NCBI RefSeq assembly: GCF_008329965.1
Contig: NZ_CP036150.1
Location: 3,328,439-3,392,438 of the forward strand
Source: Oceanispirochaeta crateris
Lineage (GTDB): Bacteria > Spirochaetota > Spirochaetia > DSM-2461
Direction: 5' to 3'
Length of the DNA stretch: 64,000 bases
This document shows positions 1 through 64,000 of this stretch, one piece after another. How positions within the stretch are numbered: position 1 is the first letter of the stretch; each line of letters starts with the position of its first letter. Under the pieces are notes generated by a model. The model saw only the letters and a list, made by a program, of their open reading frames with translations, searched no databases and was not told the DNA's origin. The translations under genes were made by a program, and so were the position numbers.

Positions 1-139
1 TGATGGCCAAATAGAGCAGGATAAAACCTACAGCTATCATGACCAGATTACCCCAGCCACCTTCCTGCAAAAAGCCGAAGATACCGGTGGTCAGCCAAAG
101 CTCCCGAAAGGAAGCCACTATTGTCTGTCCAAATGTCAT
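1..139 (-). CDS. oadB: Oxaloacetate decarboxylase beta subunit (partial, N-terminus only)
   Basis: The window holds only the first 46 codons; the gene runs off the left edge. The translation begins MTFGQTIVASFRELW and continues into a hydrophobic segment typical of the N-terminus of Na+-translocating decarboxylase beta subunits, the membrane subunit that couples decarboxylation of the carboxybiotin to Na+ export. A Shine-Dalgarno AGGAG lies just upstream of the ATG at 139. It follows oadA by 74 bases in the gamma-alpha-beta order known from Klebsiella oadGAB. Subunit identity rests on context plus this short N-terminal match. Confidence 0.8.
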   Translation of the reverse strand, partial: MTFGQTIVASFRELWLTTGIFGFLQEGGWGNLVMIAVGFILLYLAI

Positions 140-160
140 AGTTTATTACTCCTAGCGTCT

Positions 161-188
161 ACCAGGGCAAGAAATTTTCTGCCCTGGT
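161..188 (-). promoter_or_regulatory. Intercistronic hairpin between oadA and oadB
   Basis: A perfect 9-bp inverted repeat (ACCAGGGCA ... TGCCCTGGT) with a 10-base loop lies in the oadA-oadB gap. No T-run follows it on the minus strand, so it is not a standard terminator. It may protect the 3' end of the oadGA message or tune beta-subunit yield; that role is inference. Confidence 0.5.
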
Positions 189-213
189 GATTTCCCGTTA
201 AAGCCACCGGGAC

Positions 214-2007
214 TTAGCCTATTTCAATCAGGGTCTGTCCGGCAGTGACCTGATCTCCCTGTTTTACAGAAATAGCTTTCACCGTACCGGAAACGGGAGA
301 GGAAACAGGAGTCTCCATCTTCATGGCTTCCAGAACAATGACTTCGTCCCCTTCTGAAACACTGTCGCCGACGGCAACAGGAATTCTAAGAACGAGGCCG
401 GGCATGGGGGCTTTTATTGCCTCTGATGCACCACTGGATGCAGGAGCTGCTGCCGAAGCATCAATTCCGTCTGCGATAGCGATGTCATAGCTTGTACCAT
501 TGACCACAGCTTTATCACCATCCAGTTTAACACCGTAGGATTTTCCATTGACTGTGACTGTATAACCTTCAGCTGAGGATGCTCCGGAAGAGGCGGCTTT
601 CTTTGCATTCTTCATGATGTTGACTTTCGCTTCACCCTTGAGGAACATAATACCCTTGTCCTGGCAGGCCGCGGCGATGAAGATGTTTTCATCAGAAAGA
701 TCGGTGATTCCGTTATCTGTGAGCATCTTTTTAGCTGCTTCAATTCCCAGTTTTTCATTTTTATCGTTGATGTCGACAACGAGTTCTGTTGTGGGTTCGA
801 GTCCCAACTGTTCCTGACAGATTTTTACAATCTCTGCGTCTGGAGCCAGAGGTGTTTTTCCAAAATAACCGAGAACCATTTTACCGTATCCATCGGCGAT
901 CTTTTTGTAAGGACCGAACATGACATTGTTAAAAGCCTGCTGGAAGTAGAACTGTGAAACAGGTGTTACAGAAGTTCCGTAACCACCCTTCATAACAACA
1001 TCACCCATGGCTTTGGTGATTTCGGGGAATTTATCCATCAGGCCGTTGTCTCTCAACATCTGGGTATTGGCTGTTAGAGCTCCACCAGGGAGAGGAGAGA
1101 AGGGGATGATGGGGTTTACCATGGTGGCTTCAGGGGGTAGGAAGTAATCGGCCATACATTCGGTAAAAACATCTTCTACTTCCATGATTTCATTAGGGTC
1201 GATTCCAAGGTCAAAATCAGTACCGCGGAGAGCATGCCACATGGTCATAAGGTCTGGCTGGCATGTACCGCCGGATACGGGAGCCAGAGACAGGTCTACC
1301 TGGCTTGCACCGGCTTCTAGAGCTGTAACGTACTGCTGGATGGAAACTCCCGCTGTTTCATGGGAATGGAAAACGATATTCATATCGGGTCCCAGGAGCT
1401 CTCTGGCTGCCTTGATGGTTTCTCCAACAATCTTAGGTGTAGATGTACCGGAGGCATCTTTGAAACAGACTGAGTCATAGGGGATTCCCGCTTCCAGGAT
1501 GGCTTTTAATACACCAATGTAGAATTCTTTGTCATGTGCTCCAGTTACCCCAGGAGGAAGAGCCATCATGGAAACAACAACTTCGTGTCGCAGTCCCGCA
1601 TCATGGATACACTGTCCGGAATAGATCAGGTTGTTAACGTCATTGAGGGCATCAAAGTTCCTGATGGTGGTCATACCATGTTTTTTAAACATTTTGGCAT
1701 GCAGGTTGATGATGTCTCTGGGCTGTGAACTCAGGCCGACAACATTGACACCTCTTGCAAGAGTCTGAAGGTCGGCATCAGGGCCAGCGGCTTTTCTGAA
1801 TTCGTCCATCATGTCGAAGGCACTTTCATTTCCATAGAAGAAGGGGGCTTGAAAACGGGCACCACCACCAGCTTCGAAATGATTGATACCTGCTTTGGAT
1901 GCTGCTTCGACGGCAGGCAGGAAGTCTTTGGTAAGGACACGGGCCCCGTATACGGACTGGAATCCGTCACGGAAGGCTGTACACATAAATTTTACGCGTT
2001 TTTTCAT
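214..2007 (-). CDS. oadA: Oxaloacetate decarboxylase alpha subunit (carboxytransferase + biotin carrier)
   Basis: Cytoplasmic subunit that moves the carboxyl group of oxaloacetate to a covalently bound biotin, which the membrane beta subunit then decarboxylates with Na+ export. The 597-residue protein has the HMGL-like TIM barrel at the N-terminus (FRDGFQS at 12-18; a KDASG segment carrying the expected carboxylated lysine; HSH metal ligands), a conserved carboxylase middle domain, a Ser/Ala-rich linker and a C-terminal biotinyl domain with EAMKMET at 560-566, so Lys563 should carry biotin. Length matches the family. It is the middle gene of oadGAB, 16 bases after oadG. Related glutaconyl- or methylmalonyl-CoA decarboxylases have a different carboxytransferase subunit, so oxaloacetate (or the similar pyruvate carboxylase B activity) is the best call. 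Confidence 0.93.
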   Translation of the reverse strand: MKKRVKFMCTAFRDGFQSVYGARVLTKDFLPAVEAASKAGINHFEAGGGARFQAPFFYGNESAFDMMDEFRKAAGPDADLQTLARGVNVVGLSSQPRDIINLHAKMFKKHGMTTIRNFDALNDVNNLIYSGQCIHDAGLRHEVVVSMMALPPGVTGAHDKEFYIGVLKAILEAGIPYDSVCFKDASGTSTPKIVGETIKAARELLGPDMNIVFHSHETAGVSIQQYVTALEAGASQVDLSLAPVSGGTCQPDLMTMWHALRGTDFDLGIDPNEIMEVEDVFTECMADYFLPPEATMVNPIIPFSPLPGGALTANTQMLRDNGLMDKFPEITKAMGDVVMKGGYGTSVTPVSQFYFQQAFNNVMFGPYKKIADGYGKMVLGYFGKTPLAPDAEIVKICQEQLGLEPTTELVVDINDKNEKLGIEAAKKMLTDNGITDLSDENIFIAAACQDKGIMFLKGEAKVNIMKNAKKAASSGASSAEGYTVTVNGKSYGVKLDGDKAVVNGTSYDIAIADGIDASAAAPASSGASEAIKAPMPGLVLRIPVAVGDSVSEGDEVIVLEAMKMETPVSSPVSGTVKAISVKQGDQVTAGQTLIEIG

Positions 2008-2023
2008 GGGAATCTAACCTCTT

Positions 2024-2236
2024 TTAGGATTGTGTGTGAGCTTTGACAGCTGCAATTGCTATTGCAATCTCAGCGTCTGCGGATGATTTTCTGACGGCGG
2101 GAGCAGCCGGTTTTTCCTGCTCGGGGAAAAACTTCAGGACTAATCTGGACATAAAAGTTGTTGTTGCGACCAGAAGAGTCAGAAACAGAAACACCACGGA
2201 CATACCAACAATGGTTACAATTAGACCATTTACCAT
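2024..2236 (-). CDS. oadG: Oxaloacetate decarboxylase gamma subunit
   Basis: A 70-residue protein with one N-terminal membrane helix (VNGLIVTIVGMSVVFLFLTL) and a short Pro/Ala-rich charged cytoplasmic tail, the form of the small gamma subunit that assembles the alpha and beta subunits and binds zinc in characterised decarboxylases. It is the first gene of the operon, starts at ATG 2236 with the SD GAGGAG, and its stop lies 16 bases before oadA. Sequence conservation in this subunit is weak, so the call leans on size, topology and position. Confidence 0.85.
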   Translation of the reverse strand: MVNGLIVTIVGMSVVFLFLTLLVATTTFMSRLVLKFFPEQEKPAAPAVRKSSADAEIAIAIAAVKAHTQS

Positions 2237-2312
2237 TTAGATGCTCCTCAATTATTTATTTATTGACTCATAAATTATATTGGTCATATTCTTCATGAGA
2301 CTGTTCATTGTA

Positions 2313-2373
2313 GAATCGATCAGCAATTAGCGATTCAGAATAAAATATAGTTGAAAAAGGTGGAGGGTGACAA
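2313..2373 (-). promoter_or_regulatory. Candidate oadGAB promoter and inverted repeat at the start of its leader
   Basis: On the minus strand TTGTCA (2368-2373) and TATATT (2344-2349) are separated by 18 bases, a plausible sigma70-type promoter giving a leader of about 100 bases before oadG. Immediately downstream of the -10 box a 6-bp inverted repeat, GAATCG ... CGATTC (2313-2336), covers the likely start of transcription. It could be an operator or a 5' hairpin. Confidence 0.45.
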
Positions 2374-2453
2374 GCCCCGATGGGGGGATACGGCTGACCT
2401 AAAGTGTCAAATATTTGAATATTACAAATATTTTTTTTGATTTGTCAGGAATC

Positions 2454-3041
2454 TTAAAAGCGCATTCCAATACCGGCAGACATATTCATTGTTGTATATT
2501 GAATGGATTCGTCAGAACCGTTTTGTTTGACCGATCCAGAGAAGGAGGCATAAGCCATGTCAAGAACAAGGGAGAACCTGACCGAGTCCGTGTAAAAGAA
2601 CGGCAGGTCTACACCGGCACCCAGAAGGTAGTACAAGCCCCCTTCTAAGTCTGTTTTCCCTGCCATAAAGCTACTGTCTCCCTGAATAAAAGTATATCCG
2701 GCGGATCCTTTGAGATAGAAAGGAAGGTCCTTCTGTGGAAAAAACAGCTTCATCGCCAGGTAAATGGGCTGCCATCCCAGGCGACCTTCTCCAGAAATCT
2801 CTCTGGGCAGAAGGTATTGTCCTCCTGCACCGATCTGCAATTTATCGCCCAAGCTGATATAGGCCTCCTGTCCCAGAGAAAAGCCCGTTCCGGAAGAAAT
2901 GTTCTGATATCTGCTCAGAGGGTCAAACCCCATGTTTGTCACCATATGTACTTTGATGGACTCATCTGCGGCCAGAGGGGCAATGGTTGTAAAGATCAAG
3001 CATAGAAACAGGAGCCCTCTCCTGCGGCTTTTTTTAGTCAT
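2454..3041 (-). CDS. Predicted outer-membrane beta-barrel protein
   Basis: 195 residues with a basic N-terminus, a hydrophobic signal sequence and a likely cleavage site at APLAADES. The rest alternates short hydrophobic and polar strands with Gly/Tyr turns and ends in GMRF; a terminal aromatic residue is typical of outer-membrane barrels. I do not recognise a named family; a porin-like 8-stranded fold is inference. It begins 23 bases after the stop of the CHASE2 cyclase gene and has its own SD (GGAGAAG), so the two are probably co-transcribed. Confidence 0.6.
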   Translation of the reverse strand: MTKKSRRRGLLFLCLIFTTIAPLAADESIKVHMVTNMGFDPLSRYQNISSGTGFSLGQEAYISLGDKLQIGAGGQYLLPREISGEGRLGWQPIYLAMKLFFPQKDLPFYLKGSAGYTFIQGDSSFMAGKTDLEGGLYYLLGAGVDLPFFYTDSVRFSLVLDMAYASFSGSVKQNGSDESIQYTTMNMSAGIGMRF

Positions 3042-3064
3042 GGTTCTTCTCCAGGTTCAATTCT

Positions 3065-5779
3065 CTATTTTTGTGTCAGGTTGAAAACACCATCCCAATC
3101 TTTGGGTGGTGGCTCCTGGCTGAACTTGAGACAGCGTTTCATGTAGATTTCAGACGGAGCGTCTTCAGGAATAAATTTTCTGGCCTTTTTGAACCAATTA
3201 TTGGCCTCTGACCAGTTTCTAGCTTCAAATTGTTCCATTCCTTTATGAAAACAGTCAAGTCCCTCAAGAACGTTTTCCGGTGTCAGGAGTTTTTCGTCGA
3301 CCAATTCATAAAGGCGGACTGGCTCGTTTATCCCCACCACTCTTACCCGGTCTAGCTGCCGGACGGTGAACTGATCTTCCGTTTCTTTATAGGTGGAATC
3401 GCTGATGAGTATCCATGTACCGTACTGCTTGTTTACCCCTTCCAACCGAGCAGAAAGGTTCACCGCATTTCCCATCATGGTGTAGTCCATCTTCTTGAGA
3501 GTCCCCATGTTTCCTACGACCATATCGCCCGTATTAATTCCAATTCTCGTCAACAAAGGACCGGGACTGCGTTCTTCTGCCAGCATCCTCTCGTTGAGAA
3601 TGGACTCTGCCTTTTTCATTCTTATGGCGGCCCGGCATGTTTTTATGGCATGATCCTGAAAGGGCTGGGGCGCTCCGAAAAAGGCGATGATTGCATCACC
3701 CTCGTATTTATCAATTGTCCCTTTTTCCTCCATGATCAGATTACTCATTTCTGTGAGGTATTCATTCAAAAGGGATACCAGGCTCTGGGGAGTCAGTTTT
3801 TCAGAGATGGATGAAAATCCTTTGACGTCGGTGAACATGGCGGTCATATGGCGTTCTTCTCCTCCCAGAGCCAGTTTGGAAGGGTCATTTAGGAGGTCGT
3901 TGATGACGTCCGATGACAGGTATTGGGCAAAGGCGCTGCGGATGAATCCTTTTTCCTTGGATGAGAAAATGAGATTAACGCTCACAATGGAGATGAAAGA
4001 TAGAAGGATGGATATTCCTGGAGTGAATAACGGGGTGTAGGTACCGGTAAAAATAAATCCGGCAATGAGAGCGCCTTCGGTAAGAATCAGAATGGAGAGG
4101 CCTGAAACAATTCCTAAAACGGGATGATTCAGGCGTGATACGATCCAACCTGTGAGGAGAGACATGAGGATTGTCACAAGCATGGGCAGCCAGAGGGGAG
4201 ACTCGTCCAGAAACTGCCCCGATAGGATTGTGTTGGTGACAGCCGCATAGAGTCCCATATTCATGTACTCTTTTTCAAAAGGGTTCACCCCGATATCAGT
4301 CGTTGATGTTCCCGAATAACCGATGACGGAGAGGGAGCCCTCCAGGTCTTTCTTCAGATTTCCCCGGAGTTCCTGGATCTCTTTGATCTGATTGCGGGCG
4401 GCACTGAATACCTCGGGTATGAAGGCGCTCAGGTCCTGATACCGCAGCATCTGTTCTTCCGGTAGATCGGGTAGGTCCATATACCTCTGCAATTCACTCA
4501 AAATATACTGCTCGGCATCCCCGTTCATGTAGGCGTCTGTTTCGGATAGAAACAGTTCTCGCAGGGGAATGTACTCTTCAAGATCAATTTCTTTGATTCC
4601 GCTCATATGATCCGTTTTCAGGTTTTCCATATACTCATACAGATCCATGAGGGGATAATCGCCTTCATAAAAAGGAGCTTCCAGTAATCCCTGCCCATCC
4701 AGAAGGGTCATGTTGTATATCAGGTCAGAAAACATTTTATCATGAAGATAGAGGCTGAAAAAACTGATATGGTTAAAACTATCTATGTAAGGTTCTTTGG
4801 GCCAGTTGATCAACATCTTGCCAGTGCGGTCCAAGGGGATTTCAATGTCCTGTCTGTCCCCTCCTTTAGGTTTGGCACCTTTCAGAATAAGCGAATTTTT
4901 TGTTCTTTCCATGGATTGAACGTCCATCCTCTGAAGGAGAGCAGAGAATCCCAGCTGAGGATAATATTCTCCCTGATAATCGAAGATCAGATCAATCCGC
5001 CGTCTTACCCCGTCGGGGTCAATACTCACCCTGGGGAAGCCTGCATTGAGAGAATTGGACAAAACTTCATTTATAGCTGGCTTTATATCAATTGCGGGTT
5101 CGAAACCCGTATAGGGAACGCTGAAGTAGTGGTTCAGTGATAATTTTTCCTTTGCCAGATCTCTAAGAGATTGGGGTGTCGTATCATCCAGGTCTTCCAT
5201 CATGTTTACTGTGGCGATGACATTGCCAAAAAAACTGATGGCCCGGCCAAGGTATTCATCGTTGTTCCTGGCTATGAGATTGACATTATTCAGCAATTCC
5301 TGCTGCTTTTGATAGTTGTAATCACTCAAAATCGTCTGATAATAGGGAATGTCTTCCAGGGCAATTTGATTATTCTGAAGGGCATTCAGAAAGTCAGCCT
5401 GATACTGGGAAAGGTCATAAAAAACATCATTGAACTCATTGGGAATCTGTTCTTCCAGATATCTGTTGTTCAGGCCGGCAGGACTCTTATCGATAAACTC
5501 AATATCCAAAATAGCGTATTCCGCACCCAATTCACGCATCAGAATGAGGCCATCGGCAAAAATATCCCGGCTTAAGGGGTACATGTTAATATTTGTAATA
5601 GTCAGGTCATCAATATTGACCAGAAGTAGGTCCTCATCTTCAACCACTTTTGGTTTGATACGCAACATGAGGTCATAAACTGAGTTTTCTATGGTCTGAA
5701 AAGATTCCAGCGTTAATAGTGACGAAAACAAAATACTCAATAAGAGGGGGATTCCCAGAAACATGTATTTTTTATTCAT
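3065..5779 (-). CDS. CHASE2-domain adenylate cyclase
   Basis: Predicted membrane cyclase making cAMP in response to an extracytoplasmic signal. In the 904-residue form: N-terminal membrane anchor (about 5-25), large CHASE2 sensor region (about 30-520), three membrane helices (about 526-606), class III cyclase domain (about 635-830) and a short TPR-like tail. Catalytic features are FTDVKGF (metal Asp), DKYEGDAIIAFFG (second metal Asp plus Lys) and YTMMGNAVNLSARL (Asn/Arg pair). The Lys in DKYEGD favours ATP over GTP. The frame is open back to 5932, but I start at ATG 5779: it has a GGGAGG Shine-Dalgarno, the protein begins MNKKYMFLG with the anchor helix, and a TATAAT box lies at 5802-5807, downstream of the longer start. 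Confidence 0.88.
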   Translation of the reverse strand: MNKKYMFLGIPLLLSILFSSLLTLESFQTIENSVYDLMLRIKPKVVEDEDLLLVNIDDLTITNINMYPLSRDIFADGLILMRELGAEYAILDIEFIDKSPAGLNNRYLEEQIPNEFNDVFYDLSQYQADFLNALQNNQIALEDIPYYQTILSDYNYQKQQELLNNVNLIARNNDEYLGRAISFFGNVIATVNMMEDLDDTTPQSLRDLAKEKLSLNHYFSVPYTGFEPAIDIKPAINEVLSNSLNAGFPRVSIDPDGVRRRIDLIFDYQGEYYPQLGFSALLQRMDVQSMERTKNSLILKGAKPKGGDRQDIEIPLDRTGKMLINWPKEPYIDSFNHISFFSLYLHDKMFSDLIYNMTLLDGQGLLEAPFYEGDYPLMDLYEYMENLKTDHMSGIKEIDLEEYIPLRELFLSETDAYMNGDAEQYILSELQRYMDLPDLPEEQMLRYQDLSAFIPEVFSAARNQIKEIQELRGNLKKDLEGSLSVIGYSGTSTTDIGVNPFEKEYMNMGLYAAVTNTILSGQFLDESPLWLPMLVTILMSLLTGWIVSRLNHPVLGIVSGLSILILTEGALIAGFIFTGTYTPLFTPGISILLSFISIVSVNLIFSSKEKGFIRSAFAQYLSSDVINDLLNDPSKLALGGEERHMTAMFTDVKGFSSISEKLTPQSLVSLLNEYLTEMSNLIMEEKGTIDKYEGDAIIAFFGAPQPFQDHAIKTCRAAIRMKKAESILNERMLAEERSPGPLLTRIGINTGDMVVGNMGTLKKMDYTMMGNAVNLSARLEGVNKQYGTWILISDSTYKETEDQFTVRQLDRVRVVGINEPVRLYELVDEKLLTPENVLEGLDCFHKGMEQFEARNWSEANNWFKKARKFIPEDAPSEIYMKRCLKFSQEPPPKDWDGVFNLTQK

Positions 5780-5801
5780 GAATACCTCCCAGTATTGTTT
5801 C

Positions 5802-5807
5802 ATTATA
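5802..5807 (-). promoter_or_regulatory. -10 box for the CHASE2 cyclase gene
   Basis: A perfect TATAAT on the minus strand, 22 bases before ATG 5779, followed by a strong SD. No good -35 hexamer is visible at 16-18 bases. The rest of the 283-base divergent gap to the M16 gene shows no other gene. Confidence 0.45.
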
Positions 5808-6062
5808 GACGTCTCATCATGGATTTCCATAAAAAAAAGATCAGATTTGAATGAGAGAATCATTTTTTTTGTCAGGAAATTGAAGATCCAAACATAGGAG
5901 ATCCTATTGTGGGGGCTCCTCTTGCTCTGCATCTTACTGTAGAAATTAAGGAAAAGACTCTGCTGTCCTCATTTTGAAACAGCTCTTCTGGACGGCCTTT
6001 TTCTCTGGTACCTCGGTCCTGTATCTATCCCCTTATGAGGGAATCGGATATATTATGCTGTT

Positions 6063-8927
6063 ATGTTTTTGAAAGCAGATAAGCGGAACAGTTCCGATCA
6101 GATAAATTCACCAGAAGACCCCTACAATCTTACAACTCATACCCTATCCAACGGACTGACCCTCTATCTTTCCTGCAGAAATCATAAACCGAGGATTGAA
6201 ACAAGGATTGTCATTAAAGCCGGATCTGCACAGGATCCGGAAGAGTCCACAGGGGCAGCGCATATTCTGGAACATTTGATGTTCAAGGGGTCAGAGTCGA
6301 TTGGGACTTTGAGGAGATCAGAAGAAAAAGTCCTCCTGGAAAAGATAAGCAGGGCTTTCGAATCTTTGAGAGAGGTTGAGGATGAGGAGGAACGGAAGAA
6401 GCTCTTTCAAAAAATTGATGCCCTCAACCAGAAGGCCTCCGTCTTGAGTCTACCCGGAGAGTATGACCGCATCCTTTCCCATCTGGGGGCAAGAGGTGTG
6501 AATGCCTATACCAGTGTGAATGAAACAGTTTATAAATGCGATATTCCCTCAATTGAACTGGAGCGCTGGATCAGTCTGGAATCTGAACGATTTTCCAGAC
6601 CTGTAATCCGCTCTTTCTTAACAGAGATCGAGGCCATCTTTGAGGAATTCAATCAGGATCTGGATGATGATTTTTCCAGGGCCAGGGATTTGCTCCTGGA
6701 AAAACTCTTTCCGGGTCATGAATACGGCAGCCACACCATTTTAGGTAAAAAAGAACATATCAAGGCTCCCTCCATTGAGAAAATCGAAGAATTCCGGAAT
6801 ACCTGGTATCGTCCCGAACATATGGCACTCTGCCTGGCCGGAGATTTTGATCGTGAAGAAGCTCTGGAGCTGATAGACAGAACCTGGGGAAAATGGAATC
6901 CGCCAAGTCTGGAGAAGCCACTTCCTGGTCCCAGAAATGCAAAACCCCTGAGGCGATCCGAGAAGCATGGCATCAAGGGAGCCGATTCTGAGTTTACTAT
7001 GACCGGTTTCCGTTTTGGTGGTGTCCGCTCAGAAGATTATGATCCTCTTTGTATGCTGGATCTCATTCTCAGCAACAGTCAGGCAGGGCTCATAGACCTG
7101 AATCTGGTGCAGAAGCAGAAGATTCTAGACGGCGGCAGCAGCCTCAGCACGGCAGGCGATTATAGCTGGTTTGTGCTTTATGGTACTCCCGGTCCGGGGC
7201 AGTCTCTCGGGTCTGTCCACAGGCTCTTGCTCAAACAGCTGGATCTGATCAGAAAGGGAGAGTTTGATGACCGGCTCCTCAAGGGCGTTATCAAATTTCT
7301 AGAGATAGAACAAACTCAGGATCTTGAATCGAACCAAATTGTAGATGCCTTTGCCGACTGTTTCAGTGAGGGAATCAGTTGGTCTGAGTATTTGAACCGT
7401 CTAGATAGGCTGAAAAACCTGACGGCCGAAGATTTGATTGCCTTTGTCAAGGATAAGTTCAATGAGTCCTATGTTCGTATAGACAAGAAAGAAGGTGAAG
7501 ACCCGGCTCAGGAGCTTGTGAATAAGCCCGAGATTACGGCCTTGAACATTGATTATAACAAAGAATCAGCATTCTTTGCTGATCTCAGATCCAGAAATCC
7601 GGGTTATCGTAACCCTTCTTTTCCGGATTATAATAGAGACTTGGAACATTGTGACTTGAATCGTGCCGTTAAAATCAGCCGCTGCGCCAATAAGAAAAAT
7701 GATCTTTTTGAGGTTACCTTTATTTTTCCTGAAGGAAAGAGTTCTTCCCCCTGGCTGCCCATTGCGGGTGATTATTTTCCATATCTGGGAACTGACTCTC
7801 TCAGCCCTGACGCCTTGCAGAAAGAAGCTTTTTTATTAGGGATAGACCTTTCTATTCAGGTGGATCTTGAACGGACCGTCTTTTCTTTGTATGGCAAAGA
7901 TGAGGATCTCGAAAAAGCCCTGTCTTTTACTCAGTCTTTGATCCGGAGAGGGAGGGGAGACCGAAGGAGCTATAGAAAATACATTCAGGGGCTTATCAAA
8001 AGGCGGAAGGATGCCAAGCTCAGTAAAAAGGTCCTCCTCTTTGGGGGGCTTTATTCCTGGGGTCTTTATGGTCCGGATTCTCCTTTTAGGGATATCATCG
8101 CTGAAAAAGACCTGAAGTCCATGGATGCGGATCATCTGACCCATGAGATCAGGCGTTTATTTGATCTCCCCCATCAACTTTTTTACTATGGAACCAGATC
8201 CTTGGATGAAGTCCGGACCCTCTTGATTGATCTGCATCCTGGAACAGGAAATACGCTTACCCTGCGACCTAAAAAAAAGTATGTTGAAAAAGAAGGGGAC
8301 GGGAATGTCTTCTTTACAAATCATGACATGGTGCAGGCCGAAGTTTTCAGATTGGCGGCTCAAAGCCATTTCAGATCCAGTCATCTGGCATCTATCACTC
8401 TGTTCAATGAGTTTTTCGGAGCTGGTCTGAACTCTCTATTTTTTCAGGAAATTCGGGAAGCGAGGGGCCTCGCCTATACGGCCTACTCCAGCATTTCGGT
8501 TCCTGAATCCCCTCAAAACAGGCATATCCTTTCAAGTTATCTAGGAACTCAGGCAGATAAACTTCCCGAAGCTTTGAGTGAGATGGAGCGATTGTTTCAA
8601 AGAGTCCCAGCCAGGGATCGTCTTTTTGAGGAAGCCAGGACGGCTCTTTTGAAGAGCCAGTCTTCCGAAAGGATCGCCGATGCGGATATATTCTGGAGTT
8701 GGTGGGAAGCTCAGGAACTCGGATTGAACCAGGACTACAGGCAGAAGATCTTTCATGATCTGGAAAGCTACAGCTATACCATGATGGAAGAGTATTTCAG
8801 GAATTCTGTGATTCCCGTTAAAAACAACATCCTTATTCTGGGAAACCGGGATGAACTCGATCTGAAATCTTTGGAGAAACGCGGTCCTCTTTATGAATTG
8901 GACCCGGATGAATTGTTCAATTATTAA
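6063..8927 (+). CDS. M16-family zinc metallopeptidase, cytoplasmic
   Basis: 954-residue inverzincin-type peptidase. The N-terminal catalytic domain carries HILEH at 67-71 (two zinc His and the catalytic Glu of HxxEH) and an acidic EEFN segment about 120 residues later that should give the third zinc ligand. Further M16 domains follow, including one with FFGAGLNSLFFQEIREARGL near the C-terminus, typical of the inactive M16 half. There is no signal peptide, so it probably degrades peptides in the cytoplasm, like protease III relatives. No SD precedes ATG 6063; a TATATT at 6049-6054 sits 8 bases before the ATG, so the message may be leaderless. Confidence 0.85.
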   Translation: MFLKADKRNSSDQINSPEDPYNLTTHTLSNGLTLYLSCRNHKPRIETRIVIKAGSAQDPEESTGAAHILEHLMFKGSESIGTLRRSEEKVLLEKISRAFESLREVEDEEERKKLFQKIDALNQKASVLSLPGEYDRILSHLGARGVNAYTSVNETVYKCDIPSIELERWISLESERFSRPVIRSFLTEIEAIFEEFNQDLDDDFSRARDLLLEKLFPGHEYGSHTILGKKEHIKAPSIEKIEEFRNTWYRPEHMALCLAGDFDREEALELIDRTWGKWNPPSLEKPLPGPRNAKPLRRSEKHGIKGADSEFTMTGFRFGGVRSEDYDPLCMLDLILSNSQAGLIDLNLVQKQKILDGGSSLSTAGDYSWFVLYGTPGPGQSLGSVHRLLLKQLDLIRKGEFDDRLLKGVIKFLEIEQTQDLESNQIVDAFADCFSEGISWSEYLNRLDRLKNLTAEDLIAFVKDKFNESYVRIDKKEGEDPAQELVNKPEITALNIDYNKESAFFADLRSRNPGYRNPSFPDYNRDLEHCDLNRAVKISRCANKKNDLFEVTFIFPEGKSSSPWLPIAGDYFPYLGTDSLSPDALQKEAFLLGIDLSIQVDLERTVFSLYGKDEDLEKALSFTQSLIRRGRGDRRSYRKYIQGLIKRRKDAKLSKKVLLFGGLYSWGLYGPDSPFRDIIAEKDLKSMDADHLTHEIRRLFDLPHQLFYYGTRSLDEVRTLLIDLHPGTGNTLTLRPKKKYVEKEGDGNVFFTNHDMVQAEVFRLAAQSHFRSSHLASITLFNEFFGAGLNSLFFQEIREARGLAYTAYSSISVPESPQNRHILSSYLGTQADKLPEALSEMERLFQRVPARDRLFEEARTALLKSQSSERIADADIFWSWWEAQELGLNQDYRQKIFHDLESYSYTMMEEYFRNSVIPVKNNILILGNRDELDLKSLEKRGPLYELDPDELFNY

Positions 8928-9023
8928 AAAACAAAGCAGAAACAGTATTCTTTTCCCTCTCCCTCCTTGTCTTTGTATCAAGTCATGCTAAAATGAGCGA
9001 TATCTATTTTTTGAGGAAGAGTC

Positions 9024-9521
9024 ATGACAAGAAAAATCTTATGTGTGTTCTTTATTTTATCTTTTTTTACAGCCCCTTTAATGGCTAATTCAGGAATCCT
9101 TGGTCTGTGGAAGACCGTTGATGATACGACTGGGGAAGTCAAATCTATTGTTAAAGTGTATGAGTATGAAGGAAAAGTTTTTGGAAGAATCTTGGTGACC
9201 TATGAAGAAGGGGTCCTGAAAGATACGTACATCAATCCCATTCATAGGGCAGAAAATGTCAAGGGAACTCCTTTTTTCTCAGGTCTGGATTTTATCTGGA
9301 ATATGGAGAAAAAAGGAGATAAATGGAAGAAGGGAAAGATCATGGATCCCCAGCAGGGGAAAGTCTATTCATCAGAGATCTGGCTTGAAAACGGAAACCT
9401 GATTGTCCGTGGTAAGATTGGTCCCATCGGCCGGAACCAGACTTGGCTCCCGGCCACAGCAAGGGATCTTCCTTCGGGTGTTTCGGACCCAAATAGCATC
9501 GTCCCGTCTATTCCCCAATAA
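9024..9521 (+). CDS. DUF2147-domain secreted protein
   Basis: 165 residues with a signal peptide ending near APLMANS and then the DUF2147 pattern: GLWKTVDDTTGEVKSIVKVY, an IL-V-Y segment and a C-terminal Trp-rich strand. Members are small periplasmic beta-rich proteins of unknown function. SD GAGGAAGAG precedes the ATG. It lies 96 bases after the cytoplasmic M16 gene and converges with the exported M16 gene. Confidence 0.75.
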   Translation: MTRKILCVFFILSFFTAPLMANSGILGLWKTVDDTTGEVKSIVKVYEYEGKVFGRILVTYEEGVLKDTYINPIHRAENVKGTPFFSGLDFIWNMEKKGDKWKKGKIMDPQQGKVYSSEIWLENGNLIVRGKIGPIGRNQTWLPATARDLPSGVSDPNSIVPSIPQ

Positions 9522-9523
9522 TA

Positions 9524-9549
9524 GCACTCCCCCTTTTTTTGGGGGGCTT
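9524..9549. terminator. C5-T7-G6 hairpin between convergent genes
   Basis: CCCCC (9529-9533), seven T and GGGGGG (9541-9546) form a GC stem with a T loop in the 26-base gap between two converging stops. It lacks a clear downstream T-run on either strand, so its efficiency is uncertain. Confidence 0.4.
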
Positions 9550-12349
9550 ATTCCGCAGGATAAAGGATGACTTCCAGGTTGTCTTCGTCGGAGAAGTACC
9601 GGGAAATCCTATCTTGAAAAACCTCTTTTGTATAATTTCCTTCCAGTTCATTTACAGCAACGATGTCACTGTCGTCCAGGTCCAGAAAGTAGTTTCTTTC
9701 CAGACGGGATAGCCAGAAGTTGTTCTTTCTCTGTTCCTCTTCCAGTAAAACAGTTCGCGCTTTTATCACATCCTGAACAAACCGGTCTTCAATTTTTCCA
9801 TCTTTGATATTGTTCAGGGTTTGTTTGACCAGGTTCACTAAATCTTCTGTTCTTTCCGGATCGCATGAGAAGGAGATCATAAAATAATAGTCTTCATAGG
9901 GAACCTTCGCAGGGGTGACAGATACGGATGGGCTGTAGGTGCCTGCTGCATTTTCCCTGATTTCTTCTGTGATCATCATCTGCAGTGAATCAGAGACAGC
10001 CTGTATCAGTTGAGTTTCCAGGTTGCTCCATTCCCATTCTCCAGGATAAATCATTGTGACATAGCTCACCGGGTCCTGCCCGCTGCTTAGACTCTCTCTT
10101 ATTTGTCCCTTGGGGTATCGCAGATTTCTGTCTTGCCAAGTCTCAGGGCTTCCTGCATTTGGAAGGGAAGCCAGATACGTTTCGATCAACGGAATGAGCT
10201 GTTCTTCATCAAAGCTGCCTGTGATGAAGAATGTAAAATTTTCAGCCTGGGAAAAACGATCCCTGTAGAAATCAAAAGCCATAGCAGGGTCAATTTCAGG
10301 GAGCATTTCTTCCTTAAGCGGCTGGCTTCTGGGGTGATCCTGATATAGCAAAGAGATCAGCAGGTCTGAATACTGGGTCATGGGATTTGAGTCTCTATTT
10401 TTTAGATTGTTCCCCAGACGTGTCCTATAGGAATCCCACATGGGTTTATCCAGTCGGGGAGCGCTGAAGTAGAGATAGTTTAGCTGAAAGAGTGTTTCTA
10501 AGTCCTTCCTTGTACTGCTGCCTCTTACGCCGCTGCTCATCTCGCTGATCACTGGCTGCAGGCTGGCAGTGGAACCGGCCAGGACTCTATCAAGGTCCTG
10601 CTTGGAAAAGGCTCCCACTCCTCCCAATTTAACAATTTGAGAAGCGAAGGAGGCACTCAAATAATTTTCATCCTCTGCCAGTGAAATCCCCCCGGGAGAC
10701 ATGGCGGAAAAGAGGATTTCATTTTCCTTAAAGTCTGTTTTCTTAAGGACAACCCGGACTCCATTACTGAGTGTCAACTCTTCAGCTTTTGCCTCCGTTA
10801 GCTCTCTCCTGCCTATTATGCTTCCCGCTTCGGGAACATGTTCCATAAGAGAGGATTCGGTCACTTTGTCTTCCAGAACTTCGGTTTCCGTCTGATTTAC
10901 TTTGAATTTGATTCCCGAAAGAACGATTGGGTCAATGGCTTCAAGATCGTCCCGCTGGGGTGACATTGTATAGATGACCCTGTTTTCTTCACTCAGCCAT
11001 TGATGACTTTTCTCTCTGATATCCTCGAGTTTTATGGATTCTATGCTCTCGTTGAAGACGGACCAGAGATACTCAATTCCCGGTGCTGGAGATTGATCCA
11101 GGAAATGCCGTACATATTCTTCTGCTAATTCTGCCGATTCTCTGTTATTCCTGTTGTTGTAGGCCGTAAACATTCTAGAGTAGAGCTCTTTGCGGGCTCT
11201 GATGAGTTCTGATTCTGTGAATCCATGATCTTTAATTCTTTTTTCTTCAGTCAAGAGTGTCTTGAACCCGCCATATAAGTCGTCTTCAGCTGTCACAACG
11301 GTCATGGTGTGAAATGTTTTCTCTCTGGTGAGAGAGCTGAAGTCGACATAAGCATAGCTAAAGGGCGGCTCTGGACTGTTTTGCAGGTCTTCCAGCCTGT
11401 TATTGAACATCGTCAGATAGAGATCCTCCATGAGTCCATCCCTGATGTCTGCCTTATTTCTTATTTCTGTTTTTGGGAATTTATTAAAAACGATGGCCGC
11501 GGTCCATGTGGCTTCAGGATCGCTTTGATTTGTAAAAACGGTTTCCCTGTGATCGGGAACCGGAGGTTCCACCCGTTCCCGGGGACGTTGTGGGTTTGAA
11601 TATTTTTCAAACCGTTCTTTAATCTCATTTTCTATGTCTTCCGGGTTAAAGTCACCCACGGCAACGATGGCCATCAGGTCGGGGCGGTACCAATCATTAT
11701 AAAAGCGGCGGATTGACTCTGCAGTACTGGTTTTAATCGATTCCTCTGTTCCGATGGGAAGCCGTTCTCCATACTGAGATTTATACATAATTTGAGGGTA
11801 GGCTGCATCCATCATTCTGCGTGAAGCTCCCAGACCGCGTCGCCACTCTTCTAATATGATTCCTCTTTCTTCTTCTATGTCCTTGGTTTCAAGGCTCATA
11901 TGGAAAGCCCATTGTTCCAAAATATCCAATCCTGTGCTGAGGTTTTCAGGCTGATCTAGGGGAATCATAAGCTTGTATACAGTTTCATCGAAGGAGGTAT
12001 GAGCATTGATATCCGGCCCGAATTGCATGCCTATACCCTGTAGATAGTGGACAAGATCATTTTTCTCATAGGAAGCCGTACCATTGAAGGCCATGTGCTC
12101 TAAAAAATGCGCCATACCTAGCTGATCCGGATCTTCCATCAGGGAGCCTGCATTGACAGCCAGCCTTAGGACGGCCCTGTTTTCGGGAGTCTCGTTATGC
12201 TTGATGTAGTATTGCATACCATTGTCAAGGGTCCCATGCAGGACTGTGGGTTCCAGGGGAATCGCCTCTCCTTGTCCTTCTCCCCAGAGCAGAGGATGCA
12301 GAAGTACAAACAATATGAGGAGATATGTATATTTACGCATGTGATTCAT
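9548..12349 (-). CDS. M16-family zinc metallopeptidase, exported
   Basis: 933 residues. An N-terminal signal sequence (MNHMRKYTYLLILFVLL, cleavage near GEGQG) sends it to the periplasm or outer membrane. The catalytic HFLEH is at 81-85, followed by HTSFDETVYKLMIP and then EERGIILEEWRR, which supplies the third zinc ligand. Two M16 halves are present, as in PqqL/insulinase-like proteins. Start ATG 12349 has SD AGGAAGG four bases upstream; an internal ATG three codons later is less well placed. It is a different branch from the cytoplasmic M16 at 6063, as judged by length, signal peptide and motif context. Confidence 0.85.
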   Translation of the reverse strand: MNHMRKYTYLLILFVLLHPLLWGEGQGEAIPLEPTVLHGTLDNGMQYYIKHNETPENRAVLRLAVNAGSLMEDPDQLGMAHFLEHMAFNGTASYEKNDLVHYLQGIGMQFGPDINAHTSFDETVYKLMIPLDQPENLSTGLDILEQWAFHMSLETKDIEEERGIILEEWRRGLGASRRMMDAAYPQIMYKSQYGERLPIGTEESIKTSTAESIRRFYNDWYRPDLMAIVAVGDFNPEDIENEIKERFEKYSNPQRPRERVEPPVPDHRETVFTNQSDPEATWTAAIVFNKFPKTEIRNKADIRDGLMEDLYLTMFNNRLEDLQNSPEPPFSYAYVDFSSLTREKTFHTMTVVTAEDDLYGGFKTLLTEEKRIKDHGFTESELIRARKELYSRMFTAYNNRNNRESAELAEEYVRHFLDQSPAPGIEYLWSVFNESIESIKLEDIREKSHQWLSEENRVIYTMSPQRDDLEAIDPIVLSGIKFKVNQTETEVLEDKVTESSLMEHVPEAGSIIGRRELTEAKAEELTLSNGVRVVLKKTDFKENEILFSAMSPGGISLAEDENYLSASFASQIVKLGGVGAFSKQDLDRVLAGSTASLQPVISEMSSGVRGSSTRKDLETLFQLNYLYFSAPRLDKPMWDSYRTRLGNNLKNRDSNPMTQYSDLLISLLYQDHPRSQPLKEEMLPEIDPAMAFDFYRDRFSQAENFTFFITGSFDEEQLIPLIETYLASLPNAGSPETWQDRNLRYPKGQIRESLSSGQDPVSYVTMIYPGEWEWSNLETQLIQAVSDSLQMMITEEIRENAAGTYSPSVSVTPAKVPYEDYYFMISFSCDPERTEDLVNLVKQTLNNIKDGKIEDRFVQDVIKARTVLLEEEQRKNNFWLSRLERNYFLDLDDSDIVAVNELEGNYTKEVFQDRISRYFSDEDNLEVILYPAE

Positions 12350-12506
12350 AGTGCCTTCCTATTTCGGTCCTGTTAAATAATAGATGATTTTGTAATAAAG
12401 GGATGGTATAATCACAAGTATCCCTCTTTTTTCATTGTAACTGATTCTATGTAAAAAAAAAAAGAAAAATGTATGACAAAAATCTAAAAACAGAAGGTAT
12501 TGATTT

Positions 12507-14501
12507 ATGACTATTAAAGCAAAGCTTCTATCTCTCGTTACAGTTTTCCTTGTATTATTTTGTTCCATTGTTGGTCTCTACTTTATGATTATGGCTCCGA
12601 TCGAAAAGATTGAAACAGAAAAGAACGTTCTGGATGCCCTGAAAAACAGTATTTTGAACGAACAAATCCTTATGAATAGGCTCTTGGGGCAGTCTCCTTT
12701 TGTTCGCATGTCAGAAGACTTTTATGAAAGTGTTGAACAGACAAATTCTCTCTTCGCTGAACTGCAGTCAGTCGAGTATCTAAGAGCGACCAGTGGCAAT
12801 ATTGCGGAAGCCCTGGATATCATCAGCAGGTTGAACGAGATGAAGCTGGAACGATTGACACAGTTTAAGAATGCCGATCAGAAGTTCAGAGAATCCGTTG
12901 AAGAGATTTATGTATTCATCGACTCATTTTCTTTTGTAAAAATCTACCAGACAAAACGGTTCTCCGAAAACCTGAATTCAACCAACGCGAACCAGTTTAG
13001 TTTTGCTTTTACAAACTATCTCTCCCAGCATAGTATTTATGAAAATGTTCTTGAAAGCTCCGTGACTGTTATTTCAGAGCAGTTTGAGTTTGTAGAAAGA
13101 GAAATAAGGGTTGTAGAAAAAAGGAGTCTCACCTACTCTCTCATAGGCTTGATCATCATCCTCTCTCTCGTCTTTACCGGCTCTATCATTTTTACAAATC
13201 AGATTGTCAATAATATTAAGAGTATTGAGGGCAGCATTTCCCGTCTCAAGGATGGGGACCTGAGATCCGTAGGAACGGTGAATTCAAAGGACGATTTGGC
13301 CAGGCTTAACTCGAATTTATCCCTCTTTCAGAATTCTATGAGAGGCATCATCGACAGGATAAAATGTGTCTCCGATGAGAATCTCATCGTTCGGGACAAG
13401 CTGATCAATCAGGTGGAAGATACAACTACGACCAGTCGTAACATCAAGATCAGCACTGATGAGATGAAACAGGATATTCAGGAGCTGGATGAAACCGCAA
13501 GAATTTCCTATGAATCGGTAGAGTTTATTTCCGGAAAAATAGAAACATTGAATCAGAGCATATTAGAACAAACAGCCATGATTGAAGAATCCTCAGCTGC
13601 AGTCAATGAGATGATGGCTTCCATCGCCAATGTAGAACAGGTGACGATTAAAAAACTGGGAAGCCTGGAAGAGATGTCCAATTCAATGGATGCCGGGAAC
13701 AGTCAGTTGAAAGACACATCTCAATCCATCCAGAAAATAAACAGCAGTATCGACGCCATCAGGAATATGATTTCGGTGATTGAAGATATCTCTTCGCAAA
13801 CGAACCTTCTTTCCATGAACGCAGCCATAGAGGCCGCCCATGCCGGAGAATACGGAAAAGGTTTCGCTGTTGTTTCTGATGAAATCAGAAAGCTGGCTGA
13901 GGCGTCCTCACAGAACTCTCGTGAAATCGGAACCTCTCTGACCGAGATCATTCAAAATATCAAAGAGGCTACCGATTCAAGTGATGTTACGATGTCGACC
14001 TTTTCAAAGTCTGTTTCGGAAGTGGAGGATTTGGTTTCTTCCCTGAAAGAAATAAGCCAGAGCATGGTTGAACTTAAATCCGGGGGAGATCAGATTCAGC
14101 AGGCCATGAGTTCACTCCAAACCATGACCGTTGAGGTACGTCAGGATTCTTCAAGTATGAACGAGCAGTCCCAGAACATGATTCAAGCTGTTGAAAATGT
14201 CCAGGCTATTTCTGGAAGTGTCAATTCAAGCATCAACCAGGTTTCTGAGGGTGTGGGTAATATTACCCTGGCCATTGATAAAATAAAGGATATTACGGGG
14301 TCTATCGGGTCAATTGCCGGTAGGATCGGTGCTGAACTGGATTTCTTTCAGACCGATGATCAGTGTGAAGATGCCGTTTTAGAGGATCTTGACTCATCGG
14401 AGATCCCTTCTTCAGAAGACAGCACTAAGGATACGGCTGAGCTTTTTGTGGATGCCTCACAAGCGGAAGATCCTGATGACTCGGATGTTGATAGAGGATG
14501 A
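12507..14501 (+). CDS. Methyl-accepting chemotaxis protein (transmembrane)
   Basis: 664-residue chemoreceptor. TM1 is near residues 8-30, a helical periplasmic sensor of about 175 residues follows, then TM2 near 208-230, a HAMP segment ([10 protein letters not shown]) and a long cytoplasmic coiled coil. The signalling tip [21 protein letters not shown] is conserved, so it should couple to CheA/CheW. The acidic tail lacks an obvious CheR-docking pentapeptide. The ATG follows a weak SD (GAAGG). The ligand cannot be told from sequence. Confidence 0.92.
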
Positions 14502-14534
14502 TCTTCGAATAATCCGGCGGTGAGCTCCGGATAT

Positions 14535-14573
14535 AAAAAACCCCTTCTCTTAGATGAAATCTAAGAGAAGGGG
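14535..14573 (-). terminator. Rho-independent terminator of ilvC
   Basis: A perfect 15-bp stem (CCCCTTCTCTTAGAT / ATCTAAGAGAAGGGG) with a 3-base loop at 14541-14573. On the minus strand it is followed by six T (14535-14540), so it terminates ilvC. It may also stop plus-strand readthrough from the chemoreceptor gene, although no T-run follows on that side. Confidence 0.9.
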
Positions 14574-14625
14574 AATCCTCATCGTTAAAACAGCTTACTG
14601 TTTCTGCAAAATTGTAAAAACTGAA

Positions 14626-16089
14626 TCAGTTTAAAGATTTCATTTCAGTCATAAAACCACGGAGTTTGACACCAATGGTTTCAATCGGATGATTGCGGAT
14701 GGCATCGTTCACCTGGATAAGGGTGAGGTTATCAACCTGGTTTGAAGATCCTAATCCTTTTCCGATCAGATCTGTGTCGACACTCTTCATATAGTCTGAC
14801 AGCAGGGGAATTGCCGCATTGGCAAAGAGATAGCATCCATATTCTGCTGTATCAGAGATGACTTTATTCATTTCATACAATTTTTTACGGCTGATTAGGT
14901 TGGCAATCAAGGGCAGTTCATGGAGAGATTCATAATAGGCTGATTCTTCCTTAATTCCTGAATATGTCATTACCTCAAAGGCCAATTCAACACCGGCTTT
15001 GACCATGGCTATCATGAGTATCCCGTGGTCAAAATATTCCTGTTCGCTGATTTCCATAGAACCTGCTGCGGTTTTCTCAAAGTTGGATTGTCCCGTCTCA
15101 TCACGCCATTTAAGCAGGTCTTTGTCTCCGGCGGCCCAGTCTTCCATCATGCCAGCGGAAAAATTTCCTTCCATGATATCGTCCATATGTTTTTCAAACA
15201 GGGGACGCATGATCTTTTTCATTTCCTCAGCTTCTTCGAAGGCTCTGATCTTTGCAGGATTGCTGAGTCTGTCCATCATATTTGTGATACCGCCGTGTTT
15301 AAGAGCTTCAGTAATCGTTTCCCATCCGTACTGGATCAGCTTGGAGGCATATGAGGAATCAATTCCTTTTTCTACCATTTTATCAAAACACATAAGTGAA
15401 CCAGCCTGAAGCATACCGCAGAGTATTGTCTGCTCTCCCATCAGGTCGGATTTTACTTCTGCTGTGAAGGATGATAGCAGGACCCCCGCTTTATGACCGC
15501 CTGTGGCCGCGGCATATGCTTTTGCGATTTCAAGGCCGTCTCCGTTGGGGTCGTTTTCAGGGTGTACAGCGATGAGTGTAGGTACTCCGAATCCTCTTTT
15601 GTACTCCTCACGGACTTCAGAACCGGGAGACTTGGGTGCCACCATCAGAACCGTCAGGTCTTTTCTGATCTGCATTCCTTCTTCAATGATGTTAAATCCA
15701 TGAGAATAGGCCAGAGCGGCATCTTTTTTCATTAAGGGCATAACTGCATTGACCACCGCACTATGCTGTTTGTCGGGAGTCAGGTTCAAAACCAGATCGG
15801 CTGTGGGGATCATTTCATCATATACCCCGACTTTAAAGCCATTTTCACTGGCATTGATATAGGATTGTCTTTTCTCCTTGATAGCCGCTTCTCTGAGTGT
15901 ATAGGACACATCCAGACCGCTATCTCTCATATTCAAGCCCTGGTTCAAACCCTGGGCTCCGCAGCCGATGATGACTACTTTCTTGCCTTTCAGCTTTTCT
16001 ACGCCGTCAAATTCTGACCTTGAGATCAAGCTGCAGGTTCCCAGCTGATCCAGTTTCTTTCTAAGGGAAAGTGTATTGAAATAATTCAT
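14626..16089 (-). CDS. ilvC: Ketol-acid reductoisomerase (long, class II form)
   Basis: Catalyses the Mg2+- and NADPH-dependent isomeroreduction of acetolactate in valine/isoleucine synthesis. The 487-residue protein is the long E. coli-type form, beginning [17 protein letters not shown], with the dinucleotide-binding [12 protein letters not shown] and a duplicated C-terminal knotted domain. Start 16089 is chosen over the Met four codons earlier because the SD GAGGA lies between the two Mets and the protein then aligns with E. coli IlvC. It stands alone, with no other ilv gene in the window. Confidence 0.95.
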
Positions 16090-16189
16090 AATGGTCCTCA
16101 TTTTTGACCCAATTCAAGGGGTCTAGATATATGAAAAAATAAACCTACAGCGCTGGGTTGTCAATGAAGGGATGCGGGATTCGCGGTGG

Positions 16190-16224
16190 TAAATTCGCAA
16201 GGGATGTGTTGCTAAATACGCAAC
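16190..16224. promoter_or_regulatory. Candidate operator repeats upstream of ilvC
   Basis: Two near-identical 11-mers, TAAATTCGCAA (16190-16200) and TAAATACGCAA (16213-16223), lie 23 bases apart, about two helical turns. The second is embedded in an inverted repeat GTTGC-N7-GCAAC (16208-16224). They sit about 100-135 bases upstream of the ilvC start. A LysR-type or other dimeric regulator site would fit. No regulator gene is adjacent. Confidence 0.35.
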
Positions 16225-16264
16225 GAACTTAAGGCTCTGTGTGTTTCAGGCAATGTCATTCTTG

Positions 16265-17515
16265 TTATTCCCCGCCTCCCATGCCGACGCCGGCACTGAA
16301 TTGATAGAGCCCGGTCTCAAGATTCCAGGCGATGTTCATCTGTATAGCCGGTATGGCAAGGTCGTTGATAAAGAGTTCTATCCCCATTCCCGGGCCATGA
16401 AAAAAGTTGGTTTCTTCCAAATCTGACTTGTAGGCTCCCATGTCATAGAAACCCTTGAGAGCCAATGTACCCCCTTTGAATGACCAGGCAGGAATACTGT
16501 AAGAGGCAGAACTGCTCCAGTACTCTTGGGCTGCGATTTTCCCCATGGGCAAAACAAGAGAACCGGGTCTTCCTCCCAGTCTGAACTGTTCCTGTGGTGG
16601 AAGATCTCTGGACCATGCCGAATGGGCAATCAGAGCCAGTTGATGTTTATAAAAAGGATTGAGCGCCCATTTCACCTTTCCTTCAATTTGAGGGTAGTCC
16701 TTTGTATCATCAAGCCCCCAGTTCCATCCCAACCCGCTGCTTGCCAAAAATCCATATTCAAAGGGAATGTCATAGTACAGTTGTTCCCATTTTAACGAGC
16801 CTTGAATTCCTGTGCTGGAAAAATCATCTACCGGGGCGGCTCCGCTGTTGTTTTCAAGATGAATGGAGCGGTTGAAGCTCCATTTTCCACCAAAGGAGAA
16901 TGACTCGGATACTGGGACACTCATTCCCAGGGAAATTTTTGTTTTGTCCGCACTGTAGTCTCTGATTGTCTCTTCTTCGGGTGTTTGATCTTCTGTTTTA
17001 TCCAGCCCCAGGGAAAGGCCTGTTGTGAACCGTATATCACTTCCCAGGAAGTTGGGGTCACTGTAAATATTGAGTAATGACCAGCCGTCAGAGCCGTAGA
17101 AAAAACCTAAGCCCAGAGTCTTGTATCTTCCTAGCAGATTGCTTTCGATCCCTAATACCCCCACATTCCATGAACCATCATTGCTAAATGAAAATATCGG
17201 GATGGGTATCAGGGTCCACCGGTCTTTGACAAATATGTCAATAAAGGCTACTTTCCCAATGATCTCAGATTCAACTCTGATCTCCGGATTAAAAATTCCT
17301 GCTTTTCTCAATTCTTGAATGATCAGTTCTTCCGTTACCTCTGTGAAAGCTTCTCCTTTGCTGACGGGGAGTATGATTTTTTGTGCCGTTTTTTCATTTG
17401 TCCTGACCAGGCCGTGAAACTGTATGTCCTGAATCAATATTTCTTCTGAGGCATGTGCGGTGGTTGCGATGAACAAAACTAAGGTCGTTATCAGGAGTCG
17501 GGGATGATTATTCAT
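16265..17515 (-). CDS. Omp85/BamA-like outer-membrane protein with a POTRA domain
   Basis: 416 residues. A signal peptide (MNNHPRLLITTLVLF, cleavage near AHASEE) is followed by one POTRA-like domain (IQDIQFHGLVRTNE ... AFIDIFVKDRW) and a C-terminal beta-barrel of about 300 residues with repeated Gly/aromatic strands. It resembles short BamA/TamA or surface-antigen D15 proteins rather than full BamA, which has five POTRA domains. The frame is open to a TTG at 17533, but a promoter (TTGCCA-16-TATACT) ends seven bases before ATG 17515 and there is no SD, so 17515 is taken as the start of a leaderless message. Confidence 0.75.
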   Translation of the reverse strand: MNNHPRLLITTLVLFIATTAHASEEILIQDIQFHGLVRTNEKTAQKIILPVSKGEAFTEVTEELIIQELRKAGIFNPEIRVESEIIGKVAFIDIFVKDRWTLIPIPIFSFSNDGSWNVGVLGIESNLLGRYKTLGLGFFYGSDGWSLLNIYSDPNFLGSDIRFTTGLSLGLDKTEDQTPEEETIRDYSADKTKISLGMSVPVSESFSFGGKWSFNRSIHLENNSGAAPVDDFSSTGIQGSLKWEQLYYDIPFEYGFLASSGLGWNWGLDDTKDYPQIEGKVKWALNPFYKHQLALIAHSAWSRDLPPQEQFRLGGRPGSLVLPMGKIAAQEYWSSSASYSIPAWSFKGGTLALKGFYDMGAYKSDLEETNFFHGPGMGIELFINDLAIPAIQMNIAWNLETGLYQFSAGVGMGGGE

Positions 17516-17522
17516 AGGAAAG

Positions 17523-17550
17523 AGTATAAACAAAAAAAGCGGTTTGGCAA
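17523..17550 (-). promoter_or_regulatory. Promoter placing transcription start at the ATG of the POTRA protein gene
   Basis: Minus strand TTGCCA (17545-17550), 16-base spacer, TATACT (17523-17528), then exactly seven bases to ATG 17515. Transcription would begin at or one base before the start codon. The -35 box abuts the terminator of the upstream gene. Confidence 0.6.
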
Positions 17551-17581
17551 AAAAAACCGTCCCTTTCGGAACGGTTTTTTT
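17551..17581 (-). terminator. Bidirectional-looking terminator after the UgpC-type gene
   Basis: AACCGT-CC / GG-ACGGTT stem with a 4-base loop, flanked by A6 and T6-7 so it is symmetrical. On the minus strand it ends the ABC ATPase transcript 12 bases after its stop. Confidence 0.85.
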
Positions 17582-17592
17582 GTTGAAATGAA

Positions 17593-18696
17593 TCAGTCTT
17601 CTGTGAAGAAAAGTGATCTTTCTGTTTCAAGATCAAAGAAATGAAGTTTTTCAAGTCGGGGAGTAAAGTTGACGGTGTCGCCGACCTTTACCGAAATGGT
17701 AGGATCATTCTTTGTTGTGAAAGTATGAGAACCAGTGTTGATATGCAGCTGAGTTTCGTTACCGAGAGGCTCAACTACCACAACTTTTGCACTCATATTA
17801 TTTTCAACTGGTGTCGTTGTAAAGTTCAGATCTTCGGGTCTGATTCCCATGAGAAGCTCTTTGCCGACATAGGCTTTAAGAGTTTCCATTCTATTGTCGT
17901 CAATGGTGACTTTAATGCCTTCTTCTGAAACGACAATCTTTCCATTTTCTTCCGTTACCTTGGCAACGGCAACATTCATGGGTGGTGAACCGATAAATCC
18001 GGCAACAAATCTGTTGATTGGTTCGTTATACAGTTTCAAAGGAGACCCTATCTGCTGAATGATTCCGCCTTTCATAACGACAATCTTGTCACCCATAGTC
18101 ATGGCTTCAATCTGGTCATGTGTTACGTAGATCATTGTGGCTGATAGTCTGGAGTGGAGGGCGCCGATTTCGGCTCTCATCTGAACTCTCAACTTGGCAT
18201 CAAGGTTGGATAGAGGTTCGTCAAAAAGGAATACCTTAGGCTTTCTAACAATGGCACGTCCAACGGCTACACGCTGTCTCTGACCACCTGAAAGGGCTTT
18301 TGGTTTTCTTTCAAGAAGTTCCTCAATATCCAGGATTTGAGCCGCTTCTTTGACGCGGGACTCAATGTCTGCTTTTGGATATTTTCTGATTTTGAGACCG
18401 AATGCCATATTGTCATAGACTGACATATGGGGATAGAGCGCATAATTCTGGAATACCATTGCGATATCCCTGTCTTTTGGCGCTTCTTCATTCATTCTCT
18501 TTCCATCGATCAAAAGTTCACCATCGCTGATGTCTTCCAATCCCGCTACCATTCTCAGTGTTGTAGACTTACCACAACCTGAAGGTCCTACCAGGACTAC
18601 AAATTCCTGATCTTTAATGTGGATATTGGCCTTATCCACCGCTTTAACACCACCATCATATATTTTGGTGATATCTTTCAAGATTACTTCGGCCAT
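17593..18696 (-). CDS. ugpC: UgpC/MsmK-type sugar ABC transporter ATPase
   Basis: 367-residue ATP-binding subunit that energises binding-protein-dependent carbohydrate importers. Walker A GPSGCGKST (about 37-45), signature LSGGQRQRVAVGRAI, Walker B FLFDEPLSNLD, switch His (YVTHDQ), and a C-terminal OB/TOBE regulatory domain as in MalK/UgpC. SD GGAGG precedes ATG 18696. No permease gene is nearby, so it probably serves several sugar importers encoded elsewhere, as MsmK does. The substrate cannot be read from sequence and the symbol is by family. Confidence 0.9.
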   Translation of the reverse strand: MAEVILKDITKIYDGGVKAVDKANIHIKDQEFVVLVGPSGCGKSTTLRMVAGLEDISDGELLIDGKRMNEEAPKDRDIAMVFQNYALYPHMSVYDNMAFGLKIRKYPKADIESRVKEAAQILDIEELLERKPKALSGGQRQRVAVGRAIVRKPKVFLFDEPLSNLDAKLRVQMRAEIGALHSRLSATMIYVTHDQIEAMTMGDKIVVMKGGIIQQIGSPLKLYNEPINRFVAGFIGSPPMNVAVAKVTEENGKIVVSEEGIKVTIDDNRMETLKAYVGKELLMGIRPEDLNFTTTPVENNMSAKVVVVEPLGNETQLHINTGSHTFTTKNDPTISVKVGDTVNFTPRLEKLHFFDLETERSLFFTED

Positions 18697-18765
18697 AGAA
18701 TACCTCCATGGGTTTATTTTATTAACTGCATCGTATAATGGATCTAGTGTTCTGTCAAATTTTTC

Positions 18766-19977
18766 TTAAGAATCCCAGGGGTCCGGGTGGAGTAAAAGCC
18801 ATTTTCTGTATTCATTGCTCATGTCTTTTTCAATAGAAGGATGAGCGATACTTTCTTTTACAAGAGGGAGTAGAAGATCATTCCACAGGAGCCTCCATTG
18901 GGGTGGCAGAACCGACTGTTTGGCAAATTCACCCTTTCGTGGAATCAGAGGTTCCGTCCAGGGATAAGCCTCCAGAAGCAGGCCCGCATTGAGGGACTCA
19001 CTGGAAGATATGCCTCCTAAAAAGGCAAAGCCTTCATCTCTGTTTCTGCCGGTCAGAAGCAGGTAGTCCTCCCAGGTTTTTTCTTCAAGGAGCCATGTGA
19101 GGAAGGCTTTTGCTCCTTCGGGATTTTTCGATGTCTGAGGTATCCCTACAGCGAGGGTTTCAATATTTTGTAGTCCTTCGTTTATAACAAGGGGTTGTAT
19201 TTTCAGTTCCCGGCTGACACTGTCCGGGAGAAGGGACCATTGAGACAAAGGCATGACTGAATAGCCCGTTCTCCCTGTCAGGATGAGGCGGTAATCGGGG
19301 ATGTATCGGTACTTTTCACTAAAATCTTTGTCCAACTCAAGGCTGCCGTTTATATCTTGAATCCATTCGCTTAGTTCCTGGGCTGCTTCAGCGAAACCTC
19401 TAAACTCGTTTCCATCCAACTCCTTGGAGATTGAGGGGATTCTGGATCGATAGAAGGCAGATAGGAACGTTTCTGACCAAAGGGGTGAAAATCCACTCTG
19501 TGTCAGCCTTTCTTCTTTCAAGACATTGAAACTTTTAGATTCGATCCCAAATTCTTCCCACGAGATGAATTTTTTGTCATTCTGCAGATCCTTTGTCAGA
19601 ACAACAGGAATATCCAGTGAGAGTGGAATCGTTTTAAGAGAGGTTCCGGATATCCCCATCTTCAGTATTTCAGGATAGATTGAGTTTACAAAATCGGTAT
19701 CCCTCAGGTCATCCAGGCTAAGCATTTTATCCAGATACCCCTGGAGGGAATGGCTGATGACAATATCATGTTCTCCCGGATTGATGGACAAGTTGCTCTC
19801 TTCCGGTCTATAGATATAGGACGCCTTGTAGAGGGACTGAGTCTGATTGAATAGATTGACGAGTTCTGCTGTTTCAACAGAGTCAGAATAAATGGTGAGG
19901 GTCCTGTCCAGCTTTGAGCATCCTATCATTAGGAGAAGTATGAGTACTGGAGTTACTTTTTTCAGCTTCTGAATCAT
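18766..19977 (-). CDS. Substrate-binding lipoprotein of an ABC importer
   Basis: 403 residues with a lipobox (LLLMIGC) and a bacterial extracellular solute-binding fold: TLTIYSDSVETAELVNLFN near the N-terminus, then a hinge region and VGIPQTSKNPEGAKAFLTWLL, typical of type 1 periplasmic binding proteins. It would be anchored outside the inner membrane to capture a ligand, perhaps an oligosaccharide. It lies 69 bases upstream of the UgpC-type ATPase on the same strand. The frame is open to TTG 20013, but that TTG is part of the -35 box; the true start is ATG 19977, which begins the signal peptide MIQKLKKVTPVL. Confidence 0.75.
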   Translation of the reverse strand: MIQKLKKVTPVLILLLMIGCSKLDRTLTIYSDSVETAELVNLFNQTQSLYKASYIYRPEESNLSINPGEHDIVISHSLQGYLDKMLSLDDLRDTDFVNSIYPEILKMGISGTSLKTIPLSLDIPVVLTKDLQNDKKFISWEEFGIESKSFNVLKEERLTQSGFSPLWSETFLSAFYRSRIPSISKELDGNEFRGFAEAAQELSEWIQDINGSLELDKDFSEKYRYIPDYRLILTGRTGYSVMPLSQWSLLPDSVSRELKIQPLVINEGLQNIETLAVGIPQTSKNPEGAKAFLTWLLEEKTWEDYLLLTGRNRDEGFAFLGGISSSESLNAGLLLEAYPWTEPLIPRKGEFAKQSVLPPQWRLLWNDLLLPLVKESIAHPSIEKDMSNEYRKWLLLHPDPWDS

Positions 19978-19984
19978 GTTAATG

Positions 19985-20013
19985 ACTGTAGGGAAGTCCA
20001 TTCGGGTTGTCAA
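19985..20013 (-). promoter_or_regulatory. Consensus promoter of a leaderless substrate-binding protein gene
   Basis: TTGACA (20008-20013), a 17-base spacer and TACAGT (19985-19990), then seven bases to ATG 19977. There is no Shine-Dalgarno sequence between -10 and ATG. Confidence 0.7.
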
Positions 20014-20033
20014 TAAGAAAAGAGATGGTAATA

Positions 20034-20966
20034 ATGGTTCCAGTGTTATTCAGACAGTACAGTCAATATCTCAGAGAGAAATACGGTGAGACCGTGTATC
20101 GGATTGGTGTGGACGGTGGATTTTCATGTCCAAATCGAGGTTCCGACAGAAATGCTCCTGGCTGTGCCTATTGTGATGTTTATGGAGTTCGGGCCGCGTA
20201 TTTGGGAGAGGAAACACAATCTCTGGAAGCCCAGATCCTCCGATCAATCGCTGTCCTGAAAAAACGCTACAAAGCGGAAACATATATCCTTTATTTTCAG
20301 GCCTATTCCAGTACTTGGGGATCTGTCTCACATTTAAAAAAGATCTATGATCACGGTCTTTCCCTTGGAAACTTCGTTGAGCTGGTCGTTTCTACCAGGC
20401 CGGATTGTATTAATGAGAAAATTGCTGATCTCCTGGGGTCTTATGTGAGGCCCAATTTTGATGTTTGGGTTGAGTTGGGACTCCAATCGGCTCAGGAAGA
20501 AACATTAAAGAGGATCAATCGGGGCCATTCGGTGGAACAGTTTGAACGGGCTTATCACCTGCTTCGGGCCGTCGGCGTTAAAATTGCAGTGCATCTTATA
20601 TTCGGCCTGCCCGGAGAAGATCGGGACCTCATTATGAAGAGTGTTGACTACCTGGCCTCTTTGAAGCCGGAAGCTGTTAAATTTCATAATCTTCATATCC
20701 CTACTGGCTCTCCTTTGTATGCAGAGTATGAGGCGGGAGAACTGTCCTTTCCAGACAGTGGACGTCATATACATTATGTTGTTGATGCCCTGGAAAGGAT
20801 TCCAGAAGAAACAATCATTATGAGGATGACCACCGATACACCCAGGCTCCGCCACAGAGTTCCAGGTGTCTTTTTAAATAAGTCCTCTACATACGAACAG
20901 GTGCAAGCCGAATTAGAACGTCGAGGGTCCAGACAGGGCTCGCAATATCATCCTAATAGGGTTTGA
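20034..20966 (+). CDS. Radical SAM protein of the YhcC/TIGR01212 family
   Basis: 310 residues. The radical SAM cluster is Cys32, Cys44 and Cys47 (CPNRGSDRNAPGCAYC), the widened CX11CX2C spacing seen in this family instead of CX3CX2C. Further family marks are GVDGGFSCPNR, LGLQSAQEETLKRINRGH and HLIFGLPGE. The E. coli homologue is YhcC; the physiological reaction is unsettled to my knowledge. Start could be ATG 20025 or 20034; 20034 matches the usual N-terminus. It is divergent from the binding-protein gene, with overlapping control regions. Confidence 0.85.
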   Translation: MVPVLFRQYSQYLREKYGETVYRIGVDGGFSCPNRGSDRNAPGCAYCDVYGVRAAYLGEETQSLEAQILRSIAVLKKRYKAETYILYFQAYSSTWGSVSHLKKIYDHGLSLGNFVELVVSTRPDCINEKIADLLGSYVRPNFDVWVELGLQSAQEETLKRINRGHSVEQFERAYHLLRAVGVKIAVHLIFGLPGEDRDLIMKSVDYLASLKPEAVKFHNLHIPTGSPLYAEYEAGELSFPDSGRHIHYVVDALERIPEETIIMRMTTDTPRLRHRVPGVFLNKSSTYEQVQAELERRGSRQGSQYHPNRV

Positions 20967-21015
20967 GTTTTTAAAGATTCTCGGATATCATAGCTAGGAT
21001 ATTTGGAGGATTATT

Positions 21016-21513
21016 GTGCCCATATTTGATTACGAAATTTTTGATATGCTCGATGAGGTCCGTAAGCATTATAAGAGCAATATGAGTAATACCTTCATCC
21101 GGTCGGCACTCCTGTCCATGGATATGCCTTATGACCAGCGAAGTGCCATTGAGAATATTACTGAGAAGCTCGAAATGTATAAGAATCAAGGGTATAAATT
21201 CGACGAATTGTACATCGGGATTTATTCCATGGCTATATTCATCTACAAGGCCAGACTGGAAGTTATACCAGGTTTGAAAAGAAGCAGTTTCTTGAGGGAT
21301 GCCTCACCTTCTGAAAAGATCCTTGCAGATATGGCGGCGGATAATTTGAAGTCCAATTTGAACATTCTGGCTGACCGCCTAAATGAATTATATTTGAAAG
21401 TTGTCCGTTTGGATGTAAAATCCCATAGTGTTAAGAGTCCTGTTTATACCAGAATGGAAGAACTGGATAAGCTGGGGCAGTTATTAACATCTACCGTTCC
21501 TGGTCTCGCTTAA
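21016..21513 (+). CDS. Conserved hypothetical helical protein
   Basis: 165 residues, largely alpha-helical by composition, with no signal peptide or membrane segment and no motif I recognise. It starts at GTG 21016 behind a good SD (GGAGGA). The C-terminus overlaps the end of the convergent queG gene by 23 bases. Position and coding quality support a real gene; no function is offered. Confidence 0.6.
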   Translation: MPIFDYEIFDMLDEVRKHYKSNMSNTFIRSALLSMDMPYDQRSAIENITEKLEMYKNQGYKFDELYIGIYSMAIFIYKARLEVIPGLKRSSFLRDASPSEKILADMAADNLKSNLNILADRLNELYLKVVRLDVKSHSVKSPVYTRMEELDKLGQLLTSTVPGLA

Positions 21514-22453
21514 GCCGTTTCAAGGCCCATAGGGCTGCATCTTTGATTCCGTCATCCTCTGAGAGTCCATGAGCCTCAATATGATCCAATGGGGGAGAAT
21601 CCTCTGTTGAAACAGTCGATATTAAGGCATTTCTTATCATATGCCGTCCCTTAAACCAACTCATACCCATGGCAGACCCTCTGAAAAACTCCTTGATCTC
21701 TTCCTCTGTATGACTCAGAAAGAAATCCAGAGACGGAACGGGGTCTATGAGGCCTCTGGTAATGCTGTTTCCCCTGGGAAGGTTTCTGTTCCAGGGACAA
21801 ACATCCTGGCATATGGTACAGCCGTAAATGCGCACTCCCCATTCCTTTTTTAATCTGTCTGGAATGGGTCCATCGCTGCTGGTCCAGTGTTGGAGACATT
21901 TTTCCCTGTCTAGGCGGTAGTCTTCAAGGGCCCCCCCGGGACATGACTTTTCACAGAGACGGCAGTTGCCGCAAGAATTGATTCCCGGTTTCAGTTTTCC
22001 TGAATCGGCTTCATCGGAAGGATTCAGGGCAAGGGGAAGGATCATGCCGGCTAAGAGTCCTCGGCTTCCAAAGGTTTTGTTGATCAAGAGGGTATTTTTT
22101 CCAATGAATCCAAGGCCAGATTCTTTGGCCATCTGTTTTTCAGGGAGCCGGGAATTTGAAAAAAAACGGATTTCCTTCCTTTTTAGATTTGAAAAGGGTT
22201 CACCCGCAGATTTGAGGGCTTCCCTCATCCGGATCACAAGATCCTTGTAGTGATTCTTCAATGCAAAGGGAGCAATGGAGGTCCTTTCGTCGGGGGGAGT
22301 GTCTGCAAAGGGGAAAAACGCGATGATAATTGTACTATTCAGTGGGAATCCCGCATCCTTGAGAACTTTTTCTTTCAGATCTCCCGGTGGAACCAACGAT
22401 ATTTGAGAGAATCCGAGGATTTTAAGCTCCTCTATAATTGGTTTACTCTTCAG
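21491..22453 (-). CDS. queG: Epoxyqueuosine reductase (QueG-like), non-ATG start
   Basis: Cobalamin-dependent enzyme that reduces epoxyqueuosine to queuosine in tRNA wobble position 34. The C-terminal half has a two-cluster ferredoxin-like region (CGNCRLCEKSCPGGAL and CTICQDVCPWNR), and upstream lie SRLPEKQMAKESGLGFIGKNTLL and IFG-type residues of the QueG domain. From the TTG at 22396 the protein is 301 residues and lacks the usual N-terminal helix. The frame stays open upstream and encodes KPIIEELKILGFSQIS, matching the family, so translation must begin earlier. CTG 22453, behind GAGAGG, is the best candidate (320 residues); no ATG or GTG is available. Confidence 0.8.
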   Translation of the reverse strand: MKSKPIIEELKILGFSQISLVPPGDLKEKVLKDAGFPLNSTIIIAFFPFADTPPDERTSIAPFALKNHYKDLVIRMREALKSAGEPFSNLKRKEIRFFSNSRLPEKQMAKESGLGFIGKNTLLINKTFGSRGLLAGMILPLALNPSDEADSGKLKPGINSCGNCRLCEKSCPGGALEDYRLDREKCLQHWTSSDGPIPDRLKKEWGVRIYGCTICQDVCPWNRNLPRGNSITRGLIDPVPSLDFFLSHTEEEIKEFFRGSAMGMSWFKGRHMIRNALISTVSTEDSPPLDHIEAHGLSEDDGIKDAALWALKRLKRDQER

Positions 22454-22484
22454 TCTTTGCCTCTCTTGGCTGGTTTTTTCTCCG

Positions 22485-22513
22485 TTGACAGCAGTTATAA
22501 TTTACCCTAAATT
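22485..22513 (+). promoter_or_regulatory. Promoter for the 22564 hypothetical gene
   Basis: TTGACA (22485-22490), 17-base spacer, TAAATT (22508-22513), giving a leader of about 43 bases. A short GC hairpin (CCCGG / CCGGG) lies in the leader just before the ATG. Confidence 0.5.
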
Positions 22514-22563
22514 AAGAACATGGTCAAAATCATGCCCCCGGGAAGTCCGGGAAAGATGGTACT

Positions 22564-24078
22564 ATGGGTTTAATTGATAAGGTTCTCAATCTTTTTGTGA
22601 GTATCGGTGATGCCGATAGAGATAAGAAACGCTTCCTTAGGGAGATCAAAAAAGATCTGAAAAAGAGAAGCCGTTATTTCAAAGTCAAAGGGAATACGGC
22701 AGAACCAGCTCTGGCAAAGTTATTTTATGACATATATAAAGAGATTGGACCTGCCCAGGTCCTCCTGGAGGCGCTCCAAGGTTCGGGTGCTATCAAATCT
22801 ATCATTGTAGAACACTTCCTTTCAAAATCGCAGTTGGAAATCCTAGACAGTCTGAGTGAAGAAAATATCCGAAAGCGGTGTAAAAACAACAAGAATCTTA
22901 AGGCTTTGAGAGATCAGATCAAGGCAGAAATCATTGAGATTTATACATTCTTTGATATGCCTTTGTCCCGGAAGATCAATGAGTTATACGGTGCCCTGAT
23001 GATCATGCAGGAATTTATCCGCTTTGACTATTACTTCCTTTTGAAGAAATTTGATTCACTCCTTCCCGAGCGTGATTTCGGATATAATACGAGGTTTGAC
23101 AGCATTAATGGGGAGTATATTCTAGACGATCTGAAGGATTTCAATACCCTTTTGCCTTCCATCGATTTGGATGCTGAATGGGATATCATCCTCGATATTC
23201 TGGCGCAATACAGAAATATGGAAGTCATCTCCAGAGACGGATGGAAGAAGGTTCTCCAAATCATTAAAGAGTTTAGGAAAACAAAGATCATCAATCTTGT
23301 GATTGTTCATCTGGAAGAGGACCCCTCCTATGATGTTGTTCCCGAATTAAACTCGTATGAAATTGTAGAAGATTATTTAAGCCAGATAAAAAATACGGCA
23401 GAAAACACTCTCTTGACTATTGTGGGGGAGAGAAAGAAGGGGCAGCGAGATTCTCTTCTTATGAGTGTGTTTGGCACTACGTCAGTTGTGAGGCTCAAGT
23501 ATTATACAGAAAGAAGCAATATGGCGTTTTCAAAACGCATAGATTCGGGATATCTCTATGTTGAACCACTGAATTATCTGAAGGCCTTCTACCTGGATTA
23601 CTATAAAGGACCCATTCGAATGGTGGTGGATAAGCTTCTTATCACCGGAAAATGGACGACGAGTCTTGCGTCTCAGCAATTTTCTGAATCTTATCACCAG
23701 CTTATGACTCTGTCGGATAATCTTCTTCAGTTTGATAATAAACTGGCAGATGAGACAGAACTCGGCGGGAAGCTGAAACGCTTGGCTAAAGCAGCCGACA
23801 GAGATCGCAATGCTCTGGATGCCATGAGAAATGTTCTGAAAGGTATTAATTCTGAAGCATTGGGTGTCCTAAACGAATCCGTTCAGAATTTGTTCTCCAT
23901 TGGTAAGAATCTTAAGCGCTGCATCGATGACTTTAAGGCTCCCAAGCATGAGCTTGTGGTGAACTGGAAAGAGATCGAGATGATGAGTGAAATATCAATT
24001 TTGGAAGAAATGTCTGAAATTTATAAGAAGATCTATTATTTTCTACAGCTCATGCAGTATTATCTGAAAGAGGACTGA
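22564..24078 (+). CDS. Conserved hypothetical protein (possibly DUF5312-like)
   Basis: 504 residues, soluble, helix-rich and charged (GLIDKVLNLFVSIGDADRDKKRF at the start), with no catalytic motif that I recognise. I have a weak recollection of proteins of this type in spirochaetes under the DUF5312 label; a profile search would settle it. It is the first gene of a likely three-gene unit with the small Cys protein 8 bases downstream and ychF after that. Confidence 0.6.
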   Translation: MGLIDKVLNLFVSIGDADRDKKRFLREIKKDLKKRSRYFKVKGNTAEPALAKLFYDIYKEIGPAQVLLEALQGSGAIKSIIVEHFLSKSQLEILDSLSEENIRKRCKNNKNLKALRDQIKAEIIEIYTFFDMPLSRKINELYGALMIMQEFIRFDYYFLLKKFDSLLPERDFGYNTRFDSINGEYILDDLKDFNTLLPSIDLDAEWDIILDILAQYRNMEVISRDGWKKVLQIIKEFRKTKIINLVIVHLEEDPSYDVVPELNSYEIVEDYLSQIKNTAENTLLTIVGERKKGQRDSLLMSVFGTTSVVRLKYYTERSNMAFSKRIDSGYLYVEPLNYLKAFYLDYYKGPIRMVVDKLLITGKWTTSLASQQFSESYHQLMTLSDNLLQFDNKLADETELGGKLKRLAKAADRDRNALDAMRNVLKGINSEALGVLNESVQNLFSIGKNLKRCIDDFKAPKHELVVNWKEIEMMSEISILEEMSEIYKKIYYFLQLMQYYLKED

Positions 24079-24086
24079 ACCTTCCT

Positions 24087-24272
24087 GTGAATACCCGACG
24101 AGGACCCAATTGCCTGAGATGTGAATATTTTTATGTCACATGGGATCCTTCTTTTCCAAGAGGTTGCAGAGTCTTTGGGATAAAATCCAGGCAGATTCCT
24201 TCCATAGAAGTCAAAAAAGCAACGGGAAAGCAATGCCCCAGCTTTAAGGAATCATCCCGTTTAAAAAAATAA
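24087..24272 (+). CDS. Small conserved four-cysteine protein
   Basis: 61 residues from GTG 24087. Cys9, Cys12, Cys27 and Cys50 with FYVTWDPSFPRGCRVFGIKS form a compact pattern that I recall in short hypothetical proteins from several phyla, consistent with a zinc-binding fold. It starts 8 bases after the preceding stop, with GAGGA inside the upstream gene's end serving as a distant SD. Function unknown. Confidence 0.6.
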   Translation: MNTRRGPNCLRCEYFYVTWDPSFPRGCRVFGIKSRQIPSIEVKKATGKQCPSFKESSRLKK

Positions 24273-24323
24273 TAAAATGAAAATTCTGGCTGATCATTTC
24301 GGCCACAATGAACTGGAGTGAAT

Positions 24324-25433
24324 ATGAGTTTGAATTGCGGTATTGTCGGGCTTCCCAATGTTGGAAAGTCCACTATTTTTTCCGCTTTGACAGCTGCCCC
24401 GGCAGAAGCTGCGAATTATCCGTTTTGTACAATTGATCCTAATATCGGCATCGTCAGTGTGCCTGATCCGCGCTTGGATAAAATTGCCGAAATGGTTCCT
24501 GCTGACAAAGTCATTCCCGCTGTTGTCGAATTTGTCGATATCGCCGGTCTGGTCAAGGGCGCTTCCAAAGGTGAGGGGCTGGGTAACAAGTTTCTAGCCA
24601 ACATTCGGGAAGTCGGTATGATTGTCCATGTTGTGCGTTGTTTTGAGAACGACGACATTGTCCATGTTGAAAACAGGATCAACCCCGCAGATGACATTGA
24701 AGTCATCAACATCGAATTGGCATTGGCGGATTTGAGCAGTATTGAAAATAGGTTGTCCAAGAATGAGCGGTTTACCAGAGCCGGAGACAAGTCCGTCCGT
24801 GAAAAGGCTCTCGCTCTGAGGCCTCTATTGGAAAGGCTTCAGATTCATCTGGGAGAAGGAAAGCCGGCGAGAGGGATGGCAATGACCGACGACGAGCGGT
24901 CTCTGGTTCAGGAACTGCAGCTCATTACCATGAAAAAACAGATCTACCTGTGTAATGTGGATGAAGAGGGCATTCAGGAAGAATCACATTTTGTGGCTCA
25001 GGTTAAAAAAATTGCCGAAGAGGAAAACACAGAAGTGGTTGTGCTCTGCGGAAAACTGGAAGCGGATATTGCTGCTCTGGATGACCCTGAAGAACGGGCT
25101 ATTTTTCTGGAAGAAGCCGGGATAAAAGAATCCGGGCTGAGCAGCCTTGTGAGAACCACTTATAAGGCTTTAGGACTCAGGACTTTCTTTACTGTGGGTG
25201 GTGTTGAAAATAAGGCTTGGACCTTCCGGGAGGGCATGAGAGCTCCCCAGGCGGCCGGAGTCATTCATACAGATTTTGAGAAGGGATTCATCAAGGCAGA
25301 TGTCTATCATTGTGACGACCTCTTCTCCGCCGGTAGCGAAGCAGCCATAAAGGCCGCGGGAAAGATGCGGATGGAAGGAAAAGAGTACCTTGTCAAAGAC
25401 GGGGATGTCATGTTTTTCAAATTCAATGTTTGA
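24324..25433 (+). CDS. ychF: YchF/Ola1-type P-loop ATPase
   Basis: 369-residue Obg-family NTPase that binds ribosomes and prefers ATP; involved in translation and stress response in bacteria. GLPNVGKST (P-loop) is at the N-terminus, DIAGLVKGASKGEGLGNKFL is the G3/switch region, and the C-terminus carries a TGS domain (ENKAWTFREGMRAPQAAGVIHTDF and so on, here split across the motif). I start at ATG 24324, giving MSLNCGIVG, because GGAG lies six bases upstream; the GTG two codons earlier overlaps that SD. Confidence 0.95.
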   Translation: MSLNCGIVGLPNVGKSTIFSALTAAPAEAANYPFCTIDPNIGIVSVPDPRLDKIAEMVPADKVIPAVVEFVDIAGLVKGASKGEGLGNKFLANIREVGMIVHVVRCFENDDIVHVENRINPADDIEVINIELALADLSSIENRLSKNERFTRAGDKSVREKALALRPLLERLQIHLGEGKPARGMAMTDDERSLVQELQLITMKKQIYLCNVDEEGIQEESHFVAQVKKIAEEENTEVVVLCGKLEADIAALDDPEERAIFLEEAGIKESGLSSLVRTTYKALGLRTFFTVGGVENKAWTFREGMRAPQAAGVIHTDFEKGFIKADVYHCDDLFSAGSEAAIKAAGKMRMEGKEYLVKDGDVMFFKFNV

Positions 25434-25456
25434 GATTATTCATGTATAGAAACGAG

Positions 25457-25481
25457 GGAACCCTTAGGGGTTCCTTTTTTT
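25457..25481 (+). terminator. Rho-independent terminator of ychF
   Basis: GGAACCC-TTA-GGGGTTCC stem followed by seven to nine T. The T-run overlaps the stop codon of the convergent FecR-domain gene. Confidence 0.9.
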
Positions 25482-26637
25482 ATCTAGAAGAACCCGCAGA
25501 TTGACCGGGTGCGGGGGGGGTGATGAAAAAAGTATCATCCAGAAGAAAATCATCCATCAGGTCAGAAGAGGGCATCAGGCTGTGGCCTGAGGCTTGTTTA
25601 TCTATTTCCAAAAATACCTTGAAATAGTACCTGGCTTTTGTGAGCTTTTCGACGAATTCCTGCTGTCTTTTACTGTAAATCATCAAGGTTCTATTTGCTG
25701 TGTCGGATAACTCGTTTGTGTCTTTTCCGGAGCTTTCCAGTAAGGCTGTTAGGTCATAAAGGGTATAAAAAATGTGCTCCATGACGGGGAGTCGGGACCG
25801 AAGGCGGATGATGCCATTGCTCAGGGCAATCTTATCTCTGGTTGCCTCTCCCATAGACATTGTACGTCCCTCACGAATAATAGTTTCCCATTTTTGAAAG
25901 ATATCCTGTTTGGCTGTGAGTTCCGCATAGGATTCCAAAAAGCCAGGGGCCATTTGAAGGTAGAGGCTGGCATAGTGTTCCAGAGACAAGATTCCGTTGT
26001 TGGCCAGTGCATCAAGACGAGCTTTTTTCCAGTTTATTGTATACTGATCTATTTCTTCGGGAGGGATCGGGTTGACCCTGAATTGTCCCATTGTATTCGT
26101 TTCGTAAATCTTGCCTGGTTGAATTAAAGACTCATTTCCGTCTGTAGTGCAGACAACTGACCCTTCTCTGCAACTGACGAGTATGGCAGTATCCGGAGAT
26201 GTGGTCACCGTAAAGGTTGTCCCTCTGATCCCCATAACAGAAGAATCTGTTTTTATGTTGAAACTGGCGCCCTGTATTAAAGAGGCGGCTTTTGTTTGAA
26301 CTGCACCTCTGTGGAGGGTGAGGGATGTTTCTGGATGTTGTCTTTTGAGGGTGTGTTCCAAAAACAGGGTGGTTCCTTCCAGGACTTTAACCGATAGATC
26401 TGAAGAGACGGGTGATTGTATGGAAAGTTCCACATAGCCGTTCAGACCGGTTTGCAATATGTCGTGGGAGAATAATTCTGTTCCATAGTCAATTTCTGAT
26501 TCATCTAGGAAGATACCATTGCGGGAAATAATGACCTCTCCATCCAAATCTACAATAATCGCAGAAACTTCGCTCCAAATAGGGAGTGATAGAAAGAGAA
26601 ATATTATAAAAGGTAGGATTCGAGTAGTAATTTTCAT
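25480..26637 (-). CDS. FecR-domain exported protein
   Basis: 385 residues: signal peptide (MKITTRILPFIIFLFLSL, cleavage near WSEVSA), then a FecR domain (DGEVIISRNG, TGLNGYVELSI, LHRGAVQTKAAS, VMGIRGTTFTV, CREGSVVC) and a helical C-terminus. In spirochaetes such proteins are usually free-standing periplasmic proteins, not FecI anti-sigma partners; no sigma factor is adjacent. Start ATG 26637 is preceded by GGGAG; the longer frame to 26691 would begin inside its own promoter. Confidence 0.75.
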   Translation of the reverse strand: MKITTRILPFIIFLFLSLPIWSEVSAIIVDLDGEVIISRNGIFLDESEIDYGTELFSHDILQTGLNGYVELSIQSPVSSDLSVKVLEGTTLFLEHTLKRQHPETSLTLHRGAVQTKAASLIQGASFNIKTDSSVMGIRGTTFTVTTSPDTAILVSCREGSVVCTTDGNESLIQPGKIYETNTMGQFRVNPIPPEEIDQYTINWKKARLDALANNGILSLEHYASLYLQMAPGFLESYAELTAKQDIFQKWETIIREGRTMSMGEATRDKIALSNGIIRLRSRLPVMEHIFYTLYDLTALLESSGKDTNELSDTANRTLMIYSKRQQEFVEKLTKARYYFKVFLEIDKQASGHSLMPSSDLMDDFLLDDTFFITPPAPGQSAGSSR

Positions 26638-26662
26638 TTTCTCCCGGGAATAAGTCCTCTCT

Positions 26663-26691
26663 AATATAAACCTCAATGAACACTTTATCAA
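26663..26691 (-). promoter_or_regulatory. Promoter of the FecR-domain gene
   Basis: TTGATA (26686-26691), 17-base spacer, TATATT (26663-26668) on the minus strand, giving a leader of about 20 bases with a normal SD. It is a leadered contrast to the leaderless promoters elsewhere in the window. Confidence 0.6.
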
Positions 26692-26734
26692 TTTAGCAGT
26701 GCAGGTTTATGACGTTTTTTATATAACTGTCGGA

Positions 26735-26763
26735 AAGAAAAAAAGCGTCCTGTGGGGACGCTT
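26735..26763 (-). terminator. Terminator of the LPP20-like lipoprotein gene
   Basis: AAAGCGTCC / GGGACGCTTT stem with a 4-base loop (26742-26763); on the minus strand it runs into TTTTTTTCTTT. Confidence 0.85.
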
Positions 26764-26783
26764 TCTCTCTATGAATCAGTTGT

Positions 26784-27350
26784 TTATTGTGCTGTCACTG
26801 ATGATTTCAATGGATCATTTGCAATGTTGGCATCCAGCATCCTAAGTGCTTCATCTGCCTTAAAGTCGGCAAAAGCCGCATCTTCATTCCTGGAGAATAC
26901 ACTAGCAACATCTTCTGTGAAATTTGATGTTGGATAAGAAACCATGGCAAACCAGTTTCCGTCAGTTGCTGCGTATACCTTGTCTGTTACAGAATTTCTA
27001 AGTTCTACATCGGCAACCTGTTTGGTGATGGACTCTACAAAACTGATTGTTTGAGAATTTCCTTCTGCACCGGCTTCCTGTACGTAGTCTGTCATCATGG
27101 ATTGAACCCTAGTACTTACCTGTAGGGCTACATCCTTGCGTGCGCGGGCAATGGCTGTATCTCTAGAGAGGCTGTCTGAGGACATTTTAGCCATCCCCAA
27201 ACCATATATCACTTCGTCTGATGAAGGAGGATTCAGAAACCAGTCTGGCAGATCCCTTCTTTCTTCTACTTTCTCTCCGCTGCCGGAAGCGCAACCTACC
27301 AGCAATACCAGGGCTATCAAAGCACTTGTAATTATCAAGCTCTTTTTCAT
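26784..27350 (-). CDS. LPP20-family lipoprotein
   Basis: 188 residues with a clear lipobox (ALVLLVGCASG, lipidated Cys20) and the LPP20-type pattern LPDWFLNPP...IYGLGMAKM followed by AIARARKDVALQVSTRVQSMM. Such proteins are surface or periplasmic lipoproteins of uncertain role, often next to other envelope genes. SD AAGGAG precedes the ATG. It is monocistronic, with its own terminator. Confidence 0.75.
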   Translation of the reverse strand: MKKSLIITSALIALVLLVGCASGSGEKVEERRDLPDWFLNPPSSDEVIYGLGMAKMSSDSLSRDTAIARARKDVALQVSTRVQSMMTDYVQEAGAEGNSQTISFVESITKQVADVELRNSVTDKVYAATDGNWFAMVSYPTSNFTEDVASVFSRNEDAAFADFKADEALRMLDANIANDPLKSSVTAQ

Positions 27351-27522
27351 ACATTTTCTCCTTAACTCATCAAATTGATGTCAAAATTAGAATGTTCAAC
27401 ATATGCAGCAAACTAAGATGCGCATATTACTCAGATTATAGTATATCTATCTTTGTTTCATATATCCAAACTAAAAAGAGATTTTTTCAGATCTTTCTGG
27501 AAAAAATCATTAGGGGCTTGTT

Positions 27523-28212
27523 TTATTTTTGTGAATGCAATGCCCGCACAAGTCCGGAAAAGGACGGGGTTTTGAGGTCTAATTCGAAGCTTCTTTGTCC
27601 CACATTGGCGGGGTAGTGGGCATCGGAGCCGGTTGTTTCAAAATAGCGGCCGGCGTTGAAGCTACAGGGTTTGTGCATGACTTCCACGGCATCGTAATCA
27701 TTTTCCGGTAGGAATCCTAATTGACTTTTTATGCTGAATGCCGCCCTGTCAATGTGTGCCGGGATAAAAAGGCCCTCTCTTTGATGAACCATTTCTATGA
27801 GTTCTTCCATGGAGAAATCAACGGCTCCCCCCGCCAGGTGTTTTTCAAGTTCACCCAGGATATTCTCATCTTCATCTACGATGACCTGGTCTCCCATCCT
27901 ATCCGGGTTGTTGGGAATGGTCATTAGATTTTCATAGATGATGTAGCCGAAGCGGACGGCTGTTTTCAAGTCACCGAACAGACAAAGGAGGTGCGCTTCT
28001 TCCCGACCCGTTACTTCCAGGCCGTAGACGGGGATGATTCCTTTGCGGCGGCAGCATACATCAAAGGCCGGAAGGTTGTCTCCCGCATTGTGATCTGTCA
28101 GGGCCAGCATCCCTATTCCTTTGGCTGACGCTTCATTTACAAGCCTGGATGGAGACATTTCGAGGCTGCCACAGGGGCTGAGGCAGGAATGGTTATGGAG
28201 GTCAATGAGCAT
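27523..28212 (-). CDS. PHP-domain metal-dependent phosphoesterase
   Basis: 229 residues. The PHP signature is intact: HNHS (His6, His8) near the N-terminus, LTDHNA, a GLEV Glu, PAHIDR and a late SDAHYP, giving the multi-metal site of PHP hydrolases. The natural substrate is unknown; small phosphorylated nucleotides or sugar phosphates are plausible. It starts at ATG 28212, whose last base region overlaps the stop of the DRTGG gene, so the two are translationally coupled. In other anaerobes PHP genes lie in hydrogenase gene neighbourhoods. Confidence 0.85.
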   Translation of the reverse strand: MLIDLHNHSCLSPCGSLEMSPSRLVNEASAKGIGMLALTDHNAGDNLPAFDVCCRRKGIIPVYGLEVTGREEAHLLCLFGDLKTAVRFGYIIYENLMTIPNNPDRMGDQVIVDEDENILGELEKHLAGGAVDFSMEELIEMVHQREGLFIPAHIDRAAFSIKSQLGFLPENDYDAVEVMHKPCSFNAGRYFETTGSDAHYPANVGQRSFELDLKTPSFSGLVRALHSQK

Positions 28213-28538
28213 CAGAGAAGTTTGTGTACCTTCCAGGAGCTTGTGAATTGATTCTCCTTTGTCCTAAATACCGAAATCCCTTCTTCGCTGGCGGCTTTGA
28301 GCATATCATCGGGAGCCGGGCGATTATTACAGATTAACAGGGCATGAATCCCGGCGAGGGAGGCAACGGCGACTGTATTCTTATGAGCTTGAATGGTGAT
28401 CAGCACCGAGTCTTCCGGGGCATTTCCCATGACATCACTCAGCAGGTCCGAGGTGTATCCGTCCAGGAGCTCTTCGTCGTTTCCCTCTGCCACAAGACAG
28501 TCGTAGCCTAATTTCTCGGATAGATCTTTAACCTTCAT
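28212..28538 (-). CDS. DRTGG-domain protein
   Basis: 108 residues matching the free-standing DRTGG type (LSEKLGYDCLVAEGNDEELLDGYTSDLLSDVMG, then VAVASLAGIHALLICN). The domain also occurs in phosphotransacetylase and CBS proteins and probably binds a small ligand. It overlaps the CBS-ATPase gene by 11 bases upstream and the PHP gene downstream, so the three are one translational unit. Confidence 0.8.
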   Translation of the reverse strand: MKVKDLSEKLGYDCLVAEGNDEELLDGYTSDLLSDVMGNAPEDSVLITIQAHKNTVAVASLAGIHALLICNNRPAPDDMLKAASEEGISVFRTKENQFTSSWKVHKLL

Positions 28539-29466
28539 TTTTTGCTCCTTCTTCTTTGCTGTGAGTGTAGATCATGGATTTCACAGTTGTCCCTTCTCCC
28601 GGGACCGATGCTATATTGAATTCATCGGATACTCTTTTGACATTGGCAAGGCCCATCCCTGCTCCAAAACCAAGAGACCGTATCCAGTCATTTGCGGTGG
28701 AAAAGCCTTCGGTGAGGGCCTCTTCCAGGTTTTCGATACCCGGACCTCTATCGGAGGCCTCTATGGTTACTGAATCGGGGAGGATATTGAAGGTCATGCG
28801 CCCCCCCAGAGAGTGGACCACCTGGTTGATCTCCAATTCATAAGAGGCTACGGCTACCCGCCTTATTATCTTCCTGTCAATATTTCTTTTTTTCAAAGCT
28901 TTCTTTATCTCAGTGGAAGCCTTGCCTGCATTTTCAAAGTCATAACGGTGGCAGATAAAGCTCATTTCTTTTGAACCCCTCGCTTCCGGTTCGTTCAGAG
29001 GGAGCATTTTTTCCAGGCGAGTCATTTCTCTGTTCATTTCCAGAAGCAGGTGATTGACGATGTCCCGGCTTGTTATAATTCCCACAAGTTCTTTGTTCAT
29101 GTTTAATACAGGAAAACGCCCATAATGGTATTTATCCATATAATTGATGGCGAAGGAGAGGGGCATGTCTTCTTCCAGAACAATTACATTTCTGGTCATG
29201 TGTTTGTTTGCCGGTTCCTCAATAAGCCCTCTGTCCATGGTGGACAGGACATCTTCCATGCTCACAATTCCACATAGTCTGGAACCATCTGTGATGGGAA
29301 CCCCTGTGATTCTCTCTTCTTTCATGATCTTCTGAATCTCCCTCATGGAGCAGTCCTTGCAGGAGGTTCTGACATTTCTTGTCATAACATCTTTGATTTT
29401 GAGTCTGAAAATCATTTCCAGGATAACTGAGGGTGAATTGTCTGTGTTCAGTGGAATGCCTTGCAT
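28528..29466 (-). CDS. CBS-pair protein fused to an anti-sigma-type HATPase
   Basis: 312 residues: two CBS domains (about 20-135; MTRNVRTSC, GIVSMEDVLS, GIITSRDIVNHLL) that should bind an adenine nucleotide, then a GHKL ATPase domain (about 165-305) with ELEINQVVHS, DRGPGI and GFGAGMGLANVKR boxes, closest to RsbW-like serine kinases. It could read energy charge and act by phosphorylation or partner binding. No SD precedes ATG 29466, but TTGATT-16-TATAAT ends eight bases before it. An internal Met at codon 17 is an alternative start with no better SD. Confidence 0.8.
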   Translation of the reverse strand: MQGIPLNTDNSPSVILEMIFRLKIKDVMTRNVRTSCKDCSMREIQKIMKEERITGVPITDGSRLCGIVSMEDVLSTMDRGLIEEPANKHMTRNVIVLEEDMPLSFAINYMDKYHYGRFPVLNMNKELVGIITSRDIVNHLLLEMNREMTRLEKMLPLNEPEARGSKEMSFICHRYDFENAGKASTEIKKALKKRNIDRKIIRRVAVASYELEINQVVHSLGGRMTFNILPDSVTIEASDRGPGIENLEEALTEGFSTANDWIRSLGFGAGMGLANVKRVSDEFNIASVPGEGTTVKSMIYTHSKEEGAKNEG

Positions 29467-29474
29467 ATGTGGGC

Positions 29475-29502
29475 ATTATAAGGGATATTTTTTTAAAATC
29501 AA
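29475..29502 (-). promoter_or_regulatory. Promoter of the CBS-DRTGG-PHP operon
   Basis: TTGATT (29497-29502), 16-base spacer, perfect TATAAT (29475-29480), then eight bases to the ATG. Leaderless or nearly leaderless initiation is predicted. Confidence 0.65.
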
Positions 29503-29559
29503 AGAGCCGGAAGAGTTCTGCTCCCGGGATCATTGAAAAATCAGCCAAGGAGTTAAGAG

Positions 29560-30072
29560 TTGTCAATTCTTGAAGGTAAAGTTTCAGACCGCGATAAAGA
29601 GATTTTAATGGAAGCCACCCTGGAGGGAAGGAAAGCGAAAGAGAAGGGAAATCACCCCTTTGGAGCTGTGTTAGCAGACAAGGAGGGACATATTCTTCTC
29701 CGTGCCGGTAATACGGTCACAACCGAACACAATGACTGCGGGCATGCGGAAACAAATCTGATGATTGCGGCATCCAAAACCTACTCTCGGGAGTTTTTGA
29801 AGGACTGTACCCTCTATACTTCCGTCGAACCCTGTGCCATGTGTTCCGGCGCCATGTATTGGACCAATGTGGGACGTCTGGTTTTTGCCCTTTCTGAACA
29901 TCAGCTTCTGGAATTGACAGGAGATGATCCCGAGAATCAGACTTTTGATCTCCCTTGTAGAGAGGTCTTGTCCAGGGGACAAAAAGATATTGAAGTCATT
30001 GGTCCTGTAGAGAGTGATGAGCTTGTGAAAGAGATTGTCTCTGACCATAAAGGATTCTGGAATCCGAACTAA
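29560..30072 (+). CDS. Nucleoside/guanine deaminase (CDA fold)
   Basis: 170-residue zinc deaminase of the cytidine deaminase-like superfamily. The site is HAE at 62-64 and PCAMC (Cys92, Cys95). The N-terminal NHPFGAVLAD and the spacing match guanine deaminase / tRNA-adenosine deaminase relatives; the bulkier C-terminus (LSEHQLLELTGDDPENQTF) favours a free nucleobase or nucleoside substrate over TadA. It starts at TTG 29560 with SD AAGGAG seven bases upstream. It lies just before the nucleoside importer, consistent with purine salvage. Confidence 0.85.
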   Translation: MSILEGKVSDRDKEILMEATLEGRKAKEKGNHPFGAVLADKEGHILLRAGNTVTTEHNDCGHAETNLMIAASKTYSREFLKDCTLYTSVEPCAMCSGAMYWTNVGRLVFALSEHQLLELTGDDPENQTFDLPCREVLSRGQKDIEVIGPVESDELVKEIVSDHKGFWNPN

Positions 30073-30283
30073 TTCGCCCTGATCATCTCCTGTAAAGAGA
30101 ATAGAGAAGTTACGAAATTGTTGTTTTTTTGAAATTAAACTGCTCAATCAGTCAAAATTCACGGGAAAGAGCAAAATCTCTTACTATGTACTGTACAGTT
30201 CTTTCATCTCTTCCAATAATTAAAGCTGGATGGTCAGACAACTCAAGTTGAGCCATACAAAATCAATTTCAAAGGAATCTAAA

Positions 30284-31297
30284 ATGAAAAAACTTCTCAT
30301 TTTCTTTATTGTCCTGATGATGAGTTCTGTCTCCCTGTTTGCCTCCGGAGAACAGGATACAAGCGAAGTCACCCAGGTCAAAGTGGCCCTTCTACTTCCC
30401 AGTTCTGCAGATGATAAAGGCTGGAGTCAGGGAATGTATGATGCAGCGATGAGAGTTGCTGATTCAAGTGAAGGCAAGATGGTCATTGAGTACAGTGAAA
30501 ACATGAAACCTGTTGATGCGGGTTCTGCAGCAAGACAGTATATTGCTCAGGGTTTTTCATACATTGTTTTCCATGGGACTCAGTTCAATAACACTGTTGT
30601 TGAACTGGCAGAAGACTTTCCTGAAGTCACTCTTATTTTTGGAACATCTTCCGAGCTTCTGGGAGACAATATCATCTCCTATCAGCCTGCTACTGAACAG
30701 CCCGGATACCTCTCCGGTATCATTGCCGGTATGGCTACCCAGACTGGAAAAATCGGAATTGTTGGACCCGTAGACGGTGGAGACGCCGCTCAGTATAACA
30801 GAGGTTTCTGGCTTGGAATCAAATCTGTGAATCCAGATGCCGAAATCGGTGTTGCTCACACTGGAAGCTATGGCGACTATGTGAAAGCCGGTGAGCTTGC
30901 TCAGACTTTCATCAATGACGGATTCGATATCCTTGCAGGTTCTGCCCAGCAGGGACTCGGTGCTCTGCAGGCCGTTGCCCAGTATCCAGACAAAGAAGTT
31001 TACTGGATGGGAACCTCTGAACTCCATTATCAGGGACCTGAAGGATACAAACTGATGGCTGCCTGTACTTACTATTATGATCCCATCTTCGACTCAGTTC
31101 TGGAAGCCTTTAATAGGGGTGAAACCAGCATTGAGGGACAGGTTCTCTGGCTGACAATCCCCAACGGTGGATTCACATTTAGCATGGCTGAAGAAAATGC
31201 CCTCCTGAATGACGATATCCGGGGCGCTGTCAAAGATGCTGAAGATAAACTCATGTCTGGTGATCTGAAGATCGACTGGCAGAGTGTTAAATACTGA
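30284..31297 (+). CDS. BMP/Med-family nucleoside-binding protein
   Basis: 337 residues, substrate receptor of a BMP-type ABC importer that takes up purine nucleosides in other spirochaetes (Borrelia BmpD, Treponema PnrA). It has a signal peptide (LIFFIVLMMSSVSLFASG) but no lipobox Cys, whereas PnrA is a lipoprotein; membrane retention must differ or the protein is soluble in the periplasm. Family marks are DDKGWSQGMYD, GSAARQYIAQGFSYIVFHGTQF and IGIVGPVDGGDAAQYNRGFW. ATG 30284 with SD AAAGGA fits the signal peptide better than the open frame from 30230. Confidence 0.88.
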   Translation: MKKLLIFFIVLMMSSVSLFASGEQDTSEVTQVKVALLLPSSADDKGWSQGMYDAAMRVADSSEGKMVIEYSENMKPVDAGSAARQYIAQGFSYIVFHGTQFNNTVVELAEDFPEVTLIFGTSSELLGDNIISYQPATEQPGYLSGIIAGMATQTGKIGIVGPVDGGDAAQYNRGFWLGIKSVNPDAEIGVAHTGSYGDYVKAGELAQTFINDGFDILAGSAQQGLGALQAVAQYPDKEVYWMGTSELHYQGPEGYKLMAACTYYYDPIFDSVLEAFNRGETSIEGQVLWLTIPNGGFTFSMAEENALLNDDIRGAVKDAEDKLMSGDLKIDWQSVKY

Positions 31298-31354
31298 TTT
31301 CCTTTGCCTTCTTTCTCACAAGAGAAAGGGGCTTTGAATCGGTAGGGTATCTTT

Positions 31355-31387
31355 AAACCCCCATTCCATTTCTTGGGAAGGGGGTTT
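31355..31387 (+). promoter_or_regulatory. Intercistronic hairpin between binding-protein and ATPase genes
   Basis: AAACCCCC and GGGGGTTTT pair as the base of a stem, with TTCC / GGAA continuing inside; it is followed by TTTTAT. It looks like a leaky terminator or mRNA 3'-end stabiliser, the usual way a binding protein is made in excess over its transporter. Confidence 0.6.
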
Positions 31388-31429
31388 TATAGTTTCAATT
31401 CATGTAAAAAAGTGGAGTTGTTGACAAAC

Positions 31430-32947
31430 ATGAAAAAAATCCGGTCCTTGCGAATAGAAGGAATTACCAAGCGCTTTCCCGGCGTACTCGCCTGCGATAA
31501 CATCTGTATGTCCGTAGGGGAAAATGAGGTTCTGGCGGTTGTTGGTGAAAATGGCGCCGGCAAAACGACCCTCATGAATATCCTCATGGGATTATATCAG
31601 GCAGATGAAGGACAGATACTGATCAATGATGAGCCTGTGCACTTTAAATCGCCCAGGGATGCTTATGATGCGGGTATCGGTATGGTCCATCAGCGCTATA
31701 TGCTGGTTCCCAATCTGACGGTGCTTGAAAATATAGCCCTTGGTTTGGAGGCTGCACATCACCGAGGGATTCTAAAACCTGAAGTCGTGCGGAATAAGAT
31801 CAATGAAATCAGTAATCTCTACGGACTGAGCTGTGATCCTGATGCCTATGTGTGGCAGCTTTCTGTTGGTGAACAGCAGAGGGTCGAGTTGATTAAAACT
31901 CTCTGTTATGGTGCAAGATTTTTGATACTGGATGAACCCAGTTCGGCTTTGACGCCTCAAGAAACGGAAGAACTGCTGGCACTGCTGGCGGAAATGGCGA
32001 AAAATCTTTCCATCATCTTTATCAGTCACAAGCTTCATGAAGTCAAAAAACTTTCTCATAAAGTTAGCATCCTCAGGCATGGCCGGGTTTCCTTTTCCGG
32101 TGATACTGATCAGTACAGTCCAGCAGATCTGGCGTCTTTTATGACAGGTTCCGCTGTGGAGTTGCCTGTTAACTCCTGTTCCGATTCCAATGGAGATGTT
32201 GTCCTTGATCTTCAGAATCTAACAGTTTCCAGTGACAGGGGATTCAATGCTCTGGACGATTTTTCTCTCTGTCTTTCTGCAGGGGAGATTGTCGGTCTTG
32301 CAGGCGTTTCCGGCAATGGCCAGAAAGAACTGGCCGAAGTTATCAATGGGCTCAGAAAAATTAAATCCGGGGAAATCCTTTTTCTAGGTGAAAGTATTGC
32401 CAATCTGAGTCCGGGTGAAATCATCAATAGAGGAATGGGTTATATTCCTGAAGACAGAAATACAGAAGGGATTGTTCCCTCCTTCTCCATTAAAGAAAAC
32501 CTCATTTTGAAAGATAATTCCTCTCCCAAATTCAACAGATACTCATTTCTAAATCAGAATGCCATAACCAGTTCTGCAATCCAGCTGAAGGAACAGTTTG
32601 ATATTCGCTGTCCGAATGTGGAAATAGCCGCGGGGTCCCTTTCGGGAGGGAACATTCAAAAGGTCATTCTGGCCCGTGAGATCAACCGAAAACCCCGCTT
32701 TCTTGTGGCTGTTTATCCCACCAGAGGGCTTGATATGGGCGCTGCAGAATTTATTCATCAACAGCTTCTTGATCTGCGGGAACAAGGTGTTGGGATTCTT
32801 CTGATTTCTGAAGAGCTGGAAGAGATCATCAACCTGTCCGACCGGGTTGCTGTAATACATAAAGGTAAAATTATGAAAGTCCTAAAAGGATCGGAGGCTG
32901 AGCAGAAGAAGCTGGGTCTCCTTATGGCAGGAGTCGACTGTGACTAA
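31430..32947 (+). CDS. Nucleoside ABC importer, double ATPase subunit
   Basis: 505 residues with two ABC domains as in RbsA/NupO-type proteins. First: GENGAGKTT, LSVGEQQRVEL, LILDEPSSALT. Second: degenerate P-loop GVSGNGQKE, but an intact LSGGNIQKVILARE signature and VAVYPTRGLD in place of the Walker B DEP. Such asymmetry is usual for the family. ATG 31430 gives MKKIRSLRIEG; the nearest GGAG is 12 bases away, so an upstream TTG or GTG at 31412-31421 could be used. The stop overlaps the first permease gene by 8 bases. Confidence 0.9.
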   Translation: MKKIRSLRIEGITKRFPGVLACDNICMSVGENEVLAVVGENGAGKTTLMNILMGLYQADEGQILINDEPVHFKSPRDAYDAGIGMVHQRYMLVPNLTVLENIALGLEAAHHRGILKPEVVRNKINEISNLYGLSCDPDAYVWQLSVGEQQRVELIKTLCYGARFLILDEPSSALTPQETEELLALLAEMAKNLSIIFISHKLHEVKKLSHKVSILRHGRVSFSGDTDQYSPADLASFMTGSAVELPVNSCSDSNGDVVLDLQNLTVSSDRGFNALDDFSLCLSAGEIVGLAGVSGNGQKELAEVINGLRKIKSGEILFLGESIANLSPGEIINRGMGYIPEDRNTEGIVPSFSIKENLILKDNSSPKFNRYSFLNQNAITSSAIQLKEQFDIRCPNVEIAAGSLSGGNIQKVILAREINRKPRFLVAVYPTRGLDMGAAEFIHQQLLDLREQGVGILLISEELEEIINLSDRVAVIHKGKIMKVLKGSEAEQKKLGLLMAGVDCD

Positions 32948-34079
32948 AAAACAATTCAACCTCTGTTACAAGGGGATTGTCCTTCTTATGGCCATCCTGG
33001 CTGCGGCATTTTTAGCCTCTCTAGTGCTCTGGACCATTGGTGCGGATGTCTGGAAGTCCTTTTCAGTCATATTTATTGAACCTCTTAAGAGTTTTTACAT
33101 CATCACAGAAGTTCTGATCCGGGTTATTCCCCTGATTCTGGTCGCTTTGGGCATCACAGTTGCTTTTAGAAGCGGAATTTTAAATATCGGAGCCGAAGGG
33201 CAGATCATCATGGGTATTTTAGGATCAACGATTGTTGCGGTTTGTTTTCCGGAACTGCCCCGGATTGTGATGATCCCTCTCGCTCTGGCTGCAGGTGCCC
33301 TTTTCGGCGGTTTCTACGGAGCCATACCCGGACTGCTAAAAGCCCGGCTTGATGTGAGTGAACTTCTTTCAACTGTTATGCTCAACTATATTGCCGCTCA
33401 GGTCTATGTTCTGTGTCTGAGAGGCCCTCTTATCGATCCCAATGAACTTATCACAGGCTCAGGGACTCCTCAGAGTATGCGTTTTCCAAAAACCGCATGG
33501 TTGACCAGGATGGTTCCCGGGACGAGGCTGCATACCGGATTGATATTAGCATTGGTTCTGGCGGCCGTTCTATATTTACTTCTCTGGAAAACCTCTTTCG
33601 GTTATAAACTGAGAGCGGCGGGAGCACAATCTAAAGCAGCACGCTATGGAGGGATAAATGTCCCCAGGTCACTTGTCATTGCCATGTGCATTTCAGGAGC
33701 CCTTGCCGGACTGGCAGGCAGCTCAGAAGTGATGGGACTCCATAGGCGGGCTATCGAAGACATCTCATCTGGTTATGGGTTTACAGGGATTGTTGTCGCC
33801 TTGTTTGGCGGGCTTCATCCGGGTGGTATCATCCCGGCTTCCTTCTTTTTTGCTCTTATCCTTGTGGGAGGTGATATGACCCAGAGAATGGTTGGTGTTC
33901 CGGCCAATATGGTTCAGGTCCTTCAAGGCATTATTATCCTCACTATTATTTCGGTCAAAATGGTTATCAATAATCCCTACATCCTGGAACGCGCTGCTAG
34001 GCGGTTCTCTTTTCTGCTTACAGAAACGGCTCCTCCGGAGAATCCTAAGGAAAGTCCCGTTCAGGAGGTTGAAGCATGA
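32940..34079 (+). CDS. Nucleoside ABC importer permease 1
   Basis: 379-residue integral membrane protein with about ten helices, of the BPD_transp_2 type (LNIGAEGQIIMGILGS, LDVSELLSTVMLNYIAAQV, GFTGIVVALFGGLHPGGI). It starts at GTG 32940, overlapping the ATPase stop, and its own stop overlaps the second permease in an ATGA junction, so all four transporter genes form one unit. Confidence 0.9.
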   Translation: MTKKQFNLCYKGIVLLMAILAAAFLASLVLWTIGADVWKSFSVIFIEPLKSFYIITEVLIRVIPLILVALGITVAFRSGILNIGAEGQIIMGILGSTIVAVCFPELPRIVMIPLALAAGALFGGFYGAIPGLLKARLDVSELLSTVMLNYIAAQVYVLCLRGPLIDPNELITGSGTPQSMRFPKTAWLTRMVPGTRLHTGLILALVLAAVLYLLLWKTSFGYKLRAAGAQSKAARYGGINVPRSLVIAMCISGALAGLAGSSEVMGLHRRAIEDISSGYGFTGIVVALFGGLHPGGIIPASFFFALILVGGDMTQRMVGVPANMVQVLQGIIILTIISVKMVINNPYILERAARRFSFLLTETAPPENPKESPVQEVEA

Positions 34080-35023
34080 TCGAATTTATTTACAGCATTC
34101 TTATATTAGGTATTCCATTCTCAATTTCTCTCCTACTGGCTTCCCTGGGTGAAATGTACAATCAGAGGGCCGGAATCTTTAATCTGGGTTGTGAGGGAAT
34201 CATGTCTATGGGAGCCTTTATCGGCTTTCTCGTGCCTTTTTTAATGGGTGGAGGCGGAGCCTATCCCTGGTACGGCAATGTTCTTGGTATTGTGGCATCC
34301 CTGGTTATAGGAGCACTCCTTGGACTGTTCTTTGCCGTGGTTGTTGTGACCTTCAAGGCCCCTCAGGGAATTGCCGGTATTGGGCTTCAGATGTTTGGAG
34401 TGGGCGTTGCGGGAACTCTGTTCCGTCATTTTGTGGGTGGAATTGCCAGTATCTCTGGAATCCATGCCTTGCCTATTCCCCTGCTTTCCAAGATTCCCCT
34501 CCTGGGGAATCTCTTTTTCAATCATAATCCCCTTGTCTACATTGCCCTTCTGCTGGTACCCCTCTCCAGCTTTGTGTTGAACAGAACCTCTTGGGGATTG
34601 AAAGTCCGGGCTTGTGGAACGACACCCCGTGCGGCAGACAGTGTGGGGATCAATGTAAATAAAATCAGGTATCAATCCCTTGTTTTAGGAGGGGCCCTGG
34701 CTGGGATGGCGGGAGCTTACCTCTCTTTATGTCAGGTTAAAATGTTCGCAGATACCCTGATCTCGGGACGGGGATTTATTGCAGTTGCCCTTGTTTATTT
34801 TGGAAAATGGACGCCCTGGGGAATACTCTGGGGATCTCTGTTATTCAGTTTGACCCAGGTCCTTCAGCTTAAAATCCAGACCATGGGAATCAATGTCCCC
34901 TATGAATTTGCCGTCATGCTTCCCTATGTCCTCGTGATTTTGGTCCTGGCTTTTTCCCGAAAAAGCAAACACCTGAGCCCCATGGCTTTGGGAATCGCTT
35001 TTGACCGGGAAAACCGTTTGTAA
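34076..35023 (+). CDS. Nucleoside ABC importer permease 2
   Basis: 315-residue membrane protein, the second BPD_transp_2 permease (NQRAGIFNLGCEGIMSMGAF, VRACGTTPRAADSVGINV, LISGRGFIAVALVYFGKW). ATGA coupling to permease 1. Together with the binding protein and double ATPase it completes a BMP/NupOPQ-type importer; the closest known substrates are purine nucleosides. Confidence 0.9.
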   Translation: MIEFIYSILILGIPFSISLLLASLGEMYNQRAGIFNLGCEGIMSMGAFIGFLVPFLMGGGGAYPWYGNVLGIVASLVIGALLGLFFAVVVVTFKAPQGIAGIGLQMFGVGVAGTLFRHFVGGIASISGIHALPIPLLSKIPLLGNLFFNHNPLVYIALLLVPLSSFVLNRTSWGLKVRACGTTPRAADSVGINVNKIRYQSLVLGGALAGMAGAYLSLCQVKMFADTLISGRGFIAVALVYFGKWTPWGILWGSLLFSLTQVLQLKIQTMGINVPYEFAVMLPYVLVILVLAFSRKSKHLSPMALGIAFDRENRL

Positions 35024-35052
35024 TCCTCACTAACAGACTGTAGGAACAGGCA

Positions 35053-35688
35053 TCAGCTTATTCCTATGGTCTGACTCTTCTCACTTATTTGAAAAAACAA
35101 ATTTTCAATTTCAAGACAGATGTTTACATTCTGAATCCTCAAATATTCTGAGTTTTTAAGTTCAACAGGTGTAAAATTCAATATTCCCTGAATTCCGCAT
35201 TCACTTAAGAGGTCCCTGGTGTGGGAGGCGGCTCCGGCTGGAACGCAGAGTACGGCCACTCTGATTTTATGTTGAGTGACATAGTTTATCAAAACTTCCA
35301 TAGGGTAGATGGGAATTCCATTGACCTCGGCATCCCGGGGATTGATATCAAAACCGGCGGTGATGTTAATCCCTTCCTTATAGAAGGCCTCATGTTTTAT
35401 CAGGGCCTTGCCAAGGTTTCCACAGCCGATAACCACAACATCCTGCAGTTCGCTGGTACCTAGAATGCTGTTGAGAGATTCGATCATATCGTTGATGTTA
35501 TAACCGCCCTTTCGATTTCCAAGGCTGAGATTCATTCTTGATAGATCTTTCCTCACAAGGGAGGGGGTTATGCCTATGGCATCTCCCAGATTACTTGAAA
35601 AAACTTTTTCCAGACCAAGAGATTTGAGCTGGATAAGTATTCTTTTGTATTTAATAAGGCGTGTTGTGTAGTCATTATTGCTCTTCAT
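35053..35688 (-). CDS. rex: Redox-sensing transcriptional repressor Rex
   Basis: 211 residues. An N-terminal winged helix with TPSLVRKDLSRM is followed by a Rossmann domain with GCGNLG at 88-93 that senses the NADH/NAD+ ratio; NADH binding releases Rex from DNA. It faces away from the hydrogenase operon across a shared 157-base control region containing a perfect Rex palindrome. ATG 35688 has no SD; AT-rich -10-like sequence lies directly before it. Autorepression is inferred because the operator begins 11 bases upstream of its start codon. Confidence 0.93.
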   Translation of the reverse strand: MKSNNDYTTRLIKYKRILIQLKSLGLEKVFSSNLGDAIGITPSLVRKDLSRMNLSLGNRKGGYNINDMIESLNSILGTSELQDVVVIGCGNLGKALIKHEAFYKEGINITAGFDINPRDAEVNGIPIYPMEVLINYVTQHKIRVAVLCVPAGAASHTRDLLSECGIQGILNFTPVELKNSEYLRIQNVNICLEIENLFFQISEKSQTIGIS

Positions 35689-35698
35689 AATATTTATA

Positions 35699-35716
35699 TT
35701 GTGACAGAAGTCACAA
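35699..35716. promoter_or_regulatory. Rex operator
   Basis: TTGTGA-N6-TCACAA, a perfect 18-base palindrome matching the Rex consensus (TTGTGAA...TTCACAA core). It abuts the rex start codon on one side and lies 59 bases upstream of the hydrogenase-operon -35 box on the other. Confidence 0.85.
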
Positions 35717-35765
35717 TAAATGTAAAGTTAGCTACAACTAACTTGCTGTAATCACAAAAAATACC

Positions 35766-35803
35766 TGTGAATTATTGAATTTATGGAAATGTTTCAATAT
35801 AAT
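35766..35803 (+). promoter_or_regulatory. Hydrogenase operon promoter with an adjoining Rex half-site
   Basis: TTGAAT (35775-35780), 17-base spacer, perfect TATAAT (35798-35803), leader of about 35 bases with SD GGGAGG. A half-site TGTGAAT (35766-35772) touches the -35 box, and an outward-facing TCACA at 35754-35758 pairs with it. A second, weaker Rex contact here is possible. Confidence 0.65.
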
Positions 35804-35845
35804 GGCCGAATCAGTATTTTTATATAGATTAATGAGGGAGGTTCC

Positions 35846-36322
35846 ATGCCTGTTGAAGCAGAAGAGCTGAAAATGACCGAGAGTCTTATCAGTTTTATCA
35901 ATGAATGGAAAGAAAAACCCGGAAACCTGATTATGGTTCTCCACAGGGTTCAGGAAGAGTACGGCTACATACCCCGAAACATAGCGTTTGAACTGGGGAA
36001 AATGTTGGATGTACCTTTAGCAAAGATTTATGGTGTTGTCACATTTTACCACTATTTCAAACTGGAAAAACCCGGCAAGCATACAGTTTCCGTCTGCATG
36101 GGGACAGCGTGCTATTTGAAGGGTGGACAGGATCTGGTGAGTGAACTTGAACAGCTTCTTGGTGTCGGATGCGGCGGTACAACCGAAGATAAGCAGTTTT
36201 CATTACAAGCCGTTCGTTGTATCGGATGTTGTGGTCTTGCACCAGTTCTGACAATTGGTCAGGAAGTTTTCGGTAAGCTGACAACAGAGATGCTTCCAGA
36301 GGTTATTTCAAAATTCAAGTAA
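35846..36322 (+). CDS. hydC: NuoE-like [2Fe-2S] subunit of the NADH-dependent hydrogenase
   Basis: 158-residue thioredoxin-fold ferredoxin subunit (24-kDa type). Cluster ligands Cys84, Cys89, Cys125 and Cys129 fit CX4C...CX3C; VVTFYHYFKLEKPGKHTVSVCMGTAC is split here but is the family core. It passes electrons between the NuoF-like flavoprotein and HydA in HydABC/HymABC complexes. First gene of the operon. Confidence 0.92.
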   Translation: MPVEAEELKMTESLISFINEWKEKPGNLIMVLHRVQEEYGYIPRNIAFELGKMLDVPLAKIYGVVTFYHYFKLEKPGKHTVSVCMGTACYLKGGQDLVSELEQLLGVGCGGTTEDKQFSLQAVRCIGCCGLAPVLTIGQEVFGKLTTEMLPEVISKFK

Positions 36323-36339
36323 GATCGGAAGACAGCTGA

Positions 36340-36900
36340 ATGCACTATTCACTGAGTGATATGATTCTGGATCTTATTCAGAATTCCATAGAGGCTGATG
36401 CCCAAAGGATTCACCTTGATCTTATCCGGAAAGCAGATGAACTGATTGTTCGACTGACAGACGATGGCTGCGGGATGACAAAAGGTCAGCTGGAAAGATC
36501 AAAGGACCCGTTTCATAGCGACGGGATCAAGCATAAGCACCGCAAGGTCGGGCTTGGAATCCCCTTTCTGATACAGACTATAGAACAGGCTGACGGCAGC
36601 TTTGAGATACAATCTGAAAAGGATAAGGGTACCACTTTGAATATACGGTTCAATCTTGGGAATATGGACACTCCTCCAGAGGGGGACTGGCCTGGACTGT
36701 TTTTACAGTCATTTTGCTTCGAAGGGAATTATGAACTGATCATTAATAGAACCATTATCAGAGAACAGGGCGAAGAGGCCGGGTATACACTGCAGAGGAG
36801 TGAACTGCAAGATATCCTGGGCAACTTCAATGAATCAGGTGCCATGATTTTATTACGGGATTATCTGAGATCACAAGAAGAAGAACTGCTGGATGCATAA
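36340..36900 (+). CDS. GHKL ATP-binding protein of the hydrogenase operon
   Basis: 186 residues containing only a HATPase domain: DLIQNSIEADAQR (N box), DDGCGM (G1), KVGLGIPFL (G2), with no HisKA or sensor domain. Such orphan ATPases recur inside hydrogenase operons of anaerobes, where their role is unknown to me; signalling or assembly are possibilities. It starts 17 bases after the hydC stop and is followed by an 82-base gap with two hairpins. Confidence 0.82.
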   Translation: MHYSLSDMILDLIQNSIEADAQRIHLDLIRKADELIVRLTDDGCGMTKGQLERSKDPFHSDGIKHKHRKVGLGIPFLIQTIEQADGSFEIQSEKDKGTTLNIRFNLGNMDTPPEGDWPGLFLQSFCFEGNYELIINRTIIREQGEEAGYTLQRSELQDILGNFNESGAMILLRDYLRSQEEELLDA

Positions 36901-36907
36901 GGTAGAG

Positions 36908-36957
36908 CAAGGCTGTTTGGCCTTGTCAGTAAGAGCGCCAAGACTGCAAATCAGTCT
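36908..36957 (+). promoter_or_regulatory. Two tandem hairpins in the hydrogenase operon
   Basis: CAAGGC-N6-GCCTTG (36908-36925) and AGACTG-N5-CAGTCT (36941-36957), both perfect 6-bp stems, lie in an otherwise empty 82-base gap. Neither has a T-run. They could mark an RNA processing or stability site. Confidence 0.5.
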
Positions 36958-36982
36958 CGGTAGATCAATTGAGGATTAAACA

Positions 36983-37372
36983 ATGGCAAAAATGACCCTT
37001 GAAGAACTACGGAAACTCCGGAGCTCTCAGAAATCAGAAATGGAACGAAGAGACGTAGACGGAAAAGAAACACATATTATTGTTGGAATGGGAACCTGTG
37101 GAATCGCAGCAGGAGCCAAGATGGCACTGGATAGTTTTTTGGACGCAATAAAGGCCAATGACCTGAAAGATGTTGTTGTCAAACAGACCGGTTGCATGGG
37201 CCTTTGCTACAGTGAACCAACGGTAGAAGTCAAGGTTCCCGGAATGCCCGATGTCATCTATGGCAATGTGGATGCCGCTGTGGCCAAAGAGATTGTCGAA
37301 AAGCATATTATTCATAAGAAAATGGTCGAAAACCATATTCAGGATAAGCCTGCCGGCGACATCATCAAATAG
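36983..37372 (+). CDS. Thioredoxin-like [2Fe-2S] ferredoxin of the hydrogenase operon
   Basis: 129 residues of the TRX-ferredoxin type. Cys71 and Cys75 give CX3C (GCMGLC), and Cys39 lies in GMGTCGIAAGA. The fourth expected Cys of the first pair is absent, as in several hydrogenase-linked relatives, so cluster ligation here needs another residue or differs. Probably an electron-transfer partner of the NuoF-like protein encoded 15 bases downstream. Confidence 0.82.
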   Translation: MAKMTLEELRKLRSSQKSEMERRDVDGKETHIIVGMGTCGIAAGAKMALDSFLDAIKANDLKDVVVKQTGCMGLCYSEPTVEVKVPGMPDVIYGNVDAAVAKEIVEKHIIHKKMVENHIQDKPAGDIIK

Positions 37373-37387
37373 AAAAGAGAGGAAAAC

Positions 37388-39181
37388 ATGGCAGTAAAAA
37401 ATTATATACTTGTCTGTGGTGGTACCGCCTGTGAATCTGCAAAGGGAGACGATATTTACAAAGCCCTCCTGAAAGAAGCGGAAGCTCATGGTGTCGCTGA
37501 CGACGTTCAAATTGTTAAGACAGGATGTTTTGGTTTTTGTGAAAAAGGCCCCATCGTCAAGGTCCTTCCGGAGCAGGCTTTTTATGTTGAAGTTGTTCCC
37601 GAAGATGCTAAAGAAATTATCTCGGAGACCATCGTCAAGGGACGTATTGTAGAGAGGATTCAATATCAGCCTGAAAAGGGAGCCAAAGGAGAAGCCTTTG
37701 ACATTGAAAATATTGAATTCTATCAGAAGCAGTATAGAATCGTTTTGAGAAATTGTGGCTTGATCAATCCCGAAAATATTGATGAATATATTGCCCGTGA
37801 CGGGTATTCTGCATTGGAAAAATGCCTCTTTGAAATGAAGCCTGATGACATCATTGAAGAGCTCAAAAAATCAGGACTTCGGGGACGCGGTGGTGCCGGA
37901 TTTCCCACCTGGATGAAGTGGAATTTTACCAAACAGGTTGATGGCGGGCAAAAGTATGTTGTCTGTAATGCCGACGAAGGTGATCCCGGGGCTTATATGG
38001 ACCGCTCCACACTGGAAGGGGATCCCCACTCTGTTCTTGAAGCCATGATCATTGCCGGAATCTGCGTTGGTGCCGACTATGGTGCCATTTATATCCGTGC
38101 CGAATATCCTCTGGCCATCGAGCGGCTGGAAACGGCCATGAAACAGGCCCGTGAGTATGGACTCTTAGGTAATGATATTCTAGGTTCGGGTTTCAATTTT
38201 GACATCGAACTCAGACTGGGTGCCGGTGCTTTTGTATGTGGTGAAGAAACGGCTCTACTTGCCTCCATAGAAGGCAAGAGAGGTATGCCCATTCCTAAGC
38301 CTCCCTTTCCTGCAGTCAAGGGTCTTTTTAGAAAACCAACGGTCATCAATAATGTTGAAACCTTTGCAAATATTCCCATTATCATCACAAAGGGGGGTGA
38401 CTGGTTTGCACAGATCGGTACAGAGAAGTCAAAAGGTACAAAAGTCTTTGCCCTCACAGGAAAAATCAAAAATTCAGGTCTTGTTGAAGTCCCCATGGGG
38501 ACGACCCTGAGAGAAATCGTCTTTGATATCGGCGGTGGTATCCGTGGTGGTAAAAAATTCAAAGCCGTTCAGACTGGTGGACCATCGGGAGGCGTGATCA
38601 CAGAAGAATTTCTGGATACACCCATCGACTTTGACAACCTGGTCTCCATCGGTTCCATGATGGGTTCTGGTGGTATGATTGTCATGGATGAAGACGACTG
38701 TATCGTGGATGTTACAAAGTTTTACCTGGAGTTCTGTGTTGAGGAATCCTGCGGTAAATGCGCTCCCTGTAGAATCGGCACGAAGAAACTCTATGAATAC
38801 CTGGATAGATTCACCAAGGGTAAGGGCCAAATTGAAGATATTCAGAAGATGAAAGACATTGGTAATGCCATGAAAAAGGCATCCCTTTGCGGCTTAGGCC
38901 AAACCGCCGCCAATCCGGTCCTTTCGACTCTGAGATACTTTCCTGAAGAGTACAGACAGCATATTGAAGATGGTAAATGTATAGCCGGAAAGTGTAAGGA
39001 TCTGGTTCATTATGAAATCGTTACTGAAAAATGTATCGGTTGTACCGTCTGTGCACGAAAGTGTCCTGTGAACTGTATTGAAGGTGAACGCAAGAAACCT
39101 CATGTTATTGATCAGACCAAGTGTATCAAGTGCGGTGCCTGTTATGAAGGCTGTAAGTTCGATGCAATCATCGTATCTTAA
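37388..39181 (+). CDS. hydB: NuoF-like flavoprotein subunit of the NADH-dependent hydrogenase
   Basis: 597 residues. An N-terminal thioredoxin-like [2Fe-2S] domain (Cys10, Cys15, Cys47, Cys51), a NuoF core that binds FMN and NAD (GRGGAGFPTWMKW, CNADEGDPGAYMDR, EETALLASIEG), a [4Fe-4S] site (ESCGKCAPCRIG) and a C-terminal 2[4Fe-4S] ferredoxin (CIGCTVCARKC, CIKCGACYEGC). This is the HydB/HymB arrangement of electron-bifurcating hydrogenases, where NADH and ferredoxin electrons meet. Length is standard. Confidence 0.94.
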   Translation: MAVKNYILVCGGTACESAKGDDIYKALLKEAEAHGVADDVQIVKTGCFGFCEKGPIVKVLPEQAFYVEVVPEDAKEIISETIVKGRIVERIQYQPEKGAKGEAFDIENIEFYQKQYRIVLRNCGLINPENIDEYIARDGYSALEKCLFEMKPDDIIEELKKSGLRGRGGAGFPTWMKWNFTKQVDGGQKYVVCNADEGDPGAYMDRSTLEGDPHSVLEAMIIAGICVGADYGAIYIRAEYPLAIERLETAMKQAREYGLLGNDILGSGFNFDIELRLGAGAFVCGEETALLASIEGKRGMPIPKPPFPAVKGLFRKPTVINNVETFANIPIIITKGGDWFAQIGTEKSKGTKVFALTGKIKNSGLVEVPMGTTLREIVFDIGGGIRGGKKFKAVQTGGPSGGVITEEFLDTPIDFDNLVSIGSMMGSGGMIVMDEDDCIVDVTKFYLEFCVEESCGKCAPCRIGTKKLYEYLDRFTKGKGQIEDIQKMKDIGNAMKKASLCGLGQTAANPVLSTLRYFPEEYRQHIEDGKCIAGKCKDLVHYEIVTEKCIGCTVCARKCPVNCIEGERKKPHVIDQTKCIKCGACYEGCKFDAIIVS

Positions 39182-39205
39182 TCGATGCTCGAAGGAGAAA
39201 AATCA

Positions 39206-40957
39206 GTGGAAACTGTAGAAATTAAAATTAATGGACAACCCTATGAGGTTGAAAGCAATACTTCCATTCTAAAGGCCGCTAAGAAGGCCGGCATTAAGAT
39301 CCCCACACTCTGTACCCACACAGACCTGGAACCCTGGGCTGCCTGCGGTATCTGTGTTGTTAAGGTAGAAGGCTCCCCTAAGATGGTAAGAGCCTGCGCT
39401 ACCACGGTTGTTCCCGGTCAGAATTATATTACCCATGATCCCGAACTCCAGAAGGTGAGGAGGACCGTCATTGAGATGACTCTGTCCAACCATCCTCAGG
39501 AATGCCTGTCCTGTGCCAAAAATCAAATTTGTGAACTTCAAAAGCTCGCAGCCGATTTCGGCATTAGGGAGATCCCATTCCCCATGGATGTGAAACGCCT
39601 TCCCAAAGATACATCGACTGCTTCATTGGTGTTTGATCCCTCCAAGTGTATTCAGTGCGGTCGATGTGCCCAGGTTTGCCAGCAGCTGCAGGATGTTTGG
39701 GCTCTGGAATTCCTTCATCGCGGACATCAGACAAGAATTGCACCCGCTGCGGGAGTTCTTCTGAATGAGAGTCCTTGTATCAAATGCGGTCAGTGTTCTG
39801 CCCACTGTCCGGTCGGGGCTATTTATGAAAAGTCGCAGACTCAGGAATTTTGCGATGCCGTTGAGGCTGATAATGTCCATGTCGCAGTCCAGATTGCTCC
39901 AGCCGTCCGTGTGGCCCTGGGTGAAGTTTTCGGCATGGAGCCCGGGTCCATTACAACAGGGAAAATCTATACCGCCCTTAGAATGCTGGGAAGCGATGCC
40001 GTGTTCGATACAAATTTTGCGGCTGACCTGACCATCATGGAAGAGGGGACTGAGCTGGTCAAAAGAATCACCACCGGTTCCGGAGTTCTGCCACAAATTA
40101 CTTCCTGCTGTCCTTCCTGGACAGATTATATGGAAAAATACTACCCCGATATGATTCCTCATTTCTCTACGGCCAAGTCGCCCATGATGATGCAGGGAGC
40201 TGTCACAAAAACCTACTACGCCGAAAAGGCCGGGATTGATAAAGAGAGCATTTACTCCGTGGCCATTATGCCCTGTACGGCTAAAAAATATGAGATTGGC
40301 CGGGATGATAATATGGCAGCCTCCGGCGTAGCCGATGTGGACCTTGTTCTTACAACGAGAGAGCTGGGTCGCATGATTAAAGCCGCGGGTATAGACTTTG
40401 CCAACCTTAAGGATTCTGAAGCAGACAGTCCTATCGGAGCCTACTCAGGAGCCGGAACGATCTTTGGTGTCACCGGTGGTGTTATGGAAGCGGCGGTGAG
40501 AACAGCCTACAAACTGGTGACTGATGCCGAACTGGGTGATATTAATGTGAATGCCGTTAGAGGTATGGAGGGTGTTAGAAAGGGCTCCGTAGATTTTAAC
40601 GGGACAGAAATCAAAGTGGCTGTTGCCCATGGTATGGCCAATGTCAAATCCATTATGGATGAAATACGGGAAGCCAATGAGAAAGGTCTAGAGCCTCCCT
40701 ATCATTTTATCGAAGTTATGGCCTGCCGAGGCGGATGTATCGCCGGGGGTGGGCAGCCCTATGGAACAGAAGATAATATTCGTGAAAAGAGAATAGCCGG
40801 TATTTACAGCGATGATGAAAAATCAGTGGTCAGGAGATCTCATGAAAACCCTGAAATCATCCAGATTTACAAGGACTATCTGGATGAGCCTCTAAGTGAA
40901 AAGGCGCACCATCTGCTCCATACAAGCTATACTGAAAGAAAGCTGTATCAGAAGTAA
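39206..40957 (+). CDS. hydA: [FeFe]-hydrogenase catalytic subunit, group A
   Basis: 583 residues. N-terminal plant-type [2Fe-2S] domain, His-ligated [4Fe-4S] site (HPQECLSCAKNQIC), two [4Fe-4S] clusters (CIQCGRCAQVC, CIKCGQCSAHCP), then the H-cluster motifs TSCCPSW, MPCTAKK and EVMACRGGCIAGGGQP. It evolves or oxidises H2 using electrons from HydB/HydC. ATG 39185 is in frame, but the SD AAGGAG lies after it; GTG 39206 sits eight bases past that SD and gives a protein beginning with METVEIKINGQPYEV, so GTG is preferred. HydEFG maturases are not in the window. Confidence 0.95.
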   Translation: METVEIKINGQPYEVESNTSILKAAKKAGIKIPTLCTHTDLEPWAACGICVVKVEGSPKMVRACATTVVPGQNYITHDPELQKVRRTVIEMTLSNHPQECLSCAKNQICELQKLAADFGIREIPFPMDVKRLPKDTSTASLVFDPSKCIQCGRCAQVCQQLQDVWALEFLHRGHQTRIAPAAGVLLNESPCIKCGQCSAHCPVGAIYEKSQTQEFCDAVEADNVHVAVQIAPAVRVALGEVFGMEPGSITTGKIYTALRMLGSDAVFDTNFAADLTIMEEGTELVKRITTGSGVLPQITSCCPSWTDYMEKYYPDMIPHFSTAKSPMMMQGAVTKTYYAEKAGIDKESIYSVAIMPCTAKKYEIGRDDNMAASGVADVDLVLTTRELGRMIKAAGIDFANLKDSEADSPIGAYSGAGTIFGVTGGVMEAAVRTAYKLVTDAELGDINVNAVRGMEGVRKGSVDFNGTEIKVAVAHGMANVKSIMDEIREANEKGLEPPYHFIEVMACRGGCIAGGGQPYGTEDNIREKRIAGIYSDDEKSVVRRSHENPEIIQIYKDYLDEPLSEKAHHLLHTSYTERKLYQK

Positions 40958-40979
40958 CCTTCTTTTCTGATGAATCATG

Positions 40980-41006
40980 AGGCTCCTTTCGGGGAGCCTT
41001 TTTTTC
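40980..41006 (+). terminator. Terminator of the hydrogenase operon
   Basis: AGGCTCC-TTTCG-GGGAGCCT stem followed by seven T, 22 bases after hydA. Confidence 0.92.
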
Positions 41007-41080
41007 TTGCAGGCCTTCGGCTCTGTCCAATATTCGGTCCAATAGGGTAAAATAGACAGCTGAAGAGGGCAGGAGGTCTT

Positions 41081-42211
41081 ATGAAATCAAAAAAGATACA
41101 TAATCCCTATATTGGTGATCCAGGATACGCCTGTTTTGGTTGTGCCCCTAAAGACTTGAACGCCCGAGGGTTGGGACTGACTTTTTCTCTAGATGGGAAG
41201 ACCCTTATCTCAGACTGGACCCCTCAGGACAGTTTTCAAGGCGCTCAGGGTATCCTTCATGGCGGAATCCAGGCCACTCTCATGGATGAGATCGCCAGCT
41301 GGTATGTTTTTGTATTCTGTGGGACAGCAGGGGCCACAAAATCTCTGCAAGTCGAGTATCGTTCCCCAGCCTTGATGAAATATGCGCCCTTTCATCTTCA
41401 GGCCGAGTTGAAGCAAAACTCCGGGAAGACCGCAGAAATCATGATTCGTCTGATGGATTGCCATTCCACAATCTGTAGTGAAGGCCTGGCCGTCTATGCG
41501 CTCTTCTCAGAGAGCCTGGCCAGGGGACGGTTTGGATTTCCCGGGCGTGAGGCCTTTTTCAAGAGACCTGAAGTGTCCACTAAATCACAAAACACAAGCA
41601 ATGATCCTCTGGTAAAGAAGTTTCAGGCCCGCCGTTCTGTCAGGAGTTTTTCTACAAAGTCCGTTTCACTTCAGGATATACGGGACTGCATTGCCATTGC
41701 CGCGACAGCTCCCAGCGGAGCAAATTGTCAGCCTTGGACCTTTGCTCTTGTTACCTCTGGTGAGTTAAAAAGAAAAATCAGGAAAGAAGCAGAGCATGTG
41801 GAATCTTTGTTTTATGAACGAGAAAGTACACAGGACTGGAGAGAAGACCTGTCAGACCTGAGAACGGATGCCAGCAAGGCTTTTCTCGAAGATGCTCCCT
41901 GCCTCATTATCCTCTTCTTACAAAAATTTGGCAGAGGCCGGGACGGACGGAAAATCAATCACTATTATCCGGGGGAATCGCTGGGTATGGCCGCAGGTTT
42001 TCTGATTTCGGCTCTCCATATGAAGGGTTACTCCACTCTGCCCTATACACCGGCACCCATGAACTTCTTGATGGAGATCTTAGACCGACCCGATAATGAA
42101 AGGCCTTATCTGATTCTGCCGGTAGGTTATGCCAGGGACGGGTGGATGCCCCCAGTTCTAGAAAAGAAAGATTTGGATAAGATTTTGGTCGAATATGGAG
42201 ATTCTCATTGA
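41081..42211 (+). CDS. Hotdog thioesterase fused to a nitroreductase
   Basis: 376 residues in two domains. Residues about 10-145 are a PaaI-type hotdog acyl-CoA thioesterase (GCAPKDLNARG, GILHGGIQATLMDEIASW, which holds the HGG and acidic catalytic positions). Residues about 180-370 are an FMN nitroreductase (ARRSVRSFSTKSVSLQDI, AATAPSGANCQPW, YPGESLGMAAGFLISALH). The single open frame has no stop or start between them, so it is a genuine fusion. Roles might be acyl-CoA release plus flavin-dependent reduction of the acyl or a quinone; neither substrate can be read. SD GGAGG precedes ATG 41081. The next gene overlaps its stop. Confidence 0.85.
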   Translation: MKSKKIHNPYIGDPGYACFGCAPKDLNARGLGLTFSLDGKTLISDWTPQDSFQGAQGILHGGIQATLMDEIASWYVFVFCGTAGATKSLQVEYRSPALMKYAPFHLQAELKQNSGKTAEIMIRLMDCHSTICSEGLAVYALFSESLARGRFGFPGREAFFKRPEVSTKSQNTSNDPLVKKFQARRSVRSFSTKSVSLQDIRDCIAIAATAPSGANCQPWTFALVTSGELKRKIRKEAEHVESLFYERESTQDWREDLSDLRTDASKAFLEDAPCLIILFLQKFGRGRDGRKINHYYPGESLGMAAGFLISALHMKGYSTLPYTPAPMNFLMEILDRPDNERPYLILPVGYARDGWMPPVLEKKDLDKILVEYGDSH

Positions 42212-43626
42212 AATCCCTCCCTGCTTTGCTTCTGTGCTTATTTAACTTGCTTCCTCTATTCGGTGACGTCTTATTTGAACCTCCTCGCTTGTCTTTGGGG
42301 CCGGAAAGCTCTGTTAAATTCGAAGGAGTAGTTGCAATTACGAATCTAGAGGAGGAAGACCTTTCTATCGATTTTATGGCTTCCGCCGAAGGATGGGGAA
42401 TTGAACCGTCATCACTGACTCTAAGGGGAGGGGAGCAAGGGAGTATTCAAATTTCCGGCAATCTCCCTCCCTCGGATGAAGCCGTTGTTATCCTCATGCT
42501 TTCGGATAGAGATGATGTTCCTTCCCTATATACAATATACCCGACCGGCAGCATAGCTGATGACGCCCATGGACTATCTAACCCAGATGAAGAGGGCTCT
42601 TTTGTCTTCTTCTATACTCCGGGCTGTGAGATCTGTGAGGAGTTTTATACAGAGGTTCTTCCTGCTCTAGAAGAAGAGACAGGTCGAGTCTTGCGTCCCG
42701 AAAAGCTGAATGTTCTGGAACCGGGCCATTATGAAAGACTGGAGTCTCTTTTGCAGGGCCAAAGCCGGTCTGTCAGCGACTTTCCCATTCTCATAGCCGG
42801 AAATTCTGTTTATACCGGAGAAAGAGAGATAAAAGAGGATTTTCCCAGGTACATAAGATCCCATCCGGAGGAGGACTCCTTCTCTGTGGAGAGGGAGTAT
42901 CCTGAAGTCAGTCAGGCTCTGCCCGACCTGCGATGGCTGGCGGTTTTCATGGCTGGACTTTTGGACGGCATCAATCCCTGTGCCTTTACAACCCTTATCT
43001 TTCTCATTTCCTATCTGCGTTTATTGGGGAAAAAGGGACGAGATATCCTGAAAATCGGAGGAAGTTTCACGCTGGCCGTCTTTCTCACCTATTTTCTTGT
43101 GGGACTGGGGGCTTTTAAGTTCATTCGGATGGCCGATTCCTTCTCGATGATTTCAAAAATCATCAAATACCTTCTTGGAATAAGTCTGTTTATCTTGTCT
43201 GCCCTCAGCTTCATTGATTTTTGGAGGATTAAACAGGGACGAACTTCTCAATCTTTTCTGCAGCTCTCTGCTAAAAACAAGAAAAGAATTCATAAGGTGG
43301 TTCGAAGCAGCAGCCGTTCTGCCTTTGTTTATTTGAGCAGTTTTGCTGCGGGAGTCCTGATCTCTGTATATGAACTGGGCTGTACGGGGCAAATCTATCT
43401 CCCCATGCTGGTGTATATGGTTAAGCAGGAACAATGGAGTGCTCTCTTTCCTTTGGCCCTCTATAATGTCGCCTTTATTCTGCCTTTGATACTGGTCTTT
43501 GCCCTCTTTTACAAGGGGAGTGACTCCGGCCGGATTGCCGAGTTGTTCCAAAAAAATCTGGGTATGATCAAGATAGCAACTGCCGGATTGTTCCTGTTGA
43601 TGGCTTTGTTTCTCCTGTTCTTCTAA
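42208..43626 (+). CDS. DsbD/CcdA-like membrane thiol-redox protein with a CxxC domain
   Basis: 472 residues: signal peptide (1-18), a beta-rich periplasmic domain, a thioredoxin-like segment with FFYTPGCEICEEFY (CxxC) and a C-terminal bundle of about six helices (from about 243) with DGINPCAFTTLIFLISYL and YELGCTGQIYLPML, the paired-Cys helices of DsbD/CcdA transporters. It would pass reducing equivalents from the cytoplasm to the periplasmic CxxC. It starts at TTG 42208 (SD GGAG, seven bases) with its start overlapping the thioesterase-nitroreductase stop, so expression is coupled. Confidence 0.78.
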   Translation: MKSLPALLLCLFNLLPLFGDVLFEPPRLSLGPESSVKFEGVVAITNLEEEDLSIDFMASAEGWGIEPSSLTLRGGEQGSIQISGNLPPSDEAVVILMLSDRDDVPSLYTIYPTGSIADDAHGLSNPDEEGSFVFFYTPGCEICEEFYTEVLPALEEETGRVLRPEKLNVLEPGHYERLESLLQGQSRSVSDFPILIAGNSVYTGEREIKEDFPRYIRSHPEEDSFSVEREYPEVSQALPDLRWLAVFMAGLLDGINPCAFTTLIFLISYLRLLGKKGRDILKIGGSFTLAVFLTYFLVGLGAFKFIRMADSFSMISKIIKYLLGISLFILSALSFIDFWRIKQGRTSQSFLQLSAKNKKRIHKVVRSSSRSAFVYLSSFAAGVLISVYELGCTGQIYLPMLVYMVKQEQWSALFPLALYNVAFILPLILVFALFYKGSDSGRIAELFQKNLGMIKIATAGLFLLMALFLLFF

Positions 43627-43643
43627 GGAACTAAAAAGCAGGG

Positions 43644-44018
43644 TTATTCAGCCAGGAGTTCATCCAGTTTCAGTCCGATCTGTTCATATCCATTGATGTA
43701 TTCAGAGTCGATGATCAGCAGGGGAAGTGAGCGTGAAACGTCGGGTAGTTGTTTCTCTTCCAGTGTCTTTTTCAACAGATTCACATTTTCCGGCACTATG
43801 AGATTGTGGTGAGAACCCTTCCATTCCGATCTTTTATTCAATTGATTGATTTTTTCATTAAACTCTTCTGCCAGAATGTAATCATCGCAGGATGGACAGG
43901 ACTCAAAGAAATAGAATAGGAGATCCCGGGGAGGCTCCTTGGATGAAAGGCAGGAGAAAGAGCTCACCGTGAGGAGGATCAATAAAAAAAATCGTATCAA
44001 TTTGCCAATGTTTCTCAT
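43644..44018 (-). CDS. Thioredoxin-fold lipoprotein
   Basis: 124 residues from ATG 44018: signal peptide and lipobox (LTVSSFSC), then FYFFESCPSCDDYI (CxxC) and a cis-Pro segment SLPLLIIDSEYI as in thioredoxin-fold proteins. It should sit on the periplasmic face, convergent with the DsbD-like gene 18 bases away and a plausible partner for it. The frame is open upstream to 44072 but that start precedes the promoter (TTTACA-18-TATATT ending seven bases before 44018). Confidence 0.72.
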   Translation of the reverse strand: MRNIGKLIRFFLLILLTVSSFSCLSSKEPPRDLLFYFFESCPSCDDYILAEEFNEKINQLNKRSEWKGSHHNLIVPENVNLLKKTLEEKQLPDVSRSLPLLIIDSEYINGYEQIGLKLDELLAE

Positions 44019-44025
44019 AAGCAAG

Positions 44026-44055
44026 AATATATCCCGCAGAGGATGAAACTGTAAA
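44026..44055 (-). promoter_or_regulatory. Leaderless promoter of the thioredoxin-fold lipoprotein gene
   Basis: TTTACA (44050-44055), 18-base spacer, TATATT (44026-44031), then seven bases to the ATG. No Shine-Dalgarno sequence. The divergent tetR start is only 78 bases away. Confidence 0.6.
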
Positions 44056-44096
44056 GAGCTGATTTTTTTCACGCTTTATGCTATATTGGTTTGATT

Positions 44097-44708
44097 ATGG
44101 ATCAAAATGAGAAAGTCCTGGAAAGTAGCTCTGAAAAAATAATGCAGGCGGCTCTTGATGTGATAGCCAGGGAAAAAATTAGCGGTGTGAGGATGAGGCA
44201 CATTTCGGAAGAAGCCCAAATGAGTCAGGGAATCCTCCACTACTATTTTCATACCAAAAAAGAGCTTCTATCCCGACTCCTCGATTATATTCTTCTTATG
44301 TTTCGTAAGGAGCGTGATAGCGATTTTGCTAAGTCCGATGGGAGTCCTTCAGGAAAAATTCATGCTTTTTTCCAAGAGAAAAAACGATCTATTCTGGCAA
44401 AAAAAATGGAATATATTCAGTTTGATTTTTGGGTTCAAGGCACTACAGATCCGGATTTAAAGGAAAAAATTCAAAAATCATACTTGAATTGGCGATATAA
44501 TCTATATGAGGTGATTCAGGAAGGTGTTCGTTCCGGTGAGTTCCGAGCAGATCGAGCCGAAGCTGTCCCTGCCCTGATTGTTTCTCTCCTTATGGGCGGT
44601 TCTTGCCAGTATCTGATTGATGAATCTGCTTTTGAACTGGATCAATATCTGGATCAGGCTGAGCATCTGATTCTGGAATACCTGAGGGGAACAAACGCAC
44701 TTCCCTGA
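44097..44708 (+). CDS. TetR/AcrR-family transcriptional regulator
   Basis: 203 residues. The N-terminal helix-turn-helix (KIMQAALDVIAREKISGVRMRHISEEAQMSQGILHYYFHTKKELL, in two pieces here) is typical; the C-terminal ligand domain has a TetR_C_6-like look (FWVQGTTDPDLKEK). It is divergent from the thioredoxin lipoprotein and followed 18 bases later by the TIM-barrel gene, one of which it probably controls. ATG 44097 has no SD; TATATT at 44082-44087 lies nine bases upstream. Confidence 0.88.
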   Translation: MDQNEKVLESSSEKIMQAALDVIAREKISGVRMRHISEEAQMSQGILHYYFHTKKELLSRLLDYILLMFRKERDSDFAKSDGSPSGKIHAFFQEKKRSILAKKMEYIQFDFWVQGTTDPDLKEKIQKSYLNWRYNLYEVIQEGVRSGEFRADRAEAVPALIVSLLMGGSCQYLIDESAFELDQYLDQAEHLILEYLRGTNALP

Positions 44709-44726
44709 TACAGGGAGGCTCTTAAT

Positions 44727-46262
44727 TTGAGCAGTGAATCGATAATTTATAATAGTGATGATCTCAGCTGCAGCCTACACCTCGACGGCCCCTTGGAAAC
44801 AACCAAGACCGGTCCGCTTTATGTCTTTAGAATCCTTTCTGGATCACAAACCAGTATCTTAAAACTGGATATCGAAATCAAAAATAAAGATTCTGCCTGG
44901 TTTTGGTGGCCCAACCACGAGGGAGAACGGGGGATTCTTTCTCAGGTTCATGGGAGGCTCGAAGATCTGGATGAAGCTTCCAGAGGGATCTCAGTTCTCT
45001 ATCCTATCAGCGCTTCCTGCAGAACCATCATTCTCGGTGATGGTCAGGGAGGTGTCATTCTCAGTGCCATGCCCGATGAAAAAGGGAGAATCTCTCAGAT
45101 TTCAGTTAAGAGCAAAAGTTCTCAGAAAGTTGAGTTCTTTGTAAAAACTGGCCGTTCCTGCTGGATACTCACTCAATACCAGGGCGGGCCGGAGGAGGCT
45201 CTTCTCTGGATGAGCCGGATCATTGAAAAGGTGAAATGGCCTGTCTTGGAGAGAGCGGAACCTGTGGGGAAATTCCTTCTGCAGGTCGGGCTGATCGGCC
45301 CGGATTATGATTGCCTTGTCCCTGTTGAGAGAGGTTTTATGGTGCTGGAAGATATCGCCAGAGTCATGAAGCACCAACTGGGAACGGGTCATTGGCTTCA
45401 TGTTTTCGGGTATGCCCATGGTCATGACCTCCTCTATCCCGATTATAATCCTTCTGGTTTTCTAGGGGGTCCAGAGACTCTTAAAAGAGCCATACGGGCC
45501 GTCCATCGAAAGGGGCAGAAGGTCAGTTTTTATTTGAACCTCCGCATAGCCGATGAAAGCCTTGTAGAAAATGATTTTGAACTTAAGAAAGCCGTTTTTC
45601 TGGATAGAATGGGAAAGCCTGTTCTGGAGAGATCCAATGACAGATCGTTTTTGGTCATGAATCCAGAGAGTCCGATCTGGCAAGACCGCATTGTGAAAGA
45701 AGCCGAAAGGTTGATCAGCCTGGGAGCCGATGGCCTGGAGCTGAATTACAGCGGACAGCAGGCTCTCCTGGTTTCTCTGGGAGAACAGTGGGGTGATGGA
45801 ATCAGGAAGATGATCACAAGGATCAAAAACCTGGGGGTTAAGATCTGGTACAGGGGTGGAACAGATATATATCCTGCAGACTGGTGGGAAATGAGTAGCG
45901 AAGAAGAAAGAATCGATACAGAAGGCCATGTGTTGTCAGGGAGTATGATCGGGGAATTCGATCCCCGTCTTTTGATGACCCTCGCCCCTGGACGATCCTA
46001 TTTAGTGCCCCTCTCCCGGGAGTCCTTTCCCTTGACAGAGGAAGCGCTTGTCATGAAGGATCTCGAAGATATCATGGGCGGCTTATTTATTTATGATGAA
46101 GAGTATCTGGAACGAATTGAAATGATCCTGAAGAGAGCCGCAGAAGAGAGTCAGCAGGAAGACATGCAGACCCAGGAAGAGGATACACAGGCTTCCGACA
46201 GGGTTGAGAGACAGGAAAAAATACCCGAAGCGGGCGATTTTCCTGGAAATCTTGAAAGTTAA
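44727..46262 (+). CDS. Putative glycoside-hydrolase-like TIM-barrel protein
   Basis: 511 residues: a beta-rich N-terminal part (about 1-170) then a barrel-like part with HVFGYAHGHDLLYPDYNPSG, AVHRKGQKVSFYLNLRIAD and LGADGLELNYSGQ, which resemble alpha-galactosidase-like or DUF6259-like barrels (strand with DG-E/D acid). The acidic Gln/Glu-rich C-terminus is low complexity. No signal peptide, so it acts in the cytoplasm. Catalytic acids are not confidently assigned. TTG 44727 is chosen for SD GGGAGG. Co-transcribed with TetR. Confidence 0.5.
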   Translation: MSSESIIYNSDDLSCSLHLDGPLETTKTGPLYVFRILSGSQTSILKLDIEIKNKDSAWFWWPNHEGERGILSQVHGRLEDLDEASRGISVLYPISASCRTIILGDGQGGVILSAMPDEKGRISQISVKSKSSQKVEFFVKTGRSCWILTQYQGGPEEALLWMSRIIEKVKWPVLERAEPVGKFLLQVGLIGPDYDCLVPVERGFMVLEDIARVMKHQLGTGHWLHVFGYAHGHDLLYPDYNPSGFLGGPETLKRAIRAVHRKGQKVSFYLNLRIADESLVENDFELKKAVFLDRMGKPVLERSNDRSFLVMNPESPIWQDRIVKEAERLISLGADGLELNYSGQQALLVSLGEQWGDGIRKMITRIKNLGVKIWYRGGTDIYPADWWEMSSEEERIDTEGHVLSGSMIGEFDPRLLMTLAPGRSYLVPLSRESFPLTEEALVMKDLEDIMGGLFIYDEEYLERIEMILKRAAEESQQEDMQTQEEDTQASDRVERQEKIPEAGDFPGNLES

Positions 46263-46312
46263 TGATATATATTGAATAATATATAAATTGATATTTTAAG
46301 GAGTCATCTTTC

Positions 46313-46834
46313 ATGAAGACTTTCAGCATAACCTTGTTTCTGTTTTTTTCTTCTCTTTTCTTCCTTTCTGCAGACGCCTATCCTCCCCAGGGATGGACCA
46401 GTGATGTCCTGGGTGCCATGACCGAAGCCGAAGAGACGGGTAAAGATCTTTTGCTTAATTTTACAGGGTCTGACTGGTGTACCTGGTGTCATAAGCTCTG
46501 GGGAGAAGTGTTTGGAACCAAGGAGTTTCAAGAGTATGCCGAAGAGAATCTAATCCTGGTTTATCTGGATTTTCCAAATGGTATTGAACTTTCTGATGAT
46601 GTCAAAAAACAGAATGAAATAATGGCTTCAGTATTTGGAGTTCAGGGCTTTCCCACTATCTGGCTGATGGATTCCTCACAGCTTCCCCTGATGAAGACGG
46701 GGTATCAGGCCGGGGGGAGTACCTCATATATCCGTCATCTTAAAGAGGATCGTCCCGATTTGGATGAAGCCACAAAGGTGGAGTATCGGGATATGGTCCG
46801 TCAGGCAATCAAAGATAATATAGGTTCCTGGTAG
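46313..46834 (+). CDS. Exported thioredoxin-like protein (WCxWC)
   Basis: 173 residues with a signal peptide (SLFFLSADAYPPQ) and a thioredoxin-7 type domain: LLLNFTGSDWCTWCHKLWGEVF, then GVQGFPTIWLMD with the cis-Pro. The active CxxC is flanked by two Trp. SD AAGGAG precedes ATG. Periplasmic disulphide exchange is likely. It lies between the barrel gene and a convergent thioesterase. Confidence 0.82.
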   Translation: MKTFSITLFLFFSSLFFLSADAYPPQGWTSDVLGAMTEAEETGKDLLLNFTGSDWCTWCHKLWGEVFGTKEFQEYAEENLILVYLDFPNGIELSDDVKKQNEIMASVFGVQGFPTIWLMDSSQLPLMKTGYQAGGSTSYIRHLKEDRPDLDEATKVEYRDMVRQAIKDNIGSW

Positions 46835-46843
46835 TCCTTTGGG

Positions 46844-46866
46844 GTCCGATTTGAGAAGAATCGGAC
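46844..46866. terminator. Hairpin between convergent genes
   Basis: GTCCGATT / AATCGGAC, perfect 8-bp stem with a 7-base loop, lying in the 33-base gap between two converging stops. No strong T-run on either side. Confidence 0.5.
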
Positions 46867-46867
46867 T

Positions 46868-47308
46868 CTAGGGCAGCATCTTCTCATCGATGATTTGTTT
46901 CCAATCTTCAGGCATGGGTGTTGGACGTCCATTTTCTATGGAAATACACCCCACCTTCACTTCCAGTTCTGCAAGTAGTGAGTCTTCTTTGTATATCTTT
47001 TGCTCAAAAACAAGGGTCACCCTCTGACTCTTTAGTAGTTTTGTGCGAACTGTCAAAAGGTCATCCAGATAGGCCGGGCTATTGTAGCTCACACTGAGTG
47101 ATCTGACCACAAAGGCAATTCCCGATTCAGTGAGTAATTTTTTTTGTTCCCCACCCAGCAATCTTATCAATTCACTTCTACCGTGTTCTGCCATATCAAT
47201 ATAACGGCTGTGGTAGACAACCCCGCCGGCATCCGTATCGCTGTAGTACACTCTCTTTTGTAAATAATGGGTATTGTCTTTAATAATACCGGATATGTTG
47301 TTGTTCAT
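46868..47308 (-). CDS. YbgC/FadM-type acyl-CoA thioesterase
   Basis: 146-residue hotdog protein with YYSDTDAGGVVYHSRYIDMAEHGRSEL, in two pieces the catalytic region of the 4HBT/YbgC group (Asp16 or so as nucleophile helper). It hydrolyses acyl-CoA thioesters in homologues; chain preference is unknown. ATG 47308 has no SD; TAGAAT at 47315-47320 ends six bases upstream, so the message may be leaderless, although no good -35 box is seen. Confidence 0.88.
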   Translation of the reverse strand: MNNNISGIIKDNTHYLQKRVYYSDTDAGGVVYHSRYIDMAEHGRSELIRLLGGEQKKLLTESGIAFVVRSLSVSYNSPAYLDDLLTVRTKLLKSQRVTLVFEQKIYKEDSLLAELEVKVGCISIENGRPTPMPEDWKQIIDEKMLP

Positions 47309-47403
47309 ACCCCTATTCTACATCCAGATGGATCAACAATGAAAGGGTCTTTAAATGGGGATGATCCCTTTAAATTTCTAGCACTAAGATTTAAAATGGA
47401 TTC

Positions 47404-48054
47404 ATGATACTGACTATTAAAAAGTTCTTTCCCAACAAGGATAATGATTACGAAAAAATGACCTCTAAAGTAGGTCAGATGAAAATCTTTCTGGAACATA
47501 TCCTGGCCGGACGTGTTCCCAATGAAAAATATTCGGCAGATAGCCTCTTGAGCTTCTGTCGGTCCCTTGTCGAAGGACAGAGAGGCTCTGAGGCGGGTCT
47601 TGCCGATGGTTCCTGGAGTGTTTGCTCCTCTGCCTTGGATATTGATGAGGACGATAGAATGGACTACCATTTTTTCCCGACGTTCATCGCTCTGTCCCTT
47701 CTTATCAGCTGTGCTTCAAGAGATTCACGAGTCAAAACGATTCCGGGTTTTGATGATGCTCTGAAAAGAGGGTTTTCTTTTGCAATCTCTGAAAACCTGG
47801 AAGGCCTTGGATTCAACAGTTTCTTTCAACAGATGGAAGCCTGCCTGATTATGGGTTCAGGAGGATGCTTTCTCTGGTTGAAGGAACATCCGGATTGCTG
47901 TCCGCCTATGGCCGAGAAACTGAAACAGTTGGGAGTCGAGTTTAAAAAGCGGCTGAGTGAAGGAGAGACCGTTCTCCCTTTTGGAGGAGATTACAAGGTT
48001 CAGTTCCAATTGGCCTGTCAGTTCCTTGCTCCTCTTATGGAATCGTCCTCTTAA
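47404..48054 (+). CDS. Hypothetical protein, first gene of an uncharacterised cluster
   Basis: 216 residues, soluble, no motif recognised (MILTIKKFFPNKDNDYEKM, a Cys-containing VDG and FQLACQFLAP near the end). No signal peptide. A -35-like TTTAAA (47369-47374), a TAAAAT box (47392-47397) and six bases to ATG again suggest a leaderless start. It lies 44 bases before the DUF4230 pair on the same strand. Confidence 0.6.
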   Translation: MILTIKKFFPNKDNDYEKMTSKVGQMKIFLEHILAGRVPNEKYSADSLLSFCRSLVEGQRGSEAGLADGSWSVCSSALDIDEDDRMDYHFFPTFIALSLLISCASRDSRVKTIPGFDDALKRGFSFAISENLEGLGFNSFFQQMEACLIMGSGGCFLWLKEHPDCCPPMAEKLKQLGVEFKKRLSEGETVLPFGGDYKVQFQLACQFLAPLMESSS

Positions 48055-48063
48055 AATAAATAG

Positions 48064-48093
48064 TTGATTTCTATTTCTGATCCGGTTCATAAT
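48064..48093 (+). promoter_or_regulatory. Promoter of the DUF4230 operon
   Basis: TTGATT (48064-48069), 18-base spacer, CATAAT (48088-48093), then only five bases to ATG 48099. No SD. Transcription probably starts at the A of the start codon. Confidence 0.5.
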
Positions 48094-48098
48094 GGATC

Positions 48099-48728
48099 AT
48101 GCCGCGTGTAAAAAAGAAGTCCTTTTCAATGCGATTAACTCTCCTCATTGCCGTTCTGTTGGCGGCAGTCCTGCTGGTTCCCGCAGGGGTTTGGTTCTAC
48201 AGCGGTCATCAGGATAAGGTAAGATTATCCGCCTTGACTAAAAAACTGGAAATGCTGGGCGAATTGACGACGGTTACCCAACGATATCGATCTGTATTTT
48301 ATTTCCATGAAAAGAAAAATTTCATACAAGACAAATCTTTGCTCTTTACGGCAGACTTTAATGTTTATGCCGGAGTGGACCTTGCGGAAGGATTCGACCT
48401 TCAAGTGAAGGGATCGGGAGTTCGGCTGACTCTTCCCGCCGGCCGGATCTTTCTCGTGGATGCGGATGATGAAAGGATTCATCAGGTTCTGATCAAAGAA
48501 AGATTCTCCTCTATCGACACAGGCGATTATCTGCCTGCTATTAGTGAAGAGGGTGAAAACATCCGCCGCCAGGCTTTGGAGCAGGGGCTCCCTGGAAGAG
48601 CGGAAGAAAGAGCGGAGACGGTGCTGAAGGGAATATTCAAGTCTGCCGGAATAAAAGACATAAGCATTCGGTTTAGAAAAGAAGGGCCCGGGGGAATTCT
48701 GGGTGAACAAGAGGAGGGTGCCTTGTGA
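48099..48728 (+). CDS. DUF4230-domain membrane-anchored protein
   Basis: 209 residues: basic N-terminus, one membrane anchor (about 12-32) and a DUF4230-like extracytoplasmic domain with ELTTVTQRYRSVFYF, LTLPAGRIFLVDAD and the C-terminal helix RAEERAETVLKGIFKSAGIKD. Function unknown in the family. The next gene begins inside its stop (GTGA overlap). Confidence 0.72.
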   Translation: MPRVKKKSFSMRLTLLIAVLLAAVLLVPAGVWFYSGHQDKVRLSALTKKLEMLGELTTVTQRYRSVFYFHEKKNFIQDKSLLFTADFNVYAGVDLAEGFDLQVKGSGVRLTLPAGRIFLVDADDERIHQVLIKERFSSIDTGDYLPAISEEGENIRRQALEQGLPGRAEERAETVLKGIFKSAGIKDISIRFRKEGPGGILGEQEEGAL

Positions 48729-49474
48729 AAACTCTACGGGTTTGCCTCTTTCTTCTCCTTGTTTCCGTGCTGTGCAGCCTCATCTTTCTCTATGAACGGC
48801 GGTCAATTGTCCTCCCCTGGCAGGTTCAGACTCAACAGGCGGTCTATTCTTCCCTGATTGAGACTGGGGAAAACTCTCTCCTTCAGGCTGCGGAGTTTAA
48901 AATGAAGGTTCTCTTTCCCTATGATTTTATGGAAGAAGGGGAACGGGCGGACTGGCATGTGCTGCAGTGGTATTACGACAATCTCCCAGAGGACTATTTG
49001 TTGAAGAGCTCTCCCTCATTTTATCCCGATTCTGTTCTCCCAGAGGCATGGAAGTATTCTTCTCTTTACAGTTTGTGCCGGGAGTGTGGTATTAACCTTG
49101 CCAGTGATCCTGAGTTTTTCATTGTCATTTCTGCTTCTGTCCGGGCAGGACTCCCTTTTTCAACAAATTCAATGCAAATCTTCCCTTTATCTGAGGAGGA
49201 AGAGGACGTGCAAAGAGTAGCTTTAGTCCTTCCTTCACCGGAGATTACTGATATAATCATTGAAGACAGGTCAGATGAGGACAGCGGATTTCCCGAGGTT
49301 CCCATGACCCCCGATCAGTGGAGTCGTTTCATCAGAGTCCTGGGCCCTCGGTTCAGGGACCTGGCCATTGGGGAGGGAATCCTTGAAATGGCCGAGGAGA
49401 GCGCCTCCCTCCTGATGAAGGATCTATTTGAAGGAGCTGGAATTGACATACAGACAATTGAGTTTTCAAGCTAA
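48725..49474 (+). CDS. DUF4230-like paralogue, membrane-anchored
   Basis: 249 residues from GTG 48725 (SD GAGGG). An N-terminal signal anchor is followed by a domain aligning with its neighbour: LLQAAEFKMKVLFPY with the YRSVFYF region, VALVLPSPEITDIIIED with LTLPAGRIFLVDAD, and MAEESASLLMKDLFEGAGID with RAEERAETVLKGIFKSAGIK. It looks like a diverged tandem duplicate, so the two may form a hetero-oligomer. The frame overlaps the next gene by about 32 bases. Confidence 0.65.
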   Translation: MKTLRVCLFLLLVSVLCSLIFLYERRSIVLPWQVQTQQAVYSSLIETGENSLLQAAEFKMKVLFPYDFMEEGERADWHVLQWYYDNLPEDYLLKSSPSFYPDSVLPEAWKYSSLYSLCRECGINLASDPEFFIVISASVRAGLPFSTNSMQIFPLSEEEEDVQRVALVLPSPEITDIIIEDRSDEDSGFPEVPMTPDQWSRFIRVLGPRFRDLAIGEGILEMAEESASLLMKDLFEGAGIDIQTIEFSS

Positions 49475-50063
49475 ATTCCCCTTTTTCTTTTTTCTTTTAA
49501 CCCTGTTAATGGGAGGATCTCTTTTTTCAGAAGAAGCATTGATTACGATTTATGACGACTTCGATGATGGTGCCTTTGGAAGGTCTGAATACAGGTCGGT
49601 TTATAGATCGGTCAAATTATCTGCCTTTCTTCGTTCCAAATCCATAGACGTTGCTTCTCCCGCCTGGGATGAAACAAGTCATCTCACAGCCGTGGTCCTT
49701 TCCTCAACCCGTGAAAAGGAGCTTAGAGACGGCGTCTATGATTCTGTTACCCTCCTAGGAGATGGGGTCTATCACTATAAAAAAGAAGGTCTGGATTTTA
49801 CCTTCTCATTGGAAAAACCAAATGATAAGGTTTTGACCCTTTTAGAAGAGTACTACAAGGGGTCTTATGGTCATTGGCTTGAATCTGTAACGAATCATTA
49901 CCTTGATAATTTTATAATCAGAATTCACAGTGCTGAAAATATCTTTGAGCCCTGGAGAGAGACAATTGAATATAATGAGGCCCTATTGATGGCTACGGCT
50001 TTGGGAGACCGTGAGCAGTGGCTGTGGGGTATTCATAATGGATTAGATCTGTTGAATCGCTGA
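49443..50063 (+). CDS. Hypothetical exported protein
   Basis: 206 residues from TTG 49443, six bases after SD AAGGAG; a signal peptide (FFFFLLTLLMGGSLFSEEA) follows. The mature part has no recognised motif; it is mixed alpha/beta with an acidic start (IYDDFDDGAFGRSEYRSVYR). It overlaps the end of the DUF4230-like gene by 32 bases, which implies coupled translation. The open frame extends back to 49428, but that start would place the SD within the coding part. Confidence 0.6.
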   Translation: MTYRQLSFQAKFPFFFFLLTLLMGGSLFSEEALITIYDDFDDGAFGRSEYRSVYRSVKLSAFLRSKSIDVASPAWDETSHLTAVVLSSTREKELRDGVYDSVTLLGDGVYHYKKEGLDFTFSLEKPNDKVLTLLEEYYKGSYGHWLESVTNHYLDNFIIRIHSAENIFEPWRETIEYNEALLMATALGDREQWLWGIHNGLDLLNR

Positions 50064-50129
50064 AAATACGGTTGATTTTTTATCTCGATAAGCGGTATAT
50101 TCTTAGGCGGTTTTGAAGTGAGGTAGATT

Positions 50130-50459
50130 ATGAAAAGCACAGACTTAGCCAGAAAAGACCGGGATTTGAAAAAGTCCAGAAAAAAACAGAGTGTTCTTGA
50201 ACGGAAAAGGGATAAAAAAGACCGGACTGTTGGTGATTTTATCAACGATTTGGTTGAAATGTTCTTCTATGATGCAGAAAAGATTTATAACATTGAATCA
50301 AGTGAAGAAATATTCATGCTCTTGGAAGATCTGAAAGAGGATCAACCCGAAAAACAGTGGAATAACATCCTGAGAAAAGCCATTAAAAAGACGAAGATCA
50401 AGCAGAAGGAAGTAGCCCTGCAGCAGCTGCAGGAGATGGGAGATATTCTCCCTGATTGA
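50130..50459 (+). CDS. Small charged hypothetical protein
   Basis: 109 residues, strongly basic N-terminus (DLKKSRKKQSVLERKRDKKD) and an acidic middle, no motif recognised; coiled-coil or nucleic-acid binding is possible by composition only. SD GAGGT precedes ATG. Its stop lies inside a palindrome shared with the convergent FTR gene. Confidence 0.55.
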   Translation: MKSTDLARKDRDLKKSRKKQSVLERKRDKKDRTVGDFINDLVEMFFYDAEKIYNIESSEEIFMLLEDLKEDQPEKQWNNILRKAIKKTKIKQKEVALQQLQEMGDILPD

Positions 50460-50466
50460 TCAGGGA
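50449..50466. terminator. Palindrome across two convergent stop codons
   Basis: TCCCTGAT-TG-ATCAGGGA is a perfect 8-bp inverted repeat with a 2-base centre, containing the stop codons of the genes on both strands. No T-run follows, so it is at best a weak bidirectional terminator. Confidence 0.45.
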
Positions 50467-50792
50467 TAGAGTTCGTCGTCTCGGCGGTCGGGTATGGAGC
50501 CTAGCTCTTTATCCTGGCTGTCTTCCGATACAAAAAGCCCACAGTAGCATTGCCCATATTCCTGAACGTCCATTTCACAATAGCTGCAGGGACAGATGAT
50601 GTCCCTGTCTTTTTTCCTATCTCCCCAGGCTTCCCTGCAGGGGCAGTTGAAGTACCCAAGGGAGTTATACATTTCCATCAAACCATCGGCAATTGAGTCG
50701 ACATGGTCTTTGTCATTATTGAGAATCAGTCCCTGTTTTTTACTGACTGCTTCCAGAAATAATTGAACATCTTCCCTTGTTTTCCTACCCAT
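50460..50792 (-). CDS. Ferredoxin:thioredoxin reductase catalytic subunit
   Basis: 110 residues with seven Cys: Cys50-Pro-Cys52, Cys67-Pro-Cys69, Cys72 and Cys82-Tyr-Cys84. This is the CPC...CPC...CxC arrangement of the FTR beta subunit, which uses a [4Fe-4S] cluster beside a redox-active disulphide to reduce thioredoxin with ferredoxin electrons. The family's usual C-His-C is C-Tyr-C here. It starts at ATG 50792 with SD GGAG and follows a glutaredoxin-like gene by 3 bases, so they form an operon. No variable FTR-alpha subunit is encoded nearby, which is normal outside phototrophs. Confidence 0.9.
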   Translation of the reverse strand: MGRKTREDVQLFLEAVSKKQGLILNNDKDHVDSIADGLMEMYNSLGYFNCPCREAWGDRKKDRDIICPCSYCEMDVQEYGQCYCGLFVSEDSQDKELGSIPDRRDDELYP

Positions 50793-50795
50793 AAA

Positions 50796-51101
50796 TCACT
50801 CCTCCTCTAGGAGTTCTTTTTCCCAGGCTATCCTGATGAACCCTGTTAGGATCTCTTTATCATCAATGATCAGTGTTGGATAACTCAGCCTCTTATCAAA
50901 GTGTGCTGCAAACTCAATTTTTAGATTTTTTTTATCTTCAGGGTCAATTTTATCCAGGTATAAGTAGTCATAACTGAAATCATTATCATCTAAAAATTGC
51001 TTGGCTTTTTTACAAAAGCTACAGGTTGTTAACCCCATAAAACGCAGTTGATGTTTGTTTCTACTCCCCTGGGTTGAATTAAATTTTGCATTTTCAAACA
51101 T
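50796..51101 (-). CDS. Glutaredoxin-like protein (CSFC)
   Basis: 101 residues with LTTCSFCKKAKQFLDDN (active CxxC) and SYPTLIIDDKE (cis-Pro), a glutaredoxin/NrdH-like fold with an N-terminal extension. It directly precedes the FTR subunit and is a natural electron acceptor for it. SD AGGAG before ATG 51101. The 144-base divergent gap to the next thioredoxin gene probably carries promoters for both, for example TTGAAT-17-TACATT on this strand. Confidence 0.83.
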   Translation of the reverse strand: MFENAKFNSTQGSRNKHQLRFMGLTTCSFCKKAKQFLDDNDFSYDYLYLDKIDPEDKKNLKIEFAAHFDKRLSYPTLIIDDKEILTGFIRIAWEKELLEEE

Positions 51102-51245
51102 ACCTGCTCCTTGTGAATGACTTGAGGTAATTCAGTAATAATACTGGATTATTCATTCCAAAATAATGTATCTTTCCATTGTAAGCAATTCAAAATATTT
51201 GTACAGCTTAATTCTTTTAGAGTTTTAGTATTCAGGAGATTCAAA

Positions 51246-51572
51246 ATGATAGATGTTAAAGATATGGATGAGTACCTCGGTCTCATTAAATCTTCCAAGG
51301 CTGTATGTGCCCTTTTTACCGCCCAATGGTGTCCCGATTGTCAGGCGCTGAAACCCATAATGCCCGATCTGGAAGAGGAGTATAAAGAGGTCTGTGATTT
51401 TATCTCACTCGACAGAGATGCCTTTATTGATCTTTGCCAGGAAAAGGATATCTATGGCATTCCCAGTTTTATTGTATTTCAGGACGGTCTTGAACTGGGA
51501 CGTTTTGTAAGCAAGGATGCTAAGACAAAAGCAGAAATTGATGCCTTCCTTAAGAAAACACTAAAGATCTGA
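51246..51572 (+). CDS. Thioredoxin-family protein (WCPDC)
   Basis: 108 residues with ALFTAQWCPDCQALKP, a thioredoxin fold with a non-standard WCPDC site (usual WCGPC), and YGIPSFIVFQDG with the cis-Pro. SD AGGAG precedes ATG. It is divergent from the Grx-FTR operon and may be its target. Its 3' end overlaps the convergent HAD gene by 23 bases. Confidence 0.88.
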   Translation: MIDVKDMDEYLGLIKSSKAVCALFTAQWCPDCQALKPIMPDLEEEYKEVCDFISLDRDAFIDLCQEKDIYGIPSFIVFQDGLELGRFVSKDAKTKAEIDAFLKKTLKI

Positions 51573-52209
51573 ATTCCTGAATGGTATTTAGATAATACTG
51601 GCAGTTCTGTTTCATATAACTTCTGATCTGAGGAATATTATGTCCCCAGCCGGCGGCCGCAATGGGAACGTTTGAGGATCGGCTCATCTGCACTGCCGGT
51701 TTTAGATCATCTAGAATCAAGGCTTCTGAAGGTTCAAGGTTGTACTGTCTGAGAATCTCCATGACGGGATAAGGATGGGGTTTCCGTTTGGTAGGATCAA
51801 AATTCCATCCGAAGACTATTTCGGGAAGATTTTCCGCTCCTGCATGCCTGTAATCTCTTCTGATGAGATCTTCTTCGGAGTGAGAGACCACGGTGATGAT
51901 TCCTCCTTTCTCCTTAAACTCTTCTAAGATTTCCAGGTACCCTGGGAAGAAGTCCGGTATTCTCTCTTCTGTAAATTCTCTCCATATTCGGTATTCTTCC
52001 AAGATCTCATCTTCGGAGAACCTAAGTTCCCCAGTCATATATTCCATGATACCCGGTGTGAAATTCTTCAGATACCATTCTTCCAGCTGGATTGTCGGAT
52101 GGTTTGGCCTGAGTCGTTTCATCACTTCCTGATGTGCCGGGTAGTGAATCAGAGCTGTACTCTCTACGGAGGTGTCGTCGTGATCGAGGATAAGGCATTT
52201 GAATTTCAT
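51550..52209 (-). CDS. HAD-superfamily hydrolase
   Basis: 219 residues with motif I LDHDDTSVEST (nucleophile and acid Asp), motif II VVSHS, a Lys in KRKPHPYP and motif IV ILDDLKPAV. Most like phosphoglycolate or pyrophosphate phosphatase relatives; the substrate is not assignable. It starts in an ATGA overlap with the stop of the upstream MORN gene. Confidence 0.82.
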   Translation of the reverse strand: MKFKCLILDHDDTSVESTALIHYPAHQEVMKRLRPNHPTIQLEEWYLKNFTPGIMEYMTGELRFSEDEILEEYRIWREFTEERIPDFFPGYLEILEEFKEKGGIITVVSHSEEDLIRRDYRHAGAENLPEIVFGWNFDPTKRKPHPYPVMEILRQYNLEPSEALILDDLKPAVQMSRSSNVPIAAAGWGHNIPQIRSYMKQNCQYYLNTIQEFRSLVFS

Positions 52210-53390
52210 TCTGTTTCTTCTCCGGGCAACTCCGCGTTTTCAAGGAGGCCCTGGTCTGTGCTTTTATTGTGTTCAAAGAGTCCTGTAAACCGGGTTCCGT
52301 CGGTCCATGTGAAGGATCCTATGCCATGCATTTCACCCCAGAAAAACTCCCCTCTATAACGGTTCCCATCGGGCCAGAGGCACTCCCCTTCACCATGGGG
52401 TAGGCCCTTGTGAAAATCACCTGTATAACTGCTGCCGTTTTTATGCAGTAGATTCCCCTTGCCTTCCATCTCGCCCTTATGGAATCCGCCGCTGTAGCGA
52501 CTTCCGTCTTTTCCCCAAAACTCTCCCTGGCCTTCTGGTTTGTTGTCTCCGTTGACCGATCCCTGGTAAAGACCGTTTTTGAATCTCAATTTTTTTTCAA
52601 TGTTCAAGGGTATTTGAGGAGCTTCTTCATTTTCTGGCAGGTCCTTTTCCAATTCTTCTGGAAGTTCTTCTGTCATCTCCTCATTGACCGAGGGTGTTTC
52701 CATGGCCTGTTGCAGTGAGCTCTCTGGAGCGGATTCGGGAGCTAAAGATATATTCCTATAGAGTATGCCCCTCAGTACAGGCTCACGGCCTTCCTCTATG
52801 CGGTAACACTCTCTCTTGAGCCAGTTTTCTCCGTGAAATACCGTATATTCGTACCTGTTGTGTTCCAGGATAATATTGTTCTGATTGATAATGATTTCTT
52901 CTGTGATTAAGCCCTGGGGGTTCCTTTTCATTTGGCAGCTTCTCAACAGCAGACCTTCTGAATCGCGAATCTCTTTGAGGGTGACCAAGCCTCGGTCATC
53001 AAAGACGTATGAACAAACTGATTCTTGAATATCTCCGACCCAGCTCGTTGTGAAATTGAGTTTGTCTCTGCTGTTGTAGTGGTAGCTGACCCTCTCTTCT
53101 TCTGATACTTCGCTCAGAAGCCGGCCTGCGGAGTACTGATAAATCTTCTCTCTGCTTATATGTTCGGCATCCCGGACTTCCACCTCTTTTTCAAGTTGTT
53201 TGTCATCATTGTAATGGTAGAAGGTTGTCTTGCGTGGTTCCTGCTTTCGGATAAGGAGACCGCTGTGATCATAAAAGAGTTTGGCAACAAAGAGGCGCTG
53301 TTCTTCATCCTGTTTCGGCAGTTCCGGGTCTGGGCTAACAGATTCCAGAGTCAAAGAACTCAGCTTTCCCCGGCAGTTAAACTCTTCCAT
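52206..53390 (-). CDS. YD-like and MORN repeat protein
   Basis: 394 residues. The N-terminal half has YD-repeat-like strands (FYHYNDDKQLEKEV, YQYSAGRLLSEV, SYVFDDRGLVTLKE); a Glu/Pro-rich linker follows; the C-terminus has five MORN repeats (core pattern YxGxFxxGxxxGxGxxxxxDG, e.g. YSGGFHKGEMEGKGN, YTGDFHKGLPHGEGE). No signal peptide is present. It may be a cytoplasmic membrane-associating scaffold. The frame extends to 53426, but promoter TTGAAT-17-CATAAT ends seven bases before ATG 53390, which is therefore the start. Confidence 0.72.
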   Translation of the reverse strand: MEEFNCRGKLSSLTLESVSPDPELPKQDEEQRLFVAKLFYDHSGLLIRKQEPRKTTFYHYNDDKQLEKEVEVRDAEHISREKIYQYSAGRLLSEVSEEERVSYHYNSRDKLNFTTSWVGDIQESVCSYVFDDRGLVTLKEIRDSEGLLLRSCQMKRNPQGLITEEIIINQNNIILEHNRYEYTVFHGENWLKRECYRIEEGREPVLRGILYRNISLAPESAPESSLQQAMETPSVNEEMTEELPEELEKDLPENEEAPQIPLNIEKKLRFKNGLYQGSVNGDNKPEGQGEFWGKDGSRYSGGFHKGEMEGKGNLLHKNGSSYTGDFHKGLPHGEGECLWPDGNRYRGEFFWGEMHGIGSFTWTDGTRFTGLFEHNKSTDQGLLENAELPGEETE

Positions 53391-53397
53391 AAAATGG

Positions 53398-53426
53398 ATT
53401 ATGATTTGAAAAACCGAAAGATTCAA
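53398..53426 (-). promoter_or_regulatory. Leaderless promoter of the YD/MORN gene
   Basis: TTGAAT (53421-53426), 17-base spacer, CATAAT (53398-53403), seven bases to ATG 53390. No SD. The longer open frame would begin inside the -35 box. Confidence 0.65.
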
Positions 53427-53491
53427 TCTATTCTTCAGAACATGTTTCGGTCATATGATACTAGAAATGAAGTTCTCTCAATAAAAACCTG

Positions 53492-53519
53492 TTAAGTACC
53501 GTAAATTAAAGTGTATAAT
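53492..53519 (+). promoter_or_regulatory. Promoter of the two-gene phosphorelay operon
   Basis: TTAAGT (53492-53497), 16-base spacer, TATAAT (53514-53519), about 28 bases before ATG 53548, which has a moderate SD (AAAGG). Confidence 0.55.
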
Positions 53520-53547
53520 GAGATAGCTCTCTTAAAGGCTCATATAG

Positions 53548-54804
53548 ATGAAAAAAGTTTTAATAATTGATGATGCCCCCATGTACCGGGAATTCATGCA
53601 GACTCAACTGACCAACTACGGCTTTGATGTGAGTGTCGCTATCAATGGTTTAGATGGTGTTTCAAAAATCCGGAGTTTTATTCCCGACGTTATAATCATG
53701 GATTATATGCTGTCCAGGAAAAGCAGTCTGGATGTATTAAAGGACAAACAACGCGATCCTAATGCTAAGGATGTACCCGTTATCCTTGCTTCGGCAAATG
53801 TTGATAGACAGAAAATCCTCGAAGTTGCCCCTTTTGGGGTTCGTAAATTCTTAAATAAGCCCATTAAGATTGATGCTCTGCTTTCGGCACTTTCTGAAAT
53901 CCTCGGTGTGGATATTCGGGTGGATGAAACGCCCTGCCTGCTGGATGCTCATCTAAACGACCAGATTTTATTTATTGAGATTGCCCGAGGGTTCAACAAT
54001 GAAAAGATCAGTCTCCTCCAGTATAAAATTGCCGAGCTTCTTAAACTGTATAAGGTTCGCTACCCCCGTATTTTGATCCTCATGACAGACATTCAAATGA
54101 GGCCCGAAGATAAACCAAAACTGGATAGGCTTTTAGAAGAAGTTGAAAAATTTGTGGATTCTTTTAATCAGGTCAGAATTCTTACATTAGATGATGATAT
54201 TAAGAATTATATCCATTACCATCTGCATTATAAGGATATAGAAATTTCTCCATCCCTTGAAAAAGCCGTCAGCGGCCTGCTTGGAATCCGTGGTATGGAA
54301 TCCATGACATCTGAGCAGGATGGCATACAGGATGTTCTGCTCTCGTCCAAGAATAATCTGAGAAGCGATGAGGCCTTTCAGCTCAATTTTCAGGATGAAT
54401 CAAGCAATGCCATTGCCGGATTGAAGAACCGCAATATTAAAATTGCTGTGGTGGATGATGATTTTATTGTGCATAAAATCATCAGTAAAGCCACTGAAAA
54501 AACAAATTGGTCTCTGAGTTATTATAAAAATGGCAAAGAGTTTACTCAGGCTTTGGGGGGAAACAGCTTTGATCTTCTCCTTTTAGATCTTATGATGCCT
54601 GAAATGGACGGGTTCGAGGTCATGGAATATCTGAAAACACAGTCCATTGAGATTCCTACAGTCATCCTTTCTGCTATGAGTAAGAAAGAAAGTGTGATGA
54701 AGGCTAAAGAACTGGGAGTCAACAGCTATATGATCAAACCTCTCAAGCCCGAAACTATCATCTTGAAAGTTCTGGAAGCAATGCTCAGATTACAGGAAGA
54801 ATAA
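53548..54804 (+). CDS. Double-receiver response regulator with a central domain
   Basis: 418 residues: receiver domain 1 (1-122; Asp8, Asp9, phospho-acceptor Asp52, Lys in FLNKPIK), an unrecognised central region (about 130-245) with a charged hydrophobic alternation, and receiver domain 2 (about 296-418; Asp about 347 in LLDLMMPEMDG). It has no DNA-binding output and no HPt, so it probably acts by protein contact or as a phosphate sink. It is followed 3 bases later by a hybrid kinase, its likely partner. Confidence 0.88.
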   Translation: MKKVLIIDDAPMYREFMQTQLTNYGFDVSVAINGLDGVSKIRSFIPDVIIMDYMLSRKSSLDVLKDKQRDPNAKDVPVILASANVDRQKILEVAPFGVRKFLNKPIKIDALLSALSEILGVDIRVDETPCLLDAHLNDQILFIEIARGFNNEKISLLQYKIAELLKLYKVRYPRILILMTDIQMRPEDKPKLDRLLEEVEKFVDSFNQVRILTLDDDIKNYIHYHLHYKDIEISPSLEKAVSGLLGIRGMESMTSEQDGIQDVLLSSKNNLRSDEAFQLNFQDESSNAIAGLKNRNIKIAVVDDDFIVHKIISKATEKTNWSLSYYKNGKEFTQALGGNSFDLLLLDLMMPEMDGFEVMEYLKTQSIEIPTVILSAMSKKESVMKAKELGVNSYMIKPLKPETIILKVLEAMLRLQEE

Positions 54805-54807
54805 TAG

Positions 54808-57228
54808 ATGGCTCCAGAACATAAACAAATCAATTGGCGTGAGCTTTTTCATCAGTCTCCCCGTTCTATTGCCGTATTGGGAAGCGATGGTTCTATCCTC
54901 TATGGGAATGCCCGCCTAAAAGTACTCTTCAAAAAAAATGGCAATACATTGACCCTGAGAGATCCAAATGCGCGTAAGGAATGGGATTCCTTCCTACAGG
55001 AATTTTTGAATGGCAAAGAAGATCACGGCGAGCTGGTTGCTGTGATTCCCAAAAATTCAAACGAAAAGAGGTGGTACTCTATAAAGTTGACCAAAAGTAG
55101 TGAGGATTCTCGTATCTTTCTTCAAGAAGAGGACATCACAGATCAGCGCCTTTATGAACTCAACCTTAAAAAAGCAAGAGATGCTGCGGAACAGGCGACA
55201 AAGACAAAATCTGAATTCCTGGCGAATATGAGTCATGAAATCAGAACACCCATTCATACAATCATCGGGATGTCGGAATTGTTGAATCTGACTGCACTGG
55301 ACCAGGAGCAGGATGAATACGGTTCTCAGATCCGCTTTAGTGCGGACATCCTTCTTTCCTTGATCAATGATATCCTCGATTTCTCAAAGATCGAAGCCGG
55401 TCAGTTGGAACTGGAATATACATCCTGTAACCTTCAGGAACTGATGGAGGATTCTGTAGATCTTATCTCTCTTGAGGCTCATAAAAAAGGTGTGGAGGTG
55501 GGTCTGTTTGCTGAGGCGGGAACTGACTTTCAGGTTGAAGGGGATCCCACCAGGCTGAGACAAGTTGCCGTGAACCTGACTAACAATGCCGTGAAATTCA
55601 CTCAAGAAGGGCAGGTCATGGTTTATCTCACCGGTGTAAATCAAGATGCTCGATCTGTCACTGTGACTTTGACTGTAGAAGACAGCGGCATCGGCATTCC
55701 GGAAGACAAAAAATCCCGTTTATTTGAGGCTTTTACTCAGGCTGATTCATCCACTACCAGACGTTTTGGAGGCACTGGTCTTGGTCTCACCATCAGTAAA
55801 AACCTGGTAAAGCAGATGGGCGGGGAACTGAGTGTCGAAAGTAGGGAAGGAGAAGGATCCCGATTCTTTTTCACCCTCACATTTCCCAGAGCTGTACCCT
55901 ACAGGACTGTTCCCGAGGCATTTGAATACGGGGAGAAGCTCAAAGGAAAAACGATTCTCCTTGTAGATGATAATCAGTGCATCCGAGACTCCCTGGCCCG
56001 CTATTTGACCAGTTGGGGTTGTACTGTTGTAGAAGCCGGCTGCGGCAAAGACGGTATTGTTATAATGACCGAAAGGAGCCAGTCCGGAGCACAGCCTTTT
56101 GACCTCTGTATCACCGATCAGTTGATGCCAGAAATGGATGGATGGCAGTTGGCCAGCGAGGTCAGGGCGAACCCTTCTTTGGCCTCTACGGCTCTGATCC
56201 TTATGTCTTTGAAGGGTGGGCGGGGTTCCGAAGAAGCCAAAATGAAGCTATTGGGTTGGTTTTCGGCTTATATCACGAAACCAGTCAGGAAAAAAGAACT
56301 ATGGGAAAAATGTATTCTAGCCCTCTATCCGGAACAGGCGGAACCCGCAGATCTCGAAGAACTGGAAGAACTCAGCACTGTCGATACTCTTCCTGATCCC
56401 TCTCCTGTCTCTTCCAAGAGTTCAAAGCAGGCTCCTCTTTCAACATTGAAAGAGGGCCTTATCCTCATAGCCGAAGATCACCCTGTCAATCGAAAACTGT
56501 TTGAATCGATATTGGTAAAACAGGGGTATCGGGTCATCCTTGCGGAGAATGGAAAAGAAGCCCTGGAACGAGCCGTTTCAGATAATCCCGATCTCATCTT
56601 TATGGACTGCCAGATGCCGGTTATGAACGGCTATGAAGCGACTCGACAGATTCGAGAACGGGGATTGAAGATTCCGATCATTGCGGTTACTGCCAATGCC
56701 CTTCGGGAAGAGCAGGAGAAGTGTTTTAAGTCCGGAATGAATGACTTCCTCTCTAAGCCTTTTAAGAATAAAGATCTCTTGCCTGTTCTGAGCAATTGGT
56801 TCAAACCCATGGGGATGAATCAATTAGAAGATCTGGAAGTTCTTTCGGAAGTCGATGAAATAGAGTCTCCCAGTTCTGAGAAAGTTCCTGTTTTTGATTT
56901 TAGTCAGGCTATGGATACTTTTCTGGAAGACAAGGACCTTTTGATCTCCCTCTTGGAACCGTATATGAAGCAGGTGGCGGGGCAGATGGAAGAGTTGTCT
57001 GCTCAAGATATTCTAGAGCGTCCTGATGATATCCGTTCCATTGCCCACTCCATCAAGGGAAGTTCCAGAAACTTGTCCATGCTGGAGTTGGGAAATGAGG
57101 CTGAAATTCTGGAACATTCTTCCAGAGATCATGATATGCTTACATCTCAAGAGGCCATTCCCCGGGTGAAAGAAGCCTTTCTCCGGGTTCAAAAAGCTGT
57201 TTCTAAGTTGCTAGAACAGGAATCCTAG
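54808..57228 (+). CDS. Hybrid histidine kinase with PAS, two receivers and HPt
   Basis: 806 residues, soluble. PAS-like domain (about 13-115), HisKA (MSHEIRTP, His143), HATPase (NLTNNAVKFT, DSGIGIP, GGTGLGL), receiver 1 (about 381-505, DQLMPEMDG), receiver 2 (about 549-670, MDCQMPVMNG) and a C-terminal HPt with SIAHSIKGSSRN (His about 747). It has the ArcB/BarA-type phosphorelay plan but without membrane helices, so it senses an internal signal. Confidence 0.92.
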   Translation: MAPEHKQINWRELFHQSPRSIAVLGSDGSILYGNARLKVLFKKNGNTLTLRDPNARKEWDSFLQEFLNGKEDHGELVAVIPKNSNEKRWYSIKLTKSSEDSRIFLQEEDITDQRLYELNLKKARDAAEQATKTKSEFLANMSHEIRTPIHTIIGMSELLNLTALDQEQDEYGSQIRFSADILLSLINDILDFSKIEAGQLELEYTSCNLQELMEDSVDLISLEAHKKGVEVGLFAEAGTDFQVEGDPTRLRQVAVNLTNNAVKFTQEGQVMVYLTGVNQDARSVTVTLTVEDSGIGIPEDKKSRLFEAFTQADSSTTRRFGGTGLGLTISKNLVKQMGGELSVESREGEGSRFFFTLTFPRAVPYRTVPEAFEYGEKLKGKTILLVDDNQCIRDSLARYLTSWGCTVVEAGCGKDGIVIMTERSQSGAQPFDLCITDQLMPEMDGWQLASEVRANPSLASTALILMSLKGGRGSEEAKMKLLGWFSAYITKPVRKKELWEKCILALYPEQAEPADLEELEELSTVDTLPDPSPVSSKSSKQAPLSTLKEGLILIAEDHPVNRKLFESILVKQGYRVILAENGKEALERAVSDNPDLIFMDCQMPVMNGYEATRQIRERGLKIPIIAVTANALREEQEKCFKSGMNDFLSKPFKNKDLLPVLSNWFKPMGMNQLEDLEVLSEVDEIESPSSEKVPVFDFSQAMDTFLEDKDLLISLLEPYMKQVAGQMEELSAQDILERPDDIRSIAHSIKGSSRNLSMLELGNEAEILEHSSRDHDMLTSQEAIPRVKEAFLRVQKAVSKLLEQES

Positions 57229-57231
57229 TCC

Positions 57232-57837
57232 CTAATTTTCTAGGAATTTATTGATGGCAGACAGTAGATCTTTATACTCATCAACCGCTTTTATATCCGG
57301 ATTTTCTTCTTGAATGGATAGGGGAGAACGAAAAAACAGTCCCTGTTCTGCGGTTTGGATCATGGTCAGGTCATTATAGGAATCTCCTGCGGCCAAGATT
57401 TGAAATCCCGCAGAGTGGAAGGCTTCTACGGCTTTTCTCTTGCCATCTTTTTGCCTGAGTGTGTATCCGGTGATTCTGTCTTTCTCGTCTATAACGAGGG
57501 TGTTGCAGAAGAGAGTCGGCCATTCCAGTTTTTTCATCAGCGGTGCTGCAAATTGTTCAAAAGTATCGGATAGGATGATCAATTGAGTCTTTGACCTCAC
57601 GGCCATACTGAACTCGTAGGCTCCAGGCAGGGGGTCCATTGTATTTATTACTTCCTGAATATCTTTGAGGTTCAGCTTGTGTTCTTTTAGAATTCCCAGC
57701 CGTTTATTCATAAGGACATCGTAGTCAGGAATATCCCTGGTTGTCAGTTTTAACTCTTCGATGCCTGTTTTTAAGGCTACATTTATCCATATTTCGGGTA
57801 CGAGTACACCTTCCAGGTCAAGGCAGACTAACTTCAT
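57232..57837 (-). CDS. thrH: ThrH-type phosphoserine phosphatase / homoserine phosphotransferase
   Basis: 201-residue HAD protein beginning MKLVCLDLEGVLVPE: the DxE form of motif I is the ThrH mark (Asp7 nucleophile, Glu9 where most HADs have Asp). Motif II ILSDTFEQF, conserved Lys in DGKRKAVEAF and GDSYNDLTM follow. In Pseudomonas ThrH hydrolyses phosphoserine and phosphorylates homoserine. Strong SD (AGGAGGAAG). It converges with the kinase gene, the two stops being 3 bases apart. Confidence 0.88.
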   Translation of the reverse strand: MKLVCLDLEGVLVPEIWINVALKTGIEELKLTTRDIPDYDVLMNKRLGILKEHKLNLKDIQEVINTMDPLPGAYEFSMAVRSKTQLIILSDTFEQFAAPLMKKLEWPTLFCNTLVIDEKDRITGYTLRQKDGKRKAVEAFHSAGFQILAAGDSYNDLTMIQTAEQGLFFRSPLSIQEENPDIKAVDEYKDLLSAINKFLEN

Positions 57838-58149
57838 TATACTTCCTCCAGGATGATCCGCTCGTTGTGAAACGGCGTGAGAAGTCTATTGTACAAGTTC
57901 ACCACGGGCAGGACAAGTAGGATCATAAAATCCCTGAAAACTAAAGGTCTGACATCTCTATTGACCATTACGATCAGTTAATGATAAAAATAATTTGATG
58001 AAGAACGATTTAAGGACGACAGCGCCCCTCAGTTGTCTTTATCCATTTATAATTTGTAAAATCAGCCCTGATATTATTTCAGGGCTTTTTTTTGCCCTTT
58101 TTCAATTCTTAATTGAAAGATATCAATCTCATATTTCAATGGAGGCTTT
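57838..58149 (+). promoter_or_regulatory. uraA leader region with an upstream terminator
   Basis: This 312-base gap has no gene. A candidate promoter (TTGACC at 57963-57968, 18-base spacer, TAAAAA) would give a leader of about 150 bases. It holds an imperfect hairpin (AAGGACGA / TTGTCTTT, about 58013-58040) and then a strong terminator, AGCCCTGA-N7-TCAGGGCT plus T8 (58064-58093), 57 bases before uraA. This is the layout of transcription attenuation for a pyrimidine transporter, but I could not recognise a PyrR-binding loop or purine riboswitch core. Alternatively the terminator ends readthrough from elsewhere. Confidence 0.5.
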
Positions 58150-59475
58150 ATGTCAGAAGTCAGAATAGATGTACATGATAAACCTGTACTCAAAGAATGG
58201 ATACCGCTGAGTATTCAACATGTTTTTGCAATGTTCGGTGCAACCGTACTGGTTCCCATGCTCACAGGGTTGAGCCCGGCTGTTGCCTTATTTACCTCCG
58301 GTGTAGGGACTCTTGTGTATATTCTTATCACAAAAGGGAAGGTTCCAGCCTATTTGGGTTCTTCTTTTGCGTTTATCGCGCCCCTTATCGCCATCAGCAA
58401 CTCTCCCGACTTCGGGTTGGCTTACGCTTTGGGTGGAGCCTTCTGTGTCGGTCTGTTTTACTGCCTGATTTCACTGATTATCAGCCGTTTCGGCATTGGA
58501 TGGGTGGACCGCCTTCTGCCTCCTGTGGTCATTGGTTCTATTATTATTGTGATCGGACTGAAACTGGCTCCCACTGCCATGGATATGGCCATGACCGGGG
58601 GATCCGGTAACTACAGCCTGGCGTACTTCAGCATCGCCGTTGTAACCCTGTCTATTGCGGTGATCTCTTCCATTGTCCTTAAGGGTTTTTTCAATGTCAT
58701 TCCCATCCTCATAGGAATTGTGGGCGGGTATGTCTTTACCCTGGTCATGGGATTAGTCTTTCCTGCGTTTAAACTCATTGATTTTGCCATTGTGGGTGAT
58801 GCCGCCTGGTTTGGAGTTGCCAAACCGGTAATTCCCAAGTTTCACTGGGTTCCTATCCTGACATTCCTCATTGTTTCACTGGCTACAATTGCCGAACATC
58901 TGGGAGATACATTGGTTCTCAGTAAGGTTGTGGGAAGAGATTTTTACAAAGATCCCGGTCTACATAGAACCCTTGCCGGAGATGGTGTAGCCACTTCTAT
59001 TGCCGCTCTTTTTGGTGGTCCACCCAACACAACATACGGTGAAAACATCGGCGTCATGGCCATCACAAGAGTTTACAGTATCTGGGTTATCGGGGGAGCC
59101 GCTGTTACAGCAATCATCCTGTCATTCATTCAAAAATTCGGGGCTCTCATACAGACCATTCCTGTGCCGGTTATGGGTGGTGTGAGCATGATGCTTTTCG
59201 GAATCATTGCCAGTGCGGGTATCAGGACTGTTGTTGAAAGCGGTGTAAATTATGGTGAAAAAAGACACCTCACAATCTCATCAGTTATTCTAGTCATTGG
59301 AATTGGAGGGGGAATGATTAAGTTTCCTATCGGCAGCGGTTTGAATTTTGAACTGAGCGGTGTTGCCCTTGCGGCTGTTGTTGGTATCCTTCTGAATCTG
59401 GTTCTGCCTAAGAGTCTGGATGATCTTCCAGAAGAGACAGCAGAAGAAATGATTGAGGATGAACTGAGCAAGTAA
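58150..59475 (+). CDS. uraA: Uracil/xanthine permease (NCS2 family)
   Basis: 441 residues, about 13-14 membrane helices. NCS2 marks include QHVFAMFGATVLVPMLTGL, GSSFAFIAPL, LPPVVIGSIIIVIGL and AGDGVATSIAALFGGPPNTTYGENIGVMAITRV (split across the motif). Proton-coupled uptake of uracil or xanthine is expected. SD GGAGG precedes the ATG; the leader carries the terminator described above. Fits the salvage theme with the BMP importer and the PRTase. Confidence 0.92.
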   Translation: MSEVRIDVHDKPVLKEWIPLSIQHVFAMFGATVLVPMLTGLSPAVALFTSGVGTLVYILITKGKVPAYLGSSFAFIAPLIAISNSPDFGLAYALGGAFCVGLFYCLISLIISRFGIGWVDRLLPPVVIGSIIIVIGLKLAPTAMDMAMTGGSGNYSLAYFSIAVVTLSIAVISSIVLKGFFNVIPILIGIVGGYVFTLVMGLVFPAFKLIDFAIVGDAAWFGVAKPVIPKFHWVPILTFLIVSLATIAEHLGDTLVLSKVVGRDFYKDPGLHRTLAGDGVATSIAALFGGPPNTTYGENIGVMAITRVYSIWVIGGAAVTAIILSFIQKFGALIQTIPVPVMGGVSMMLFGIIASAGIRTVVESGVNYGEKRHLTISSVILVIGIGGGMIKFPIGSGLNFELSGVALAAVVGILLNLVLPKSLDDLPEETAEEMIEDELSK

Positions 59476-59508
59476 AGTAACAGTTGATTTTAGAATCAGC
59501 AGTCATTT

Positions 59509-59538
59509 AACCCGGGAGACCTGTCTTCCGGGTTTTTT
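59509..59538 (+). terminator. Terminator of uraA
   Basis: AACCCGGGAGAC pairs with GTCTTCCGGGTT (one G-T pair), followed by seven T. 33 bases after the uraA stop. Confidence 0.92.
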
Positions 59539-59628
59539 TATTTCCCACCATAGTGTGTTTTTTAAAATAAAAAAATGTATGAAAAGTCGGAGAATTGTTA
59601 TAAAAATATTAATAATATGGGTCTATAC

Positions 59629-59656
59629 TAAAACATGATAACATATTACTCGATAA
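59629..59656 (+). promoter_or_regulatory. Candidate sigma28-type promoter of the chemoreceptor gene
   Basis: TAAA (59629-59632) and CGATAA (59651-59656) are 18 bases apart, close to the sigma28 (FliA) spacing of TAAA-N15..18-CGATAA. An SD (AGGAG) and ATG follow within 24 bases. Fits a chemotaxis gene. Confidence 0.45.
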
Positions 59657-59679
59657 TTTAAAAAACTTAGGAGAAAATA

Positions 59680-61659
59680 ATGCCCCTGATTATTGTTAGC
59701 GTCCTACTGGCTTTATCTCTTGTAATGAATTTTTTGACATGCATCCGTAGAGATCGTGATATCCATCGGATTATTGAATTCATTGAAGCCCTCAGGAAGG
59801 GGATTAAAGAAGAATCCTTCAAAATATCAGTTCCCTTTGTGGAGCTCAAAGAGTCACTTCTTTCGAATTTTGATAAAGTCTCCCGTATGATCTCACTGCA
59901 AGAACAGAGTATTGGAAACAGTGAAAGAGCGGGGATGCGCTTATCCCGCAATATTGAAAAAGCCGTCAACAGCGCCTCCCAAATCAGCATCCATACCGAG
60001 GCCAATAGAAAAAGTGCTTATGATCTCTTTGACAGTGTGACAGAAGGCTCTGCTGCCGTGGAAGAGATCCAGGCTGCCCTGGGGAGTTTCAGAAAGCAGA
60101 ATGACCGTCAGAATCAGTCAATCAAAGAAACTGCCGATGCCATAAGCTCTATGAACCAGTCAATAAAAGGGGTTTCCGGAATAGCCGCTGGACGCTTGGA
60201 TAGTGTGAAAACACTCATCCGGGTCACCTCAGAGAGCAGTGAAAAAATTCAGGAAAATGAAGACGTAATACGAAATGTTCAGAAGCAGGTTGATGATGTT
60301 CTTTCTCTGATCACCGTTATCAATGACATTGCCTCACAAACGAATCTGCTATCAATGAATGCCGCCATAGAGGCGGCTCATGCGGGTGAAGCCGGGAAAG
60401 GGTTTGCTGTAGTCGCTGAAGAAATCAGAAGTCTGGCGGAATCGACTGGCCAGAACTCCCATATCATTTCCGGGACTTTGAATAAACTGGTGGAACACAT
60501 CAATAGGGCAGGAATGATAAGCCGGGAGAGCGGAAAATCCTTTGAGCAAATTGAAAAAGGAGCCGAAACAGTTGCCGAGGCTTTTACGGTGATTCACCGG
60601 GATACAGAATCTCTTTTGAGCAGTGCTCATAAGTTGTCTCTCAATACAGAACGGCTTCAGGAGATTGCAGCAGAATCCACAGCCAGTATTAGTGAGATTG
60701 AGTATGGAACAACCGATATCAACAAGGTTTTACAGGATTCTAAACAGATTGCTTCCAATCTGACAGAAGATATGCAGAAGCTTTCCTCTGAATCGAAAAT
60801 CTCGAATTTCAACCTCACAAAGGTATCGGATTCTTACCTCAAGACATCAGAGTCCTTTTTGGATATTATGCAGGCCAGTTCCGAATATCATGGAAAACAG
60901 AACCAACTGGAGAATAAGCTCTTCTTTTCAAATCTAATGGTCGCCCATGTGAACTGGATGGGGCTGTCCCGTGCTATTCTGGATGGCAGTTTTGATAAAA
61001 ATGTTGAGTCCGTCATGGATGAAAAGCATAGCCGATTGGGGATCTGGATTAATTCCAGGGGAAAAGAGCATATAAAAGATAACAAGAAATTCGAAAAACT
61101 TAGATCAAGACATACCTATCTTCATGAAGTTTTAGCAGAAATTGTAGCCCTCAGAAACCAGAATAATATGATTGAAGCCGAGAAAAAATTCCAGGAACTG
61201 ACTGAAGTTTCCAATGAGATTGTTCAGATATTAATGACCCTTGGATATTCTGACTTTGTGAGTTGGAATGACAACTTGAGCGTCCATGTCCGTGAATTTG
61301 ATGATCAGCATAAAGTTCTTCTTCGTCTTATATCGGATCTTTTTAATAGAATGGAAGAGGGGTCGGGCAATGATATACTGGGTGAAACCCTTTTGAAACT
61401 CATTGACTACACCGAGTTCCATTTTGGTACGGAGGAGAAAAACTTTCATCTTTACGATTATCCTCATAAGGCAGAACATATTCAGCAGCATCAGCAATTG
61501 GTTGAAAAAGCAAAGGAATTATACAAAGGAATCGAGCGTAATGAAGGTGTTTTGAGTATTGAGGTTTTGGACTTTCTTCAGAATTGGGTGGTCAATCATA
61601 TCAACAAAACTGATAAACAATACTCTGATTTCTTCAATAATAAAGCCATCAAGTCCTGA
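59680..61659 (+). CDS. Chemoreceptor with CZB-like and C-terminal hemerythrin domains
   Basis: 659 residues. One N-terminal membrane anchor (LIIVSVLLALSLVMNFL) with no periplasmic sensor; a coiled-coil MCP core with the tip [19 protein letters not shown] (about 216-255); a CZB-like region (about 411-485; VAHVNWMG, HSRLGIWINSRGKEH, RHTYLHEV); and a hemerythrin domain (about 527-655). Hemerythrin ligands are all visible: DQHKV, EFHFGTEEKNF, AEHIQQHQQ and NHINKTDKQ. The CZB position that is usually Cys (in C-LGKW) is Ser here. A redox- or O2-sensing receptor is predicted. The signal would enter from the cytoplasm. Confidence 0.87.
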   Translation: MPLIIVSVLLALSLVMNFLTCIRRDRDIHRIIEFIEALRKGIKEESFKISVPFVELKESLLSNFDKVSRMISLQEQSIGNSERAGMRLSRNIEKAVNSASQISIHTEANRKSAYDLFDSVTEGSAAVEEIQAALGSFRKQNDRQNQSIKETADAISSMNQSIKGVSGIAAGRLDSVKTLIRVTSESSEKIQENEDVIRNVQKQVDDVLSLITVINDIASQTNLLSMNAAIEAAHAGEAGKGFAVVAEEIRSLAESTGQNSHIISGTLNKLVEHINRAGMISRESGKSFEQIEKGAETVAEAFTVIHRDTESLLSSAHKLSLNTERLQEIAAESTASISEIEYGTTDINKVLQDSKQIASNLTEDMQKLSSESKISNFNLTKVSDSYLKTSESFLDIMQASSEYHGKQNQLENKLFFSNLMVAHVNWMGLSRAILDGSFDKNVESVMDEKHSRLGIWINSRGKEHIKDNKKFEKLRSRHTYLHEVLAEIVALRNQNNMIEAEKKFQELTEVSNEIVQILMTLGYSDFVSWNDNLSVHVREFDDQHKVLLRLISDLFNRMEEGSGNDILGETLLKLIDYTEFHFGTEEKNFHLYDYPHKAEHIQQHQQLVEKAKELYKGIERNEGVLSIEVLDFLQNWVVNHINKTDKQYSDFFNNKAIKS

Positions 61660-61674
61660 TATCTTTCCCGTATG

Positions 61675-61701
61675 TCATCACCCATATTCAGTGGGTGATG
61701 A
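61675..61701 (+). terminator. 10-bp hairpin after the chemoreceptor gene
   Basis: TCATCACCCA-N7-TGGGTGATGA, a perfect stem 16 bases after the stop. No T-run follows, so termination may be weak or the hairpin protects the 3' end. The remaining 230 bases to the next gene are AT-rich and show no gene. Confidence 0.55.
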
Positions 61702-61933
61702 GGTTGTGGGAGTGATATCTTTCTCTCAAAATATTGAAAATACTCTTTTAATTTTATTTCTACTTTTGTTAGATTTCCTAAGTTGGAATTACTTATATTC
61801 TTTGTTTTTTTTGACAACTATTTTTAACTTTTTATTTGTAGTCTTATTGTGTTATAATAATAAAAGGTAAATAATAGAATAATATTCATCGTGAATGTTT
61901 AATAATTTATTGATCTTAGAAGGAGCAGCAAGT

Positions 61934-62242
61934 ATGGCCAGAGCCAAGAAGACAGAAAAATTTGTTAAATTATATAGCGGATTGTCCATGGATGATAAAA
62001 AAATTCTGAGAACAGAACTGGATTATGCTATCAAAGCAGAAGAACGGGATATTTTAAAAATGGCCCAGGAAGAAGCTGCCAGAAAAATGCGGGATACTTT
62101 GAAGATCCACGATAAAATTAAATTTACATATAAAAAAGAAACGAAAGAGGGTGAAGTCATTACCATTTCTGTGGACAAAGTTCAGGTCCTTGTCAATGGA
62201 AAAGACAGAATGACAGTTCCCTACCAGAAAATTCTCAAATAA
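61934..62242 (+). CDS. Small hypothetical protein
   Basis: 102 residues from ATG 61934 (SD AAGGAG); the longer frame from 61895 overlaps its SD. N-terminus is basic and helical; the C-terminus (IKFTYKKETKEGEVITISVDKVQVLVNG) alternates strands like an SH3/KOW-type barrel. No family recognised. It is ended by a strong terminator. Confidence 0.6.
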   Translation: MARAKKTEKFVKLYSGLSMDDKKILRTELDYAIKAEERDILKMAQEEAARKMRDTLKIHDKIKFTYKKETKEGEVITISVDKVQVLVNGKDRMTVPYQKILK

Positions 62243-62282
62243 CCAATTCTAATATCCAAGAGCCTACACCCTTTGAATTGAC

Positions 62283-62314
62283 TGCCGGATTTTATTGAAT
62301 CCGGCATTTTTTTT
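62283..62314 (+). terminator. Rho-independent terminator
   Basis: TGCCGGATT-N6-AATCCGGCA stem with eight T. A separate 8-bp inverted repeat (GAACCCTC ... GAGGGTTC, 62315-62340) follows directly but has no T-run in the minus direction. Confidence 0.92.
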
Positions 62315-62450
62315 GAACCCTCAACATTTAAAGAGGGTTCCTACTTCACTAACTATGCGTTTCAGACCTCCCGCCCCCCCCCTTCACTGGCGGACGTTTG
62401 CAGTAGAAAGGTAGGACGATATGAAGATCAAAGTGATTGTCTAAAAGCGA

Positions 62451-62966
62451 TCAGGATTGAAGTGACATCTTATCTTGTTCTGCAGTGTCATCTGCATCCC
62501 AGGGATAACAGATCCAGGGATCTTTGAAGTTCTTGCCAACAAAGTAATGTTTGATATAAGAGGGAATCTTGTGTTTTTTCTCTTTCTCTTTGTTGTGTAT
62601 GACAAGGACTGCAATTTCAGCAGGTTCATGCTTCTGCAGCTCATCGAGGCAAAAGCCGATTGTGGCTCTGGTATCATCCACTTCGTCTACAAGGAGGATC
62701 TTTTTCCCCTTGATTTGCTTCTCAGGCTGGTCTAGCCATTGGGTGATGACAGGACTGTCTGTTTGTTTGTCATCCAGGTCATAATAGGCAATACCCACCG
62801 TCAAAATTGGTTTGTTCAAGAATGTCTTGGCCATGCGGGCCGGTATGAATCCTCCGGTTCCTATGGCTACCATCAAATCAGGGTCAAACCCTGAATCTTT
62901 AACGTCTTTTACCAGGCCTTTAATGGTCTCGTGAATTTGATTATATGTTATGTAGATCTTTTCCAT
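62451..62966 (-). CDS. Purine-type phosphoribosyltransferase
   Basis: 171 residues with the PRPP-binding loop LLVDEVDDTRATI (VxxVDDxxxTG-like) and GTGGFIPARMAK. It resembles bacterial xanthine/hypoxanthine PRTases of the WbpE-like/GPT group; the base specificity cannot be read. The annotated-looking start at 62975 lies past the promoter; ATG 62966 is preceded by TTGCCA-16-TTTATT ending seven bases upstream and no SD. With the importer and deaminase it fits purine salvage. Confidence 0.78.
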   Translation of the reverse strand: MEKIYITYNQIHETIKGLVKDVKDSGFDPDLMVAIGTGGFIPARMAKTFLNKPILTVGIAYYDLDDKQTDSPVITQWLDQPEKQIKGKKILLVDEVDDTRATIGFCLDELQKHEPAEIAVLVIHNKEKEKKHKIPSYIKHYFVGKNFKDPWICYPWDADDTAEQDKMSLQS

Positions 62967-62973
62967 GTGCAAC

Positions 62974-63001
62974 AATAAAACAGGAAGCAGGTCTTTGGCA
63001 A
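62974..63001 (-). promoter_or_regulatory. Leaderless promoter of the phosphoribosyltransferase gene
   Basis: TTGCCA (62996-63001), 16-base spacer, TTTATT (62974-62979), seven bases to ATG 62966. No SD. Confidence 0.5.
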
Positions 63002-63049
63002 GACGATGATGATAGGAAGATGCAGAGACTGGAGAATCCTGAGTAAATT

Positions 63050-63057
63050 GCCGATAA
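63050..63057 (+). promoter_or_regulatory. sigma28-type -10 box before the FliL-like gene
   Basis: GCCGATAA, an exact match to the flagellar sigma28 -10 element, ends seven bases before ATG 63065. The matching -35 (TAAA) is not seen at the usual distance. Confidence 0.4.
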
Positions 63058-63064
63058 TAGAAGC

Positions 63065-63472
63065 ATGAAAATCCGAATGCTGGTCATATTATCCATGAGT
63101 CTCCTCCTCTTCTCTTCCTGTTCGAAAGAACTGGCAAATTACTCCTATTATAAAAATTTGCCAGAAGTCTCGGGAACAACCCGGGACGATCCCCCTTTAT
63201 TTTATATCATCAAAGTAGATTTGGGTTATGACTGGGGTGATAAAAAAACCCAGTACAGCCTTGCGGATCTAACACCGGTCATCAGCGATGGAATGAGGAA
63301 TCTTTTTAGCAGCAAGAGCGAATTTGACTATACAATTGAGCAGGAAGAGCAGCTCAAGCAGGAAATCATGGACATGGTAAATTCAACGATTCATCGCTAT
63401 GAGAGTTTTAAGAAAGTACCAGGTATCAAAACCGTGGCAATCGTCAAAAAGCAGGTTTTTGAATTTCGCTGA
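63065..63472 (+). CDS. FliL-like lipoprotein
   Basis: 135 residues with a lipobox (SLLLFSSCSK) and a C-terminal part like the FliL periplasmic domain: FYIIKVDLGYDWGD, SDGMRNLFSSKSEFDY, LKQEIMDMVNSTIHRY. FliL sits next to the flagellar stator and normally has a membrane helix, not a lipid anchor. A sigma28-like -10 box supports a motility link. Identity is moderate; a profile search would help. Confidence 0.6.
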   Translation: MKIRMLVILSMSLLLFSSCSKELANYSYYKNLPEVSGTTRDDPPLFYIIKVDLGYDWGDKKTQYSLADLTPVISDGMRNLFSSKSEFDYTIEQEEQLKQEIMDMVNSTIHRYESFKKVPGIKTVAIVKKQVFEFR

Positions 63473-63492
63473 TTTTGATACCGTACTCTCTT

Positions 63493-64000
63493 CTAAATTG
63501 TCCCCGGAATGACAAAATTATTCTTAAAACTGATGTATTTAAAAGGGTGAATATCAAGGACATTTGGATACCATCCCTCCAGGAAGCGCAGATCAATCAG
63601 GTTTAAGGCAGGGGAATGGCTCAGAGGTAACACCTGGGCTGTCATCAGCAGCAGTTTTTCCGCTTCTCCCATCTTTTTATACCGGTCTTCTCCTACAGCC
63701 TCTTCCAGAAGACGGTTGTACTCTTCGCTGCTGAAAGAGGCATCGTTCAGGCTGCTTCCTTCCTGCCACATCTGGAGGAAGGTCATGGGGTCGGCATAGT
63801 CCCCGATCCATGTAATCTGCCCGAGGGTGTAGTCGGCCTCTTTGAGGGATGAGAAGTAGCGGGGAAAGGGAATCTCTTCAATGATGACTTCTGTCACCAG
63901 ATGAGTCTCCCAGCTTTCTTTCATTATTTTAAGATTTTCTGCATCCCCATAGGGCACTCTAATTTTTATGGGAGGCAGTCCCTGTCCTTTGGGGTATCCT
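63493..64000 (-). CDS. Peptide ABC transporter substrate-binding protein (partial, C-terminal)
   Basis: About 168 residues of a family 5 (OppA-like) binding protein. The frame is open to the right edge of the window and the first residues seen, YPKGQGLPPIKI, match the loop before the second lobe. Later WIGDYADPMTFLQMW and LPLSHSPALNLIDLRFLEGWYPN are typical of the C-terminal lobe. The start lies beyond the window. Direction and partial state make the substrate unassignable; peptides are likely. Confidence 0.85.
   Translation of the reverse strand, partial: GYPKGQGLPPIKIRVPYGDAENLKIMKESWETHLVTEVIIEEIPFPRYFSSLKEADYTLGQITWIGDYADPMTFLQMWQEGSSLNDASFSSEEYNRLLEEAVGEDRYKKMGEAEKLLLMTAQVLPLSHSPALNLIDLRFLEGWYPNVLDIHPFKYISFKNNFVIPGTI

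Follow-up and report, generated by a model that had tools for sequence, protein, structure and literature searches.

A CBS-ATPase, DRTGG and PHP gene set of Oceanispirochaeta crateris as a possible control module of NADH/ferredoxin bifurcating enzymes

The window analysed here, a stretch of 64,000 nucleotides from the Oceanispirochaeta crateris genome (G000, one contig, 4.01 Mb), carries genes for a CBS-pair ATPase (CBSH), a small DRTGG-domain protein (DRT2) and a PHP-family hydrolase, members of a sparsely described gene module. In many bacterial phyla this module goes together with the NADH/ferredoxin bifurcating core that hydrogenases and formate dehydrogenases share. With a probability of about one half, these genes form, in its CBS version, an accessory module for the control of BfuABC (HydABC-type) bifurcating enzymes, signalling in the way proposed below. 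The target is likely the shared bifurcating core and not the hydrogenase end. This reading draws on which genes are present and on their co-occurrence with the core, on the exchange of both heads and sensors, on gene fusions and on conserved ATP- and metal-binding residues. The association with the core is strong, and the biochemistry attached to it is predicted. The window genome itself shows no linkage of the module to any one enzyme, and we infer its target there.

The genes at 27523-29466 lie on the minus strand in the order CBS-HATPase, DRTGG, PHP, with successive overlaps of 11 bp and 1 bp. The earlier note had described three overlapping genes with CBS-ATPase, DRTGG and PHP domains, and the ORF coordinates and the Pfam and fold matches agree with it. 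CBSH was matched by two CBS domains (E=1.9e-25), HATPase_c (2.1e-7) and HATPase_c_2 (2.8e-6), and its ATPase domain also gave a match (E=5.6e-10) to spIIAB, the model for the anti-sigma F factor, that did not reach the cut-off. The N-box E210..N214 was kept in 80/80 relatives, and the G1 and G2 boxes in 77-79/80. The ribose-binding motif G-h-x-S/T-x-x-D was conserved in both CBS domains, with S69, D72, T132 and D135 present in 76, 75, 69 and 72 of the 80 relatives, respectively.

DRT2 was borderline by sequence (Pfam DRTGG 25.3 bits, cut-off 25.2), and the call was secured by its AlphaFold2 model (pLDDT 98.2), for which the best PDB match was the DRTGG protein 2ioj (TM 0.86), followed by the DRTGG domain of CBS-pyrophosphatase (3l2b/3l31, TM 0.75). 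D31, S34, T48, H52, N54 and A83 were invariant in 39 sequences, and Ser34 was common to both DRTGG families, DRT1 and DRT2. The PHP protein (PHP 3.5e-9, PHP_C 3.7e-5) kept the full set of metal ligands, H6, H8, D40, H41, E66, H153, D197 and H199, in 40 sequences; its AlphaFold2 model (pLDDT 96.5) was nearest to the EndoQ PHP domain and to RNase AM/TM0559-type phosphoesterases. Neither a solved structure with the full CBS-HATPase nor one of a stand-alone DRTGG relative by sequence was found, and DRTGG genes were not found on viral contigs.

With its -10 box ending 8 nt ahead of the CBSH ATG, the module promoter probably gives a leaderless transcript. A -10-like box lies 5-9 nt before the start at about 8 other spirochaete loci with CBSH as first gene, against a background of 1.5% for all ATGs. 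The region ahead of CBSH (29467-29560) held no Rex-like match. Thus two claims of the earlier note, a leaderless promoter of the module's own and a module without Rex palindrome, were borne out. In the relatives L061, L063, L107, L111, L116, L120 and L122, rex stands directly before the module genes. The features of the window are given in Table 1.

Table 1. Features of the module and of the bifurcating hydrogenase operon in the window
Feature	Position	Strand	Basis
PHP-family metal-dependent hydrolase, 229 aa	27523-28212	-	Pfam PHP/PHP_C, invariant residues, AlphaFold2 model
DRT2, DRTGG-domain protein, 108 aa	28212-28538	-	Pfam DRTGG, AlphaFold2 fold match, invariant residues
CBSH, CBS pair + RsbW-like HATPase, 312 aa	28528-29466	-	Pfam and conserved residues
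Predicted leaderless promoter of the module, TTGATT-16-TATAAT	29475-29502	-	Sequence; position conserved in relatives
Rex redox repressor	35053-35688	-	Pfam Put_DNA-bind_N + CoA_binding
Rex-like perfect palindrome TTGTGACAGAAGTCACAA / TTGTGACagaaGTCACAA	35699-35716		Between rex and hydC
HydC/NuoE-like subunit (BfuC)	35846-36322	+	Pfam 2Fe-2S_thioredx, E=5e-46
HATPe, second GHKL ATPase (A. woodii HydE type)	36340-36900	+	Pfam HATPase_c; PHP partner by fusion
2Fe-2S thioredoxin-like ferredoxin subunit	36983-37372	+	NCBIfam fdxn_Clost, E=2e-9, below cut-off; operon place conserved
HydB/NuoF-like flavoprotein (BfuB), co-occurring core	37388-39181	+	Pfam Complex1_51K and others; nearest PDB 7q4v HydB, E=4e-249
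HydA, [FeFe] hydrogenase (BfuA + H-cluster head)	39185-40957	+	NF040763, 794 bits (cut-off 765)

The operon at 35846-40957, 6.4 kb from the module, encodes NuoE- and NuoF-like subunits and a BfuA subunit with an H-cluster head, the composition of the BfuABC/HydABC enzymes. The supposed orphan HATPase (36340-36900) sits within it, in the order nuoE/hydC - HATPase - 2Fe2S - hydB - hydA; its N-box is conserved, and it resembles MutL/HK ATPases without the His box. In the hyd operon of Acetobacterium woodii, HydE is a histidine-kinase-like ATPase that does not belong to the active enzyme (PMC3315566). HydE matches the gene at 36340 as a HATPase gene inside a bifurcating hydrogenase operon; unlike here, the passages found discuss only HydE and leave CBS-HATPase, DRTGG and PHP partners unmentioned. 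A shared NuoE/NuoF core with interchangeable heads has been defined for the BfuABC family (PMC9304861). It is this core that the module follows, whereas the main text of that paper is without kinases, ATPases, CBS, PHP or an accessory module. The CBS-bearing "Dehydrogenase" 9sr9 was not among the listed HydB relatives.

Further members were revealed elsewhere in the window genome. DRT1, the second DRTGG paralogue, stands alone at 734.7 kb, and at 3.909 Mb a 143-aa HATPase (HATPs), which shares 49% identity with the CBSH ATPase domain, lies directly upstream of a 434-aa HydS. This HydS has no PAS domain; it carries Fe_hyd_lg_C and, at its C-terminus, an FeS domain. The set is thus larger than in the earlier note, which had the three genes and the HATPase at 36340; DRT1 and the HATPase-HydS pair come in addition. 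A second, different NuoE-NuoF-HydA locus is found at 2.75 Mb, with a HydA of 673 aa. There (2.748-2.759 Mb; L180 6529-16984) NuoE-NuoF-HydA is followed by two ORFs of 287 and 502 aa, and the operon runs convergently to the genes for a 576-aa HydS-like protein and a SpoIIE phosphatase. Since the 2.75 Mb locus has its own HydS-like and SpoIIE neighbours, it seems that the regulatory sets differ between the two hydrogenases.

Genome contigs were scanned for CBSH with an alignment (A1), and the best 80 loci were listed, so that the counts that follow are biased by this list. The order of the full module in relatives is DRT1-CBSH-DRT2-PHP. It shares one operon with NuoE-HATPe-Fdx-NuoF in L068; otherwise the module is divergent from NuoE-HATPe-Fdx-NuoF, and rex frequently stands immediately ahead of it (L061, L063). 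The earlier assignment of the set to HydABC operons was confirmed, as the set is adjacent to or co-directional with HydABC in relatives (L060-L063, L068, L103, L107, L111, L117, L120 and L122) and also in the Clostridia locus L179. Outside Spirochaetota, among the loci listed, NuoE or NuoF was present in the available flank at 41 of 52 CBSH loci, and long-flank loci had them in 23/28, on the same strand in 22; the same 52 loci contained DRT1 in 49 cases, DRT2 in 43 and PHP in 40.

Among the Spirochaetota loci listed, NuoE/NuoF were seen in only 5/14 of those with long flanks and DRT1 was nearby in only 7/27; thus in Spirochaetia it is usual for the module to be separated from the enzyme operon and for DRT1 to have been lost from it. 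The earlier note had regarded the set as split from the hydrogenase operon. The gap of 6.4 kb is real, and a special split in this genome was ruled out because such separation is common in Spirochaetia. In Treponema-like and some other spirochaete loci (L096, L098-L102, L117, L118, L126) homologous genes for a HAD-like hydrolase with a DDTLL motif are located directly before CBSH.

The heads seen in the operons were [FeFe] HydA, molybdopterin formate dehydrogenase-like proteins, [NiFe] HoxYH-like pairs and long BfuA with pyridine-nucleotide domains. Variants of these operons were also observed. A bifurcating formate dehydrogenase operon (L037 of G042, 1079-9875) contains the module genes; its HATPase has no CBS pair, and there is no HydS in the vicinity. 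The order NuoE-DRT1-CBSH-DRT2-PHP-HATPe-Fdx-NuoF-BfuA(202 aa) was found in L039 of G068 (8179-14324), with no evident catalytic head adjoining. NuoE of 297-558 aa with N-terminal extensions was present in L142, L145, L146, L148, L150, L158, L159, L163 and L170, and the extension was FAD/NAD-binding-like in the three loci scanned (L142, L145, L148).

Co-occurrence was counted in Spirochaetota with E <= 1e-190 to the window HydB for NuoF, E <= 1e-100 for HydA and full-length CBSH, and in Chloroflexota with a NuoF threshold of 1e-170 to the L139 protein. Among 179 Spirochaetota genomes, CBSH was present in 28/70 with both NuoF and HydA, 6/23 with NuoF only, 0/19 with HydA only and 2/67 with neither, counts which are biased, like those below, by MAG gaps, related genomes and arbitrary thresholds. 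Both carriers of the last class have Hox [NiFe] operons, and in G102 and G139 CBSH occurs with only a Hox-type NuoF. With relatedness uncorrected, the odds ratio was 24 for CBSH and NuoF (Fisher p=2.5e-9) and 4.7 for CBSH and HydA (p=1.7e-4). In Chloroflexota CBSH was found in 10/201 genomes, all ten with a HydB-type NuoF (55/201 overall), which was within a few kb in 9/10; only 1/10 had HydA. Of twenty additional genomes from which the loci came, most of them picked because the module stands alone there, NuoF was found in 20/20 and HydA in 13/20. At the thresholds used, 8/36 carriers in Spirochaetota and 9/10 in Chloroflexota were without HydA. Conversely, CBSH was absent from 59/93 Spirochaetota and 45/55 Chloroflexota genomes with a HydB-type NuoF.

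The module thus needs the core and not the head, and the core often does without the module, which is not obligatory. These co-occurrence strata, together with the NuoE/NuoF loci with varied heads, indicate that the electron-bifurcating (Bfu) core is what the module follows. The module's partner is the NuoE/NuoF core instead of the head, because formate dehydrogenase and [NiFe] heads occur and because CBSH is absent where HydA is found without HydB-type NuoF. A partnership with hydrogenase only, in which the module would be present only with [FeFe] HydA, was ruled out by the strata and by these other heads. For the tie to hydrogenase in the earlier note, membership in HydABC operons stood and hydrogenase as the partner gave way to the core; of the checks that it had put forward, co-occurrence is very strong for the HydB core, while the spread to organisms without hydrogenase, which it had named as a refutation, was observed in part, for [FeFe] hydrogenase.

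The sensory part of the module is exchangeable. In the Clostridia locus L179, DRT1-HATPase-HydS-DRT2-PHP is divergent from NuoE-HATPe-Fdx-NuoF-HydA, and HATPase plus HydS takes the place of the CBS-HATPase. Genome G169 has both a DRT1-HATPase-HydS unit and a CBSH-PHP unit (L064, L065). Fusions were observed for HATPase-DRTGG (five loci, L074, L076, L077, L078, L080), PHP-HATPe (L148, L150) and HATPase-HydS (L055). A two-gene unit of DRT1 and a HATPase-DRTGG fusion (e.g. L074 9561-10367) was found in spirochaete families mostly without HydB-type NuoF. Such a unit was present in seven spirochaete genomes, six of which lack HydB-type NuoF, thus the DRTGG-HATPase unit can serve something else; the neighbours of the fusion (TetR, MgtE, TatD, ThiF) gave no common theme.

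The full module consists of DRTGG-1, CBS-HATPase, DRTGG-2, PHP and the second GHKL ATPase of HydE type. In the proposed mechanism, the CBS pair would bind adenylates (AMP/ADP/ATP or Ap4A) and gate the attached RsbW/SpoIIAB-like ATPase, which would probably work as a Ser kinase with the two small DRTGG proteins as its targets. Ser34 is guessed to be the phosphosite because it is conserved, and it may be structural instead. The PHP hydrolase, as putative reversing enzyme, and the HydE-type ATPase could form an opposing or second arm. The output would adjust the NuoE/NuoF core post-translationally, whichever head it has. HydS, the putative H2/redox sensor, stands in for the CBS pair in other lineages and in the second copy of the window genome, so that one output would have two inputs.

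CBS and DRTGG domains together form the adenylate-regulated insert of CBS-pyrophosphatase (AMP/ADP/ATP/Ap4A; 3l2b/3l31; PMC10742508). The combination of a CBS pair and a DRTGG domain is shared with the module; in the pyrophosphatase they are in one chain with a DHH pyrophosphatase, whereas here the GHKL ATPase bears the CBS pair and DRTGG is separate. The HATPs-HydS pair at 3.91 Mb has the same layout as TamHydS, a group D / M2e sensory [FeFe] hydrogenase (PMC8163306); the output was left open for TamHydS, whereas the flanking ATPase family is here tied to DRTGG, PHP and a CBS-bearing paralogue. It can only tentatively be suggested that an undescribed system exists, in which a GHKL kinase driven by a CBS adenylate sensor or by HydS as H-cluster sensor modifies DRTGG instead of STAS proteins and tunes the bifurcating core to energy charge and H2. 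In the open-access literature nothing was found that links DRTGG with hydrogenase, and an earlier description in a subscription journal is possible.

Other explanations were weighed. The module might be an assembly or maturation system of the bifurcating core, with the GHKL ATPases as Hsp90-like chaperones and PHP and DRTGG helping to load FMN or Fe-S clusters. This would fit the module's attachment to the core rather than to the head, and the likeness of the HydE-type ATPase to MutL/HK ATPases without the His box; HydE of A. woodii, outside the active enzyme, "may be involved in assembly or signalling" (PMC3315566). It is nevertheless rather unlikely: the replacement of the CBS part by a sensory hydrogenase speaks for signal input, CBSH is missing from the majority of genomes with a HydB-type NuoF, so their cores mature without it, and the separate leaderless promoter permits expression apart from the enzyme.

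Transcriptional partner switching, with CBSH or the HATPase as anti-sigma factor and the DRTGG proteins as anti-anti-sigma factors controlling hydrogenase expression, is improbable. CBSH does share with the RsbW/SpoIIAB kinases a HATPase_c_2/spIIAB-type GHKL domain with conserved N, G1 and G2 boxes, the spIIAB match being below cut-off, and a role in controlling the expression of hydrogenases is assumed for the HydS type (PMC10055695). But no sigma factor, STAS or DNA-binding protein is among the conserved module genes, and the one conserved regulator observed in the neighbourhood is Rex. A STAS-domain antagonist was not found among the module proteins, whose conserved partners are DRTGG and PHP, and the module has no PP2C/SpoIIE phosphatase, SpoIIE domains being located elsewhere in the genome; DRTGG and PHP are in those places. 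The analogy to RsbW is therefore partial. Incidental linkage, by which a mobile redox operon carries passenger genes functionally unrelated to the enzyme, would explain why module and enzyme are apart in the window genome and in many spirochaetes. It is very improbable, since the association persists in unlinked genomes and is found in two separately sampled phyla, in several gene orders and in fusions.

Bifurcating enzymes set the NADH/ferredoxin/H2 balance in many anaerobes, and their post-translational control is little known. The module follows the core in [FeFe], [NiFe] and formate dehydrogenase enzymes alike and so offers concrete candidates for such control. It also offers a testable output for the PAS-less sensory hydrogenases, whose signalling route has been called an open question (PMC8163306). 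If the proposal is true, an undescribed DRTGG system would be the missing output of the group D sensory hydrogenases.
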